From: Saprospiraceae bacterium | GTDB lineage: Bacteria; Bacteroidota; Bacteroidia; Chitinophagales; Saprospiraceae | Length of the DNA: 64,000 nt | Assembly: GCA_029212405.1 (NCBI GenBank) | Contig: JARGNR010000004.1 | Span: forward strand, 65,396-129,395 | Direction of reading: 5' to 3' | Part shown: one piece after another, positions 1 to 64,000 of the stretch | Layout of the letters: the number at the start of each line of letters is the position of its first letter | Position numbering within the stretch: position 1 is the stretch's first letter | Position numbers and translations under genes: made by a program | Notes under the pieces: model-generated | Database searches by the model: none | Seen by the model: the letters and a program-made list of their open reading frames with translations, nothing else | What the model was told of the DNA's origin: nothing

Positions 1-1
1 T

Positions 2-1093
2 GGTTATATCATAAGAAATCTACCTGGCAGCTTTACATCCGAATATATTCCTTTAAGTATTTCTAGCATTATGGCAAATCCAGCGTCTGCCGAAAATATC
101 AATTTGAGACCGGGAGATGTACTTCAAGTTTATGATAAAGGACAATATTTAGATGAGACTTTCATAAGTGTTCAAGGATCAGTTCGAGAACCTAATAGAT
201 TTAAATACGATGAAAGCCTGACCTTGAAGGACGTATTATTATTAAGTAAAGGATTGACAATAGATGCGGCCAATAATAAAATCGACATTTATCGGTTAGA
301 GTTTAAAAATAATAACAAAACTAGAACATTGGTTACTAATGTTTCTGTAGACGAAAACTACAATACCCTATCTGGGGGAACAGTAGCCTTACAACCATTT
401 GATCAAATCATAGTCCGAAAAGCTCCTGAATTTGAAAAACAAAGAGAAGTTTTTGTGACAGGAGAAGTCAAATATCCAGGTAAATATTATTTAATGAATG
501 ATAATTATACCATTGTAGATTTGATTAAAGATGCAGGAGGACTTACCGGCGAAGCATTTCCTGGAGGAATGAATTTGAAAAGGAGTGAAAATGATGTAGG
601 GTATATTATTGTGGATTTGGATGAAGCGATGAATAATCCAGGTTCTACTAAAAATATAATCTTACAATTAGGGGATTCTCTTTATATTCCTAAGATGAAT
701 AATCTGGTTAGTATAGAAGGGGCAGTCAATAAAGCTGAAGCGTTTAACGGGGATATATCATCAGCGAATAAAATTAATTTCGTTTACGATGAAACTAAAG
801 GAGCTAAGTATTATATCGAGAAATCTGGAGGATTTAGGTCCAATGCGGATAAATCATCTGTCTCGGTAAAATACCCCAATGGTGAAATGCATAAAACAAA
901 AAAATTCCTATTTTTTAAGAGATATCCAAAAGTAGTTCCAGGATCGACGATAACAGTAGGATTTGAAAAAGTCGAAGTGAAAGATCCAAATAACCAAGAT
1001 GAAGATATCGATTGGGGTCGAATACTATCAAATTCGATTGCTCAAGCAACTGCAATTCTATCATTAATTTTATTGATTCAAAATGTAGATTAA
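2..1093 (+). CDS. SLBB-domain polysaccharide export (Wza-like) protein, 5' truncated by window edge
   Basis: Listed ORF starts at 71, but the frame is open from base 2 (GYIIRNLPGSFTSEYIPLSISSIM...), so the true start lies upstream. Repeated SLBB-like segments (VQGSVREPNRFKY..LTLKDVLLLSKGL; VTGEVKYPGKYYL..TIVDLIKDAGGL) and a C-terminal TM segment. Confidence 0.85.
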   Translation, partial: GYIIRNLPGSFTSEYIPLSISSIMANPASAENINLRPGDVLQVYDKGQYLDETFISVQGSVREPNRFKYDESLTLKDVLLLSKGLTIDAANNKIDIYRLEFKNNNKTRTLVTNVSVDENYNTLSGGTVALQPFDQIIVRKAPEFEKQREVFVTGEVKYPGKYYLMNDNYTIVDLIKDAGGLTGEAFPGGMNLKRSENDVGYIIVDLDEAMNNPGSTKNIILQLGDSLYIPKMNNLVSIEGAVNKAEAFNGDISSANKINFVYDETKGAKYYIEKSGGFRSNADKSSVSVKYPNGEMHKTKKFLFFKRYPKVVPGSTITVGFEKVEVKDPNNQDEDIDWGRILSNSIAQATAILSLILLIQNVD

Positions 1094-1133
1094 ACACATT
1101 TATGTGTAGAGTACGATTGAAAATAAATATGTA

Positions 1134-2177
1134 TTGAAAGTAGTTGCAATAATAGGCGCAAGGCCACAATTTATCAAACATTACCCTTTTGAGAGGGAGG
1201 CGATAAAGTCATTGGACTTAGTGACCATTCATACAGGCCAGCATTATGATGAAAATATGAGTAAGGTCTTTTTTGACCAACTTGGAATGCAAAAACCTGA
1301 TTATTTGTTATCTCTTGGAGGAGGAAGTCATGGGATGCAGACGGGCAAGATGATGATAGAGATTGAACAGATTGTTCAAAAGGAAAAACCTGATGCAGTA
1401 GTTGTGTATGGAGACACAAACTCTACTCTTGCTGGTGCATTAGTTGCAGGAAAACTGCACATTCCTATAGTTCATATTGAAGCAGGTTTGAGATCTCACA
1501 ATAAAGAAATGCCCGAGGAAATAAATAGAGTATTGACCGATCATATTTCAGATTTGTTATTGGTTCCCAGCCAAAAATCTGTGGATAATTTGAATCAAGA
1601 AGGCATCACCAAAGGAGTCCATGTAGTGGGGGATATAATGAAGGATTTGATTGTAGAATTTCAGCAAAAGGGCATAGCTGAGAACAAGTCTTTGGATGAA
1701 GGCTACTTTTATGTGACCCTTCATCGTCCTTACAATGTGGATTCAAAAGAAAGGCTTAAAGAGATTTTGACTGCGTTGGCTGGTTTGAAGGAGAATTCCA
1801 TTTTTACAGCTCATCCGAGAACAAGAAAGAGAATTGAAGATTTTGGTTTGTCTGATTTAATTAAAGGGTCAAAAATAAAGGTAATTGATCCTCAGCCTTA
1901 TTTCGAAAATTTATCTTATTTATTCCATTCAAATGGCTTAATAACAGACAGTGGGGGAATGCAAAAGGAGGCCTATTGGATGGAAAAACCCTGTTGTACG
2001 ATCAGAAGTGAAACAGAGTGGGTAGAAACACAAGATCATTCTGCAAATGTATTGATATTCAAAAACTTAGACTATCTAAAGCAATTTCCTTCAGAAGAAA
2101 TCATTTATGATAAGAACTTGTATGGAGATGGATTTGCAGCAAAAAGAATAGTGAATTTATTAAAATCATTGGGTTGA
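1134..2177 (+). CDS. wecB: UDP-N-acetylglucosamine 2-epimerase (non-hydrolysing)
   Basis: GARPQFIKHYPF, HTGQHYDENMSKVFF, VYGDTNSTLAGAL, HIEAGLRS, EEINRVLTDHISD and DSGGMQKEAYW motifs. TTG start. Confidence 0.92.
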   Translation: MKVVAIIGARPQFIKHYPFEREAIKSLDLVTIHTGQHYDENMSKVFFDQLGMQKPDYLLSLGGGSHGMQTGKMMIEIEQIVQKEKPDAVVVYGDTNSTLAGALVAGKLHIPIVHIEAGLRSHNKEMPEEINRVLTDHISDLLLVPSQKSVDNLNQEGITKGVHVVGDIMKDLIVEFQQKGIAENKSLDEGYFYVTLHRPYNVDSKERLKEILTALAGLKENSIFTAHPRTRKRIEDFGLSDLIKGSKIKVIDPQPYFENLSYLFHSNGLITDSGGMQKEAYWMEKPCCTIRSETEWVETQDHSANVLIFKNLDYLKQFPSEEIIYDKNLYGDGFAAKRIVNLLKSLG

Positions 2178-2714
2178 ATGATTTTTCATTTTAAGTATCC
2201 AAGAAAGGCACTTCGTAAATTATTATTCTTATTGAATAAACCTATTTTGGCTCGAGTGCCACCTTCCATATTGTTTACAAATTGGATTTTTCAACGATTA
2301 TTAGGTATCAATCGAAGTGTGCCTATTTCTGTACATTATACATCTAGGATCAAAGGGTATAAGAATATGCAATTGGGTGATTCTGTAAAATACAGTTTTG
2401 CAGTGTCTGCATCTGCTAACATCGTAGTATCTGACGGCACTAAATTAGAGGTGGGAGAGAATACAATTTTTGCTCAAAATGTATGTATAAGAACTAGTAA
2501 TCATGATTTAATTGATAGAACAAAATACCATAAAAAATCAGTGAAAATTGGCAGGAATGTTTGGTTGGCTCATGGTGTTGTGGTCTTACCAGGTGTATCA
2601 ATTGGAGACAATTCTACGATTGGTGCAAATAGTGTAGTAAGTCGAGATATTCCACCAAATGTAGTAGCGGTCGGAATTCCAGCAAAACCGATCAAAACGA
2701 TTACAGTTAAATAA
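2178..2714 (+). CDS. Left-handed beta-helix (hexapeptide) acyltransferase
   Basis: Hexapeptide repeats and WcaF/CatB-like tail (IGRNVWLAHGVVVLPGVSIGDNSTIGANSVVSRDIPPNVVAVGIPAKPI). Confidence 0.85.
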   Translation: MIFHFKYPRKALRKLLFLLNKPILARVPPSILFTNWIFQRLLGINRSVPISVHYTSRIKGYKNMQLGDSVKYSFAVSASANIVVSDGTKLEVGENTIFAQNVCIRTSNHDLIDRTKYHKKSVKIGRNVWLAHGVVVLPGVSIGDNSTIGANSVVSRDIPPNVVAVGIPAKPIKTITVK

Positions 2715-2725
2715 ATAGTAATGTT

Positions 2726-3790
2726 ATGAAAAGAGAAATCTCATTAAGAGACTTTATACTATTGATGAAAGAGTATTTTTTCTATCTCTTGAAAAAATGG
2801 TGGCTTATCGGACTGATTAGTGGGCCAATAACACTTTATTTTGCATACAATGCCTATGTTGCTCCAGGAATGTATTCGGCAAACACTAAATTTATTATTG
2901 AAGAAGGGAATGGGAATGTAAATGTAATTGGCGGAATATTGGGAGGTTTTGGTATAGGAAAAGGAGGTGGAGTGAGCAACCATGTGAAAGTATCAGAAGT
3001 AGCTTTATCGAATCTTATGGCGGAGAAGATACTGATGTCTGAGAGTCAATGTGGAAAAAAAATATTGGCCAATGAAATTATTGAGTTTTATGAATTAGAC
3101 AAAAAATGGGCTGAAAGTGATGAGAAATATGCAAATGTACGGTTTGCGAATTCAAATTCTGCGGATTATACAGAATTGGAGAGAAAAGTATTTAGGAAAA
3201 TCACAAAGGTCTTAATTGGGACGGACATAGATAGGACTGAAGCTTTAATGAAGTTTACGCGAAACGATAAATCAGGTGTTTTCAAGATAAAAGTCAGTAC
3301 TGAAAAAGAGTGTATTACGCAGAGTATAATTGATTCCGCCTATGACAATTTAAAACAAATATTTGAAGAAGAAATTCTTGAAGTAAAAGTAAAAATGGTA
3401 GAGATATTGACCAATAAAAGAGACTCTTTGCTAACACTCATTGATCAAAAAAGCCTTAACTATGCTCGGTTTAGGGATAGAAATCGAGGTTCGATTTATG
3501 ATGAAGCGGATTATGCAGGTAAAAAACTACTTTTAGAGATTCAGGGACTTACGACGGCTTATGTAGAATCAATAAAAAACTTGGAATTGGCAGATGTTAA
3601 TTATCGAAATTCAAAGCCATTTTTTATGATTTTGGATAAGACCTTCCCACCATTGGGTAGATATCGTCCCAATTTAATTACAAAAACAATATTAGGAGCG
3701 ATTACTGGGCTTTTTTTAGCCATCATTGTTTTGGTGGGGTACAAATTGCTTGGTGACATTATGAATGAGGATACCCAGGTAGATGTCTAG
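2726..3790 (+). CDS. Wzz/chain-length determinant-like protein
   Basis: N-terminal and C-terminal TM helices flanking a coiled region; position between export protein and flippase. Confidence 0.75.
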   Translation: MKREISLRDFILLMKEYFFYLLKKWWLIGLISGPITLYFAYNAYVAPGMYSANTKFIIEEGNGNVNVIGGILGGFGIGKGGGVSNHVKVSEVALSNLMAEKILMSESQCGKKILANEIIEFYELDKKWAESDEKYANVRFANSNSADYTELERKVFRKITKVLIGTDIDRTEALMKFTRNDKSGVFKIKVSTEKECITQSIIDSAYDNLKQIFEEEILEVKVKMVEILTNKRDSLLTLIDQKSLNYARFRDRNRGSIYDEADYAGKKLLLEIQGLTTAYVESIKNLELADVNYRNSKPFFMILDKTFPPLGRYRPNLITKTILGAITGLFLAIIVLVGYKLLGDIMNEDTQVDV

Positions 3791-5267
3791 ATCAGTAAAA
3801 GTCTTGGCATTGGTTTTTGGCAACAGTGTCAATATTTTACTTGGATTTCTGCTTGTTCCTTACCTTTCCAGAGCTTTATCCCTAACGGATTATGGTTCGT
3901 ATGGACAAACTCTTATGGTAGTTGGTTTTTTAGTCACAATGCTAGGGTTTGGACTGGACAAAGTATTGTATGCGGACTTAGCAGATGAAAAGATTTCTAG
4001 CGGAAATGCGATAAAGTCCAACGCGATGATTTCCTTTTGTTTTGGTTTGTTTGGAACATTTCTAGTTTTACTTTCTGCCGAATTTATTGCTAACTATCTG
4101 GATAATGCTTTATTAACTAACCTCATTTTGGTTTATGGGTTTAGTATTCCATTTCAATTGCTTTTTAAATCGTTTACAGCTACTCTGATTTATCATGGCT
4201 TGGTGAAGGAAACTGTACGGATCAATATAATTACAAATATGATGAGGCTGGCTTTCATTTTTATTTTTGTCCAGGTTTATTATTCCATGTTTGCAATTTT
4301 TTCAGCATTGGTTTTGATACCATTTATCCAAACAATTTGGGGCTACTTTACAATCCCATCTAATCTAAAAAAGGAAGGGCGCATATCCAAAAGCTTAATG
4401 TTTGATCAAGTAGCCATAGGTATTCCTTTAGGATTAACAGTTATTATTGGTACCATCTTCAAGGTTACAGATGGGTTCATGGTGAGTAAATTATTAGGGG
4501 TTGATAGCTATGCTCTTTTTAGAAACGGGGCCATCCAAATTCCAATTATTGCAAGTTTATACGCTTCTGTTAATACCATAATATTACCAGATGTCAGTAA
4601 AATGTTTGGGAAAGGAAAAAAGCAAGAAATTGCAGCTTTAAAAACTAAAGCATTGATCAATACTGCTGCGATTATTTATCCTGTTATTTTGTTTTTTATA
4701 CTCTTTTCAGAAGAATTGATTCCGTTATACTTATCAGAGAAATATGCCTCTTCCTATCTCGTTTTCTCAATTTTTAATTGTGTTTTATTTTTGCGTGTAA
4801 CTGCGTATACAGACATTTATATTGCATCAAAAAATAATAGACTGCTTCCCAAAAAATTCCTAGTTTCTTCTATTTTAAATTTAGTTTTCAACTATCTATT
4901 CATTCAACAATGGGGAATGGAGGGAGCAGCATTGGCTACGTTTATTTCATATTTGATATTGGTGAGTTTACTTTTAAACGATGGGGTAAAAATACTGGAT
5001 ACTACGATCTATGAGCTAGTTCCTTTTAAACGATTAGGCATATTGATATTTGGATCACTTTCATTGGTGCTCTGTGGTAAATTTCTCTTTTATACTTTTG
5101 ATAATCTGTGGATGATTCCGCCAATTGGGTTGGTTTATTTTCTATTGATTTATTATTTGATATTAAAGCACGATTATCTTGAGAAATCGATCGTAAGGAA
5201 TTTGCTTTCCAAATCCAAGGTGACAAGACCCTTTTTAACAATTTTCAATAGAATTTACGCCACTTGA
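3783..5267 (+). CDS. Oligosaccharide flippase (Wzx/MATE-like)
   Basis: Polytopic membrane protein; LLVPYLSRALSLTDYGSYGQ N-terminus typical of polysaccharide flippases; 8-nt overlap with preceding gene. Confidence 0.85.
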   Translation: MSRSVKVLALVFGNSVNILLGFLLVPYLSRALSLTDYGSYGQTLMVVGFLVTMLGFGLDKVLYADLADEKISSGNAIKSNAMISFCFGLFGTFLVLLSAEFIANYLDNALLTNLILVYGFSIPFQLLFKSFTATLIYHGLVKETVRINIITNMMRLAFIFIFVQVYYSMFAIFSALVLIPFIQTIWGYFTIPSNLKKEGRISKSLMFDQVAIGIPLGLTVIIGTIFKVTDGFMVSKLLGVDSYALFRNGAIQIPIIASLYASVNTIILPDVSKMFGKGKKQEIAALKTKALINTAAIIYPVILFFILFSEELIPLYLSEKYASSYLVFSIFNCVLFLRVTAYTDIYIASKNNRLLPKKFLVSSILNLVFNYLFIQQWGMEGAALATFISYLILVSLLLNDGVKILDTTIYELVPFKRLGILIFGSLSLVLCGKFLFYTFDNLWMIPPIGLVYFLLIYYLILKHDYLEKSIVRNLLSKSKVTRPFLTIFNRIYAT

Positions 5268-6526
5268 TGCGACGCTGCATTATTTTAACTTTAAAATTTC
5301 CACCACAACAAGATACGGCTGCACAGCGGCCTGAAGCATGGGCAAGGTATCTATATGATGAAGGAATATGGCCCATTATTATTACAAAAAACTATGGTAG
5401 TAATATCAAAGCTGATGTGGAACATGAAATCACTGATCGTTATGAAGTATATAGATTGAATATACATACTACTCTTTTTTATCAATATAAAGGCCAAACA
5501 GAAGGCATAGGAAAGTTAAAAAGGAAATTGGCTGTTTTTGCTTCACCTTGGTTTAACACCAGCTTCTTATTCGGGCCGTTCAAGAAAATGAAGGCGTTTG
5601 TAGATGAGTATTTGCATTCCAAATCAAATGTTGATTTAATTATCGCTACGGGAAAGCCATTTGGACTTTTTAAGGTTGCGCACAGATTATCAAGGAAACA
5701 TGGAATGCCATGGATGGCGGATTATAGAGATGATTGGACAACGACAGAACTGCCTACTTCACCCCTAGTGAAATACTTAAATAAGTACCGAGACCATAAA
5801 TTAGAAAAAAAATGGTTGAATTCAGCAGCAGCTTTCACTACAGTGAGCAGATATTATAGAGATAAGATATCTAGAGTGAACCTGAATAGAACTCCAGGTT
5901 TTGTAATAGAAAACGGATTTTTCGAGGAGCAGTTTTTAGATACAGTGCCGTTGAATTCAATTCTTAGCTTTGTTTATGTGGGGTCGCTTTACGCAACCCA
6001 AGATGTTGATTCAGTTGTGTTGGCTCTTTTGGAGGCTTCTATGCATGTTAAGAATAAAGGACCAGTAAATGTGGTTTTCATAGGAACTAAAATTTCAGAA
6101 GAAAGGAAAAATGAATGGTTGAAGAATTATCCCGAATCGAACGTAGAAATTTCTATTTTGCCCAGGATGCCAAAATCTCAAGCCTTGCAAATTCAAAGAG
6201 CTTGTCATTATGCGATGATTATACCACATGCTGGATTAAAAGGTATTCCTTCAAGTAAATTATATGAGTTTATCGGTGCCAAGATGAGAACCATTGTATT
6301 TCCTAACGATCATGATGTTATCCATGAAACATTAAGCGGTACTGGATTAGGAGTATTTGCAGATAATTTAAATGAATTGAGAGATCAATTTATTGAGATT
6401 ATTTCGTCATATGCACACAAAAATCCAATACATCATATTGATAAGTCTTCGATTGCCAGTTACTCTCGAAGAAGTACAACGAAAAAGCTGGCAGAAATAA
6501 TTAAAAAACTTACCACATCAACGTAG
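5264..6526 (+). CDS. Glycosyltransferase (GT4-like)
   Basis: FPPQQDTAAQRPEAWARYL N-terminus, ADYRDDW, SKLYEFIGAK motif. Probable real start is the ATG at 5267. Confidence 0.8.
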   Translation: MMRRCIILTLKFPPQQDTAAQRPEAWARYLYDEGIWPIIITKNYGSNIKADVEHEITDRYEVYRLNIHTTLFYQYKGQTEGIGKLKRKLAVFASPWFNTSFLFGPFKKMKAFVDEYLHSKSNVDLIIATGKPFGLFKVAHRLSRKHGMPWMADYRDDWTTTELPTSPLVKYLNKYRDHKLEKKWLNSAAAFTTVSRYYRDKISRVNLNRTPGFVIENGFFEEQFLDTVPLNSILSFVYVGSLYATQDVDSVVLALLEASMHVKNKGPVNVVFIGTKISEERKNEWLKNYPESNVEISILPRMPKSQALQIQRACHYAMIIPHAGLKGIPSSKLYEFIGAKMRTIVFPNDHDVIHETLSGTGLGVFADNLNELRDQFIEIISSYAHKNPIHHIDKSSIASYSRRSTTKKLAEIIKKLTTST

Positions 6527-6549
6527 CTGCAAAGAAAATAACGGCTTTA

Positions 6550-7779
6550 TTGGACGAGAAATTTTTCTTGATCATCGATAAGATCATTTTGGCATTTACT
6601 GTTTATTGGTTTTATATGGAAGTCTGGGGCCATGATTATGCCAATTATGGTGGGATAGCACCAATAAAGGGTGTTTATTTTGTGTTTGCATATGGTTTAT
6701 TTCGAATCGCAATTGACAACTCTATTTTTATAAAATTGACCAGAAAAGGATTCTTTTGGTGGTTGTTTTTCTATTTTATCATTGTTTGTTTATTCTATGC
6801 ATTGGTGCGCATTGGTATGATGGACAGATATAGTTATTATGTCCAAGATGTATTTGATAAAAGCATCACATCTTTAGGCCTTGCTTTAAGTCTAATGGCC
6901 TTGCTTTCTGATAAATCCAATTTCAAATTTACTCTTAAGGTTATGATTATTGCTGTATGTGCGGGCTGTGTGGTGAATTTTTTAGATTTATTTGATTTTA
7001 GCGATAAGTGGGGTGGTTATGAGGTTCGTTCGTCAGGATTTTATATGAACCCAAATAGTTCCGGTCGAGCCTTATCATTGGGGTTTATTGCTACTATGTT
7101 TTTTATAGATCGAAAATATTTATTTCCCTATTATATCATTTATTTTATTGGAACATTTTTAACGCTTTCTAGAGGAAGTATTCCAATTCTTTTTTTGGTA
7201 GGGTTTTATCTGATTTATATTGGAGCTATTAATATTAAGGGTATTTTAATTGCAATGGTTGTAGCCTTGATACTTGGAAGTATTGGGTGGACAATTATTA
7301 AAAATAATGAGAATACAGCCAGAGTAGTAGAAATGATTGAGAAGAATGAAAGCATTCAAAATAGGATAGCTACTTTTTTAAATCCTTCTGAAACAGAGTT
7401 TGATGAAGGAGTTCGAGGTAAGGTGGCCAGAGAGCACTTTGAGTTTTATTTACAGAGTCCATTTCTTGGAAATGGTCTATCTAGTTCAAGATATGCTCAA
7501 AAGAATTTTACCACGACCAATCATTCAAGCCATGTAATGTATATACATTTATTAAATGAATTTGGACTATTAGGACTGATTATATTTTTTGGACTCCCAT
7601 TTTCACTGTTTGTGTATAACTCTAAGATTCACATTATGCCTGAATTAATACTATTTACAGTCTTATATCTTGTTGCTGGACTTGCAACCCATACCTTATA
7701 TGATTTAAGAAATCTAATTTTTAGTTATGCATTGTATGCCAATATTAGCGAATATAATTTTAAAGAAATCGTCTCATGA
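6550..7779 (+). CDS. O-antigen polymerase/ligase-like membrane protein
   Basis: About 10 hydrophobic segments; GFYMNPNSSGRALSLGF and SRGSIPILFLV Wzy/WaaL-like motifs; HSSHVMYIHLLNEFGLLGLIIF. Confidence 0.75.
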   Translation: MDEKFFLIIDKIILAFTVYWFYMEVWGHDYANYGGIAPIKGVYFVFAYGLFRIAIDNSIFIKLTRKGFFWWLFFYFIIVCLFYALVRIGMMDRYSYYVQDVFDKSITSLGLALSLMALLSDKSNFKFTLKVMIIAVCAGCVVNFLDLFDFSDKWGGYEVRSSGFYMNPNSSGRALSLGFIATMFFIDRKYLFPYYIIYFIGTFLTLSRGSIPILFLVGFYLIYIGAINIKGILIAMVVALILGSIGWTIIKNNENTARVVEMIEKNESIQNRIATFLNPSETEFDEGVRGKVAREHFEFYLQSPFLGNGLSSSRYAQKNFTTTNHSSHVMYIHLLNEFGLLGLIIFFGLPFSLFVYNSKIHIMPELILFTVLYLVAGLATHTLYDLRNLIFSYALYANISEYNFKEIVS

Positions 7780-9185
7780 TTCGATTTAAATTTCTAATAT
7801 TTTTAAGTGTTTTGATTGTTCTTGTTACTACTTCCTGTAAAACTTCAATGAAAAACATATCGATTGATAAGAATAACTTTTATCCTTCTTTACAAAGAGC
7901 ATTTTCAACTGCACAATCAGGAGATACCATTGTATTGCCGAGAGGTATATACACCATAAGACAAGGCCTTCTTGTTTCTGATAAAAATGATTTAACTATA
8001 TTAGGAAATGGGTGTACAATAAAAATGGCTGATAAAGTAGGATTAGAGAATAAGAATGCACTACTGAAAATAAAAAACTGTACTAACTTATCCATTTTTG
8101 ATTTAACATTAGACGGAAATAGAGAAAACAGACCAAAGGCAGAAGTGTTCTGCCATGCATTGATTTTATTGAATATTAAAGGGGCTAAACTAAAAGATAT
8201 TTCAGTAAAGAATAGTGTAGTTGATGGTGTATATATCTCCACGTATAACCCAGAAAATGAAAATCAAATTTCACGAGATATTGAATTGACAAACGTGAAT
8301 GTAACCAATTCATATAGAAATGCAATGAGTATAATATATGGGTATAATATACTTGTAAGTGGAGGTAGTTATTCGGATAGCAATGGCATAGCTCCAGAAG
8401 CAGGAATCGATGTAGAGGCTAATAAAACATTTGATCACCCTAGCAGTAAAAATATTGTTATTGAAGGGGTGGAATTGTCCAATAATAATGGATGGGGAAT
8501 TTTGGTTTCAAGTAAAGGAAGACCTCACCATATACAGTTGTACAATAATATCGTTGATGATTGTGGCGGAGGTATAAAACATACTACCATTGAGTCAGTA
8601 ATTAAAGGAAATCACATTTCGTATTGTAATAGAGGGATGGACGTCTTTAGATATCATGGACGACCAATAGATAATAACCAGATTATAAATAATAACATTT
8701 CGAATTGTGGTACAGGACTAAAATACATAGGTTTTGGAGGACTTATCGAAGGAAATACGATTACAGATTGTAAGGAGTATGGGATAGAATTGAGAGGGAA
8801 TAGTGAGATGGAGACGAAGGTAAGTGCCATTGAAAACACAGTAAAAAATATCGAAGGAAAGGGAATATATTCTAGACATTGTAGCTATGCGACTATTAGT
8901 GATAATAAAATTATAACTACCTCAGAAGAAGGAATGATTTTAATGAACGGAGAGCAAATTGTTAAGAATAATATCCTAAAAGAAAATTTGATATCTATTT
9001 ATTCAGTAGGTTCAAATAGCATTATTGAAGGGAACACTATTAGCGATTATGGCAAAGTTGCAATTAGAATGAAAGATAGTGGACGGGGATTAGCAAGAGG
9101 AAAAATAAGCAAGAATAAGATTGCTGAAATTGAGTCCAAATCAAAATTGGATGTTCGGAGTAAAAATGTAATTATTGATAAGTAA
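7776..9185 (+). CDS. Right-handed parallel beta-helix lipoprotein (pectate-lyase-like fold)
   Basis: Signal peptide with lipobox-like TSC; repeated coil pattern IEGNTITDCKEYGIELRGN/ISDNKI/IIEGNTISDYG; ATGA overlap with preceding gene. Confidence 0.8.
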   Translation: MIRFKFLIFLSVLIVLVTTSCKTSMKNISIDKNNFYPSLQRAFSTAQSGDTIVLPRGIYTIRQGLLVSDKNDLTILGNGCTIKMADKVGLENKNALLKIKNCTNLSIFDLTLDGNRENRPKAEVFCHALILLNIKGAKLKDISVKNSVVDGVYISTYNPENENQISRDIELTNVNVTNSYRNAMSIIYGYNILVSGGSYSDSNGIAPEAGIDVEANKTFDHPSSKNIVIEGVELSNNNGWGILVSSKGRPHHIQLYNNIVDDCGGGIKHTTIESVIKGNHISYCNRGMDVFRYHGRPIDNNQIINNNISNCGTGLKYIGFGGLIEGNTITDCKEYGIELRGNSEMETKVSAIENTVKNIEGKGIYSRHCSYATISDNKIITTSEEGMILMNGEQIVKNNILKENLISIYSVGSNSIIEGNTISDYGKVAIRMKDSGRGLARGKISKNKIAEIESKSKLDVRSKNVIIDK

Positions 9186-10251
9186 GAAACCACTTATTTG
9201 TTTTATACTTCCTTCATTGCGATCAGGAGGAGCTGAAAAAATTATTTCCGTTTTGATCAATTATTGGAATAGGGATAAATATACGATTCGAGTTATTCTC
9301 GTTGATTCAAGAGATCGGTTTTTTAAATTGAATAGAGAATATGAGGTGATTGAAATTCATAAGCATTCTCCAAAACAAGCAGCTATACCCTTATTCTTAG
9401 AAATTCGAAAAATGAAACCAGATTGGGTATTTGTTTCTACGATGAAATATGCCACGCTTTGCGGCTATTTATCATTGATTTTACCCAATTCAATACATTG
9501 GATTTGTCGAGAGTCAAATATTTCTAGCTTATCGTACTCCAGTTATTATCGATTTCCAAGATTAATGAAGTTATTGGCGAAGATTGCCTACAAAAAAATG
9601 GATCATATTATCGCACAGTCTGAATATATGAAAAAGGATTTTCTTGATTTTTTTAAGACTAGCCAACAGAACATCACGGTAATAAATAACCCCATCCAAT
9701 TTGAAAGAAAGGAGTGGAAAAAAACAATGAGTAAATCTAAAAGATTGCTCTCTGTAGGCAGATTGAATAAAGTAAAAGGATATGATCGAATACTACCTCA
9801 AATTGCGCGTCTTGATTTTGATTATACCTATACAATTCTAGGAGATGGGCCTGAAAGAAAGTTACTTGAAGGCTTAATTATATCACTGGGAATTGAGAAT
9901 AAGGTAGAGTTTAAAGGACAGGTAAATAATGTAGAAGATTATTATGAAAATTCTGATGTTTTACTGATGGCTTCGAGGCATGAGGGGTTTCCAAATGTTT
10001 TGCTGGAGGCAGGAATTCATGGAATTCCTGTGGTTGCAATGAATTGTCCTGGCGGTACAGCCGAAATTGTACATCATGGAACCAATGGATATTTAGTAGA
10101 TGATATTGAAGAATATGCGGATTATGTAAAAAAAGTATATCAAAATGAATGGGATGCAAAAGGTATCAAACGCGCAACGCAAAAGAAGTATGAAATAAAA
10201 ACCATTCTAAGTCAATACTATAAAATTATTAATAATGAAGTCATTAATTAA
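9175..10251 (+). CDS. Glycosyltransferase family 4
   Basis: LPSLRSGGAEKI, SVGRLNKVKGYD, ILGDGPERKLLE, SRHEGFPNVLLEAG. TTG start overlapping preceding stop. Confidence 0.92.
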   Translation: MISKKPLICFILPSLRSGGAEKIISVLINYWNRDKYTIRVILVDSRDRFFKLNREYEVIEIHKHSPKQAAIPLFLEIRKMKPDWVFVSTMKYATLCGYLSLILPNSIHWICRESNISSLSYSSYYRFPRLMKLLAKIAYKKMDHIIAQSEYMKKDFLDFFKTSQQNITVINNPIQFERKEWKKTMSKSKRLLSVGRLNKVKGYDRILPQIARLDFDYTYTILGDGPERKLLEGLIISLGIENKVEFKGQVNNVEDYYENSDVLLMASRHEGFPNVLLEAGIHGIPVVAMNCPGGTAEIVHHGTNGYLVDDIEEYADYVKKVYQNEWDAKGIKRATQKKYEIKTILSQYYKIINNEVIN

Positions 10252-10777
10252 AGCGCTTTATCTGAAGTTTTTGAGAGCAAAATTGGGTGGTACAAGGTAT
10301 GCTAGAAGATTGGGGGTAAAAGTGGGAGAAGGATGTCGTATATACATATCTTCATTTGGCTCAGAACCATGGCTGATAGAAATTGGAGATAGAGTTACGA
10401 TAACAAGTGGTGTTCGAATTATTACTCATGATGGATCGACTTGGTTGATGAGAGATGAGAAGGGTAGGCGTTTTCTTTATCGTAAAGTGGAGATTGGAAA
10501 TGATGTATTTATTGGATTGAATTCTATAATTCTTCCAGGAGTTAGGGTTGGAAATAATTGTATTATTGCTGCTGGTTCTGTTGTAATAAAATCAATTCCA
10601 GATGGTAGCATTGTAGGAGGTAATCCAGCAAGAATTATCGGAAGCTATGATGAATATAAAAATAAGGTAATGAACGAGTATGTAAGCGAAGAGGACATTG
10701 ATTCATCGCTTTCATACCAAGATCGAATATTAAAAGTTTTAGATAAAAATATGAAGCCGAATCTTGAAGGAAAATAA
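10235..10777 (+). CDS. Hexapeptide-repeat acyltransferase
   Basis: EIGNDVFIGLNSIILPGVRVGNNCIIAAGSVVIKSIPDGSIVGGNPARII. Confidence 0.88.
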   Translation: MKSLIKALYLKFLRAKLGGTRYARRLGVKVGEGCRIYISSFGSEPWLIEIGDRVTITSGVRIITHDGSTWLMRDEKGRRFLYRKVEIGNDVFIGLNSIILPGVRVGNNCIIAAGSVVIKSIPDGSIVGGNPARIIGSYDEYKNKVMNEYVSEEDIDSSLSYQDRILKVLDKNMKPNLEGK

Positions 10778-11870
10778 AACCCTTTTAACATTATTGCCCG
10801 GAGATTGCTTAGGCGGCGCCGAAAAGGTTCTAAAACTAATGGTCAAAGAGTGGACTGAAACTCAAGGCAACAATGCGGAGGTAGTTTTTTTGAAAAAATC
10901 AGAATGTGGGTCTTGGGATGATATAAATGAACAGACCAACCAATATTTTTCTACGTATACACAAGAGCGATTTACAATATGGTATTCTTTAAAACAAATT
11001 TATAAGGTATCGAGGCAAAATAATGTTGAATTGACTCTTGCCTCTAATACAGTAATGGTTGGCTGGTTAGGGTTTTTGAGAAAATTAGGAGTTCTTAAAA
11101 CAGACTATTTAGTTGGAAGAGAAAGTACACAATTATTAGATAGATTTACAGGTGCAAAGAGACTGATGGCCTTGTTCTTTTATACGATTGGGTATAGTAA
11201 TTTAGACTTAGTTATTTGTCAGACCACATATATGATGGAAAGGTTTTATGTTCAACTACCTCAGGCAAAAAACTGGAACGTAAAAGTTATACCAAATCCT
11301 TTTCTACTACCAAATCAGTTACCTAAAGAGGATAAATCTTATGACCAATATGGCAACTATATAGTAGGAGCTGGACGGTTAATTCAGCTTAAAGGGTTTG
11401 ACCTATTGATTCAAAGTTTAACGCATTTTGAAGAGCTAAATTTAGTTATTTTGGGAGCAGGTAAAGAGGAGGAAAACTTAAAGAAATTAGCGACAAAGCT
11501 CGGGTTGGCGGAACGATTGTTTTTACCAGGGAAAGTAAACAATGTTTATGATTATTTCAAACATGCTGCGGTGTGTGTTATAAGTTCAAGAGTAGAAGGA
11601 TTTCCGAATACATTGCTGGAGATGATGAGTGTAAATGAACAAGTAGTCTCGACTTTATGCGCAGGTGATATTGATAAAATTGACGGGGTGGTTACATGTA
11701 ATACAGACAATGTGGAAGAGATGGTGCATGCAATTAAAACTGCCTTAAATCAAACTCCTGAAATGAATCAATTGAATAGAATGAAATTTGATGCTGAACT
11801 TGAAAGTAGAAAACCATCACATTTTTTAAAGAAGATATATGAGCATCTCAATAAAAATGATAATAAGTAG
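10764..11870 (+). CDS. Glycosyltransferase family 4
   Basis: LPGDCLGGAEKVL, VGAGRLIQLKGFDLLI, ILGAGKEEENLK, SSRVEGFPNTLLEMM. Confidence 0.9.
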   Translation: MKENKTLLTLLPGDCLGGAEKVLKLMVKEWTETQGNNAEVVFLKKSECGSWDDINEQTNQYFSTYTQERFTIWYSLKQIYKVSRQNNVELTLASNTVMVGWLGFLRKLGVLKTDYLVGRESTQLLDRFTGAKRLMALFFYTIGYSNLDLVICQTTYMMERFYVQLPQAKNWNVKVIPNPFLLPNQLPKEDKSYDQYGNYIVGAGRLIQLKGFDLLIQSLTHFEELNLVILGAGKEEENLKKLATKLGLAERLFLPGKVNNVYDYFKHAAVCVISSRVEGFPNTLLEMMSVNEQVVSTLCAGDIDKIDGVVTCNTDNVEEMVHAIKTALNQTPEMNQLNRMKFDAELESRKPSHFLKKIYEHLNKNDNK

Positions 11871-13070
11871 ATGAGTAAAATCAAGGTTTTAAGAATTATG
11901 CATCGAATGAGCATAAGTGGTCCAACTCATCATGCGGCATATCTTACAAAGTATTTAGGAGATAAGTATGAGACAATGCTATTGAGTGGAATGATAGAGT
12001 CAGGAGAAAGAGATGGTTCATTTATTATGGAACAAATAGGTGTTGAGCCCGTCTACATTAGTGATATGGAACGCTCAATAAATCTAATAAAAGACAGAAA
12101 AGCATATTTGAAAATTCGAGAAATAATTAAAAATTATCAACCGGATATCGTGCATACGCATGCAGCAAAATCTGGAGCTCTTGGAAGGTTGGCTGCAATT
12201 CATGAAAAAGTTCCTGTCATTATTCATACCTATCATGGCCATGTTTTTCATTCTTACTTTGGAAAACTTAAAACATTTATATTTCTTACCATCGAACGGT
12301 TTCTAGCTAAAAAGTCAACTAGAATAATTGCCATAAGCAATAAACAGAAAGAGGAATTAAGTAAAGATTTTACCATTGCTCCTCCTTCAAAAATCTCTGT
12401 TATAAAACTAGGTTTTGACCTTAGTAAGTTTGTAGATGTAGACGGAAGAAAAAGGAATAAATTTAGATCTGAATTTCAATTAGATGATAGTAAAATAGCA
12501 TTTGGAATAATAGGGAGAGTAACGGGAGTGAAAAACCACCATCATTTTTTAAAGTCATTTGCCCTTCATAAAACTCAATCTAATGCAAATTCAATTGCTT
12601 TTGTTATTGGAGATGGAGACTTAATGAATGAGATAAAGGATCTATGTTCCGAGCTCGGTCTTAATATTTCTACACCTCAAAACAAGAGTACTCAGCCTAA
12701 TGTCATATTTACTTCATGGAGAGAGGATGTTGAGTTTGTAATGAATGGATTAGATGTTGTTTGTCTCACTTCCTTGAATGAAGGTACTCCAGTAAGTCTG
12801 ATTGAAGCTCAAGCAGCTCAAAAGCCAATCTTAACGACCAATGTAGGAGGAGTAGAAGATATTGTTATTAAAGATAAGTCAGCATTATTATATAAGGTAA
12901 ACGATGTGGATGGACTAGCGATAGGAATGACAAAACTTGCAGAAAATCCCGATAAAAGGCTTGAAATGGCAAGTTATGCCAATTCAGTAAGAGAAGAATT
13001 TTCGTACAAAAGACTTGTAAAGGATATAGATGGATTGTATCAAAAATTAATGGATGGAAAATCAAAATAG
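11871..13070 (+). CDS. Glycosyltransferase family 4
   Basis: VHTHAAKSGALGRLAA, GRVTGVKNHHHFL, TSLNEGTPVSLIEAQAAQKPIL. Confidence 0.92.
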   Translation: MSKIKVLRIMHRMSISGPTHHAAYLTKYLGDKYETMLLSGMIESGERDGSFIMEQIGVEPVYISDMERSINLIKDRKAYLKIREIIKNYQPDIVHTHAAKSGALGRLAAIHEKVPVIIHTYHGHVFHSYFGKLKTFIFLTIERFLAKKSTRIIAISNKQKEELSKDFTIAPPSKISVIKLGFDLSKFVDVDGRKRNKFRSEFQLDDSKIAFGIIGRVTGVKNHHHFLKSFALHKTQSNANSIAFVIGDGDLMNEIKDLCSELGLNISTPQNKSTQPNVIFTSWREDVEFVMNGLDVVCLTSLNEGTPVSLIEAQAAQKPILTTNVGGVEDIVIKDKSALLYKVNDVDGLAIGMTKLAENPDKRLEMASYANSVREEFSYKRLVKDIDGLYQKLMDGKSK

Positions 13071-14052
13071 AAAAATATTTATTACGGGTGGATCTGGATT
13101 TATAAGTTCACATATTCATGAAGTTATAGATCAAAATGAAATTGTGAATTTTGATTTGAAACCTCCTAGAGAAAATATTACATCAACTTTTGTTCAAGGG
13201 GATGTTAGAAATTTAGAGGATCTGAATACGGCACTTGCGTTACACCCATGTTCTATGATATTGGCTTTGGCTGCAGAGCACAAAGACTTTGGACTTTCTG
13301 AAGAAGAATATTTTAAAACGAATGAATTTGGTACTGAGAATATCTGTAAAGCAGCAGAAAAAGCCGGTATTACTAAAATAGTTTTTTACAGCTCTGTAGC
13401 TGTTTATGGCAACAATACTTTACCTTCAACAGAAGAAATGCCACCTAACCCAAACCTACCATATGGAGCCTCAAAATGGGCTGGAGAGAAAGTCCTGCAA
13501 AAATGGGTAAGTGAAAATCCTGAAAGAAGTGTTTTGATCATGCGACCTACAGTAGTTTATGGAGAACGCAATATTGCAAATATGTTTAGGCTTATTCAAC
13601 AAATAAATAGTGGAAGATATTTTCACATTGGTAAAGGAAAAAATATAAAATCCATAGCCTATGTGAAAAACTTAGTTGAAGCTACATTTTACTTGGCAGA
13701 AAGAATGAAGAGTGGAATGGAAGTATTTAATTATGCGGATAAGCCGCAAATGACGAGTAGAGAAATTGGTGAAGTAATCTCCAATCGACTAAAAAAGTCT
13801 CCGTTTACAATACCCTATAGACTAGCTCTCCTAATGGGAATTCCTTTTGATATACTAATTAAAGTAACAGGAAAGGATTATCCTATTTCTACCAATAGGA
13901 TAAAGAAATTTTGCGTTCAAACTTATCATAAAGCAGATAAGGTGACAGATTCAGGATTTATTCCCAAATACTCAAATATCGAGGGACTAAACAATATGAT
14001 AAAATGGCAAAAGGAACAATATAGAAAGGAAGAATCCTATTTTAATATATAG
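13054..14052 (+). CDS. NAD-dependent epimerase/dehydratase (extended SDR)
   Basis: ITGGSGFISSHI Rossmann motif, YSSVAVYGNN, YGASKWAGE (YxxxK), MRPTVVYGERN. Confidence 0.92.
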   Translation: MENQNRKIFITGGSGFISSHIHEVIDQNEIVNFDLKPPRENITSTFVQGDVRNLEDLNTALALHPCSMILALAAEHKDFGLSEEEYFKTNEFGTENICKAAEKAGITKIVFYSSVAVYGNNTLPSTEEMPPNPNLPYGASKWAGEKVLQKWVSENPERSVLIMRPTVVYGERNIANMFRLIQQINSGRYFHIGKGKNIKSIAYVKNLVEATFYLAERMKSGMEVFNYADKPQMTSREIGEVISNRLKKSPFTIPYRLALLMGIPFDILIKVTGKDYPISTNRIKKFCVQTYHKADKVTDSGFIPKYSNIEGLNNMIKWQKEQYRKEESYFNI

Positions 14053-14107
14053 TAAATTTAATGGGTGAAAGTGATGGAACGATTATTAATTTGGATAGAG
14101 AATTACA

Positions 14108-14800
14108 GTGAAAAGAACAACTGAAGATTTTAAATATTCATATACTTCATATTATTCCTTTATTTCGAAATCGTTTGATAATCATATTAAAAAAAAGGTT
14201 TTAGAAATTGGCGGAGGCGCTCATCCATCTATCACAGAGAGATCAAATCTCAAGTATACCATCATTGACCCAGACCCAATAGAATTGAAAAAGAGTCCGG
14301 AGGATTGTTATCAAATTTGTTCGACATTGCAAGAATACAATGAGGTTGGACAATTTGATTTAATCATTTCAAAAATGGTACTTGAGCATGTAGAGGAGCC
14401 AGACTCTTTTCATGAAAAAGCGAGGAGAGTACTTAAAGATAATGGGACGATTATTCACTTCTTTGCTTGCCGCCATTCAATACCAGCCATGGTAAATAGG
14501 CTATTGCCTGAATCTTTTGGAAATGCTCTTTTGAGGGTATTAAAAAATAGAAATACGGAGGCACATCCAAAGTATCCTGCATTTTATAAAAGGACAAAAG
14601 GGGGCGTGAAGTCTCAAATTCAATATTTTGAAAATCTTGGGTTTAGTATACAAACCTATAACTCCTACGTTGGGCACAAATACTTCCAATCGTTTCCGGT
14701 ATTAAAGCAATTGGAACAACTCTATACCTGGATTCTTGTTCAACTAAAGATGAAGTCATTAGCCACCGTTGCCTTGGTGGTTTTAAAAAAGAAAAAATGA
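14108..14800 (+). CDS. Class I SAM-dependent methyltransferase
   Basis: VLEIGGGAHPSI, FDLIISKMVLEHVEEPDSFHEKARRVLKDNGTIIHFF. GTG start. Confidence 0.85.
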   Translation: MKRTTEDFKYSYTSYYSFISKSFDNHIKKKVLEIGGGAHPSITERSNLKYTIIDPDPIELKKSPEDCYQICSTLQEYNEVGQFDLIISKMVLEHVEEPDSFHEKARRVLKDNGTIIHFFACRHSIPAMVNRLLPESFGNALLRVLKNRNTEAHPKYPAFYKRTKGGVKSQIQYFENLGFSIQTYNSYVGHKYFQSFPVLKQLEQLYTWILVQLKMKSLATVALVVLKKKK

Positions 14801-15882
14801 ATAAAAACAGATATATAACGATAATGGCAGGCGGAGTCGGATCAAGATTTTGGCCTGCTTCTACAGAAGAAACCCCGAAACAATTTTTGGATATTTTAGG
14901 AGTGGGGAAATCACTAATTCGATTGACCTTTGAGCGATTTTTAAGACTTGTTCCTGCAGATCAGATTCTGATTGTGACCAATAAAAAGTACAAGGCAATC
15001 ACAAAAGAGCATCTTCCAGAACTGCCTATTGAAAATATCTTGTGCGAGCCATCTAGAAATAATACGGCACCCTGTGTAGCTTATACTGCATTGAGATTAA
15101 AAGCAACGAATCCCGATGCCATTTTTGTTACGGCTCCTTCGGATCACATTATTTTGAAAGAAGATCAGTTTCTTCAAAAGATTAATCAAGCGTTTGAGTT
15201 TGTTGAAAATCAGGATGCAATTGTGACGCTAGGAATTCAACCGACAAGACCTGATACAGGATATGGATACATCGAAACAGAATGCGAATGCAAAGGAGAA
15301 GGAGACGATGCCAGTGTTGGAGTTTGCAGCGTCAATGCCTTCAAGGAAAAACCAGATCGAGAAACAGCCAAAGCATATATTGAGGATGGGTCCTATTTGT
15401 GGAATGCAGGTATTTTTATATGGAAAGCGAAGCGTTTAATTCAATCTTTTGAACGGCATGCACCCCAAATAATTCAAGTGTTGACACAAGATGAAAGTAA
15501 GTTTAATACGGCTGAAGAGCAATCATATATTGATCGTGTTTATCCGGACACAGAGCGGATCTCCGTAGATTATGCTATATTAGAACGGGCACAGAATGTA
15601 TATACCATTCCCGCGGATATTGGTTGGAGTGATCTTGGAACGTGGAATAGTTTGCATGCATTTTTGGATAAAGACGATAATGATACGGTAACATTAGGGG
15701 CCAATACGCACTTGATCGATACCCAGCGAAGTATCATCAGAAGCGACAGCAATAAGATTGTAGTAGTTAAAGGTTTGGACGATTATATTGTAGTAGATGA
15801 GCCAGGTGCTTTATTGATTTATCCAAAGAAGGATGAACAAGAGATTAAAGAAGTGGTGAAGTCATTGGGGTCTGACCAATAA
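14797..15882 (+). CDS. manC: Mannose-1-phosphate guanylyltransferase
   Basis: IMAGGVGSRFWPASTEETPKQFLDI, CEPSRNNTAPCVAYTAL, TAPSDHII, GYGYIE, FKEKPD, WNAGIFIWKA, DIGWSDLGTWNSL. ATGA overlap with preceding gene. Confidence 0.95.
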   Translation: MNKNRYITIMAGGVGSRFWPASTEETPKQFLDILGVGKSLIRLTFERFLRLVPADQILIVTNKKYKAITKEHLPELPIENILCEPSRNNTAPCVAYTALRLKATNPDAIFVTAPSDHIILKEDQFLQKINQAFEFVENQDAIVTLGIQPTRPDTGYGYIETECECKGEGDDASVGVCSVNAFKEKPDRETAKAYIEDGSYLWNAGIFIWKAKRLIQSFERHAPQIIQVLTQDESKFNTAEEQSYIDRVYPDTERISVDYAILERAQNVYTIPADIGWSDLGTWNSLHAFLDKDDNDTVTLGANTHLIDTQRSIIRSDSNKIVVVKGLDDYIVVDEPGALLIYPKKDEQEIKEVVKSLGSDQ

Positions 15883-15998
15883 AAGGAGGAGAGCGGATGT
15901 TGAGATTTCGTTGCGCTGGGGGATGAAGATCGGCGAAAGATCAACTCCTTAAATCTATGACTTTAGGATTGATTTGGAAATTATGAAAAGAAACAACT

Positions 15999-16931
15999 AT
16001 GAATACTAGACGAGAATTTTTGAAGACAACTGGTCAGGTTGCAGCGTACTCTTTTTTATTTGGCCATCTGTATGCATGCAAAGGTGCCAAGGTGCCCACT
16101 ACCATTCAATTGCCTGCAGATGCATCGTTTAATATGCAATTTCTCAGAGGTGGAGTTGGATTTTTTACGGAAAGAGGAGGAACTATAGGATGGATGGCAA
16201 GTAAAGATGGAATGGCTGTCATAGATACTCAATTTCCTGAGCAATCTCAACACTTGGTGGATGAGCTGATGAAAATTAAAAAAGGGAAAATTGATTTGTT
16301 GATTAATACCCATCATCATGGTGATCATACAGCAGGGAATAAAGTATATAGAGATCTTACGGATACGATTTTGGCCCATGAAAACAGTAAAAAGAACCAA
16401 GAGAATTCAGCAAAAAAAAGAGGGAATGAAGCGGATCAGGTGTATCCCAATGAGACCTTCGAAACCAGCATTCGAAAACGGGTAGGGAATGAAGTGATCG
16501 ATCTAAAATACTATGGTGCAGGACATACGAATGGTGATGCCATTACTCATTTTCAAAATGCCAATATTGTACATATGGGGGATTTGGTTTTTAATAGAAG
16601 GTTTCCGTACATTGATACGGGGGCTGGAGCAAATATTGAAAACTGGATTAAGGTTTTGGATCAAGCGAAGAGAAATTATGATGATGAGACTATATTTATT
16701 TGGGGACATGCGGCCGATGGATATGATATAAAAGGAGGAAAAGAAGATATCTCGGCATTTCAAAATTATTTAGAAAAGTTGTTGGAATTTGGAGAAAAGT
16801 CAATGCGTGCTGGCGTGACGTTGGATGAGCTCATTAAAACTACAACGACAATCCCAGGAGCGGAAGAGTGGACAGGAAAAGGGATAGACAGAAGTTTGAA
16901 AGCCGTTTATGCTGAAGTTGGAAAAGAGTAA
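15999..16931 (+). CDS. Metallo-beta-lactamase-fold hydrolase, probable Tat-exported lipoprotein
   Basis: Twin-arginine N-terminus MNTRREFLKTTG, lipobox-like LYAC, metal motif NTHHHGDHTAGN, later GAGHTNGDA and WGHAADG. Confidence 0.85.
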   Translation: MNTRREFLKTTGQVAAYSFLFGHLYACKGAKVPTTIQLPADASFNMQFLRGGVGFFTERGGTIGWMASKDGMAVIDTQFPEQSQHLVDELMKIKKGKIDLLINTHHHGDHTAGNKVYRDLTDTILAHENSKKNQENSAKKRGNEADQVYPNETFETSIRKRVGNEVIDLKYYGAGHTNGDAITHFQNANIVHMGDLVFNRRFPYIDTGAGANIENWIKVLDQAKRNYDDETIFIWGHAADGYDIKGGKEDISAFQNYLEKLLEFGEKSMRAGVTLDELIKTTTTIPGAEEWTGKGIDRSLKAVYAEVGKE

Positions 16932-16979
16932 CAATCTTCAAACCAAAGTACTAAAACTCTTTTTAAGAGAGACAATTTT

Positions 16980-18101
16980 ATGAACATTGCACTGGTAGCA
17001 AATTCTACATGGAATATATATAATTTTCGATTGAATGTAATCGATAAATTACTTGCCGAAGGTCATAATGTATTTGTGATTGCTCCAATAGATGAATACT
17101 TGGAATACAAAGAAAAATATCCAAAAGTCAAACACTATAGTTTGAAAACACTGGACCGTGACAGTACCAACCCTTTGAAAGATCTCCTCTTGGTAATTGA
17201 ACTGGCTAGAAAATATAAAAGAATCAGGCCAGATTTAATCATTCATTATACCAATAAGCCAAATATTTTTGGAGGAATAGCAGCCAAATATGTTGGCATT
17301 CCTTCTATTGCAATGGTTACAGGCTTGGGATATGCATTTATCCATAATGGATTGATAAAACTCATTACAACATTCTTATACAGGCTGACAGGCAGATGGC
17401 ACAAGAAGTTCATTTTTGAGAATATTGAGGATAGAGAATTGTTTGAGGATTTAAAAATTATCAAACCAACACATGGTGTTTCCATCAAGGGATGTGGGGT
17501 TAATACCACTTATTTTGCTCCTTATCCAAATGGAGTAGTGAAGCCAGGAGATGAAGTCATATTTACATTTATAGGAAGACTATTATATGATAAGGGCATA
17601 AAAGAGTTTGTCTTAGCCGCCCAAGATATAAAAGAAAAATACCCAAAAGTTTCGTTTTGGATTGTTGGAGAATTAGATCTTGAGAATCCCGCTACGGTGG
17701 ATAAAGAAGATTTGATTGGATGGACAGAGAATGACATTGTCTATTATCATGGATTCCAGAGAGATGTTCGACCATTTATTGCAAAATCAGATTGTATTGT
17801 TCTGCCTTCTTATCGTGAAGCTATTCCAAGGACGATTACCGAGGGCATGTCGATGGGCAAACCTGTCATTACCACAGATACAGCAGGTTGTAGAGAAGCA
17901 GTAGATATCGGAGAAAATGGTTTTTTGGCGGAGGTAAAAAGCACAGAATCACTCAAAGAAACATTTGAACAATTCATAAAGCTTTCTTCGGATCAACGAC
18001 ATAAAATGGGTGAAGCAGGCAGACAAAAAGCTCTAAAAGAATTTGACGATAGAAAAATTGCCAATGATATCTATTCTGAAATAGAAAAAATACTCCACTA
18101 A
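16980..18101 (+). CDS. Glycosyltransferase family 4 (PglA-like)
   Basis: MNIALVANSTWNIYNFR, TNKPNIFGGIAAKYVGIPSIAMVTGLGYAF, FIGRLLYDKGIKEFV, PSYREAIPRTITEGMSMGKPVITTDTAGC. Confidence 0.92.
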   Translation: MNIALVANSTWNIYNFRLNVIDKLLAEGHNVFVIAPIDEYLEYKEKYPKVKHYSLKTLDRDSTNPLKDLLLVIELARKYKRIRPDLIIHYTNKPNIFGGIAAKYVGIPSIAMVTGLGYAFIHNGLIKLITTFLYRLTGRWHKKFIFENIEDRELFEDLKIIKPTHGVSIKGCGVNTTYFAPYPNGVVKPGDEVIFTFIGRLLYDKGIKEFVLAAQDIKEKYPKVSFWIVGELDLENPATVDKEDLIGWTENDIVYYHGFQRDVRPFIAKSDCIVLPSYREAIPRTITEGMSMGKPVITTDTAGCREAVDIGENGFLAEVKSTESLKETFEQFIKLSSDQRHKMGEAGRQKALKEFDDRKIANDIYSEIEKILH

Positions 18102-19390
18102 TGGGGGCACAAAAAGGAGAAATCCTTTGCATACATTATTACTTCCCGCCTCTCGATTCTACAGCAACAATTCGTAATTATTACGTTGCCAAAACCTTGA
18201 CAGAATTTTATGACAAGGTTCATGTTTTTACCAGCAATAACCATTTGCGATTTCCTTCACTTCAAAAAGAATTTCCTTCCAACCTTTATTGCACAGACAT
18301 CCCCACATTCGATTATAGAATAGTATTAAGTGGCAAATCAAAAAAAGATGCGCATATTACTACAGGAAAGAAAAAAGGCAGGTTATATAAATTTGCATTA
18401 AAAATTCAAAAGTCGTTCCCTTTCAACCTTTTTCTGGCTGAAGGAAACCTAATTTATATTATCAGGGCTTACCTGAAAGCTAAAAAGCTGATTAAATCGG
18501 GCCAAGTCAAGGCAATTTATAGCTCGTTCGGACCTTATTGTGACCATTATGTAGCGTATTTATTGAAACGAAAATATCCAAAACTTAGATGGATAGCAGA
18601 TTTTAGAGATTTACAAATTGAGCCCATCTATAAGAATGTAATTTGGAAAAATTTCCAACAACGTATAGAACAAAGTGTATTGAACAAAGTGGATCTGATT
18701 ACCTGCATATCCCATGGATTTGTTGAACAATTGAAAGTATACAATAGACCTACAGTAGCACTTCTTAGAGGAGTGGAAGTTAGACAAACCCATGTGCAGT
18801 TTAACAAATTTACCATAGCGTATACAGGATCTTTATATTTTGAGTACCGAGACCCTAGGCCCATGTTTCAAGTTGTAGCACAACTTTTGAAGGAAGGGTC
18901 AATTGATCCCAATACATTCGAAATTGTCTATGCAGGTCGAGACGGTATCAAATTCTATGAATGGATAAAAGAATATCAATTAGAAAAGAATTTTGCTAAT
19001 TGGGGATTGGTTTCTCAGACAGAAGCAAAACAAATCCAGAATCAATCTCACATTAATCTTTTACTCACCTCTTCAAGTCCTGAACTCACAGGCGTTATTA
19101 CTGGAAAAGTCTTCGAATACTTCGAAGCACTCAATCCTACTCTTTGCCTAATCAACGGTGTATACGACCCAGAATTTGAATCCTTATTTAGGGAGTTGAA
19201 TGCGGGTGTTGTGGTATATAATCCTGAACAAACAAAAGGCAAAATGCGTAAATTTATTCTTTCAAAATATGAAGAATGGAGAACGACTCACCGAGTAGCA
19301 TCAACTATAAATTCACAAATTATTCAAGAAAAGTACAGTTGGAAGCACCAGGTTTCAAAAATGGTGACAAACAATGATACTAATTCATAG
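18101..19390 (+). CDS. Glycosyltransferase (GT4-like)
   Basis: YYFPPLDSTATIRNYYVAKTL, WIADFRDLQIEPIY, GKVFEYFEALNPTL; related in layout to 5264..6526. Confidence 0.8.
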   Translation: MGAQKGEILCIHYYFPPLDSTATIRNYYVAKTLTEFYDKVHVFTSNNHLRFPSLQKEFPSNLYCTDIPTFDYRIVLSGKSKKDAHITTGKKKGRLYKFALKIQKSFPFNLFLAEGNLIYIIRAYLKAKKLIKSGQVKAIYSSFGPYCDHYVAYLLKRKYPKLRWIADFRDLQIEPIYKNVIWKNFQQRIEQSVLNKVDLITCISHGFVEQLKVYNRPTVALLRGVEVRQTHVQFNKFTIAYTGSLYFEYRDPRPMFQVVAQLLKEGSIDPNTFEIVYAGRDGIKFYEWIKEYQLEKNFANWGLVSQTEAKQIQNQSHINLLLTSSSPELTGVITGKVFEYFEALNPTLCLINGVYDPEFESLFRELNAGVVVYNPEQTKGKMRKFILSKYEEWRTTHRVASTINSQIIQEKYSWKHQVSKMVTNNDTNS

Positions 19391-19555
19391 GAGATAGTTG
19401 TCTATTTCTGCAACGATTTACCTCCTTTTTTCATCTTACTAATAGGTTTTAAAGACATAGTATCTTAAAATAGTACTAATTTGAATCCATTTATTGTCTG
19501 ATTTGAAAATATAGCTTAACTTTCTATCATAGAACCAATTACGACAATCGCTAAT

Positions 19556-22006
19556 ATGAAACGAATAGTTACCTTCTTGTGCTTTAGTCTTCTGATGTGT
19601 AATTTATATGCACAAGAACATACATTCGATTGCAATGGAGATTTGATAATTACACTATACGGGAATAACTTTGGAAATACCAATGCCCATAACATAAGTG
19701 TTACAGATGATCAAGCTACATTCAATGACTTGACCACTTTCTTTGGTTTACAGGTCAATAGTACTGCGTTTAATAGTGTGGATCGATATATTTATGGAAT
19801 TGCAGGCAACAACATCATGCGGCTTAAATCTAATGGTTCTTTTGAAAACCTTGGTCAACCTTCTTACTTTCCAAACACCGTAAGAAGTTTTGCAGGAGAC
19901 TTTGATAGTGAAGGGATTTTTTGGATCCATGAGAGATTGACCAGCACATTCATTGGAATTGATATCAATAATGGCTTGCAAGAAAAAGCAACTTTACAAC
20001 TCCAGTGGCATCCTTCAACAGGGAATTCGGGACCGTTTACCAATGATATTGATGATCTAGCATTTGATCCTCTGGAACCGACGGTGATGTATACCTATCA
20101 ACGATATGGGGATGCTTTTCCTGCTGCAACTAGAGGTCATCTTTTACGCGTGGATATGGATCCGGCTAGTACTACTTATGGCTATATCTTTTCTGAAGGA
20201 GCCTTGTCTTCTTCTGTAATCATACATTTAGGAGCCTTGTTTTTTGATAGTAAGGGGGTCTTATTCGGATATGGGGGAGTAGTTTCTCCTTCAATTCAAA
20301 ATCAATTGATTAAAATTGATAGAGATCCAGCAGTGGCAGTGACTATAGCACAAGGACCAGCTGCCTCCGCAAATGATGGATGTTCTTGTCCGTTTAGCAT
20401 GTACTTGACGAAGGCAACAGAAGACTCATACAATGTGTGTTTGAGTGAGCTGATGAAATTTGATTATGTCATTGGAAATAGTTCTAATATAGTTCCGAGT
20501 GGGGTGATTTTTAATGACTCTTTTCCAATAGGTTTTGAAATTGTAAATATTGAATTCAGTGAAGAGTTTGGAGTAATTTCTAATGGAACCGGGATAGGAA
20601 CCAACAAGATAGAAATCACAGATATTTCTTTTAGTAATAAACAAGTTACGTTTTCAATTTTTGTTAGACCAAATGGTGTTTCAGGCTTTTACAACATTCA
20701 GGCAGACCTGACCAACCTTCCAGAGCGGTTTGGTGAGCGGCTGGTATCGGATGATCCAGAAACATTTTTTAATGACGACCCGACAAAGTTTATTGTCGAT
20801 TATGATTTTTTTCCAGAAAATTTTTCAATTGGAGCTGATGTAATAATGTGCGAAGGAGAGACTGCCAATTTTTTAGCGAATCTACCGTTGCCTGGTACCG
20901 AAATAGTTTGGAATGGCAGTGGAGTGGGTACGAGTTTTTCTACTGACCAGTCAGGAATGATCGTTGCAGAAGCAGTTTTAGGTGTTTGCTCTGCATATGA
21001 TACTGCTATGGTGGAAACGGTTCCTTACCCTGAACCTATCATTGGTGATGATCAATTCTTATGTTTAGGAGAAACTACTCAACTAAGTGTACCCTTCGAA
21101 CCTAATATCTTATACACATGGAATACTGGTGTTTTTAGCAATACGCTTGATGTGAATGAATCGGGGACATATATCCTGGAAGTAAATGATAGAGGATGCA
21201 AATCTCAAGATACTGCAGAAGTTGTCTATGTTTTTGAAGATTTTGAATTTGGATTTGATGATGTTGCTGTTTGTGAAGGAACACCAATCAGATTATCTGC
21301 CAACAGTGAGTTTCCTGTTGGTTATAATTGGATCTATCCAGATGGTAGTACAGGAAAGGATAGTTTATTAAGAATTGGCAATTCAACACCTCAAAATTCT
21401 GGTACATATACTTTGGAAATGGAGTATCTGGAATGCAAGTACAGTAGTGATTTTGATATATTAGTTAATCCAATTCCTTCCATAGAATTAGAGAGTGAGA
21501 TTACTTATGATATTTGCGATTCTATAAATCTTTCCGTAATATCAGATCCAGATGTTAATATATCTTGGTCACCATCTAGTATGGTCGATTGCCCTGATTG
21601 TGAATCAATAACAGCAAAAATTATAAAAGATACGTACTTTGAAGTTACAGCGACGGATGAAATTGGATGTGCTGCAACAGATACTATTCATGTCCTAATA
21701 GAAGATACTGGTTTAGGTACACCTGTTCATATTCCAAATGTATTCACGCCTAATGGCGACAGACAAAATGATGAGTTTATTATTCGCCCCTTGTGCTATA
21801 CAATTCTAGAGTTTAAAATTTACGATCGATGGGGGAATATGGTTTACACGAAAGATATGCAACCCAATTCTGACTCTGTACAGTGGGATGGATATAACCA
21901 AATAGGGCTATGTAAAAACGGTGTCTATGTATGGTATGGATTATTCAAATTTATCAATAGTGATGAAGAGGTAATACTGTCTGGAGATGTTACCCTGCTT
22001 CGATAA
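19556..22006 (+). CDS. Secreted surface protein with T9SS type B (gliding-motility-associated CHU_C) C-terminal domain
   Basis: Signal peptide; Ig/PKD-like cysteine-containing repeats; C-terminal VHIPNVFTPNGDRQNDEFIIRPLC..FKIYDRWGNMVY..WDGYNQIGLCKNGVYVW..GDVTLLR. Confidence 0.9.
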   Translation: MKRIVTFLCFSLLMCNLYAQEHTFDCNGDLIITLYGNNFGNTNAHNISVTDDQATFNDLTTFFGLQVNSTAFNSVDRYIYGIAGNNIMRLKSNGSFENLGQPSYFPNTVRSFAGDFDSEGIFWIHERLTSTFIGIDINNGLQEKATLQLQWHPSTGNSGPFTNDIDDLAFDPLEPTVMYTYQRYGDAFPAATRGHLLRVDMDPASTTYGYIFSEGALSSSVIIHLGALFFDSKGVLFGYGGVVSPSIQNQLIKIDRDPAVAVTIAQGPAASANDGCSCPFSMYLTKATEDSYNVCLSELMKFDYVIGNSSNIVPSGVIFNDSFPIGFEIVNIEFSEEFGVISNGTGIGTNKIEITDISFSNKQVTFSIFVRPNGVSGFYNIQADLTNLPERFGERLVSDDPETFFNDDPTKFIVDYDFFPENFSIGADVIMCEGETANFLANLPLPGTEIVWNGSGVGTSFSTDQSGMIVAEAVLGVCSAYDTAMVETVPYPEPIIGDDQFLCLGETTQLSVPFEPNILYTWNTGVFSNTLDVNESGTYILEVNDRGCKSQDTAEVVYVFEDFEFGFDDVAVCEGTPIRLSANSEFPVGYNWIYPDGSTGKDSLLRIGNSTPQNSGTYTLEMEYLECKYSSDFDILVNPIPSIELESEITYDICDSINLSVISDPDVNISWSPSSMVDCPDCESITAKIIKDTYFEVTATDEIGCAATDTIHVLIEDTGLGTPVHIPNVFTPNGDRQNDEFIIRPLCYTILEFKIYDRWGNMVYTKDMQPNSDSVQWDGYNQIGLCKNGVYVWYGLFKFINSDEEVILSGDVTLLR

Positions 22007-22170
22007 CTCAAATGGATATCACGTAAAAAAGTTGCTTTTTGTTCTTATTCTTATCTCATCCCCACATTAGAATGGAGTTTTATTATTCTACTTCATTTTT
22101 TCCACTTGTAACTATTAAATAATTGTTCTAATTTAGTAATGCCAATTATGTCACGGTAAACGGTATACTA

Positions 22171-23133
22171 ATGAACTGGTTCTGGGACAACATCCTTCTT
22201 AAAAGAGAGGATAGAGTAGGTCTATTATTATTTTGTTTTGTTCTTTTCATTTTTTTGGCGATCAAGTGGTATTTACTTGTTATATACGACCCAACAGAGG
22301 GCCGAGCTTCAACACAATACTCATCCAATTTTGAATACACATCATTGGAATCTCAGCAGGTGCGAAAGATAAATAATACTACCTATTCGCCACCCCCGAA
22401 AATTAAGGATCAGAAAGAGAAAGAAACAAATGAAAATTTCTCGCCGTCCTATTCGGAACAAACAAAACGGTTTGAATTTGATCCCAATACCCTTTCTGAA
22501 GATTCGTTGTTGAGTTTAGGAATAGGTAGATATGCGGCGTCCAATATTGTAAAATACAGATCTAAAGGGGGGCGATTTATTGACCCATCGGATTTGCAAA
22601 AAATATATGGGTTGGATAGTTTGGTGATTCTTGATTTGATACCCTATGTGCAAATTAAGAAGAGTTCTAAAAGTGTAAAATCGTCTTATACATATGCAAG
22701 TCGAAATTTCACTAAAAAACCAGAAGTAGCACTTGCTTCAATCCACCTAAATAGAGCGGATACAACCACTTTGATGACTTTAAAGGGCATAGGGCCAGTG
22801 TATGCCAAAAGGATAGTGAAATTTAGAAATAGTCTGGGCGGTTTTTTTTCTATAGATCAAATCGGAGAAGTTTGGGGAATTTCAGATAGCCTATTTCAAG
22901 CAATTCGTCCTTATTTATCGGTAGATCCCAACTTGTTTTCCAAAAAAAATATCAATGAAATGGATAAAACAGCACTGGTAAAGCATCCCTATATTGATTG
23001 GAAAAAGGCAAAGATATTAGTGAAGTACAGAAAAATGCATGGACCATTCAAGTCAATCGATGAGATTAAGAAAATGCATGGTATAGAGCCCTCTTTTGCA
23101 GATACTTTGGCCTTTTATTTTGAAGTACAATGA
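22171..23133 (+). CDS. Membrane-anchored helix-hairpin-helix protein (ComEA-like)
   Basis: N-terminal TM; HhH units SLLSLGIGRYAASNIVKYRSKGGRF, TLMTLKGIGPVYAKRIVKFRNSLGGF, ALVKHPYIDWKKAKILVKYRKMHGPF. Confidence 0.85.
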   Translation: MNWFWDNILLKREDRVGLLLFCFVLFIFLAIKWYLLVIYDPTEGRASTQYSSNFEYTSLESQQVRKINNTTYSPPPKIKDQKEKETNENFSPSYSEQTKRFEFDPNTLSEDSLLSLGIGRYAASNIVKYRSKGGRFIDPSDLQKIYGLDSLVILDLIPYVQIKKSSKSVKSSYTYASRNFTKKPEVALASIHLNRADTTTLMTLKGIGPVYAKRIVKFRNSLGGFFSIDQIGEVWGISDSLFQAIRPYLSVDPNLFSKKNINEMDKTALVKHPYIDWKKAKILVKYRKMHGPFKSIDEIKKMHGIEPSFADTLAFYFEVQ

Positions 23134-25268
23134 AGTTTTACGCAAAGAATAATCAAATTATCAATTGGGCTGAATTTCCAATGCTCAGAATATCAATAGG
23201 CTTTATAGTAGGTATATATATAAATCAAGTGTGTAATTGTACTATTCATGTTTTGTTAGCTACTTCCGCGATTATGTTCTTATTCTCTATTGTGTTATAC
23301 TGTAGTAGATCGAATTCAAAAATGAGAGCACGGCTCCTGAGTAGTTTGCTACTTAGCATGGTTTTGGTTTTTGGTATGATTCGAGTTGGACTAAAGAATA
23401 TTTCAGGTACGCCAACTCATGCCAATGGCGAAGTTAATACGGAGGTAGGAGTAGTCGGAAAAATAACTGAAGAGATTAAAGAGAACTCAAGATTCTCTAC
23501 GGTTATAGATATTTTGAGTTATGATCAAGAAAGCGATAGAGGAAGAGTGTTTGTTTATTTCTCCGTAAAAGACAGTCTTATTGATTATGAGAAAGGAGAT
23601 ATTATCCGAATTAAAGGAAAGATTATTACCCTTAAAGATAATGCCAATCCTATGGCGTTTAATTACAAAGATTACTTGAAGTTTAAGGGGATTGAAAGAC
23701 AAGTATTTTTAAAAGAAAAGAGTCACCACTTGGTATTTAAAAAGAAAAACTCTGTTTTTACTATTACGGATCAAATTAGAAATTGGGCACTTGGTATTTT
23801 TAACAAACGACTGAAAAATAAGGATCACCTGGCCGTTGCTTCTGCAATGGTTTTGGGTTATCGAGAATATCTAAGTAAGGAACTATACAACACTTTTTCT
23901 GAAACGGGAGCCGTCCATGTTTTAGCGGTTTCTGGGCTTCATGTTGGAATAATTTGCATGATTTTCATTGCTCTTTTCAACCGATGGAGAAATGATGGTC
24001 CGCTTTATAAAAGTATTCAATTTGTGGTTCTGCTTTTTGTTGTGTGGAGTTATGCACTTATTACAGGCGGTTCACCAGCAGTTTTACGAGCAGCAGTCAT
24101 GTTTACATTTTTATTGATCGGGAGACTTTGGTTTCGAGGAGCTAATATTTACAACATATTAGCATTTTCTGCGCTTTGCCTTTTGATATATAATCCATAC
24201 TTGCTTTTCCAACTAAGTTTCCAATTATCTTATTTGGCATTGATCAGTATTTTATTCTTTCAACCCATAATAGAAAGATGGTGGGATACAAAACACTGGA
24301 TCTTCACTAGACTTTGGCAACTAACTACGGTTTCTATAGCCGCTCAAATTTTGGTTTTTCCGATATCTATTTATTATTTTCATAGTTTTCCCAGTTATTT
24401 TATTCTAAGCGGAATTGCAGCCGTTTTTCTGGCAACTTTTATACTTGTTATGGGCTTAATGGTGCTTGCTTTTGATAGCGTATTACTGATAGGAGACTGG
24501 TGTGCGGATTTGTATTGTCTATTGATCAACTTGTTTGTTTCCATTATCACAAGTATTCAAAATCTTCCTTTTCATAGTTTTGATCAAATATATTTTTCTC
24601 AGCAAAGTTTAATCACATTGTATTTGGGCTTAGGATTTATCATGTTCCTAATCAATGTTAAACCTCGAAGTTATAAGGACAAGCTGTATACTAAAGTGAA
24701 ACGTATTCGCATTGCAAAAGTGGTTATTCTAAGCTGCATTATATTTTTGTTAGTCAATAATTTGGCATTTTCGAAGAGAGTAAGAAATAATCAAAAATTG
24801 ATTGTATATGATATTTTTAAAGGTTCATTAATAGATGTATTCATTGAGAATACAGTGTATTCAATGCAATCTACTGAACTAGATTCAAAAAAAGTTTCCT
24901 ACGCCGCATCCTCCTATCGTATTTACAATGGTTCAAAACATTTTGAAGAGCTAAGCCTATTAGATTCCATTCAACAGAGTTCATTGAAAGTCATTGATAC
25001 AGCGACACTACTCTTCAAAAATCGATATATTGTATTTATGGATAAGTTGGATTTGGTTCACGGAGTAATTCCCTGTTTTTCTGATATATTATTAGTTACA
25101 AATGGAACAACACAATTGCCCTATGATTTTTTGAAAGTCCATACTGCTGTGAAGGTTGTTTTAGATAACAGCTTGGATTATTCAGTGAGAAATAAGTGGA
25201 TAAAGGAATGTAAAAATAGAGGCATTTCTATTCATGATATTCGAAAGGATGGGGTCTTTATAATCTGA
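23130..25268 (+). CDS. comEC: ComEC/Rec2-family competence protein
   Basis: NPMAFNYKDYLKFKGIERQVF, VLAVSGLHVGIICMIF, TGGSPAVLRAAVMFTFLLIGRL; ATGA overlap with HhH gene. Confidence 0.9.
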   Translation: MKFYAKNNQIINWAEFPMLRISIGFIVGIYINQVCNCTIHVLLATSAIMFLFSIVLYCSRSNSKMRARLLSSLLLSMVLVFGMIRVGLKNISGTPTHANGEVNTEVGVVGKITEEIKENSRFSTVIDILSYDQESDRGRVFVYFSVKDSLIDYEKGDIIRIKGKIITLKDNANPMAFNYKDYLKFKGIERQVFLKEKSHHLVFKKKNSVFTITDQIRNWALGIFNKRLKNKDHLAVASAMVLGYREYLSKELYNTFSETGAVHVLAVSGLHVGIICMIFIALFNRWRNDGPLYKSIQFVVLLFVVWSYALITGGSPAVLRAAVMFTFLLIGRLWFRGANIYNILAFSALCLLIYNPYLLFQLSFQLSYLALISILFFQPIIERWWDTKHWIFTRLWQLTTVSIAAQILVFPISIYYFHSFPSYFILSGIAAVFLATFILVMGLMVLAFDSVLLIGDWCADLYCLLINLFVSIITSIQNLPFHSFDQIYFSQQSLITLYLGLGFIMFLINVKPRSYKDKLYTKVKRIRIAKVVILSCIIFLLVNNLAFSKRVRNNQKLIVYDIFKGSLIDVFIENTVYSMQSTELDSKKVSYAASSYRIYNGSKHFEELSLLDSIQQSSLKVIDTATLLFKNRYIVFMDKLDLVHGVIPCFSDILLVTNGTTQLPYDFLKVHTAVKVVLDNSLDYSVRNKWIKECKNRGISIHDIRKDGVFII

Positions 25269-25270
25269 TT

Positions 25271-25786
25271 TTAGCGTATTGGACCATTCTTAAATGCTTC
25301 ATATAATCCTTTCCAATCTAGTTTTCCATTGTTGGCTTTAAGGTGTTCAAGAATGATGACTGATTTTTCAATCCGTTTGTCGCTAGATTTAAATTTATTG
25401 ACAATGTGAAGGAGGCTCCTAATCTTGCCAGGAGTCAATTTGTGAAAAAGTACTTCTCCATCAGGATCTAGTTCGAGCAACTCTTTCATTTCTTCTGAAA
25501 TCGGCATTCCATATCTTGTTTTATCTTCTTCGATTTTAACGGATATAGTTTGATTCAATGCCAATTCCTGTTGCTTCATGATATCTTTTGAAAGCTTAAG
25601 GAAGTATTTCCCATTACCTTCTGGCATAAAACCAGCATGTATTTTTTCATTATCATTGATTTGCATCAACACCCTTTTTATTTTCTTGTCGGCAAATGAT
25701 CGATAAATATCTGCGGGTACTTTCAAATGAAATGGCCACAGTGAATCATTATATTTTGAAACTACTGTTTGAAATGATGCTTCCAT
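25271..25786 (-). CDS. DUF1905 / YdeI-OmpD-associated family protein
   Basis: N-terminal DUF1905-like barrel (PFHLKVPADIYRSF..INDNEKIHAGFMPEGNGKYFLKLSKDI) plus C-terminal helical YdeI-like LLHKLTPGKIRSLLHIV region. Confidence 0.65.
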   Translation of the reverse strand: MEASFQTVVSKYNDSLWPFHLKVPADIYRSFADKKIKRVLMQINDNEKIHAGFMPEGNGKYFLKLSKDIMKQQELALNQTISVKIEEDKTRYGMPISEEMKELLELDPDGEVLFHKLTPGKIRSLLHIVNKFKSSDKRIEKSVIILEHLKANNGKLDWKGLYEAFKNGPIR

Positions 25787-25788
25787 TT

Positions 25789-26631
25789 TTATAGTTTTTC
25801 TTCTTCCGAATAAGAAATGGGTTGTCGATATTTCTGAAATGGAATTTTTAACAATGTTCCGATATTATTGGCATCATTGAATTCCATATGAGTATCTACT
25901 CCATACTTTAGTTTTGAGTTATCCACCTTTATATAGGTACCAAATACTCGATCCCATATAGAAAAAATATTACCATAATTTTTATCACTGTATGGCTGCC
26001 TATAGTGGTGATGCACTCTATGCATATTCGGAGTGCAAAATACCCAGACTAGTGTATTGTCCAACCATTCAGGCATATTTATATTACTATGATTGAATTG
26101 AGTGAGTACAACAGATAGAGATTGATACATAAATACCAACCACATGGGTGCTCCCATAATGATTACTGCTATGGTCGTAAAAACAAATCTTATTACTGAT
26201 TCGCCAGGATGATGCCTATTGGCTGTTGTAGTATCTACATGTTGATCAGTGTGATGGATTAAATGAAATTTCCACATCCACTTTATATGATGTTCAATCC
26301 AATGGGGTAGCCATGAGCTGAATAGATCCATAAAAACCAATCCTAAAATAATGGTAAGATAAATGTTCATTTCTACCCATTGCAAAAGACCTATTTGATT
26401 GTTTTCTACCCATTGTGCAGCAGTAATAAGAATAAAAGCCATTGAAAAGTTGACCAATATAGTTGTCAACGTAAAAAATATATTCAGTCCGGAATGTTTC
26501 CATTTATTGTAATGTGCTTTGAAAAGAGGAATGGCATTTTCAATAATGAAAAATATGGTTAATCCTCCAATAAGAATTGCAGATCTGTGTGCGGACGAAA
26601 TAGTAGCGAAATAGTCGATTATAGCTTCCAT
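25789..26631 (-). CDS. Sterol desaturase / fatty acid hydroxylase superfamily membrane protein
   Basis: Histidine clusters HWIEHHIKWMWKFHLIHHTDQHVDTTTANRHHPGE and NMHRVHHHYRQPYSDKNYGNIFSIWDRVFGTY. Confidence 0.92.
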   Translation of the reverse strand: MEAIIDYFATISSAHRSAILIGGLTIFFIIENAIPLFKAHYNKWKHSGLNIFFTLTTILVNFSMAFILITAAQWVENNQIGLLQWVEMNIYLTIILGLVFMDLFSSWLPHWIEHHIKWMWKFHLIHHTDQHVDTTTANRHHPGESVIRFVFTTIAVIIMGAPMWLVFMYQSLSVVLTQFNHSNINMPEWLDNTLVWVFCTPNMHRVHHHYRQPYSDKNYGNIFSIWDRVFGTYIKVDNSKLKYGVDTHMEFNDANNIGTLLKIPFQKYRQPISYSEEEKL

Positions 26632-26710
26632 AAGTGCTAATTGATAATATATGAAATTGTCAATTCGAAATTAACCAGAAAAGTTTAAAGCTATGACAAT
26701 TCTTCACAAC

Positions 26711-29700
26711 TTATTCTATTTGATCGGTTTGAGTTGATGTCCAATTAAGGATAGATCCATCATTCACACCAATGATCAGTGTTGAATCTGTTGAGATTAA
26801 ACTTCGTATTTCTGCAAGTATTAAAGGCAATGTTGCGGATTTTACATGCTGTGTATCTCTTCCCTTAAATCGAAGCATTGACAAAGGAAGACCATCTTGC
26901 CTTCCCAAATTTGGATCAATATCGTAATGATTACCTCCTAGTAAATAATTTCCTTGATGAAATTCAATGGCCCAAATAGGTCCAGCTTGTAATGGAGTTG
27001 GAAGTTCTTTTGGCACCCATTCGTCAAAGGCATTTTGAAAATATACAGTTGAATTTAAAGTGGTTGCTGTTTTAATTTTTGATCCATCTAGTTCAGCCTT
27101 AGAAAATAGTTCTGAAATGGATTTTTCTGCATAATCGGCATGTAATATAAACTCTTTTCTCTTTGATGGTATCTGCTTCAATAAGAGATCCAAGTTGGGA
27201 TAGGGATATTCTATACCATCTATGGTGTAGCTTATGATAGGGTCATTTTGTCGGTTATTATCAAAATCTTTGACATACATTTTCAAGGGTGAATTTAGAC
27301 CTACATCCAAGCGGTGGTTTTTCCCGAAATTTCCGGCTAGGATATCTAAAAATCCATCGTTATCAAAATCTTCAATTTTCAAACTATACCACCAGCCTTG
27401 ACTATTTGGTATTTCATACTTTTGAAATCCTTCTGGTTTGTTAAAAAGTATGGTTATCGGCATCCAATGTCCAGCTACAACAATATCCATTCTACCATCT
27501 TGGTCTATATCCTTCCAATCAGAATCAAAAACGACCTCTTTAATATCTAATAAAAATGCTTGAAACCTGCGATTATTTAAATTTTTAAGAAGATAAGATG
27601 CATCTGGATTGCCATAATCTCCTGCCCTGCTTTGTACCCCTACAAATAAATCAATGTCTCCATCATTATCATAATCGGCAGCAGATACTGTCGAGGTGTT
27701 TTTTGGTATTTTAGGGAGCATTTTTGTATTCAGCTCAAATTTTCCTTCTGTATTAATAAACAAAATATCGGGAAGGGATAAATCACCATCCGGTAGTTCA
27801 TTTCCACCTAGACAAACATATAGATCTTCATCTCCATCTCCATCCGCATCAAAAAAAACAGCAGCAGTTTCATCTACATATCTTGTATCACTTCCTTTGT
27901 TAATGAAAGTGAAGGGTGATTCTGAGTTAAGATCATATACAACTCCATTTTCACCTTTCCCTTGCGGGATAAAAATTTTCCCTTCGTTATTTATGGTAAT
28001 TTTTGGACCATTTTGGGACAGACCATACAACAATAGCGGTTCCTTGTTCTGATCGTTATATACATTTTCTTTGTGGGTGTAGATACGATCAACCTGAGGG
28101 CTTATTTTTTCTTTTTGTTGTAGTTGACTACCCTTTATCATAGAATCTTCTAGTATGACAACCTGCGTCTCTGAGTTAACATCAAACTCAGTTGTTTGGC
28201 CATTAACCCAGTGTACCACTCCTTTTGTTACGCCTGCCGATTTTGGGATCGAAAGAATGGATTGATCCATAGATTGAAACCCCTTATTTCCAGTGTGCAG
28301 TATAGAATTTAAGTTCTCATTTGCATCATTTTTCAGGATTACCTTTATACCATTTTTCAGGTTGTTTTTAGTAGACTTACCTCTAAATTGAAGCTGTATA
28401 TATTGCGTTGGATCAGTTTGATTCAGTAAAATAGAGGCTGGACTATTCAGGTTGTTTACAATAATATCCAAATCACCGTCATTGTCCAAATCAGCAGTAC
28501 ACGCTCCATTACTTATAGAAGGTTCGCCTGCTTGAAGTTCAATAAATTGCCCTTCGTCATTAGAATAATATTGATTGGCTACGATGCCGTTGGGCATCAG
28601 TTGTATCATTTCCAAATCTGACTTTGATTCATTCTCAGGATCGCTATAATAATTGACAAAATCCATGTTATTGGGTCGTTTATAAATCCCATTGGTTATG
28701 TATATGTCTTGATTGGAGTCCAGATCAAAATCTGCAATTAGAGGAGTCCAACTCCAGTCTGATGCATGAATATTGAAAAGAGATGCTTGTTCTGAATACT
28801 GAGGTATCGCACCTTTCTGACCTAGTTTGATTTGTAGGGCGTTTTTAGGAGACTGATGATGATATCCATAGCTTCGTTTGAAATCATAGATTTGTTTACT
28901 TTCCCAACCGCCTGATTCTTTAAAGACTTTTTCTTGATTCGGAAGCATATCTAATGAAAAAATATCCCATTCCATATCCTTGTTCAAATCTCCAACTGTG
29001 CTTCCCATGGTAAAATTACTCGTATGGCCTACAGCTTCTTGTATTACCTCTACAAAGGTACCATCTTGATTGTTGAGGTAGAGATAATCATTTTCATGAA
29101 AGTCATTACCAACATAAATGTCTGGCCAAAAATCGTTATTCAGGTCTGCTATAGAAACACTTAATCCGAATCCGACATTGGAAGAATATATTCCTGAAGA
29201 TTGGGTAATATCAATATATTTTCCATCCTGATTTTGATACAATCGATCTCCAGAAAGAGAGTCATGTTCAAATCTAATGTTTTTAGCAGCTACAAATTGA
29301 TCAGGTCGTTTTACGGAATGATTCAATAAATAGCAATCCAAATCTCCATCATTATCATAATCAAAAAATGCTGCTTGAGTACTAAATCCAGAAAAATCTA
29401 GGCCATACTCTTTCGAAGATTCAGTGAAGGTGCCATTTTGGTTATTGATGTAGAGCCGATTGTGATCGGTATATATTTTGAAATTACCTAACCTGCATAC
29501 ATAGATGTCGAGCCAACCATCTGCGTTGATGTCTAACATGGTCACTCCTGTTGACCATCCATTAGATAGATTTATTCCACTTTTTTCACTTATATCTTGA
29601 AACGTGAGGTCTCCATTGTTTAGATAAAGCGCATCAGTGACTTGATTTCCTGTGAAGAATAAATCAACTTTTCCATCATTGTTTACATCACCTGCTGCAA

Positions 29701-29884
29701 CTCCCCCTCCATTATAAAAGTAGAGATATTGCATAATATTAAAGGAGTCAGAATCGGTCAAGTCATTGGAAAATAGAATTTTGGATTTTGTGGATTCAAG
29801 TGGAATAAATGGAAACGGGTTGCTCTTCTTCTCACAAGAAAAGAAAAACGTCATGAGCAGCAAAAAACACCATAGAGTTCTCAT
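26711..29884 (-). CDS. Giant VCBS/FG-GAP repeat protein with ASPIC/UnbV-like segment (paralog 3)
   Basis: Lipobox-like FFFSCEKK; many DxDxDGxxD-type repeats (GDVNNDGKVDLFFTGN, DYDNDGDLDCYLLN); ASPIC-like GVVHWVNGQTTEFDV. Confidence 0.9.
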   Translation of the reverse strand: MRTLWCFLLLMTFFFSCEKKSNPFPFIPLESTKSKILFSNDLTDSDSFNIMQYLYFYNGGGVAAGDVNNDGKVDLFFTGNQVTDALYLNNGDLTFQDISEKSGINLSNGWSTGVTMLDINADGWLDIYVCRLGNFKIYTDHNRLYINNQNGTFTESSKEYGLDFSGFSTQAAFFDYDNDGDLDCYLLNHSVKRPDQFVAAKNIRFEHDSLSGDRLYQNQDGKYIDITQSSGIYSSNVGFGLSVSIADLNNDFWPDIYVGNDFHENDYLYLNNQDGTFVEVIQEAVGHTSNFTMGSTVGDLNKDMEWDIFSLDMLPNQEKVFKESGGWESKQIYDFKRSYGYHHQSPKNALQIKLGQKGAIPQYSEQASLFNIHASDWSWTPLIADFDLDSNQDIYITNGIYKRPNNMDFVNYYSDPENESKSDLEMIQLMPNGIVANQYYSNDEGQFIELQAGEPSISNGACTADLDNDGDLDIIVNNLNSPASILLNQTDPTQYIQLQFRGKSTKNNLKNGIKVILKNDANENLNSILHTGNKGFQSMDQSILSIPKSAGVTKGVVHWVNGQTTEFDVNSETQVVILEDSMIKGSQLQQKEKISPQVDRIYTHKENVYNDQNKEPLLLYGLSQNGPKITINNEGKIFIPQGKGENGVVYDLNSESPFTFINKGSDTRYVDETAAVFFDADGDGDEDLYVCLGGNELPDGDLSLPDILFINTEGKFELNTKMLPKIPKNTSTVSAADYDNDGDIDLFVGVQSRAGDYGNPDASYLLKNLNNRRFQAFLLDIKEVVFDSDWKDIDQDGRMDIVVAGHWMPITILFNKPEGFQKYEIPNSQGWWYSLKIEDFDNDGFLDILAGNFGKNHRLDVGLNSPLKMYVKDFDNNRQNDPIISYTIDGIEYPYPNLDLLLKQIPSKRKEFILHADYAEKSISELFSKAELDGSKIKTATTLNSTVYFQNAFDEWVPKELPTPLQAGPIWAIEFHQGNYLLGGNHYDIDPNLGRQDGLPLSMLRFKGRDTQHVKSATLPLILAEIRSLISTDSTLIIGVNDGSILNWTSTQTDQIE

Positions 29885-29885
29885 A

Positions 29886-32800
29886 TTAGTTCAACTGAAA
29901 AATGAGTGGATTGTCATTATTTCTAGCTACAATAATTGACTGTTTACCACCAATATTTATTTTTTTAATAGAGCGTATTTCGCCGTTGGCAGTGAATCCT
30001 GATTTTGTGTCATTCAAATAGGTGAATGATCCATCCCCATGACCAAGAAGAACAAGGCCGTCTGTGGCATCATATCTTCCTACTTCGGGTTTTACACTAT
30101 ATAAATTACCTCCCAGTAAAAGATCAACGTTGCCGTCTTGATTTATGTCCAACGTCTCAATGGCATAGATCGGTGCCAATTGTGCTGGAGTAGGTAAAGG
30201 TTGCGCCGAAAATTTACCTGTTCCATCATTTAATAAGACCATAGAGCGCATTTCGGTAGCTTTTAGTGTAATCATGTTTGCTCTTTGCTCTTCTGTGAAA
30301 AGGTCTTCAATGGTTTGATTAACATAACTGTCGTATTTTAAATATTTCTTTTTCAAACCAGGAAGTTGCTTTACAAGGTCATGTCGTAATGCAAGCGGAT
30401 AGGAAGATTCTCCATTAAAAACACAAACAATTTGTTCAACTGAACCATTTTGATCAAAATCATTAATGTGCATACAGACAGGGTGTTCTTTATCGGCTTT
30501 AAATCTAGAGTTTGTGCCATGATTTCCAATGATTAGATCCAGGTCATTGTCATTGTCAATATCTGCAATTTTGATGGTGTTCCACCAGCCGTAGAGTTGA
30601 GAAAGATCGTTTAATGAATCTAGAGGAAGTAAGCCATTTGAACTTCCCATAAAAATTTGTATCGGCATATAATCTCCTACGACAACCAAATCATCAAATC
30701 CATCATTATTTAAATCTTCTGAAACTGCATCATTGATTAATCCCATTTTTTTTAAATCAGGAGAAAGTACCCCTGTTTTATCTTCAAATTTTGTTTCCGT
30801 TTGAGATAAAACCATTCCTCTTCCAGGGACACCATATAAAAAAGGAATGAGCCCTTCTCCTATAAACAAGTCAATTTTTTCATCTTGGTTGAAATCTCCT
30901 TGAGTTATAGCTTTGTTTGAAAGGTAGCCCATATTTGCCATTGAAGCCGAACTTCTTGAAAATCCACCTCGACCATCATTGATATAAACTCGATCTTTAA
31001 GTGCGGATGATTCTCTTGTAAATTCTATTCCACCATGGATACTTATCAAGTCTAAATCGCCATCTGAGTCAAAATCCATGGCCAATAAATCTTGAACCTC
31101 TGACTTTGCATCTTCGTCAAATACATCACTTTCTTTTTTTCTGAATGAACCATTGTTTTGTAACCAAACTTCAGTAGCTTGATTTGAAGCTCCTCCAAAA
31201 ATAATATCTTCTTCTCCATCTTGGTTCAAATCAGCTATAATCATACTAGGCCCAGTAGTAGATTTCATGTTGTATAATAATCTCTCGCGATCAAAATCTA
31301 CATGCTTATTTTCTTTGTGGAGATACGTTAGATTTGTAGTCAACGAGACCTCTTTTAATAATGGATTTTTGATTGATTTTTGGATGGATGTGTCTTTTGT
31401 AGCATCTTTTTGAAATATCTGATGTCTCTTGTTGATTTCCAAATTATCAAGTAGTGTGACTTTGCCATCAGGCCATTGTAGTTTTACTTTATTAATACGG
31501 TCAATAGCGCCTAACCCAACGTGGGTAATATAGTCCATGGATGATTGAAACCCTTTTTGAGGCATAAATTCAAAATACTGGTTGCCCGCATCTGTTTCCA
31601 CTACTATTTTTGTATTTATGGCATGGGTATTTTTCCCTTCTCCAATAAGCTTAAACTGAACCCAATTGGTTGAAGTATTATTATTTCTGTAAATAAATGG
31701 AGCCATATTGACATTGTTGACGATGAGGTCCAAATCACCATCATTGTCTAGATCCCCATATGCAGATCCATTGGAATGACTGGGTGTACCAAGTCCCCAG
31801 TCTTCGGCTACATCTTTAAAACTATTCCCCTTCGAGTTTTTAAAAAGGTAGTTTTTGATTTTATTTGATGGGATAGCTGCAAGAAGTTTGGCATAATTAA
31901 CAACACTGTCTTTAATCATAGATTTCATTACATCCGCATCTGCAATATAATTTAAGAAATCTTGATCGGTAAGATCTTGGTGGATGCCATTGGCAATGAA
32001 TAAATCTTTCCATCCGTCATTATCAAAATCTGATATCAATGCACCCCAACTCCAATCTGTAGCATGTACTCCCATGTGTCTGCCTACTTCGGTAAAGGAA
32101 TGATCTTCATTACCCAGTTGTAACATATTTCGATTATACTGATGATAATAGCCATTATTGTAATTATATGTATATCGATCCCAATCATCAAAAGTTGTTT
32201 TTGTCTTTAATCTTTTGTCATCTCCAGGAAGCATTTCTGTCACAAAAATATCTGGTCTCCCATCATTATTGATGTCTGCCATATCCGCACCCATAGATGC
32301 TGCAGAAATTGAAGCCATGCGTTCTTCTAAATCTTCTGAAAAAGTACCATCTTGATTGTTTATGTAAATATAATCTCGTTCAAAAAAATCATTACTCACA
32401 TATATATCTGGCCAATTGTCGTTATTGAGATCCCCTACTGTAATACCTAATCCGAATCCTATAACAGATCCATAAATTCCTGCTTCAGCGCTAATATCAA
32501 TAAATTTATTATTATCATTTCTGAAAAATTTATCTCCTCCTTCTTCGTCTCGAATGGATCGTTTATTGTCCCTTAAATTAAAAGATCCGATTGCTTGATA
32601 GGAGTTGTTTAATAGATACATATCAAGGTCGCCATCTTTATCGAAATCAAAAAATACAGCATGAGTAGAATAGCCATTATTATCCAGACCAAAGTCTTTG
32701 GCTTGTTCTGTAAATTTTCCAGTACCATCATTAATAAACAATTCATTTGTTTTATTATCTCCATTCACATCTCCACTATTACACACATAAATATCTAAAA

Positions 32801-33182
32801 AGCCATCGCTATTTACATCCGCCATCGTTACACCTGTACTCCAGGCCTTATTGCCCTCTACTCCAGCTGCCTTTGAAATGTCTTGAAATTTGAAATCTCC
32901 TTTATTCAAGTAGAGTTTATTAGGACCCATATTGGCAGAGAAGTACAGGTCAGCCAACGTATCTCCATTAATATCTCCAATAGCTACTCCTCCACCATTG
33001 TAAAAATTTCTATAGGTATAAATATTAAAATCTCTATCATAGGTCAATGTATTCTCAAAGTTGATTCCCGTATGAGTAGAGGAGAGTTCTGTAAATTTTT
33101 TATCGGATGTTTGAGTATCATTTGTACAACTACTCCACATCAAGAGGGCCAATATTCCAATATACCACTTTATACTCTTCAT
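29886..33182 (-). CDS. Giant VCBS/FG-GAP repeat protein with ASPIC/UnbV-like segment (paralog 2)
   Basis: Listed ORF begins at 33230, but the in-frame ATG at 33182 gives signal peptide MKSIKWYIGILALLMWSSC and clears the upstream stop at 33184. FG-GAP repeats; ASPIC-like VKLQWPDGKVTLLDNLE. Confidence 0.9.
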   Translation of the reverse strand: MKSIKWYIGILALLMWSSCTNDTQTSDKKFTELSSTHTGINFENTLTYDRDFNIYTYRNFYNGGGVAIGDINGDTLADLYFSANMGPNKLYLNKGDFKFQDISKAAGVEGNKAWSTGVTMADVNSDGFLDIYVCNSGDVNGDNKTNELFINDGTGKFTEQAKDFGLDNNGYSTHAVFFDFDKDGDLDMYLLNNSYQAIGSFNLRDNKRSIRDEEGGDKFFRNDNNKFIDISAEAGIYGSVIGFGLGITVGDLNNDNWPDIYVSNDFFERDYIYINNQDGTFSEDLEERMASISAASMGADMADINNDGRPDIFVTEMLPGDDKRLKTKTTFDDWDRYTYNYNNGYYHQYNRNMLQLGNEDHSFTEVGRHMGVHATDWSWGALISDFDNDGWKDLFIANGIHQDLTDQDFLNYIADADVMKSMIKDSVVNYAKLLAAIPSNKIKNYLFKNSKGNSFKDVAEDWGLGTPSHSNGSAYGDLDNDGDLDLIVNNVNMAPFIYRNNNTSTNWVQFKLIGEGKNTHAINTKIVVETDAGNQYFEFMPQKGFQSSMDYITHVGLGAIDRINKVKLQWPDGKVTLLDNLEINKRHQIFQKDATKDTSIQKSIKNPLLKEVSLTTNLTYLHKENKHVDFDRERLLYNMKSTTGPSMIIADLNQDGEEDIIFGGASNQATEVWLQNNGSFRKKESDVFDEDAKSEVQDLLAMDFDSDGDLDLISIHGGIEFTRESSALKDRVYINDGRGGFSRSSASMANMGYLSNKAITQGDFNQDEKIDLFIGEGLIPFLYGVPGRGMVLSQTETKFEDKTGVLSPDLKKMGLINDAVSEDLNNDGFDDLVVVGDYMPIQIFMGSSNGLLPLDSLNDLSQLYGWWNTIKIADIDNDNDLDLIIGNHGTNSRFKADKEHPVCMHINDFDQNGSVEQIVCVFNGESSYPLALRHDLVKQLPGLKKKYLKYDSYVNQTIEDLFTEEQRANMITLKATEMRSMVLLNDGTGKFSAQPLPTPAQLAPIYAIETLDINQDGNVDLLLGGNLYSVKPEVGRYDATDGLVLLGHGDGSFTYLNDTKSGFTANGEIRSIKKINIGGKQSIIVARNNDNPLIFQLN

Positions 33183-33183
33183 C

Positions 33184-33735
33184 CTATTTGTATTGCTCGT
33201 TTTTGAATTTGACATATACGTAATGTTCATCTTCTGGGTAGATGGTGATCAGACGAGGATTGTCATAATTATACCATACTAGTTTACCATTGATTTCTTT
33301 TTGTGTAAACGTACAATTGTAGGATTTTTCCATCAAACTGATTACCTCTGGCATTAATTTATCTGAATGGGCTTCTTTATTCCAAGGAGCCCACGAACGA
33401 TATTCATATCGTACTGGAAGAATATAGATTTGATTGTTTTTATTAAATTCTGGATAAAAATTAATTTCTGTTGGAAAAGTGAAATTGACGGTGTCACTAT
33501 GCATAACACTAGTATTGTGATGCCCCTGAGTAATATCTTTTCCTTGTTTATTTAAATCCCAGCAATGATCATAAAATGCTTGCCTTTGCATGCCAAGTTG
33601 TACGCCCATGTGAACGGAATCTATTTGAGAATTATATTTTTGACCAAGTGGATTGCCTTTTTTGCATCCCATTTGCAAACAACATAAAAAAGATACGATA
33701 CATATCATTCCAAAAAAAGGTGTCATTCTCTTCAT
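33184..33735 (-). CDS. Small lipoprotein of unknown function
   Basis: In-frame ATG at 33735 gives MKRMTPFFGMICIVSFLCCLQMGCKKGN (lipobox-like QMGC); listed ORF extends to 33774 and would overlap the preceding gene. Confidence 0.7.
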   Translation of the reverse strand: MKRMTPFFGMICIVSFLCCLQMGCKKGNPLGQKYNSQIDSVHMGVQLGMQRQAFYDHCWDLNKQGKDITQGHHNTSVMHSDTVNFTFPTEINFYPEFNKNNQIYILPVRYEYRSWAPWNKEAHSDKLMPEVISLMEKSYNCTFTQKEINGKLVWYNYDNPRLITIYPEDEHYVYVKFKNEQYK

Positions 33736-33739
33736 TTCA

Positions 33740-36700
33740 TTAATTTTTGGGTAACAAATACGTAGATAATTCACTGCTATTCTTGCCTACAAGTAAATAT
33801 TGTTTTGTGCCAATATGTATTACTTCCAGGTCTCGAATTTCACCGAATTCCAATAAACCTGATTTCTCAAAGGGCAAATATATGAATGTGCCGTCAGTAT
33901 TCTGCAAGAAGACCTGACCAAAAGATGCAGCATTTATCCCAAATTCTGGTTTTGACTTATATTGATTTCCACCTAAAATAATATCCAGTAAATCGTCGCC
34001 ATTAAGGTCAATGACTTGTATAGCATATTGATCAGTCCATTGCGCTTCTTTGGGTAGGGGGATAAATTCAAATGAGCCTTGATTATTCATAAATATTCCT
34101 GTTCGGAATTCATTTAGCTCGTAAATTATGGATTGATTCAGAACAGTTGAATCAAACAGTGATTGCATGGTGGCTTCCGAATAAGCCCTATAACTCAAAA
34201 CTTTCTTTTTCAATGAAGGCAACTGCATTAGTAGGTCATCTCTCAATGTAAGAGGGTAGTCTTTATTGTTTTCACGGACACATAAAATGGTTTCAACCGA
34301 TCCATTTCTATCAAAATCGTTTACATATAATTTTGCTTTAGTTGAGGATGAGTTTGAAAGACTATGATTTTGTCCCATATTCAGAGCTATGATATCCTGG
34401 TCCCCATCGTTGTCTATATCCTTTATCTCTATTGAATTCCATCTCCCAGAAAAATTGGAGAGCTGATATGCTTGCGTTTTGTCCAACCATTCTCCGTTGG
34501 GAGATAAAGCCAATATTTTGATCGTTCCGTATTCGCAAGCAACAACTAATTCTTCCTGTTTGTCATCATCTAGATCCACCGTTTTCAAATCTGTAACGAG
34601 ACCTATACTTTTAAACAAACTTATAGGAGGGATTTTTTTATAGCTTCCATTTTCATTTTGATATACAATTAGATCTCCTTTGATACCATATGCATTGGAT
34701 TTCACTCGTTCCGAAATGATTAAATCTTGATCTCCATCGTTGTCATAATCTATATATACCACTCCAGAGGAATTAGAGAATGAAGTATTAATGAAAGAAG
34801 AAGGAGCTTTGACCAATTTTCTATTTTTTGACAGATATATTTTGTCTTTGACCCCTGATGCCGCTTGAGAAAACTCTATGCCTCCAGATGCAAAATAGAT
34901 GTCATCAACGCCATTTTTATCAAAATCATCAATTAGAATATCAGTAACTTCACCGGTATTATTTATAGGAGATAAATTCTCTTTTTGCACCAGTCTATTG
35001 TTCTTTTGAACAAAAATTTGAGTTTCCTTTCCTTTACTACCTCCTATAATCAGATCTTTTTTTTGATCTCCATTTATGTCTAAGGTCTTTAATTTAGGAC
35101 CACCATTGGATAGGAAAAAAGGATGTGTTCTATGATTATTAAAATTAATATACGAGTCTTCTTTATGTTGATAAGAGATGATGGAATTGACTTTTTTCAA
35201 GAGTGGATTGGAAGGTAATGGATAAGAATCTGGTGGATTGATTGTATTAGAAGGTTGGCGTATAAAATTTATTGAATCGAGAATAATTTCGTTCGGTAGA
35301 ATGGTTGTTTTGTACCTATTAGGCCAGAACACAATGATGCTATCAAATTTGGATTCTGGCATTGGAAATAGAACTCGAGTATCAACAGTGCTTTCAAATC
35401 CTTTCATAGGATACACTTCCTTGCTGATGGTAATTTCTTTGCTATAACAAATTACTTTACTGCCTATTGCTTGTGTATTGTTTCCATTACCTATTAATTC
35501 CAAGACAATACTCTTTTGATTACTATTGTTGCGATAGAGAGAAGCAGGGGCACCAATATTATTGGTTACCAGATCAAGATCACCATCATTATCAAGATCA
35601 GCATAGGCGGAGCCATTACTAAATGTAGGAGTAGAAAACCCAGCGGAGGTAGAAATGTCCTCGAATTTAAGATTGCCGGTATTCTTAAAAAAGACGTTTG
35701 GGTAGGGAGAGGAGGGCATTTCATCAAACATCTTCGTGATAGCGTTCTTCTCTCCGGATTGTATTAGTTTTCGAATCTGATTCGGATTGTAAAAATTAAG
35801 GAAATCTTGATCCAATAAGTCTTTGTATATCCCATTGGCTACAAATATGTCTTTCATACCATCTTGATCAAAATCTTCGATCAGTGCGCCCCAGCTCCAT
35901 TCTGTTGCCGCTGTACCACTAAATCTTGAAATTTCGTAATAAAGAGGTAATTTTTGATTATGAATTCCAGCATTTATATGAAGTGCATTTCTTCCAAACT
36001 GTCTGTGATATCCTTTCTCAAAATTAAGTTGAGATTTATCGTATGTTTCAAAAACAGCTTTTGATTTAATGCGTGTGAGCGTAGAAGGAAGCATTTCTGT
36101 CACAAATATATCTTGTAAACCATCATTATTTAGGTCTGCTATATCGGCACCCATAGAACCCATACTTAATTCTTGCATCGAGGTGTCAATGGTTTCTTGA
36201 AATGTGCCATCATGATTGTTAATGTACAGATAATCTTTTTCGAAAAAATCATTGCTTACAAATATGTCCGGCCATCCATCAAGATTGAGATCACTTACAC
36301 TTACACCTAGGCCAAAACCTATGTCTGAACTATATATTCCTGCGTTTTGAGTTACGTCGATATATTTTTTTTCTTGACCTTTTGATTCGGTTATCATCGA
36401 TTTTAGCAACTTATTCCCCCCATCTGGATTTGGAATGTTTCGCTGATCAGGAATCATATCGTATCCACCTACCGATCGTATGCTATTGTTTAATAGATAA
36501 CAATCCAAATCACCATCCAAATCATAATCAAAAAATACTGCATGAACGGCTAATCCTTCAAAGTCTAATCCATATTGTGCAGCTTCCTCTTTGAACGTCA
36601 AGTCTCCTTGGTTGATATACAACTCATTCTTTCGATTTCCTGCTACCTCGGGTTTACCAGACTTACAAACATAAATATCTAATAAATTATCAGCGTTGAT

Positions 36701-37066
36701 ATCTACCAGACTGACTCCTGAAGACCAAACATCAGTGGATGCTACTCCTGCTGATGCAGTGATATCTTTAAATTTGAAGTTTCCTTGATTGATGTATAAT
36801 TTGTTGTCTACAAGATTCCCAGAAAAGTAAATATCTATGAGATTATCATTGTTGAAATCCCCTAAGCCTACACCACCACCGTTAAAAAAGTTTTTAAATG
36901 TATAGGGGTTATATTCTTCCGTAAATGTGAGCTCATTATTAAATGAAACGCCACAATAGGATGTGGGAATGATATCGAAAAGAGCATTCGTAGGGTTGGG
37001 AAGCTCTGAATTTCTTTGACAAGAAATAAGAAATAAAACGAGAAAAAAGAACCAGCTATATTTCAC
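33740..37066 (-). CDS. Giant VCBS/FG-GAP repeat protein with ASPIC/UnbV-like segment (paralog 1)
   Basis: Lipobox-like FLISC; repeats such as GDFNNDNLIDIYFSGN, DYDLDGDLDCYLLNN, DLDNDGDLDLVTNN; ASPIC-like IIVFWPNRYKTTILPNE. Confidence 0.9.
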   Translation of the reverse strand: MKYSWFFFLVLFLISCQRNSELPNPTNALFDIIPTSYCGVSFNNELTFTEEYNPYTFKNFFNGGGVGLGDFNNDNLIDIYFSGNLVDNKLYINQGNFKFKDITASAGVASTDVWSSGVSLVDINADNLLDIYVCKSGKPEVAGNRKNELYINQGDLTFKEEAAQYGLDFEGLAVHAVFFDYDLDGDLDCYLLNNSIRSVGGYDMIPDQRNIPNPDGGNKLLKSMITESKGQEKKYIDVTQNAGIYSSDIGFGLGVSVSDLNLDGWPDIFVSNDFFEKDYLYINNHDGTFQETIDTSMQELSMGSMGADIADLNNDGLQDIFVTEMLPSTLTRIKSKAVFETYDKSQLNFEKGYHRQFGRNALHINAGIHNQKLPLYYEISRFSGTAATEWSWGALIEDFDQDGMKDIFVANGIYKDLLDQDFLNFYNPNQIRKLIQSGEKNAITKMFDEMPSSPYPNVFFKNTGNLKFEDISTSAGFSTPTFSNGSAYADLDNDGDLDLVTNNIGAPASLYRNNSNQKSIVLELIGNGNNTQAIGSKVICYSKEITISKEVYPMKGFESTVDTRVLFPMPESKFDSIIVFWPNRYKTTILPNEIILDSINFIRQPSNTINPPDSYPLPSNPLLKKVNSIISYQHKEDSYINFNNHRTHPFFLSNGGPKLKTLDINGDQKKDLIIGGSKGKETQIFVQKNNRLVQKENLSPINNTGEVTDILIDDFDKNGVDDIYFASGGIEFSQAASGVKDKIYLSKNRKLVKAPSSFINTSFSNSSGVVYIDYDNDGDQDLIISERVKSNAYGIKGDLIVYQNENGSYKKIPPISLFKSIGLVTDLKTVDLDDDKQEELVVACEYGTIKILALSPNGEWLDKTQAYQLSNFSGRWNSIEIKDIDNDGDQDIIALNMGQNHSLSNSSSTKAKLYVNDFDRNGSVETILCVRENNKDYPLTLRDDLLMQLPSLKKKVLSYRAYSEATMQSLFDSTVLNQSIIYELNEFRTGIFMNNQGSFEFIPLPKEAQWTDQYAIQVIDLNGDDLLDIILGGNQYKSKPEFGINAASFGQVFLQNTDGTFIYLPFEKSGLLEFGEIRDLEVIHIGTKQYLLVGKNSSELSTYLLPKN

Positions 37067-37088
37067 GTAAGACAGGTTGTTAATTAAA

Positions 37089-37116
37089 AAGACCGCCTTG
37101 ATTAAGGCGGTCTTTA
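37089..37116 (-). terminator. Strong hairpin between susD and first VCBS gene (intrinsic terminator/attenuator candidate)
   Basis: Perfect 12-bp inverted repeat AAAGACCGCCTT-GATT-AAGGCGGTCTTT; on the minus strand it is followed by TTAATTAA. Confidence 0.75.
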
Positions 37117-37147
37117 AAAATAAAAATTTTATGTTACAAAGATACGA

Positions 37148-38686
37148 TTAGTATCCAGGATTTTGCGATAGATTCGGATTAAGTGCAATCTGATCAGCAG
37201 GAATCGGCATTAACTTTTTCTCAGGAGAAGATTCGTTCTTCGCCCACCAAGCATCACCCCATTTTCCGAAACGGATAAGGTCTGTTCTCCTCTTAGTTTC
37301 AAAACACAACTCTCTTCCTCTTTCAGCTAAGAAATTATCCTCAGTTAATGATGCGAAAGGAGCAACTCCTGCTCTTTCTCTGATCATATTTACTAGATCC
37401 AATGCTTCCTGACTTCCACTGTTCATTCTCCACATTGCTTCTGCTTTATTCAATAAGATTTCTCCATATCTGTATAATGCAAAGTCATTGTTCATTGTAT
37501 TCTGAGTACCTACTTCATATTCATACTTAGAAAGTCTCGCTCCACCATCTCTATGAGCACCTGGCTCTAATTCGTTCAATTCAGGGTTGAAGTTGACATC
37601 TCTACCATCAGTATCCTCATAGTATGAATCTGCACCATCTACCAATCGACTTCCATCTAAGGCAAATTGTGGTCCATTTAATAATACACCATAGCCTCTT
37701 CCTCCTCCAGTGATTCTTACATCATCTTCTTCAAATGAGTTGTAGAAATCTGCTAAAGAACAGTATCCATTCCATGGTTGATCAACAGTTGAAAATGTTT
37801 TTTGACTTTCGTAGTGAAGAGTCATTTGTACAAGATTAAATCCTCCTGCATTTACAGCATCATAAGGAATCACAAAGATATTCTCTTTTGAACCATCGTT
37901 ATTCACAGCAAAGTTGTTGAAATAGTTTGATTCTAATGAATATCCACCTCCATTAATGATTTCATCACAAGCTGCTACTGCTTTTGCATATTCTGCAGAT
38001 CCATTATATTCTTCAGCATTCAAGTACAATTGAGCCAACATAGCCTGACCCACATAGTAATTCATTCTAGCATACGTAGTTTGGTCTACGTTCCTTGATA
38101 ACAATGGAACATTTGCAAGTAATTCAGTTTCGATAAATGCATAGATGTTTGATCTAGATTCTGTAGATGGTTTAAAATCTTCTGGTACATCAAATGTAGT
38201 TACCAAAGGAACATTTCCAAATACATCAACTAAAACAAGGTAGTAGTACGCTCTTAATGTTTTCAACTCTGCAATAAATGCATCAGATTGCTCATTTGCA
38301 TTTTCTTCAAAAGTGGCAATCAATCTATTACAGTTACTGATACCTCCATAGGCCCATCCCCACACATTATTGAATACACCTTCTCCATCAAAGAATTCGT
38401 GTTTGTGTGTTCTTAACCATTGTCCACCATCTTCCCAGTCAGGACCTCTGTGTGGTACACATACTTCATCAGAAGATACCTCTTGAAGAGAGAATAATTG
38501 ACCATGGTTACAAATTGAATACAGTGTTGTATACGCTGAGCCCAATGCAGAAATAAATGCATCTTCATTTACAAAGTACTCTTCAGCTGGAATAACATCC
38601 GAGAACTCTGGCTCAAGATCTGCGCATGAAGGCAACCATAAGGTTCCTATCACCGCAAGAATTGAAATTTTAAAAATATTTTTCAT
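37148..38686 (-). CDS. RagB/SusD family nutrient-uptake outer membrane lipoprotein
   Basis: Probable start MKNIFKISILAVIGTLWLPSC at 38686 (listed ORF to 38719). SusD features: LKTLRAYYYLVLVDVFGNVPLVT, YRYGEILLNKAEAMWRM, ELCFETKRRTDLIRFGKW, PIPADQIALNPNLSQNPGY. Confidence 0.93.
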   Translation of the reverse strand: MKNIFKISILAVIGTLWLPSCADLEPEFSDVIPAEEYFVNEDAFISALGSAYTTLYSICNHGQLFSLQEVSSDEVCVPHRGPDWEDGGQWLRTHKHEFFDGEGVFNNVWGWAYGGISNCNRLIATFEENANEQSDAFIAELKTLRAYYYLVLVDVFGNVPLVTTFDVPEDFKPSTESRSNIYAFIETELLANVPLLSRNVDQTTYARMNYYVGQAMLAQLYLNAEEYNGSAEYAKAVAACDEIINGGGYSLESNYFNNFAVNNDGSKENIFVIPYDAVNAGGFNLVQMTLHYESQKTFSTVDQPWNGYCSLADFYNSFEEDDVRITGGGRGYGVLLNGPQFALDGSRLVDGADSYYEDTDGRDVNFNPELNELEPGAHRDGGARLSKYEYEVGTQNTMNNDFALYRYGEILLNKAEAMWRMNSGSQEALDLVNMIRERAGVAPFASLTEDNFLAERGRELCFETKRRTDLIRFGKWGDAWWAKNESSPEKKLMPIPADQIALNPNLSQNPGY

Positions 38687-38708
38687 GTTTATTTTTTTTA
38701 AGTTGTTT

Positions 38709-41642
38709 TTAGAATCCAAGGTTTACACCAAATGTAATTGTTCTTGTACTGAAATAGTTATTTCTTCTATCTACACCAGGAGCTAAAGGATCTCTCAAAT
38801 CAAATCGAGCTTGTCTTCCTCCATTATCAACAGACCCAGCATCAGAAAGTACAGCTTCAGGATCAACACCTGTATACCCTGTAAATACTAATAAATTTTG
38901 ACCTGCAACATATACTCTAGCATTTCTGAATGAACCTAACTTTGAGAATGTATATCCTATAGATGCATTATCTAATTTTACAAATGAAGCATCCTCTACA
39001 TGTGTGCTATTGTATGAAGCTGATTTTACTCCTGGAGTTCCTTTATCTGTTGAGATGAAGTTTGCCGCAACAATATCAGGTGTAGTTTCATAAAATGCTC
39101 TGTAAGTATTTACTAAACTGTGACCAAATGCTCCTCTGAAAAGTACATTTACATCCCAGTTTCCAAATGATATATCATTGTTCAATGATAATTCAAAATC
39201 AGGAAGTCCGTTTCCTACAACAATCCAATCGTCTGCATTGATTTCTCCGTCTCCGTTCTGGTCTTTGAAAATGAATGCTCCTTCGTCACTTACACCTTCA
39301 AAAACAGGTGCAACAATCTGGCCTATTGCTTCTCCCTCTTCAATAAGGTGAAGTCCAACTCCAGCATCAGTAATGTTTTGACCAGGCGCTCCAAGATTTG
39401 TTCTGAATTCTCTAGGTCTGTCGTCAATGTACTTATCTAATTTAGTAGCGTAAGATGTGAAAATTAATGTAGGAGTATAACTAAAGTTCGCAGTGCTTAT
39501 TGCTTTATAATTTAATGCCAATTCAATACCATTTGTAGTGAAAGCAGCAATATTATCCCAAGTAATAGGAGCAAAATTTGGTGGTACAGATACTTGACCA
39601 GGTAATAATAGGTCGTCAGTTTGTCTGCTAAATACATCAAATGAACCGTAAAGTTTACCACTCATTATTGTATAATCCAATCCAACATTAATCTCTGTCT
39701 TTTTTTCCCATTTCAAATCTTCATTGGCGTTATTAATCGGGCCGTATGAAGGCACGAATGCTCCATTGTAAAAGAATTGAGCTCCTTGTCCAAAGATAGA
39801 GTATGGAAGATAATCAAGCCCTGGTAAATTTCCAGTAACCCCGTATCCCAGTCTTAGTTTTAAGTTCTCTACTCCAGAAATATTGGTAAGTTTTGAGATA
39901 TCAACTCCAGCACTAACAGCCGGGAATATACCATACGTGTTAGATGGTCCTACTCTGTCTGATCCTTCTCTTCTTACACTTGCAGAAAGGAAGTATTTAT
40001 CATCCATGTTTAAAGTCGCTCTACCAAACTGTGCAGCCAATTGATATCTTCTATTGTAAGAATATGGCGTTGCTAACCCTTGAAGTACTTCTGAAGACAA
40101 TCCAATTTGATTGTATGTATTCAAGTCATTTAGATACCCACCTGCTTCAATTCCTTGTCCTAAAATTCTGAATTCTTGTTGTGAAACACCACCAAGAACT
40201 GTATAACTAATATTTCCTGATTCTCCTGTATATTGTAATGTAGCTTCTAATAAATCACTCTTGTCATTGTCCGTAGTTCTTCTAGCTACACCATTTCTAG
40301 CTTGTCCTTGTCTGTAAAGAGCATTTCTTGGATAATACTCTCCTCCAAATCTGTCAATTGTTTGTTTCGCATACGTACCTGTAATCTTAAGTGCTGGCAA
40401 AATGTTATATGTTGCCGTCGCGTTTAATATAACTTCTGATCTCTCTTCATCAATTATATTTTGCTCCACCATTGCCACTGGATTAAAATTATCAAATCCT
40501 CCTGGCTCTCTGTATGTTCCGTCCTCGTTGAAAATTTCAGAAGTTGGGTTGGCTACTGTAGCATATCTAAATGCTTCTGGAAATCCAAAGTCTGATTTTC
40601 TGTTCGTATTTGTATAATTCAATGACACACTTAATTTGTCATCTAATGCTTTCTGTGTTAATGACAAACTTCCGTTTAATTGGTCAAACCCAGTATTTTT
40701 TACAACTCCATTATTCTCTCTAAAGTTGAATGAAGCTCTATAGGTTGTTTTCTCGTTTCCGCCAGAAAGAGATAAATTGTGAGATTGTGCAAAACCAGCT
40801 TGAGAAATCGCATCATACCAATCAGTATCACCACCAGCATCTATACCCCCTGCTGCAAGAAATTCTTCTCTAGTTGCAATGGATGGAGTACGTGCAATGT
40901 TTTCTGTAGAAATATACCCTGTGTAATTAATGTTTGAGGTTCCTTTTTTTCCTTTTTTTGTGGTGATTAAAATAACACCTGAAGATCCTCTTGTTCCATA
41001 GATTGCGGAAGCAGATCCATCTTTCAATACATCCATAGATTCAATATCTTGTGGATCAATACTTGAAAGTGATGCACCCGGCACTCCATCAACAATGATA
41101 AGTGGATTCGTTTGAGCTCCAATAGTTGATAAACCTCTTAATCGAATTCCAATTCCACCATTTGGATCACCATTTGCTTTTGACACGGTAAGTCCAGCTA
41201 CTTTTCCTTGTAATAACTGTGCTGGAGAAACCACGTTTCCTGTGTTGAAATCTTCAGCTTTGACACTAACGACCGATCCAGTAACTTCTTTTTGTTTTTG
41301 AGTACCGTATCCTACAACGACAACTTCATCCAATAGCGCTCCAGGAGCCAATGCAACACTAATTGTGTTGTCTGCACCAATAAGAACTACTTGGTCGATG
41401 TATCCTGTATAAGAAATGACAAGAGATTCTGTACCGTCAGGTACTTCCAGTGTAAATGATCCATCAATATCTGTAATGGTACCTGTTCCAGAATCTTTAA
41501 TGATTACGTTGGCACCAATTAAGGGCTCATTAGTTTCAGCATCTGAAATGACTCCTGTCACAGTTCTTTGCCCAATGGCAAACGAACACAAGCCAAACAA
41601 CAGTGCTGTAATAACTGTTAGTTTAGTAAATAATTTTTTCAT
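38709..41642 (-). CDS. SusC/RagA family TonB-linked outer membrane protein
   Basis: Carboxypeptidase-regulatory-like N-domain (GVISDAETNEPLIGANVIIKDSGTGTITDIDGSF), LDEVVVVGYGTQKQKEVTGSV, DGVPGASLSSIDPQDIESMDVLKDGSASAIYGTRGSSGVILITTKKGK. Confidence 0.95.
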   Translation of the reverse strand: MKKLFTKLTVITALLFGLCSFAIGQRTVTGVISDAETNEPLIGANVIIKDSGTGTITDIDGSFTLEVPDGTESLVISYTGYIDQVVLIGADNTISVALAPGALLDEVVVVGYGTQKQKEVTGSVVSVKAEDFNTGNVVSPAQLLQGKVAGLTVSKANGDPNGGIGIRLRGLSTIGAQTNPLIIVDGVPGASLSSIDPQDIESMDVLKDGSASAIYGTRGSSGVILITTKKGKKGTSNINYTGYISTENIARTPSIATREEFLAAGGIDAGGDTDWYDAISQAGFAQSHNLSLSGGNEKTTYRASFNFRENNGVVKNTGFDQLNGSLSLTQKALDDKLSVSLNYTNTNRKSDFGFPEAFRYATVANPTSEIFNEDGTYREPGGFDNFNPVAMVEQNIIDEERSEVILNATATYNILPALKITGTYAKQTIDRFGGEYYPRNALYRQGQARNGVARRTTDNDKSDLLEATLQYTGESGNISYTVLGGVSQQEFRILGQGIEAGGYLNDLNTYNQIGLSSEVLQGLATPYSYNRRYQLAAQFGRATLNMDDKYFLSASVRREGSDRVGPSNTYGIFPAVSAGVDISKLTNISGVENLKLRLGYGVTGNLPGLDYLPYSIFGQGAQFFYNGAFVPSYGPINNANEDLKWEKKTEINVGLDYTIMSGKLYGSFDVFSRQTDDLLLPGQVSVPPNFAPITWDNIAAFTTNGIELALNYKAISTANFSYTPTLIFTSYATKLDKYIDDRPREFRTNLGAPGQNITDAGVGLHLIEEGEAIGQIVAPVFEGVSDEGAFIFKDQNGDGEINADDWIVVGNGLPDFELSLNNDISFGNWDVNVLFRGAFGHSLVNTYRAFYETTPDIVAANFISTDKGTPGVKSASYNSTHVEDASFVKLDNASIGYTFSKLGSFRNARVYVAGQNLLVFTGYTGVDPEAVLSDAGSVDNGGRQARFDLRDPLAPGVDRRNNYFSTRTITFGVNLGF

Positions 41643-41981
41643 GCGGCTTAAAATAAGTTTAGTAAGTAAATGTGCTTAGTGTCTAATTAACACTATAATA
41701 TGTCGTAAATATAGTAAAATGCTTAACAAAATATTAACCACAATCATTTTGTGTTTAATATAATTTGAAGTTGAAAGCAGAATGTAGATTTTACATCCTA
41801 ATTACAAGTCCAATTTTTACATTTTATGGTGCTCCAGCAAGACATTTTTTACAAATTAACTTACGCTTACTTTATTATATGCAAATTAATCCTAAAAGGT
41901 TGTATTACCCCAAAATGTCAAAATTCAAAAGCAACATACCAATCTAACTAAAATATTCTATTTACAAGTAAAATCATGATT

Positions 41982-41993
41982 GCAACATGTTGC
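41982..41993. promoter_or_regulatory. Palindromic operator candidate upstream of the LacI-family gene
   Basis: Perfect 12-bp palindrome GCAACATGTTGC, about 36 bp upstream of the likely ATG (42030); a half-site GCAACATA lies at about 41931. Confidence 0.5.
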
Positions 41994-42029
41994 GATACCC
42001 GTTGTTGTTAAAAACTTATATATTTGATT

Positions 42030-43073
42030 ATGAAAAGGATTACTATACGTGATATTGCTAAGATGCTTGATGTTTCTCCTTCTACAGTTTCTAGAGCGCT
42101 TTCGAATCATCCTGATATTAGTCAAAAGACAAAGGATCGTGTAAATCAAGTGGCCAATACATTTAATTATACCGTAAATCTGCATTCTAATTTTTTTAGA
42201 AATCGGAAATCGAATTTGATAGCACTTATTCTTCCAGAAATCAATATGTTTTTCACTCCAAACTTAATACGGAGTATAAATAAAATATTAGCTAGGACGG
42301 AGTACTCTCTTTTTATCTTTATATCAAAAGATAGTTATAAAAAGGAAAAAGAAATTATTGATCAATGTATTAAATGGGCGGTGGAAGGTGTCTTAATTAG
42401 TCTCTCAAGCAAGACAAAAAGTATTGATCATTTGAAGAAATTGACCGATTTTGGTATTCAAACGGTTTTATTGGATCGAATTATTTCCAATGAGATCTAC
42501 TATTCGGTTATCAGTGATAGTTTCGGTTCAGGATATAAGGCAATTCAGTACCTCGCTGATCAAGGACATAGGAATATATTGGGCTTATTTGGCAACCCAA
42601 ATTTGAGTATTACTCAATTGCGAAAGGAAGGATTTCAAAAAGCAATTACTGACTTTGGGCTTGATTCAGATGTTGTTCGTTCAGCAACTGTAGGAAAAGT
42701 GAAAGAGTTGGACCGTATATTGCCAGAAATCATAAATACACATCCTGATATCACTGCAATTTTTATGATGTCCGATGAAATGCTTGCAAGAACACATTAT
42801 ATTCTCAACAAATTAGGTAAAAAAATATTTCAAGACATTTCTTTGATAGCGATTAGTGATGGAGAATTTCCTTTTTTATTGCATCCCAATGTGACATTCA
42901 TTAAGGATTCTGGAAAAAAGATGGGGAAGAAAACGATTCGATTATTATTGGATTTAATCGAAGGGAAATCTATCGTAGCTAAAAAAAGTACGCTTATTAA
43001 GACAAAGCTTGTTAAGTTAGATTCAGTAAAAGCTATTGAATTGGAAACTAAGGAAGATCAAATCTCGAAATAA
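42030..43073 (+). CDS. LacI-family transcriptional regulator
   Basis: ATG at 42030 (listed ORF uses a TTG at 42024). HTH MKRITIRDIAKMLDVSPSTVSRALSNHPDISQKTKDRVNQVANTFNY followed by a periplasmic-binding-like domain. Confidence 0.93.
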   Translation: MKRITIRDIAKMLDVSPSTVSRALSNHPDISQKTKDRVNQVANTFNYTVNLHSNFFRNRKSNLIALILPEINMFFTPNLIRSINKILARTEYSLFIFISKDSYKKEKEIIDQCIKWAVEGVLISLSSKTKSIDHLKKLTDFGIQTVLLDRIISNEIYYSVISDSFGSGYKAIQYLADQGHRNILGLFGNPNLSITQLRKEGFQKAITDFGLDSDVVRSATVGKVKELDRILPEIINTHPDITAIFMMSDEMLARTHYILNKLGKKIFQDISLIAISDGEFPFLLHPNVTFIKDSGKKMGKKTIRLLLDLIEGKSIVAKKSTLIKTKLVKLDSVKAIELETKEDQISK

Positions 43074-43107
43074 AAAAGCCAGTCAAAATTAAATTTAACT
43101 GGCTTTT
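43074..43107. terminator. Bidirectional terminator between lacI-type gene and tonB
   Basis: 10-bp stem AAAAGCCAGT ... ACTGGCTTTT between convergent genes, with A/T tracts on both sides. Confidence 0.75.
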
Positions 43108-43128
43108 AATATAACTTAAGAAAGAGTC

Positions 43129-44049
43129 CTATCCTTCTAATTTGAATTTAACTGGAAGTGTATATTGCACTTTTACTGGCCGACCCCTTTGTTTTCCAGG
43201 AGTCCATTTACTTCCCATATTGTTCATTGCTTCTACAATTTTAAGTGCTGCAGCTCCAGTTCCTGCCCCAGGATCTCTTACTATATTCGCACCGGCAACA
43301 GAACCATCTTTTTCAACTACAAACTGTATTACAGCCATTCCTTCTACACCATTCTCTCTAGCGATTGCAGGATATTTTAAATTTTTATAAATGTACTCAA
43401 GCATTTTACCTTTTGCACATTCTTCTTTTTCCTTATCTGATCCACCCATATCTTCACAACCTGGAAAACGAGGCATTTGCTCTACCACTTTGAAGATTTC
43501 TTCTTCTACTGGTGGTGGCGGTGGTGGTGGTGGTGGCGGTGGCGGTGCATCTTCTACTACAGGTAATTCTTCTACTACATCATCCGCTTCAATTTCAGTA
43601 TCCTCAAATATCGGCTCATCCTCTTCGAGAATTTCTTCTTCAGGAACCTCTTCAATCACCGGTGGCGGTGGTGGCGGTGGCGGTGGCGGTGGCTCTGCAG
43701 TTCTTGGAGGTTCTACTTCAATTTCTTCTTCATATTCTAACGCATCATCAGGAATGATAACGGGTTTTTCATATCTAGTCCAACTGAACGCAAAAAGAGT
43801 TAATGCTAATGCTGTAGCCAAACCATATCCAAAGAAGGAACCTGTTTTTCTAAGAACATCCGCTTCAGGATACTTATTTCTAGATATGAGGTAATTTTCA
43901 ATTGTACCATCATCATATTTAGAGCTTAGATCTGCATCTTGTTGCTTTTTGATGTAATTTCTATATAGAAATACAATTAATACGGAAAGCACAATTAGAC
44001 CTGCTATTAAGCCAACTACAGTACCTCCTGTTAATGAAATATCTCCCAT
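43129..44049 (-). CDS. Energy transducer TonB
   Basis: Hydrophobic N-terminus, two polyproline tracts with acidic linker, C-terminal TonB fold (YPAIARENGVEGMAVIQFVVEKDGSV..PGKQRGRPVKVQYTLPVKFKL). Confidence 0.92.
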   Translation of the reverse strand: MGDISLTGGTVVGLIAGLIVLSVLIVFLYRNYIKKQQDADLSSKYDDGTIENYLISRNKYPEADVLRKTGSFFGYGLATALALTLFAFSWTRYEKPVIIPDDALEYEEEIEVEPPRTAEPPPPPPPPPPPVIEEVPEEEILEEDEPIFEDTEIEADDVVEELPVVEDAPPPPPPPPPPPPVEEEIFKVVEQMPRFPGCEDMGGSDKEKEECAKGKMLEYIYKNLKYPAIARENGVEGMAVIQFVVEKDGSVAGANIVRDPGAGTGAAALKIVEAMNNMGSKWTPGKQRGRPVKVQYTLPVKFKLEG

Positions 44050-44051
44050 AA

Positions 44052-44408
44052 TTAATGTTTAAATAATTTATAAAAAGCGATCAATCCTATGATTGAACCG
44101 ATAATATTAGCAATAATATCTAGAATCTCAAAATGACGCCCCACATTTAGTTGCCATTGTAGAATTTCTAAAACAATTCCGAGCAAAATTGCACCATAAA
44201 ATGCAATTCTTGCCGCTTTTATCTTATTTGTTTTCTCATTTAATGCTGTCGACCATAAGTATACCAACAGCAAATAAGAAAAGAAATGAGATATTTTATC
44301 AAAATGCGGAATGTTAAACAAGCCATTTTTTGAGACTACCCCTTTAGGCAGTAATGTTGCCGTAATTAAAATGATTGTCCAAATTGCAGCAACAAATCTT
44401 CTAGTCAT
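44052..44408 (-). CDS. VanZ-like family membrane protein
   Basis: Four hydrophobic helices, DKISHFFSYLLLVYLWS, GILLGIVLEILQWQLNVGRHFEILDIIANIIGSIIG. Confidence 0.85.
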   Translation of the reverse strand: MTRRFVAAIWTIILITATLLPKGVVSKNGLFNIPHFDKISHFFSYLLLVYLWSTALNEKTNKIKAARIAFYGAILLGIVLEILQWQLNVGRHFEILDIIANIIGSIIGLIAFYKLFKH

Positions 44409-44511
44409 AATTGCATATAAGATGCACCCATCTTAATTTATGGTGTGCAAGGAAGTGATATTTTTTATTCTTATTGTAAATTCAGATAAAAAAGTTTACA
44501 AAAAGGCATAC

Positions 44512-44904
44512 TTAAGCAATCATATTGGCATACTCTTCTGCGGATAATAATCCTTCTAATTCCGATTCATCACTTATTTTAATCTTTACGATCCAACCTT
44601 CTCCATACGGGTCTGAGTTTAACAAGCCAGGATCATCTCCTTCTGATTCATCAATGGCAGAATTGAATTCTAATACCTCCCCACTTACGGGCATAAACAA
44701 GTCTGATGTTGTTTTAACTGCTTCAACCGTCCCGAATACTTCATCTTTTGCAACTTCATCACCTACCGTATCAACTTCTACATAAACCAGCTCCCCCAAT
44801 TCACTTTGTGCAAAGTCAGTAATACCAACTACTAAAATACCGTCATCTTCTAATCGAACCCATTCATGTTCGTTGGTATATTTTAAATTTTCCGGTGTAT
44901 TCAT
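44512..44904 (-). CDS. gcvH: Glycine cleavage system H protein
   Basis: KYTNEHEWVRLEDDGILVVGITDFAQSELGELVYVEVDTVGDEVAKDEVFGTVEAVKTTSDLFMPVSGEV, with lipoyl-lysine context ESVKA-like (TVEAVKTTSD). Confidence 0.97.
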   Translation of the reverse strand: MNTPENLKYTNEHEWVRLEDDGILVVGITDFAQSELGELVYVEVDTVGDEVAKDEVFGTVEAVKTTSDLFMPVSGEVLEFNSAIDESEGDDPGLLNSDPYGEGWIVKIKISDESELEGLLSAEEYANMIA

Positions 44905-44945
44905 TTTGTTAATATAGTTTTGAAATGTTAGTTAATCTATTTGTA

Positions 44946-46253
44946 TTATGAGTTTGAGATAAAATCTTTTACCCATTCCGTAGTTACAGATTTTGGTCTT
45001 TCTAGTGGGAATCCCATTGCCCTGCTCCAAGTGAGAGCCGCCAAAACACCGAGTGCTCTAGAAACACCAAACAATACAGTATAATAACTGTATTCTTTTA
45101 ATCCATAATGAACCAAAAGTGCTCCAGAATGTGCATCGACATTTGGCCACGGATTTTTTACCTTACCTAAACTTCCAAGAATATCTGGAACTACTTCAAA
45201 GAGCTTCCATACAATATTTACATAATCGTCGTCTTTGATGTACTCCTCAGCAAAAGTCTTTTGTGCTGTGAATCTAGGGTCTGGTTGTCTTAAAACTGCA
45301 TGTCCATATCCTGGAATGACTTTTTTAGCAGCCAGTGTATCATTTACGTATTGTGCAATTTGTTCTTTAGATGGTGTTTTCGTTCCTAATTTTTCCACCA
45401 TTTCAAAAATCCACTTTATCACTTCTTGATTGGCCAATCCATGCAACGGTCCAGCTAATGAATTCATGCCAGAGGCCAATGCGTAATAAGCGTCACTCAA
45501 AGTTGATCCAGTAAGATGTACCGTGTGTGCAGATGCGTTTCCTCCTTCATGATCGGCATGAATGGTCAAGTACAAACGCATTAAACTCATGAAATCTGCA
45601 TCTTTTATTCCAAGCATATGAGCAAAGTTACCAGCCCAATCCAATGACGTGTCTGGTTCGATGTGGTCACCATTGTGGAAAGTTCTTCTATATATATATG
45701 CTGCAACTCTTGGAAGTTTTGCAATTAAATTCATTGAATCTTCATAGGTTGCATCCCAATATTCATGTTTTCCCATGCCTTCCGCATATCGCTTGGCAAA
45801 AACACTTTCTGTTTGCATAGACACGATGGCTACACTAAATTGAGTCATTGGATGGGTGTCAGGAGCTAAAGCGTCCATCGCTGCGAATGTATGTGCAGGG
45901 ACATGCGCTCTTTTTTCCCATTCATCTGAAAGCCAATCTACTTGTTCTTTTGTGGGAAGATCTCCTGTCAGCATCAACCAAAATAATCCCTCTGGAAGAG
46001 GTTCTTTATCTCCTTCTCTTTTTGGTAATAATTCTCTTAGTTGTGGGATATTATATCCTCTAAAACGGATGCCTTCAATAGCATCAAGTTCGGAACAGTC
46101 CCAAACCATGGATTTTACACCTCTCATTCCTCCGAATACCTGAGAGAGGTTTACTTCTCCTACCGTTTTATTTCCATGTTCTTTTAAAAGTGCTTTTATC
46201 TCTGTTTTAAGGGCACTAGCCTTTTCATTAAACCTTGACTTTAGTTGATCCAT
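44946..46253 (-). CDS. gltA: Citrate synthase, mitochondrial/eukaryotic-like type
   Basis: [116 protein letters not shown]. Confidence 0.93.
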   Translation of the reverse strand: [435 protein letters not shown]

Positions 46254-46622
46254 TTGCTCGGGTATATTCTTATTCTTGTATGTTCAAAAAAGATGATAAT
46301 TTGCTAACATATAAACATCGTAAAGTGGTAAATAAGTTTAAGATTTTACCATATTTTTTACGAAGCTGCTAAATTACAATAATTGAATAGGAATACAACT
46401 TAATTGAGGGACTTATCCGATTGAAATTTTGCTTTTAACGATTGGAATTAATGAGTTGGTCGTCATTTGCAATACTTTATTTCTAATGCATTAATTTAAT
46501 TTATATATGTAGAATCAAATAATAAAGATTATTACATAGTATACCTTGCTTTTATTATTCATTTTTAGCGTAAGAAAATGTTTACTTTTGGGTTTATAAC
46601 ATTTTGAGGGAATTTTGAATAA

Positions 46623-47195
46623 ATGGGGAAGCAAAAAGAAACATATAAGATATTAGGAGTAGATCCAGGTACAAATTTACTTGGGTATGCTGTATTGGAA
46701 GTCCATGGTAAAAAGTTGCAATTGCAAACTATGGGTGTGATTCGATTGAAATCGTATGAAGACCATATGACAAAACTCAAAGAAATATTTTTGCAATTAC
46801 AGGAGATAATAGAAACATACCTGCCCACTAAAATGAGTGTTGAAGCTCCTTTTTACGGTAAAAATGTGCAGTCGATGTTAAAATTAGGAAGGGCTCAAGG
46901 GGTGGCAATGGCAGCGGCAATCACTATGGGTTTGGAAATTCAAGAGTATAGTCCAAAAAAAATAAAGCAATCAGTTACTGGGAATGGGAATGCATCAAAA
47001 GAACAGGTGGCTGCTATGTTGGAGGGCATACTCAATATAAAAATTACAACAGGACCTTTGGATGCAACAGATGCATTGGCAGCAGCAGTAACAATGTTCA
47101 ACCAGTCTTCAGGGCCACTGGCTGGTAAAAAGAACTATAAAAATTGGGGTAGTTTTCTCAAGGAGAATCCAAACAAAATTTCAAAATTGAAGTAA
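46623..47195 (+). CDS. ruvC: Crossover junction endodeoxyribonuclease RuvC
   Basis: ILGVDPGTNLLGYAVLE, SVEAPFYGKNVQSMLKLGRAQGVAMAAA, YSPKKIKQSVTGNGNASKEQV, ATDALAAA. Confidence 0.95.
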   Translation: MGKQKETYKILGVDPGTNLLGYAVLEVHGKKLQLQTMGVIRLKSYEDHMTKLKEIFLQLQEIIETYLPTKMSVEAPFYGKNVQSMLKLGRAQGVAMAAAITMGLEIQEYSPKKIKQSVTGNGNASKEQVAAMLEGILNIKITTGPLDATDALAAAVTMFNQSSGPLAGKKNYKNWGSFLKENPNKISKLK

Positions 47196-47253
47196 TTGTT
47201 CGTCTTTAAGCGGCAATCACTCTTTATTATTCTTCGTATTTGAGGTAAAATGC

Positions 47254-47284
47254 TTTGTGACTCTGTGTAACCATTGTACCTTTG
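47254..47284 (+). promoter_or_regulatory. Bacteroidota-type sigma(ABfr) promoter upstream of mtaB
   Basis: TTTG (47254-47257), exactly 19 nt, then TACCTTTG (47277-47284), matching TTG-N19-TAnnTTTG; start codon at 47309. Confidence 0.75.
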
Positions 47285-47308
47285 TGCGTTTAAAACAGAA
47301 TATAAATT

Positions 47309-48658
47309 ATGGCAACGCCGAAGACTGTTTCATTTCATACATTAGGGTGTAAGCTCAATTTTTCAGAGACTTCCAGTATTCGCAGACAATTTGAAAGTAG
47401 TGGATATACGGCAGTTGACTTTGAAGAAGGAGCAGATATTTATATAATCAATACTTGTTCGGTTACAGATTTTGCAGATAAAAAATGTAGGTATGAGGTT
47501 CGCAGAGCATTGAAATATTCACCAGACGCAAAAGTGGTGGTCATCGGATGTTATGCTCAACTCAAGCCAGAAGAAATTTCAAATATAGAAGGTGTAGATT
47601 TAGTCTTAGGAGCGGCAGAGAAGTTTAATATTTTGAAATATATTGACGAAATATCTGCGATGTCAGGAAAAGGCATGGTGATGGCTGGTGAAGTTACTGA
47701 TGCCAATACGTTTATCGATTCATTTTCTTTTGGGGATAGAACAAGATCGTTTTTGAAAGTTCAAGACGGTTGTGATTATAAATGTACATTTTGTACCATT
47801 CCTCAAGCCAGAGGAAAATCTAGGAGTGATACGATTGAAAATGTAATTCATAATGCACAGAAAATTGCTGAATTAGGGGTAAAGGAAATTGTTTTAACGG
47901 GAGTCAATATAGGCGACTTTGGAAATGGAACAGCTGTAATTGAAGGTGCTAGACCTAAAAAGGAAGCAATGTTTATTGATCTTATAAAGGCCTTGGATGA
48001 GGTAGAAGGGATTGAGAGGTACAGGATTTCAAGCATTGAGCCCAATTTATGTACAGATGAAATTATCAATTTTGTTGCCGAATCGAACCGTTTTGTTCCT
48101 CATTTTCATATGCCTTTACAGTCAGGTTCTGATAAAATATTGAGATTGATGAGCAGACGGTACAAACGAGAGTTGTACAAGAGTAGAGTGGAACAAATAA
48201 AAGCGGTGATGCCTCATTGTTGCATTGGTGTGGATGTCATTGTAGGTTTTCCCGGGGAGACAGAAGAAGACTTTATGGAGACCTATCAATTTTTGAATGA
48301 ATTGGATGTATCTTACTTTCATGTGTTCACATATTCTGAAAGAGCAAATACTCCAGCAAATTTTATGGAGGATTCAGTAGATATGGGAATTAGGAAACAA
48401 CGAAATAAAATGCTTAGAATTTTGTCTTCCAAAAAACGTCGAGCCTTTTATGAAAATTATAAAGGAACTACACGAAATGCGCTATTGGAGCAAAGTAAAG
48501 CAAAAGGAATTTTGAATGGCTTTACTGACAACTACATAAAAATATCAGTTCCTGAAGGTCAATACAAAGAAGGGCAATTGGTGGATGTAGAGTTACTTGA
48601 GGTAGAGGGAGATGTAATGACTTCTCGTGTCCTCAAACACAGATTAAAGTTGGTCTAG
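47309..48658 (+). CDS. mtaB: tRNA N6-threonylcarbamoyladenosine 37 methylthiotransferase MtaB
   Basis: HTLGCKLNFSET, NTCSVTDFADKKCR, radical-SAM DGCDYKCTFCTIPQARGKSRS, MPLQSGSDKILRLMSRRY, C-terminal TRAM-like region. Confidence 0.95.
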   Translation: MATPKTVSFHTLGCKLNFSETSSIRRQFESSGYTAVDFEEGADIYIINTCSVTDFADKKCRYEVRRALKYSPDAKVVVIGCYAQLKPEEISNIEGVDLVLGAAEKFNILKYIDEISAMSGKGMVMAGEVTDANTFIDSFSFGDRTRSFLKVQDGCDYKCTFCTIPQARGKSRSDTIENVIHNAQKIAELGVKEIVLTGVNIGDFGNGTAVIEGARPKKEAMFIDLIKALDEVEGIERYRISSIEPNLCTDEIINFVAESNRFVPHFHMPLQSGSDKILRLMSRRYKRELYKSRVEQIKAVMPHCCIGVDVIVGFPGETEEDFMETYQFLNELDVSYFHVFTYSERANTPANFMEDSVDMGIRKQRNKMLRILSSKKRRAFYENYKGTTRNALLEQSKAKGILNGFTDNYIKISVPEGQYKEGQLVDVELLEVEGDVMTSRVLKHRLKLV

Positions 48659-48660
48659 GG

Positions 48661-49083
48661 TTAAAGGGTTGCTGTATCAAATGGTAATAAGTCGGGACTA
48701 TGGTAGTGCTTTTTAGCTTTTTTAGAAGTAAATATATCATAGCTGTAATGTGCCTCAACCAATTGTTTGAAACCTGATATTAGTTGAGGAAATTCTACTA
48801 TGAAATCGGTAAAAACTTTTGATTTGGATTTACGTATGAAATGGTGGACAATATGGCAAGCTGCTATGGTCAATGTTTTATTGTACTTATCGTGAGCTCC
48901 CACATACTGAACATAATTTATTAGGAGGTTTTGAACGTTTTGTAAAGCAATGTCTATCCCATATTTATTAATCTGTATCCAGGCTAATCTTAGATGTGCC
49001 TCATGTGAAAAATCTGAAGGATTCAGATGGCAATGAATAATTTGAAGCTCAAATTCAGTATCGGCAAAATCTTGGTTTGGCAT
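48661..49083 (-). CDS. Conserved small protein of unknown function (His-rich helical family)
   Basis: FSHEAHLRLAWIQINKYG and KYNKTLTIAACHIV motifs resembling a widespread uncharacterised family with F(T/S)HxAHLxxAW and YHxTxT signatures. Confidence 0.6.
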   Translation of the reverse strand: MPNQDFADTEFELQIIHCHLNPSDFSHEAHLRLAWIQINKYGIDIALQNVQNLLINYVQYVGAHDKYNKTLTIAACHIVHHFIRKSKSKVFTDFIVEFPQLISGFKQLVEAHYSYDIFTSKKAKKHYHSPDLLPFDTATL

Positions 49084-49118
49084 TTATACTACAATAGTTT
49101 TATGAGTTACAATTGGGA

Positions 49119-49691
49119 TTAGAAGAAAAATCCAATTGAAAGTGTCCAAGAATTGAAGGTGGATTCTTTCTTCATATTATAGGCGTTGACCACACCCAAT
49201 TCATATTCAATATCAATCACTGCTGGTCCTATATCCGCACCCAAGCCAGTTACGAGACCTAACCATCCATCATTAAATTTGTATCCCGCAGGAGGATCTG
49301 GTTGGTCACTTTGGTTCAAAAGTACATCAAAACTTGCCAAAGCTTTAGTTCTTAATCGAAATAGTGGGGTGAATGAGAAAATTGAAAAATCAAGACCAGC
49401 TCGTCCATTTAATGTAGTTAAAGTTGCTTCGTGACCAGATAGTTGGAAGTCTTCTGTGGCTAATTTGGAAACAGAGGTGAATCTACCTCCTACAATAAAT
49501 GCCATTCCTCCTGACATGAGTCGACCATCCACTCCTATATGATAACCTGTATGACTGAAACCACTAGGATTTGCAATTTTATCTTTATTGATCATTGATG
49601 TAATCCCGGCATAGACTCGCATTCCTCCATCCTGTGACCATACCGTAGTACAAAAGGTTAGAGTGAAAACAAATAATATACTATATCTCAT
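49119..49691 (-). CDS. Outer membrane beta-barrel protein (PorT-like size)
   Basis: Signal peptide, alternating amphipathic strands, C-terminal aromatic SWTLSIGFFF. Confidence 0.65.
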   Translation of the reverse strand: MRYSILFVFTLTFCTTVWSQDGGMRVYAGITSMINKDKIANPSGFSHTGYHIGVDGRLMSGGMAFIVGGRFTSVSKLATEDFQLSGHEATLTTLNGRAGLDFSIFSFTPLFRLRTKALASFDVLLNQSDQPDPPAGYKFNDGWLGLVTGLGADIGPAVIDIEYELGVVNAYNMKKESTFNSWTLSIGFFF

Positions 49692-49799
49692 GCTTTTTAT
49701 TGGTTTTAAAGCTGTTCAGAAGTGTAAAGCGTATATCAATATATATCAAGAACCATGTCAAATGATTCTTAAAAGTGATAACTAGTTAACATTGGGTGA

Positions 49800-51191
49800 T
49801 TATAGTTGTTCCAAAAGCCATTTTTTTTCAGTTAATACCTCAGTATTTTCGATCTCATTCTTTAATAATGTTGTGGCAGCGGAATCTCTGGGCTTGATCT
49901 TTAACAGTTTTCTGGTCATCTTTATTATGTTTTTATAATTTGTTTTGTAGTGCCCGATTAATTTTTTTCTCAGGATATACATTTGCATGGCATCCAAATG
50001 AGAATCCAACAAATTCAGTTCTCTCGACTCATAATAGATTTTAATCTGTATTACTTTGGCAGCCAGATTGAATAAATGATCTTTAAAGTCCACATCTTGC
50101 AAGGAAATAAGAGCGGTATCGAAATCTCTTCTGTGATAGGCAATCAATGCTTGATTAAACTTGAGCGCACTATGTCGTTCATCTTTTTTCAACGCTGAAT
50201 AGTATTCATTATTAAATTTATCAGCACGATCGTATTCTCCAATCTTTACAGCTATGGCAACAATATTCCTGAATGTAAATCGAGATAAATAGCCATCTAC
50301 CAATAGATATTTATTTGTCAATGATTCTTCGTACAAATCTAGAGCGATGGTTCCATATTCCAGATGGCCTCGATTCAACCTTCGTATGCATTGATTGATG
50401 ACAAATCTGTAAATACTTTGCAATTCACTATCTGGAAAAAAGTGTTTGAGCTCATCTATATCCGCTTTAAATTTGTCGAAGTGCAGGGTGTCTTTGGTTG
50501 CATTGAGCATATGATATATGCTGTAATACAATCGTATAGAAGGATGTTTGAGGAGTTGGTTTTTTTCTACATATTTAATTACGTCAGGCAACAAACCGTA
50601 ATTGTATTCTTTTTCATAAACGGCTTGATGTGAAATCGCAAAACAGGACTGTCTTAGTTTTTTACTGATATAAATCAAATCCACATCATCCAACAAAACT
50701 TGGATGTTTAATTCCCTAGTTCTGCTGCTGCTGGAGATATGAGTATATTCTTTGAATCCTAGATCATATTTGAGTTCAAGATAGTCACTATTGCGATAAG
50801 GGTAGTTTTCTAACCTTTTAATAGCGGCAGAAAATTGACTATCAAATAGTTTATGTTCTTCACTTTGTTTAAATCTAGATATCAGTACTTGGTCTTGATA
50901 ATAGGAGTCTTCTTTTGATTGTAACATGACAAGGGTAGAGGAAATGATCTTAAATAACTCACTCATATATAAGCGCAATTGTGCATCGGAAATTGAATTT
51001 TTAAATATTTTTTCTCTTATTTCTGAACGACTTAATTCTACGCCTTTGTCACGATTCTTGACATATGCGGTAAAGAGCAATTGATGATGTTTCTTCCCAT
51101 CTAAAATAGGTGACATCATGCCATCTTTTATGATTTGACATTCTTTATTTGATAATTGATGGATTATAAGACCTAATTTACTTTTAGACAT
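49800..51191 (-). CDS. Large helical (TPR-like) protein of unknown function
   Basis: Probable start MSKSKLGLIIHQLS at 51191 (listed ORF to 51275 adds an unlikely hydrophobic extension); all-helical repeats; no recognisable catalytic motif. Confidence 0.6.
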   Translation of the reverse strand: MSKSKLGLIIHQLSNKECQIIKDGMMSPILDGKKHHQLLFTAYVKNRDKGVELSRSEIREKIFKNSISDAQLRLYMSELFKIISSTLVMLQSKEDSYYQDQVLISRFKQSEEHKLFDSQFSAAIKRLENYPYRNSDYLELKYDLGFKEYTHISSSSRTRELNIQVLLDDVDLIYISKKLRQSCFAISHQAVYEKEYNYGLLPDVIKYVEKNQLLKHPSIRLYYSIYHMLNATKDTLHFDKFKADIDELKHFFPDSELQSIYRFVINQCIRRLNRGHLEYGTIALDLYEESLTNKYLLVDGYLSRFTFRNIVAIAVKIGEYDRADKFNNEYYSALKKDERHSALKFNQALIAYHRRDFDTALISLQDVDFKDHLFNLAAKVIQIKIYYESRELNLLDSHLDAMQMYILRKKLIGHYKTNYKNIIKMTRKLLKIKPRDSAATTLLKNEIENTEVLTEKKWLLEQL

Positions 51192-51445
51192 TAAAAAATA
51201 TTTGTGCAATAAAAAGATGTAAAGTAATGAAATACATGTATTTATACTTAAAAATGATAAAGTAAAATACAACAAATTTAAAAATATGTATTTTTTTTAT
51301 TAGAAAAAGAGAAGCACTTTTACAATATATTAATACTTAATAGCAGAAATGCATGTTATTATATATTAAAACATAAACAACGCACAGTACCCAATTTCTT
51401 TTCTGTAGTTGTTTGAATGAATGCAAAAATGAAAACCAGGACACT

Positions 51446-53623
51446 ATGAAATCATTAATCCGAACCATACTATTTACACTTTTATTCTGTGTTTCTAGTG
51501 GGGTATCCCATGGTCAGGATTGTGTATCTGCATTTTTTGATTCATTTAAGGATGGTGATGATCTTGTAGTTCAATTGAAGGTTGATAATTTTGACAACAT
51601 TTTAGTTTCACAATTTGCTTTTACCTATTCCTACGAAAACTTGGTGTTAGAGAATATCACAGGAAATGGGGTGATTGATTTAAATGAGTCTCATGTATTT
51701 GCCGATATACCTGGTTATATATCTGTTTCATGGAGTAATGCAAGTGTTGGTCAGACCTTACCAAATGGCAGTGTTTTGTTAGAAATGAAGTTTAGTGAGT
51801 TTACTACTTCTGCATCCGATTTTGCAGTTGATCCTAATTTCGAGATTGAGTTTATTGATGCATTTTTTGATGAAGTGTGTTTTACATCCACTCCGCTAAC
51901 AATAAATGAGAATCGTACACAATTAATAGGAAAGCTGTTTCATGATTTAAATGGCAACTGCATAGAAGACCCTTCAGATCTGCCACTTTCGGGGTGGACA
52001 ATTTTTATTGATGGTGGTTTGGATAAGTTTTATAGAGTGACAGATGAGTTTGGTTTTTATAGAATTCCTGTAGAGATCGGAAGTTATACAATTGAGGTCC
52101 TTCCTAAAAATGAATTATGGACTACTTGTTCAGGTCCTGAATTGGTCATTGTAGAGGGGAACGGAGAGGTTATTGAAAATTCTTTTGTGGTTGCACCTTC
52201 AAATTCTTCATCTGCATTGGAAGTAACCATAAGTTCATCTGAAATAAGACGTTGTTTTGATAATGTGTATTCTGTAAAATATAAGAATAACGGAACCGCA
52301 GTAGCGCAAGCCACAACGATTATTGTGAAGTTTGATGATAATTTGGATTATGTAAGTACAAATACGGGTAATTTTTCAGTCAATGGAAATACCATTTTAT
52401 TTAATATTGGAAATGTAAAGCCTGGGGATGGGGGAGATTTTTTGATTGTATTAAATGCGGATTGTGATAATCTTGTAGCAGGCCAAACATTATGTGTGGA
52501 TGCAGAGATTACATCTTCTGATATCGTCATACCTCCGATTGGATGGGGGGGAGCCATATTAACTACCAAAGCAACCTGTGAAGAAGACTCCGTTGCTTTT
52601 ACTATCCAGAATATTGGTGCTTCAGCGATGACTGTTCCACTTCAGTCTATCGTGATTGAGGAAGATGTTATGTTTGGAATTAATGAAGTGGATTTAGAGC
52701 CTCTAGAATTGATGAAATTTAAGCATGCTGCATCTGGTGGGGTGTATCGAGTGTTGATCGATCAAGAAGATGGTTATCCATTAGGACAATTTTCTACGGA
52801 CTTTGTAGAGTTTTGCAATGGTGGGGATACAGATACATACCAATATGTAGCCATGTTTCAGAATGAAGATGAGAGTCCATATTTTGATATTGAATGTCAG
52901 GAGGTCCAAGATGAATTATTAGAGAATAGTTTGTCGGCATTTCCAATTGGATATAGAGCAGAACATTTGATCAATCAAAATGAAGACATAGAGTATACCG
53001 TGTATTTCCAGAATACAAGTGAAGATACCATTTTCAACTTATACGTAGAAACCGAAATCGATGCATCATTGAATGTGGAATCCTTAATAGCAGGTTCATC
53101 GAGTCATGGATATACGGTCTCAATAATAGACAAACAAAAGTTCAGAATTGATTTTAGAAACATACAACTTCCTCCTTCGGGCATTAATTCGTTTGCCTCT
53201 ACAGGATTTTTTAAATATAGAATTTCGCAAAATTTGGACGTTGCACTTGGTACTATAATAAATTCTACGGCTACGCTATTTTTTGATAATGGAACTACGG
53301 TAATAACCAATACAGTGGATCACCAAGTCGGAGAAGAATTCATAGAAATCGTATTAAATAATGAAGAAATAGTATTGGATAATGAATTGGTATTAGGTCC
53401 GAATCCGGCTATTTCAAGTATGCGGGTAGAACTTTCTGAGAAGTATAAAGATATTTCCTATATACTTTATGATTCAAATGGTCGAATAATGAGTGCAGCG
53501 AATTCACCAACAAATGTATTCTATATACAAAGGGAGTTTTTGAGAGGTGGAATCTATATACTTGAGATAAGGTCATCAACAAAAGTATTGGGAACAAAAA
53601 AAATAGTCTTTTTAGACAGATAA
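51446..53623 (+). CDS. Secreted T9SS type A sorting-domain protein with cohesin-like N-terminal domain
   Basis: Signal peptide MKSLIRTILFTLLFCVSSGVSHG from ATG at 51446; cohesin-like VVQLKVDNFDNILVSQFAFTYSYENLVLENI; SdrD-B-like LFHDLNGNCIEDPSDLPLSGWTIFI; C-terminal LGPNPAISSMRVEL..DSNGRIM..GGIYILEI. Confidence 0.82.
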   Translation: MKSLIRTILFTLLFCVSSGVSHGQDCVSAFFDSFKDGDDLVVQLKVDNFDNILVSQFAFTYSYENLVLENITGNGVIDLNESHVFADIPGYISVSWSNASVGQTLPNGSVLLEMKFSEFTTSASDFAVDPNFEIEFIDAFFDEVCFTSTPLTINENRTQLIGKLFHDLNGNCIEDPSDLPLSGWTIFIDGGLDKFYRVTDEFGFYRIPVEIGSYTIEVLPKNELWTTCSGPELVIVEGNGEVIENSFVVAPSNSSSALEVTISSSEIRRCFDNVYSVKYKNNGTAVAQATTIIVKFDDNLDYVSTNTGNFSVNGNTILFNIGNVKPGDGGDFLIVLNADCDNLVAGQTLCVDAEITSSDIVIPPIGWGGAILTTKATCEEDSVAFTIQNIGASAMTVPLQSIVIEEDVMFGINEVDLEPLELMKFKHAASGGVYRVLIDQEDGYPLGQFSTDFVEFCNGGDTDTYQYVAMFQNEDESPYFDIECQEVQDELLENSLSAFPIGYRAEHLINQNEDIEYTVYFQNTSEDTIFNLYVETEIDASLNVESLIAGSSSHGYTVSIIDKQKFRIDFRNIQLPPSGINSFASTGFFKYRISQNLDVALGTIINSTATLFFDNGTTVITNTVDHQVGEEFIEIVLNNEEIVLDNELVLGPNPAISSMRVELSEKYKDISYILYDSNGRIMSAANSPTNVFYIQREFLRGGIYILEIRSSTKVLGTKKIVFLDR

Positions 53624-53640
53624 GATATATAAGAATTGAT

Positions 53641-53822
53641 TATTGCAAGTGCTGATCAGGATTGGTAGAAGTTAGTTTTGTTTGTAGCAAATTATTATCC
53701 TAATGAAACAGTAAAGATTGTTTTGTTAAATCAAGAACTAACTGACATCGATTTACAGGGGACGTAAATTTGATCAGTAACTTTTTACTCATGCCGGCTA
53801 AAAGTAGTCGGCTTTTTTGTTT
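53641..53822 (+). ncRNA. Candidate structured intergenic RNA / 3' UTR element
   Basis: Nested complementary arms CTGATCA (53652-58)/TGATCAG (53771-77) enclosing AGTTAGTT (53670-77)/AACTAACT (53736-43); local hairpins ATTTAC-aggggac-GTAAAT and AGTAA-cttt-TTACT; ends in a terminator. Confidence 0.35.
53793..53818 (+). terminator. Rho-independent terminator
   Basis: GCCGGC-taaaagta-GTCGGC stem (one G-U pair) followed by TTTTTT. Confidence 0.8.
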
Positions 53823-53987
53823 TTATGCTATTGTACTTTCAAAACAGCGCTTTACCGTCATTAGGATTTTAATAATTCTTCTAGACTTAAAACAAAAATC
53901 GTGCAAAATCTGTGACAATCATTTTTTGATTTGAGAATCTGGTTGAATACATCTATTTTGTGATTTTACTAAACACGGCACAAATTT

Positions 53988-54854
53988 ATGAAAAGAAGGA
54001 TTGTTCCTGGAGAAGTTTCTACTTCAGATTTGCATCAATATTTATTGGGATCAGTAGCGCCAAGACCTATTGCATTCGTCAGTACAGTGGATGAAGAGGG
54101 CAGACATAATTTGGCCCCATACAGTTTTTTCAATGCGTTCAGCTCAAACCCACCAATTGTGGTTTTTAGTTCGAATCGAAGAGTAGCAGATAATACGACA
54201 AAAGATACATTGCATAATATTAAAGTCAATAAGGAGTGTGTTATTAGTGCAGTGAGTCATGGGATCATGCGTCAAATGGCATTAACTTCTGTAGAATTTG
54301 CTGCTGGAGAAAGTGAATTTGGCCATACTGGTTTGACGCCAGTTGCATCTGAGACAGTTTCTGTTCCTGGAGTTTCTGAATCTCCAGTTAATATGGAATG
54401 TAAAGTCAGAGATATTATCACATTGGGAGAGCATGGGGGCGCAGGACATCTGATTATTTGCGAAGTTCAAATCATGCATATAGACGAACATGTCATTGAT
54501 GACAACAGAATTAATCCAAATAAGATAGACTTGGTCGGAAGAATGGGTAGAAGTTATTATGTGAGAGCAAGCGGAGATGCAGTTGTTACCTTGTATCAAA
54601 GTGTTAAATCAAAACCTATTGGTTATGAGGTTCTTCCAGAAATTATAAAAAAGAGTAGAATTCTTACGGGCAATGATATTGGTGAATTAGCTGCATTGGA
54701 AGAGATGCCATCCACAACGTCTATTGAAGAGGCTGAATCAAAACTGGCAGCGTATGGAACGGATCTGGAAAGGCACTGTGCTAACCTAATAGAGCAGGGT
54801 AAGGCGAGTGATGCTTTAACTCTTCTGATTGCTTTTCAAAATAGATTGAAGTAG
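53988..54854 (+). CDS. Flavin reductase-like (FMN-binding split barrel) family protein
   Basis: LLGSVAPRPIAFVSTVDEEGRHNLAPYSFFNAFSSNPPIVVFSSNRR..KDTLHNIKVNKECVI, SPVNMECKV. Confidence 0.9.
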   Translation: MKRRIVPGEVSTSDLHQYLLGSVAPRPIAFVSTVDEEGRHNLAPYSFFNAFSSNPPIVVFSSNRRVADNTTKDTLHNIKVNKECVISAVSHGIMRQMALTSVEFAAGESEFGHTGLTPVASETVSVPGVSESPVNMECKVRDIITLGEHGGAGHLIICEVQIMHIDEHVIDDNRINPNKIDLVGRMGRSYYVRASGDAVVTLYQSVKSKPIGYEVLPEIIKKSRILTGNDIGELAALEEMPSTTSIEEAESKLAAYGTDLERHCANLIEQGKASDALTLLIAFQNRLK

Positions 54855-54855
54855 A

Positions 54856-55941
54856 TTGGAGTCAGAAAATGTAATATGGAAGAAACTTAAGAGGCGTAAA
54901 TCTTCAATGGGAGGACTATTGTTTATCGTGTTCACTACCTTATTATCCATTTTTGCTTATGTCCTCATCGGTGATCAAAGTCCAAATGCAAATGATCAAA
55001 AAGCAGAAATTGCCCTTAAAAGTCCAGGATTTTCATCGAATGGTATTTTACTTAATAATAATCGATATGTAGATCAGGTTAGTCTGCTGGATAAGATAAT
55101 ATTTGGTGCAGAAAAACCGTACGATTGGTATCCCATCCAGGAAGTAAAGAAAGTAGAAGAAGGGCTAGAAGTGACTACCCACTATGGGATTCAAAAAATA
55201 ATTCCTTTAAAAGACCTCTTTCATCCAGTTGAACAATTTGATTTAATAAAACATACAAAAGAAAGAATGTTTTGGTTGGGTACAGACCGATACGGAAGGT
55301 CGATTTCTAGTCGATTAATTTTGGGGATACGCATTTCACTTTTTGTAGGATTATTGGCAGTTATTATTTCATTAGGAGTAGGAGTATGCATTGGAGGTAT
55401 TGGTGGATATTTTGGTGGATGGGTAGATCGAGTTGTGATGTATTTAATCAATGTGATGTGGAGTATTCCTACATTATTGTTGGTATTTGCTATCGTTTTA
55501 GCTTTTGGAAGAGGCCTTGGGGTAATTTTCCTGGCCGTTGGACTTACGATGTGGGTCGATGTGGCTAGAATTGTAAGAGGTCAAGTCAAAAAAATTAAAG
55601 AAGAACAATTTGTACAGGCTGCGAAAAGTATAGGTGTCAAAGAGCTGAGGATTTTATTTCGTCACATATTACCAAACATTGTGGGCCCAATATTAGTCAT
55701 TGGCGCGGCTAATTTTGCTACCGCAATACTAATAGAAGCAGGATTGAGTTATTTAGGATTTGGGGTAAGACCACCCACTCCTTCCATAGGTAATATGCTC
55801 AATGAACATTATGGATATGCCATCACTGGGAAGCCTGCTTTGGCTTTAGTGCCCGCATTCACGATTATGTTGATGGTGTTATCATTTAACCTCCTTGGTT
55901 CGGGTTTGAGAGATGTATTTGACGTTAAGGATACGAATTGA
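54856..55941 (+). CDS. ABC transporter permease, DppC/OppC type, with long N-terminal extracytoplasmic insert
   Basis: LGTDRYGRSISSRLILGIRISLFVGLLAVIISLGVGVCIGGIGGYFGGWVDRVVM; EAA-like loop QAAKSIGVKELRILFRHILPNIVGPILV; EAGLSYLGFGVRPPTPSIGNML. TTG start, 1 nt after preceding stop. Confidence 0.92.
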   Translation: MESENVIWKKLKRRKSSMGGLLFIVFTTLLSIFAYVLIGDQSPNANDQKAEIALKSPGFSSNGILLNNNRYVDQVSLLDKIIFGAEKPYDWYPIQEVKKVEEGLEVTTHYGIQKIIPLKDLFHPVEQFDLIKHTKERMFWLGTDRYGRSISSRLILGIRISLFVGLLAVIISLGVGVCIGGIGGYFGGWVDRVVMYLINVMWSIPTLLLVFAIVLAFGRGLGVIFLAVGLTMWVDVARIVRGQVKKIKEEQFVQAAKSIGVKELRILFRHILPNIVGPILVIGAANFATAILIEAGLSYLGFGVRPPTPSIGNMLNEHYGYAITGKPALALVPAFTIMLMVLSFNLLGSGLRDVFDVKDTN

Positions 55942-55966
55942 GCAACGAATGCCCATAAAGTAAATC

Positions 55967-56515
55967 CTAATCTTCAGTGATTATTTCTCTATTGAATCCT
56001 ATTGGATTGAAAGCGTGTTTTGAGCTCGGTTCATCATCATCGTAATCTTCCCATTCCGTTATATCTTTTAAGAATGTTTCAACGTGACGTATAATAAAAG
56101 AATGAGTTAATTCTTCTGGTCTCAAAATTTCTAATGGTTTTGGTGGTTTAGGCTCGCCATATCCTTCTATATATGGAGAAACCGTCATTATCATTACTTT
56201 CCCATTAAAGAGTTGTTGATATATCAATGCACCATTACTTTTTATCATGGCTCTTTTGATATCCGTATTTTCCAAGTTTTCGCTAATTCCACTGGCTGAT
56301 CTGCCAAGATTTAGTACAATGGCCTCCAAGTTTTCAATATTATCTTGGATTTCAAGTTCCCCTTTAATTTCCGTTTGCTTCAAAATCTCTTTTAAAGTTT
56401 TAAGAATTAAAGGTTTCATCTTTTTTGGCCACTCCTTTCGATAGTTTTGAGTATTTGAAAGGATTTGTTTATAATCATTTGCTTTTGAGATTAATGTGCC
56501 TAGGTCGATAGCCAT
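55967..56515 (-). CDS. Conserved hypothetical protein
   Basis: 182-aa ORF, isolated, helical N-terminus then KVMIMTVSPYIEGYGEP; no family recognised. Confidence 0.6.
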   Translation of the reverse strand: MAIDLGTLISKANDYKQILSNTQNYRKEWPKKMKPLILKTLKEILKQTEIKGELEIQDNIENLEAIVLNLGRSASGISENLENTDIKRAMIKSNGALIYQQLFNGKVMIMTVSPYIEGYGEPKPPKPLEILRPEELTHSFIIRHVETFLKDITEWEDYDDDEPSSKHAFNPIGFNREIITED

Positions 56516-56744
56516 TATTGATATTTTTGTTCAAAAAGAAGGCTAATATAAAAAGATTGTTGAAGGTATTTCATCTTAATACTGTTGTATATTATTTCCT
56601 AAAGGGTAGATAGCAACAGAGTTGTTATAGGATTATAGTATAGTAATTAAGACAGAGATTGTAATAATTTAGTAAAAGCCCCATGAATCTTATTGAATAA
56701 TCTAAAATTCAAAGATATTTGCGGCTCATAAATGAAGATCTAGC

Positions 56745-57716
56745 ATGCTTAGAAGGCCAAGAAGAAATAGAAAGTCAGAATCAATCCGGTCGGCGATTCG
56801 AGAGACTACATTAACACCAGCCAATCTGGTTTCACCTTTATTCTTATTAGAAGGTGAGAATAAGTCGGAGATAATTACTTCCTTACCAGTAGCGTCTAGA
56901 ATGACATTGGATTTTATGTTGAAAGAGATGGAATCCAGCATGGAAGTGGGAATTGATAAGTTTATGATTTTTCCTGCGGTTCCAGATGTGTATAAAGATA
57001 AGACAGCTACTTATAGTTTTGCGGACGACAACTTCTATTTACGAGCTGCCGAAATAATTAAAAAAGAAATTCCTGATGTTACTTTAATCAGTGATGTTGC
57101 CATGGATCCGTACAGTGTAGATGGTCATGATGGACTGGTATTGGATGGAAAAATAGTGAATGATCAGACATTACCTATTCTGGATAAAATGGCAGTTGCA
57201 CAGGCTCAAGCTGGGTTTGATGTAATTGGACCTTCAGATATGATGGATGGTAGAGTGGAATCTATTCGAACATCATTAGATCAAGCAGGTTATTATGATA
57301 CCAGCATAATGTCTTATACAGCCAAATACGCAAGTGGATTTTATGGGCCTTTTCGTGATGCTTTGGATTCTGCTCCAAAGGGAGGTGATAAGAAAACGTA
57401 CCAAATGGATCCTGCAAATAAGAAGGAAGCATTGATTGAGGCCGAATTGGATACCATTGAAGGAGCTGATTTTTTAATGGTAAAACCTGCATTGAACTAT
57501 CTAGATGTGATTCATTTATTGAATGAAGAATTTGAATTGCCTATAGCAGCCTATCATGTAAGTGGAGAGTGCGCAATGCTTTTAGCTGCTTGTGAAAAAG
57601 GATGGTTGGACTATGACGTGGTTATGCCTGAAACATTGATGAGTTTGAGAAGGGCAGGAGCAGATGTAATTATGACGTATTTGGCAAAATCATTTGGAGA
57701 GTTTTACTACAAATAG
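56745..57716 (+). CDS. hemB: Delta-aminolevulinic acid dehydratase (porphobilinogen synthase)
   Basis: RPRRNRKSESIRSAIRETTLTPANLVSPLFL, DVAMDPYSVDGHDG, VIGPSDMMDGRV, MVKPALNYLDVI, AYHVSGECAML. Confidence 0.97.
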   Translation: MLRRPRRNRKSESIRSAIRETTLTPANLVSPLFLLEGENKSEIITSLPVASRMTLDFMLKEMESSMEVGIDKFMIFPAVPDVYKDKTATYSFADDNFYLRAAEIIKKEIPDVTLISDVAMDPYSVDGHDGLVLDGKIVNDQTLPILDKMAVAQAQAGFDVIGPSDMMDGRVESIRTSLDQAGYYDTSIMSYTAKYASGFYGPFRDALDSAPKGGDKKTYQMDPANKKEALIEAELDTIEGADFLMVKPALNYLDVIHLLNEEFELPIAAYHVSGECAMLLAACEKGWLDYDVVMPETLMSLRRAGADVIMTYLAKSFGEFYYK

Positions 57717-57938
57717 AATAAATTCTGTTTCTTAAGATATTCACCCCTATACTTTTGATCTAGAGAGGGATACTATCAGTTAGTGACTTATCATGGAAAG
57801 GTGTCATTATTTTAAAGAAGGATAGGATGTTGGAATACCAAACTATAGCAACATTCAGTTTCATATAAATTGCTATAATTTCTGGCTATAACTTTACATG
57901 TTCAATTTCTTCTATTTGCAAAGATGATCCGTTGAGTT

Positions 57939-60209
57939 TTATTCCTGGGATAACGCAACAGGTTCATCTTCTTTTAATATCCATCTCATCAAGACGGGCA
58001 GCAAAAATAGATCACAAATTAGTGCGCCTAATAATGTCACAGAAATTAACATTCCAACTGTTACACTTGGTGGATGATTACTGAAAAACATGACCATAAA
58101 TCCAAAGAATAAAATGATGGTCGTGAATGTTATGGCTTTGCCAGTTTCCTCAAAAGTTATCTTAATAGATTGTTCTACACTATTCTTTTTGTCTCTTGCC
58201 AGTTTGTACTTGCTTAAAAAGTGAATCGTGTCATCTACAGCAATTCCGAATACTACAGCAAAAACAATAGAAACGCCCGCTTCTAATTGAATTCCAAGAA
58301 AACCTAGTAATCCTGCAGCAAAAAGTACAGGAATGAAATTGGGTACTAAAGCCACCAAGAGCATTCTGATATTTCTGAATAGTAGAGCCATAAGGAGACT
58401 CACCAAAATTAAAGCAATTGCTAAGCCTGACAATAAATTATCTCGTATATACACAGCATTTTTATCGATGAGAAGTCCAGTCCCTGTTCGTTTAACACTG
58501 ATCAAACTTGTATCCACATTTTCATTGATCCAATTGTCAATGATAATTCCTTCTGATTTTATTTTTTCCGCACCAATATCTGCTATTCGAGTAGAAATTC
58601 TGGTTTTTTTCCTATCCTTACTGACCATCATTGCGGTATCACCCCCTCCCATACGGTCAATTAGACGTTTTGATTTTTTAAATTCGCGCTCAGTTTGAGG
58701 AAAACTGTATGCATCTGACCGATTGCCTTTATTCATTCTTTCTAGGCTTTTATAAATAGTTGTAAGGCCAACAATCGATCTGAAATATTCATTTTCCAAG
58801 AGTTTATCTTCAATTTTCGAAACCTCTTTTAATACTTTATAACTATCTGCATCCGTGTTTTCGTCTTTTACAGTTATAGCAAATTCTATAGGTCGAAAAC
58901 CACTGAATTTTTCTTCAAAATACAAGAAATCGTCGGTGATCTTAGCTGAGATAGGGAGATTACTTTCTACCGTGTAATTCATTGTAATCAATGACATTCC
59001 ATAAAAACATAGGGCAACAAATACGGCAGAGATTCCTGCTATTAATTTGCCATGCTTTAACGTTTTTCCATACCAGTTTTGCATTAAACCATGCCAAAAA
59101 TCAGATGCTTGAGATTCTTTGATGATTTGTTCTTTTGAAAACAAGGTTAGGACACTTGTTGTTAAGAAGATAACTGTGATGTATGCTACAATTACACCCA
59201 ATGCTGCATTCATTCCAAATTCTCTAATGGGTCGAACATTAGAAGTGATCAATGTAGCGAAACCGATTGCAGTGGTGATCGATGTGAATAAAGTAGCTAG
59301 ACCTATTTCTTTTATAGTAATAATCATAGCTTCTCGTTTTGGGATGTTTTTTTTGAGCTCATCCACATATTTAGACATAATATGAATAACATCAGAAGTC
59401 CCTACGATCAACATCAATACAGGATATAAGGCCGCCATAACATTCAATTCCCTGCCTAGTAAACCAATAATTCCCAAAAAATATAAGAGTCCCAGACCTA
59501 TTGAAGAAAGTGCAATCCATACTCCAACAGGTTTTCGGAAGATAAACATGAGGATGAAAATGATTAAAACTCCAGATATTATCGTAGAAAGCACAATTTC
59601 ATCTTTCTGCATTTCAACTAGTTCATCTTGAAAATAGGCCCTTCCTAAAACATGAACATCTTCGAAGTTGTATTCATCTTTTAGCTGATTATAGGCATCC
59701 ATCATTTCTTTAGACTGTTGGAGATCAATTGCATCTATTGTTCGAGCTGTAATAGCGATAGCTTGCGCCTTATTATCAATAAAATTATTTACAAATCGCT
59801 TGTCTTCTAGAATTCTAGCCTTATCAGCATCATATTTTTCGGGTTGATCTATGTGAATGATAGGTACAGAATTGATTCCAAATGGAGTTTTGATGGGATA
59901 GTCCATCGTGGTAAGTGATTGAACTCTAGTCACATGAGGCAAGTCACGAACTTTCAATGTAAAATCATGAAATTTTTCCAGAAAATCTTGTTCGAATACA
60001 GACGGGTTATTTTCTACTGCGATTAAAAGAAAATTATCATCCGTTTCAAATTCTTTTATGAAATTTTGAAAAAACTCTAAATCAGGATCTCCTTCTGGAA
60101 AAAACTGTTCAAAATCGAAGCTGAATTTCAGGTGGTACACCTGATACAAACAAATGGGAACAAACAGCATAAATACTGCTATGATATATTTGCGGTAATC
60201 TAAAAACAT
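57939..60209 (-). CDS. MMPL/RND-superfamily transporter (HAE3/SSD-like)
   Basis: 12-TM two-half architecture; YPVLMLIVGTSDVIHIMSKY and VVFGIAVDDTIHFLSKYK in equivalent positions of each half. Confidence 0.9.
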   Translation of the reverse strand: MFLDYRKYIIAVFMLFVPICLYQVYHLKFSFDFEQFFPEGDPDLEFFQNFIKEFETDDNFLLIAVENNPSVFEQDFLEKFHDFTLKVRDLPHVTRVQSLTTMDYPIKTPFGINSVPIIHIDQPEKYDADKARILEDKRFVNNFIDNKAQAIAITARTIDAIDLQQSKEMMDAYNQLKDEYNFEDVHVLGRAYFQDELVEMQKDEIVLSTIISGVLIIFILMFIFRKPVGVWIALSSIGLGLLYFLGIIGLLGRELNVMAALYPVLMLIVGTSDVIHIMSKYVDELKKNIPKREAMIITIKEIGLATLFTSITTAIGFATLITSNVRPIREFGMNAALGVIVAYITVIFLTTSVLTLFSKEQIIKESQASDFWHGLMQNWYGKTLKHGKLIAGISAVFVALCFYGMSLITMNYTVESNLPISAKITDDFLYFEEKFSGFRPIEFAITVKDENTDADSYKVLKEVSKIEDKLLENEYFRSIVGLTTIYKSLERMNKGNRSDAYSFPQTEREFKKSKRLIDRMGGGDTAMMVSKDRKKTRISTRIADIGAEKIKSEGIIIDNWINENVDTSLISVKRTGTGLLIDKNAVYIRDNLLSGLAIALILVSLLMALLFRNIRMLLVALVPNFIPVLFAAGLLGFLGIQLEAGVSIVFAVVFGIAVDDTIHFLSKYKLARDKKNSVEQSIKITFEETGKAITFTTIILFFGFMVMFFSNHPPSVTVGMLISVTLLGALICDLFLLPVLMRWILKEDEPVALSQE

Positions 60210-60425
60210 ATTTTTTACATTGAATCTCTAATACTAACAAACCAAAATAAAAATGGACGTGCAATGTTACTATTTTGAATCAGTCTAGATAAGGAAATTG
60301 AATTTTATTTTGTTATTCATATTAGTTCACTTCATAAAGATGTAATTTGTTGATCTTATTTATATATAGCGTTTACATCAAATTCAATCAATTGAGAATA
60401 TTGAAATGATTTAAAATAATAGAAA

Positions 60426-61133
60426 TTGGCGGAAAGGAATAGAGGAAAATTATCCAATGATGACAAATGGTTTGCACAAAAGTGGCATGCTAGTTTCAAG
60501 GATGCGGTAGATGACGTATGTTTTTTGTTATCAAGGGGATACGGAGAAAACTCAGCATTGCAATTAGTAGGCAATCGATACCGATTAAACAAAAGACAGC
60601 GAATGGCGATTTCTCGTGGTTGTTGTAGTGATATTCAGAGTACAAAAAGAAGAAATAGTGAAATTTTTGCTAGAGACTTGTTGTCCAAAGTAATCGAAAT
60701 TGATGGATTTAATATTTTGATATTTTTAGAAAGCTTACTTTCTCGTGCATATGTTTTTAAAGGAAGAGATGGAGTATATCGAGATATATCCAGTGTGCAT
60801 GGATCATATAAGAGAGTAATGAAGACAGAAGAAGCAATATATATAATCGGGAAGATTTTATCTGATTTGGATGTGCATTCCGTAAATTGGTATTTGGACA
60901 GTCCAGTATCGAATAGTGGAAGATTAAAAACCAAGCTTTTAGAAATAAGCAAAAAACATGATTTTAATTGGCAAGTTGAATTGGTATTTGATCCAGATAA
61001 GGTCTTGGCCAAAAGCGAGCACGTAGTTATTTCATCAGACAGCTGGATATTAGATCAATCTCAACAATGGTTTAATCTAAACAAGTTATTGGTTGATTCC
61101 TATGGTGCTCATGATAATCTGATTGACTTATAA
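60426..61133 (+). CDS. DUF434/DUF5616-like protein
   Basis: FKDAVDDVCFLLSRGYGENSALQLVGNRYRLNKRQRMAISRGCC; DGFNILIFLESLLSRAYVFKGRDGVYRDISSVHGSYK. TTG start. Confidence 0.75.
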   Translation: MAERNRGKLSNDDKWFAQKWHASFKDAVDDVCFLLSRGYGENSALQLVGNRYRLNKRQRMAISRGCCSDIQSTKRRNSEIFARDLLSKVIEIDGFNILIFLESLLSRAYVFKGRDGVYRDISSVHGSYKRVMKTEEAIYIIGKILSDLDVHSVNWYLDSPVSNSGRLKTKLLEISKKHDFNWQVELVFDPDKVLAKSEHVVISSDSWILDQSQQWFNLNKLLVDSYGAHDNLIDL

Positions 61134-61138
61134 AATGA

Positions 61139-61735
61139 ATGAAAATGAAAAAAGCACCTTGGGTTATTATGGCCATTTTATCTATTGGCATTGGGTTATA
61201 CCCCATCATCTATTTTGTAATGGACCGCAAATTTGGTCTTTTAAATACAAAATCAGAATCTCTACTTTCTGATGCATTCTGGAATACAGGATTCTATGGT
61301 CATATTGTTTTGGGAGGGCTTGCATTACTGATTGGTTGGTTGCAATTCAGTGAATCAATTCGGAAGAATAATATGCAACTTCACAAAAATATAGGTAAGT
61401 TATATGTCTTTTGTGTTTTAATCAGTGGTGTTTGTGGTGTCTATATTGGGTTCTATGCGACTGGAGGAATATTTACAGCATTAGGATTCATTCTGTTGGG
61501 GTTATTTTGGCTGGCTACAACGATTATGGCCTATTTGGCAGCAAAAAACCGAAAAATTGAACGACATCGGGTGTTGATGATTTATAGTTATGCAGCTTGT
61601 TTTGCCGCAGTAACGCTTAGAATTTGGTTGCCATTACTAACGGGTTATTTTGGGGATTTTGAGACGGCTTATTCGATTGTTGCATGGTTGTGTTGGGTGC
61701 CAAATATTGTGGTGGCTTATTTTATTGTGAAGTGA
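61139..61735 (+). CDS. DUF2306-type membrane protein
   Basis: Multi-TM; GHIVLGGLALLIGWLQFSESIRKNNMQLHKNIGKLYVFCVLISGVCGVYIGFYATGG; IERHRVLMIYSYAACFAAVTLRIWLPL. Confidence 0.8.
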   Translation: MKMKKAPWVIMAILSIGIGLYPIIYFVMDRKFGLLNTKSESLLSDAFWNTGFYGHIVLGGLALLIGWLQFSESIRKNNMQLHKNIGKLYVFCVLISGVCGVYIGFYATGGIFTALGFILLGLFWLATTIMAYLAAKNRKIERHRVLMIYSYAACFAAVTLRIWLPLLTGYFGDFETAYSIVAWLCWVPNIVVAYFIVK

Positions 61736-61762
61736 GAGGTTTGAGGAGTTTAATTATATAAT

Positions 61763-62161
61763 ATGGATTACGTAGGTATTGGAATTTTAATTTCAGTAGG
61801 TATTAATTTTATCTATCTGTACAATAGAAAGAAGAAGTGGCTCTCTGTTAAAATAAAATGGACTATGGTCGGGTTGTTATTTTTAATAGGGACGATAGGC
61901 ATGTTGTCTGGGACAGAAAATGAAGATATCTTACTATTTTTTTGGTGTTTAATGACTCCTTTATTTTTTGTAGGTATTGTTCAATTATTTACAAATTTTA
62001 CAATTCAATCTCATCAACGAGACTTCTACTTATGTTTAAGATATTCTGATGAATATAATGCCTTTGGCAAAAACAAACATGTGAAAGCAATGGATAAAGT
62101 CATCTCCATATTTTTAGTCATTAGTATTGTAGTCCTTCCTCTTTTGTTTCAATGGGTATAA
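61763..62161 (+). CDS. Small membrane protein of unknown function
   Basis: Four hydrophobic segments; no family recognised. Confidence 0.55.
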   Translation: MDYVGIGILISVGINFIYLYNRKKKWLSVKIKWTMVGLLFLIGTIGMLSGTENEDILLFFWCLMTPLFFVGIVQLFTNFTIQSHQRDFYLCLRYSDEYNAFGKNKHVKAMDKVISIFLVISIVVLPLLFQWV

Positions 62162-62188
62162 ACAGGAAGCCGCTCATGCAAAATTAAA

Positions 62189-63013
62189 TTAACGGCATCC
62201 TTGATGGATTCCTAAGACATATTTACCCACGACATCGATTTCTACGGCAGTTTCAGAACCCTTAAAATTCGAAATCATTTCATTTCTTAAATGACGTTCT
62301 GCAAATGTTGTAATATCTTTTGAAAGAGGAAGGTAGGTCCAATGCCATTTTTCTTCATTGTACCCGTTTGGTCTATTGGGTCCTTTGGGAGTATAAGGTT
62401 GACAAAATCCAAAGTCTGAGGCATGTTTTAATAGCCAATCGTAAATGCGTTTGCCTTCTCCTTTTTCAAAATAGGAATTATTAAAAGCATTGAGATCAAT
62501 ATCGGTTCCCCAATGATGCCTAGAGGTCCCTGGCATTGAACTGTATTCCAGTATTTTCAATGCTTTAACTACGGGACTTTTTATGTCTTTCGCCACATTT
62601 GTGCCATCTGACAAAATTGATGCTCCAGTCCATTTTCTTTCCCATATTCCTCGTTGATAATTGAAGTTTCTTGTGGCGGATCGAATTTGTAAGGCTAGCC
62701 CATCCTTTTGGGCAGCATCAAACATTTTCACAAATGCCGATAAAGTCTCTTTATGAAGATACAAGCCTTCTCTATCGGCGTAATGTTTTGGGATCAATAC
62801 AAATGCATCATGGCTTTTAGGTTCGAATAGCCCCATACAATAGTCCGTGTCCAAATCTTTGAGGTATTTATTCATTATTGGTACTTGTTTGCTTGGGGGT
62901 GAGGAAGCTTCAGCAGTTAGTTTATTTACTTTTTGTGGAATTTCTTTTGGGTTGTCCTTACAAGAGACCAAGGTGAACAAACTTACTATAAACAAAGCAG
63001 TCAATATTCTCAT
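62189..63013 (-). CDS. M15-family D-alanyl-D-alanine carboxypeptidase (VanY-like), lipoprotein
   Basis: Start MRILTALFIVSLFTLVSC at 63013 (listed ORF to 63043). IRSATRNFNYQRGIWERKW, PGTSRHHWGTDIDLNAF, EKWHWTYLP metal/catalytic motifs. Confidence 0.9.
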   Translation of the reverse strand: MRILTALFIVSLFTLVSCKDNPKEIPQKVNKLTAEASSPPSKQVPIMNKYLKDLDTDYCMGLFEPKSHDAFVLIPKHYADREGLYLHKETLSAFVKMFDAAQKDGLALQIRSATRNFNYQRGIWERKWTGASILSDGTNVAKDIKSPVVKALKILEYSSMPGTSRHHWGTDIDLNAFNNSYFEKGEGKRIYDWLLKHASDFGFCQPYTPKGPNRPNGYNEEKWHWTYLPLSKDITTFAERHLRNEMISNFKGSETAVEIDVVGKYVLGIHQGCR

Positions 63014-63098
63014 AATTGAATTTGTTTCTATTTGAATCAACAATCATAAAAGAAAATAATTGCTAAGATATGAATTATTAAATGTGGAAATGTACATC

Positions 63099-63131
63099 TT
63101 TGGAATAGCTCAACTTAAAAAGATAACTTTG
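63099..63131 (+). promoter_or_regulatory. Possible Bacteroidota-type promoter
   Basis: TTTG (63099-63102), then TAACTTTG (63124-63131), spacing 21 rather than 19; start codon at 63149. Confidence 0.4.
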
Positions 63132-63148
63132 TATCCTAACGTATTACA

Positions 63149-63517
63149 ATGAAGAAATTAATCTTAATACACGCAGTGATTGAAATGATTGCTGGTGTAC
63201 TTTTTATTTTTAGACCCGATATGATATTAATGGTTTCAGATCAAGAACCAAGCACACTTTTGTTAGCAAAAATCTACGCAATATTAATGTTTTCATTTGG
63301 AGCAGTATGTTTTTTCATCTATTCCATATTTGAATATTCAGTGGTGTTTAAGAAAATTATCATGATACTAATGGCTTTTCATTTGATGGTAGCGCTTCAA
63401 ATGTATTCGGGGTTTGATCAAGGTTTGGTAATGAACTTGGGACCATTTGGATTGCATATTGCACTAGCTGTACTCTTTGGAGCAGGCTATATGAAAGAAA
63501 TTAACTCCTTTAAATAA
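63149..63517 (+). CDS. Small membrane protein of unknown function
   Basis: Four predicted TM helices, 122 aa. Confidence 0.6.
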   Translation: MKKLILIHAVIEMIAGVLFIFRPDMILMVSDQEPSTLLLAKIYAILMFSFGAVCFFIYSIFEYSVVFKKIIMILMAFHLMVALQMYSGFDQGLVMNLGPFGLHIALAVLFGAGYMKEINSFK

Positions 63518-63537
63518 AGAGCAAATTTGAAAGTACA

Positions 63538-64000
63538 ATGAGGCAAAATAATATAGTGATTCGGCTGGGTTTAAGTTTGGGTATTTTTTGTTTTTGGCTA
63601 TTCTCCATCAATGCCCAAAAAGATGTGCGCTCGTTTATTTTTGGTCATAGCTTGATCAACCATGAGGCACAAGTTAATCCAACTCCAAGTCAAGAAACTT
63701 CCATTCCTCATTGGATGCATTTTTTAGCAGAAGCAGGAGGGAATACATATGCAGTAAGTGGTCAATACGGCTTTCTTCCACAGCATGCTAATTTACCACC
63801 GATTGCGCAGTGGGGATTTGATTTTGCTACAGGCGCCTGGGAATCTGATTATGAACCATTTTCGGCAGCTAACTTTACGAACATATTGATCACACCAGCT
63901 AATTTTATTCAATGGCAAGGACCAGAGGAAAATTATTTTGGAGAAACTATTTCACCCATAGATGCTACAAAAACGATAGTTGACTGGTGCATTGAGCAGG
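63538..64000 (+). CDS. Secreted protein, 3' truncated by window edge (possibly SGNH/GDSL-like)
   Basis: Open frame from ATG 63538 to window end: MRQNNIVIRLGLSLGIFCFWLFSINAQKDVRSFIFGHSLINHEAQ... with signal peptide; FGHSLINH resembles the SGNH hydrolase block I context. Absent from supplied ORF list because it has no stop. Confidence 0.6.
   Translation, partial: MRQNNIVIRLGLSLGIFCFWLFSINAQKDVRSFIFGHSLINHEAQVNPTPSQETSIPHWMHFLAEAGGNTYAVSGQYGFLPQHANLPPIAQWGFDFATGAWESDYEPFSAANFTNILITPANFIQWQGPEENYFGETISPIDATKTIVDWCIEQ

Follow-up and report, generated by a model that had tools for sequence, protein, structure and literature searches.

What does a SusC/SusD pair import when it is followed by three giant lipoproteins and no degradative enzyme? 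SusCD systems are usually viewed as glycan importers that come with their own surface enzyme. In the 64,000 nucleotides of Saprospiraceae DNA that we analyzed (the window), the SusCD pair is instead accompanied by three large paralogous lipoproteins (V1, V2, and V3) and a small lipoprotein (p3). We propose, with a probability of roughly 55%, that this operon is a LacI-controlled SusCD uptake system whose propeller lipoproteins capture the ligand or act as a scaffold at the cell surface, that the ligand is a small glycoside, and that the system is coupled to a vanadium haloperoxidase (vHPO).

The operon and its divergent regulator

The six genes lie on the minus strand in the order SusC, SusD, V1, p3, V2, V3, and a LacI-family gene lies upstream and is divergent:

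42030..43073, plus strand: LacI-family transcriptional regulator, divergent from SusC (PF00356, Peripla_BP_1)
41980..41995, no strand: candidate LacI operator, the palindrome TTGCAACATGTTGCGA, between LacI and SusC
38709..41642, minus strand: SusC/RagA-type TonB-dependent outer-membrane transporter, 977 amino acids (TIGR04056, Pfam domains, V-associated SusC clade)
37148..38686, minus strand: SusD/RagB lipoprotein (PF07980, PF14322, lipobox LPSC)
33740..37066, minus strand: V1 (position A), FG-GAP/UnbV lipoprotein, 1108 amino acids, GTG start (Pfam, A lineage in the V tree)
33184..33735, minus strand: p3, small lipoprotein of about 183 amino acids (conserved between V genes in relatives; confident AF2 model)
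29886..33182, minus strand: V2 (position B), FG-GAP/UnbV lipoprotein, 1098 amino acids from the ATG at 33182 (Pfam, AF2, CRTAC1 fold match)
26711..29884, minus strand: V3 (position C), FG-GAP lipoprotein, 1057 amino acids, with a divergent UnbV region (Pfam, C lineage)

All six frames are open, and both the gene order and the tight junctions reported in the initial annotation were confirmed. V1 ends at 33740 and the ATG of p3 is at 33735; p3 ends at 33184 and the ATG of V2 is at 33182 (in the list of open reading frames, V2 starts further upstream, with an ATG at 33230 that lies before the signal peptide); and V2 ends at 29886 while V3 starts at 29884. SusC matches TIGR04056 with 660.6 bits (the cut-off is 368) and contains the carboxypeptidase-regulatory-like, plug, and barrel domains from Pfam. 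SusD matches PF07980 (E = 1e-25) and PF14322 (E = 4e-14); its ATG at 38686 lies before the signal peptide, and the open frame starts with a TTG at 38719. From the translations, all five lipoproteins of the operon have a plausible lipobox. We saw no obvious acidic lipoprotein-export signals past the lipobox cysteine in V1-V3.

Of the features that characterize a Sus-like PUL, the locus has the adjacent susC-susD pair and a local regulator (the divergent LacI-family gene with its candidate palindrome). A linked carbohydrate-active enzyme is missing from the operon and from the flanking genes examined, and is variable in relatives. More broadly, neither the operon nor those of its flanking genes that were scanned, or were recognizable by translation, showed a glycosidase, lyase, sulfatase, or peptidase. 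Thus, the initial annotation was right that this operon lacks a degradative enzyme (no CAZyme or catalytic fold was found), but this does not extend to its relatives: a vHPO often sits there, and a p3-less branch of the relatives is linked to alpha-glucosidases or trehalases from GH65, GH13, or GH37. The flanking genes are ordinary (fatty-acid hydroxylase family, OmdA-like, ComEC, a helix-hairpin-helix protein, TonB, GcvH, citrate synthase, and RuvC). The fatty-acid-hydroxylase-family and OmdA-like genes (25271-26631) are downstream of V3 on the same strand, after a gap of 79 bases. Because this pair does not recur beside V in relatives, it is probably outside the module.

The LacI protein matches PF00356 (E = 2e-14) and Peripla_BP_1 (E = 1e-20); its open frame begins with a TTG at 42024 and there is an ATG at 42030. 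In relatives, LacI genes are placed likewise, and palindromes of a similar type (ACGAAAACGTTTTCGT and TTGCAAACGTTTGTAA) are found at the equivalent position. The palindrome TTGCAACATGTTGCGA is the sole site in the genome with at most one mismatch, although within the window alone, a match as close as this is about what is expected by chance. Because there is no second one-mismatch site genome-wide, and because two-mismatch sites are near background (7, versus 2 for a reversed control), we do not claim any trans targets for this regulator.

Domains and predicted fold of the large lipoproteins

V1, V2, and V3 had been described as giant paralogues, and indeed they align with each other over more than 1,000 amino acids (V1-V2, 41% identity; V2-V3, 35%; V1-V3, 34%). 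Using the HMM search that the initial annotation suggested, we found that all three match FG-GAP_3 far beyond chance (E = 2e-63 for V1, 6e-72 for V2, and 7e-59 for V3), with 8-12 stretches in each protein. The initial annotation saw an ASPIC-like central segment in all three proteins; Pfam identifies UnbV_ASPIC in V1 (E = 1e-6) and V2 (E = 2e-17), but in V3 it has no match even at E ≤ 1, although V3 still aligns across the region. Similarly, the C-terminal block LRDLxxQLPxxKKK is easily recognized in V1 and V2, whereas V3 has a degenerate form (NLDLLLKQIPSKRKEF).

We modelled V2 with AF2 from an alignment of 70 sequences (pLDDT 91.1, pTM 0.91). By a wide margin, the best solved fold is murine CRTAC1 (9etn; E = 5.5e-27, TM 0.71 when normalized on the length of CRTAC1), which a sequence search also reaches (E = 1.6e-23); the other fold matches are generic propeller proteins. 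V2 contains 14 canonical calcium motifs of the DxDxDG type, with seven on either side of the UnbV region. (A fifteenth match to the pattern, at position 154, is in a loop that is present in V2 alone.) Because the motifs divide in this way, we read them as two seven-bladed FG-GAP propellers that flank a UnbV/ASPIC domain. V proteins share with CRTAC1/UnbV-ASPIC proteins the FG-GAP propeller of the CRTAC1 fold, and in V1 and V2 a UnbV domain is joined to it. Unlike CRTAC1, they are anchored as lipoproteins and have another propeller on the C-terminal side, and V3 has no recognizable UnbV domain. The FG-GAP repeats with calcium motifs are also shared with the integrin alpha propeller (there is a weak match to integrin alpha-6, E = 3e-5), but V proteins have two propellers and are bacterial lipoproteins, and we see no relation beyond the repeat. 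We discarded the integrin and BBS matches as generic propeller similarity.

Several propeller enzymes exist, so V1-V3 might themselves be enzymes: the tandem propeller could hold a hydrolase or lyase site of an undescribed type, which would make the locus an ordinary PUL after all. A tandem-propeller GH74 does appear in the list of generic fold matches, and the N-terminal propeller has strongly conserved residues that lie outside the calcium motifs (SNDFFExDY, DWSW, and NGI). Conservation is far stronger in the N-terminal half as a whole, where 93 positions reach at least 95%, than in the C-terminal half, where 35 do. However, V1-V3 have no match to a catalytic Pfam family at E ≤ 1 beyond chance matches, and the likeness to GH74 is generic (TM 0.2-0.27), while CRTAC1, which is not known as an enzyme, is by far the best fold. 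We therefore consider it very unlikely that the V proteins are enzymes. A substrate-binding role, as first suggested for them, or a scaffold role is still the simplest reading. The structure predicted for V2 contains no known catalytic domain, which would have pointed to an ordinary PUL.

The small protein p3 has no match in Pfam or NCBIfam. From an alignment of 46 members we obtained a confident AF2 model (pLDDT 89.9). No solved structure matches it at E ≤ 0.001; since the best match has E = 0.011 and TM 0.3-0.4, we leave the fold unnamed.

Conservation of the module across Bacteroidota

A scan of GTDB identified at least 566 relatives of V, which rules out that these genes are unique to this locus, and we analyzed the best 80 loci with their flanks. 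The order SusC-SusD-VA-p3-VB-VC recurs many times among these 80 loci (the best 80 of at least 566). (The gene-context maps are from mechanical open reading frames, the GC-rich loci L090 and L159 are mislabelled, and per-locus counts are approximate.) The conserved order, often with a vHPO added, is found in Flavobacteriaceae, Cyclobacteriaceae, Saprospiraceae, Bacteroidales, and others. Rather than an oddity of one genome, the unit is a widespread module whose V genes are kept beside SusCD in related genomes; their absence there would have spoken against the initial annotation.

To classify the V proteins by position, we use A for the one before p3, B for the one just after p3, and C for the last. 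On a tree of 146 V proteins, A, B, and C form separate lineages (4 changes are needed; the minimum is 2), and V1, V2, and V3 from the window group with A, B, and C, respectively. Because the lineages are kept by position, this is an old ordered set and not a recent local triplication. The V-linked SusC proteins also cluster on the SusC tree (8 changes, versus a mean of 32 after shuffling), and the SusC from the window falls within a clade of 49 rows that has only V-linked SusCs (support 99). This outer-membrane uptake operon is ancient and widely conserved in Bacteroidota. It is apparently a SusCD variant without an earlier description: our search of openly available literature found no paper that combined SusC, SusD, and VCBS.

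Might the operon be the remnant of a PUL that lost its enzyme? There is no linked enzyme here and some relatives have one. Yet the six frames are intact with tight junctions, the enzyme-free order is common to many families and has kept its V lineages in order, and the regulator and palindrome are still in place, so this explanation strikes us as highly improbable.

The association of V with SusCD is real but it is not absolute. Among 297 evenly drawn Bacteroidota genomes, 88 (about 30%) encode V (at E ≤ 1e-200) and 23 encode p3; in the p3-less V regions of this sample, V is immediately after SusD in 24 of 40. Two loci, L079 and L218, have V-p3-V-V cassettes without SusCD. (After the cassette, L079 has an MFS gene and then genes for a STAS-domain protein and a 3-keto-disaccharide hydrolase, and the genes at this place in L218 are of similar sizes.) In L196 and L197, a lone V is immediately followed by a vanadium haloperoxidase, beside permease genes of the LptF/LptG type, which suggests that the coupling of V to vHPO is independent of SusCD. 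These cassettes and V-vHPO pairs without SusCD imply that V is not solely an accessory of SusCD. Seven SusCs of the window's genome reach the E = 1e-100 threshold. V follows the C57 SusCD pair, and four other mapped pairs are without V; on the contigs of the remaining two SusCs we found no full-length V, but C118 has shorter UnbV/FG-GAP genes. Three more full-length V genes are in this genome, away from SusC/SusD (C147:3497-6562, C68:210-3485, and C13:15194-18382).

Candidate ligand, haloperoxidase companion, and proposed mechanism

In the sampled loci, GH65 adjoins V in 14 cases, all of them p3-less. One of these GH65 proteins was searched against solved structures and is nearest to 7FE3 (E = 4e-287), which is the kojibiose hydrolase FjGH65A from F. 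johnsoniae (PMC8626586). Other neighbors are GH37 trehalase (3 loci), GH13 of the alpha-glucosidase type (6 loci), and GT20/trehalose phosphatase (1 locus), and the V loci of Flavobacterium have GH100-like and PfkB neighbors. GH127, sulfatase, GH3, or 3-keto-disaccharide hydrolase is found at still other V loci, and the sugar-linked neighbors in relatives also include transporters (SSS and MFS) and sugar kinases. In the window's SusC clade, no glycosidase is recurrent, and the enzymes are mixed (trehalase, GT20/trehalose-phosphatase, GH13, GH127, sulfatase, and amidase). For this clade we rejected the idea of a single substrate that is defined by the enzyme near V, because the enzymes are inconsistent.

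The initial annotation had raised the possibility of a non-glycan polymer as the substrate. The linked GH65, GH13, and GH37 in relatives favor glycosides over such a polymer, as do the LacI-type regulation, the palindrome, and the sugar-related neighbors. Because GH65 is limited to p3-less loci and the clade has no constant glycosidase, we infer a glycoside-like ligand with low confidence. A narrower possibility is that uptake is specific to small alpha-glucosides (for example, trehalose, kojibiose, or sugars that resemble sucrose), as the GH65 (including the relative of FjGH65A), GH37, GH13, GT20, and GH100-like/PfkB neighbors would suggest; but with GH65 confined to p3-less loci, an inconsistent pattern in the window's own clade, and unrelated enzymes such as GH127 or sulfatase elsewhere, we think this is distinctly unlikely.

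The other frequent companion is vHPO. Its gene is the most common one after the last V; it is present in 36 of the 80 loci (the best 80 of at least 566 relatives) and comes after the last V in most of them. It encodes a lipoprotein of roughly 445 amino acids from the PAP2 superfamily. Among solved structures, the protein is closest to the Zobellia iodoperoxidase 4CIT (E = 1e-143, full length), and the vanadate-site motifs KxxxxxxRP, SGH, and SRxxxxxH are all present in 52 of 54 full-length members. The companion in relatives is thus a full-length homologue, with vanadate-site motifs, of zgVIPO1 from Zobellia galactanivorans (4CIT, 4USZ), a likeness by sequence. Unlike these companions, the homologue in the window's genome is outside the operon and unlinked, on another contig; it is 48% identical and has all of the motifs. 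In the sample of 297 genomes, 55 encode vHPO (at E ≤ 1e-80) and all 55 of these also carry V, whereas 88 of the whole sample do. A hypergeometric test gives 4e-37 for genomes and 2e-22 for genera (38 of 38 within 53 of 141); neither value is corrected for descent. Because every vHPO genome in the sample has V, we treat V and vHPO as functionally coupled, whether linked or not. In the openly available literature that we searched, we found no publication that links the SusCD/V module to vanadium haloperoxidase, or that brings together vanadium-dependent haloperoxidase, Bacteroidetes, and SusD.

Calcium- and peroxide-dependent iodine uptake is known in marine Flavobacteriaceae. In Arenibacter C-21, iodine uptake requires glucose, oxygen, and calcium, and glucose oxidase and haloperoxidase were proposed as the agents; the genome encodes at least five homologues of zgVIPO (PMC5064120). 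Another Arenibacter has a V-p3 locus (L052), which is a suggestive coincidence and no proof of function. The module might be the outer-membrane part of a vHPO system, in which the V proteins keep the enzyme in place, feed it, or shield it, SusCD imports the oxidized or halogenated product (for example, iodine), and the nearby sugar enzymes supply carbon or peroxide. The position of vHPO after the last V, its intact motifs, its confinement to V genomes in the sample, and the V-vHPO pairs without SusCD all fit this scenario. Nevertheless, at the cut-off used this vHPO is missing from 33 of the 88 genomes with V, soil and fresh water are the source of many carriers, the enzyme is not linked to the operon of the window, and L052 has no vHPO beside V. 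Also, PAP2-superfamily enzymes include phosphatases. We consider this scenario unlikely, but of the alternatives it deserves the most attention. A bolder version, about which we are decidedly skeptical, is that SusCD-VA-p3-VB-VC(-vHPO) is a machine in which calcium-loaded propellers organize vHPO at the surface and pass its product through the SusCD pore. If true, the importer or store that is missing from this kind of iodine uptake in marine Flavobacteriaceae would be found, and a SusCD system would have a redox function, which is absent from the literature that we searched.

In the LacI-controlled uptake system that we prefer, SusC would be the pore and SusD the lid of a TonB-dependent outer-membrane system. 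V1-V3, which are probably exposed on the surface, would each present two calcium-stabilized FG-GAP propellers around a UnbV domain, and would replace the surface glycan-binding proteins and the surface enzyme of a classical PUL. They may capture and concentrate the ligand, serve as a scaffold on SusC, or both, and p3 would sit between them as a small partner. The local LacI-type sensor would turn on the operon via the palindrome before SusC. The ligand would most likely be a small glycoside or oligosaccharide that need not be cut at the surface, and cleavage would be left to periplasmic or cytoplasmic enzymes that are unlinked or, in relatives, neighboring. The module would be functionally coupled to the vHPO lipoprotein, which is linked in many relatives and unlinked here. 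Assembly of V1-V3 and p3 on or near SusCD is proposed by analogy to utilisomes, where SusC is a platform for extra lipoproteins (PMC7618045). Like the levan and dextran utilisomes of B. thetaiotaomicron (PMC7618045), the operon combines a SusC pore and SusD lid with lipoproteins from the same operon and a local regulator. In contrast to SusCD utilisomes and PULs, it has no surface glycosidase or known SGBP family; it has three CRTAC1-like double propellers of roughly 1100 amino acids, p3, and a LacI regulator.

An old and ordered SusCD lineage thus carries three CRTAC1-like giants and p3 rather than a surface enzyme. The module offers a genetic handle on the role of bacterial UnbV/CRTAC1 proteins and on the possible workings of haloperoxidase-dependent iodine uptake.

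Elsewhere in the window, a large exopolysaccharide/capsule biosynthesis cluster (1-19390, plus strand) encodes Wza/Wzz-like proteins, a flippase, glycosyltransferases, acetyltransferases, and a mannose-1-P guanylyltransferase, and includes a secreted right-handed beta-helix protein (7776-9185). It is followed by a DUF6923/CHU_C protein of 816 amino acids with a type IX secretion signal (19556-22006), which is about 5 kb from the V operon, on the opposite strand, and unlinked to it. In four loci of the Saprospiraceae type (L039, L043, L063, and L069), relatives of this protein are encoded within the V operon or beside it.
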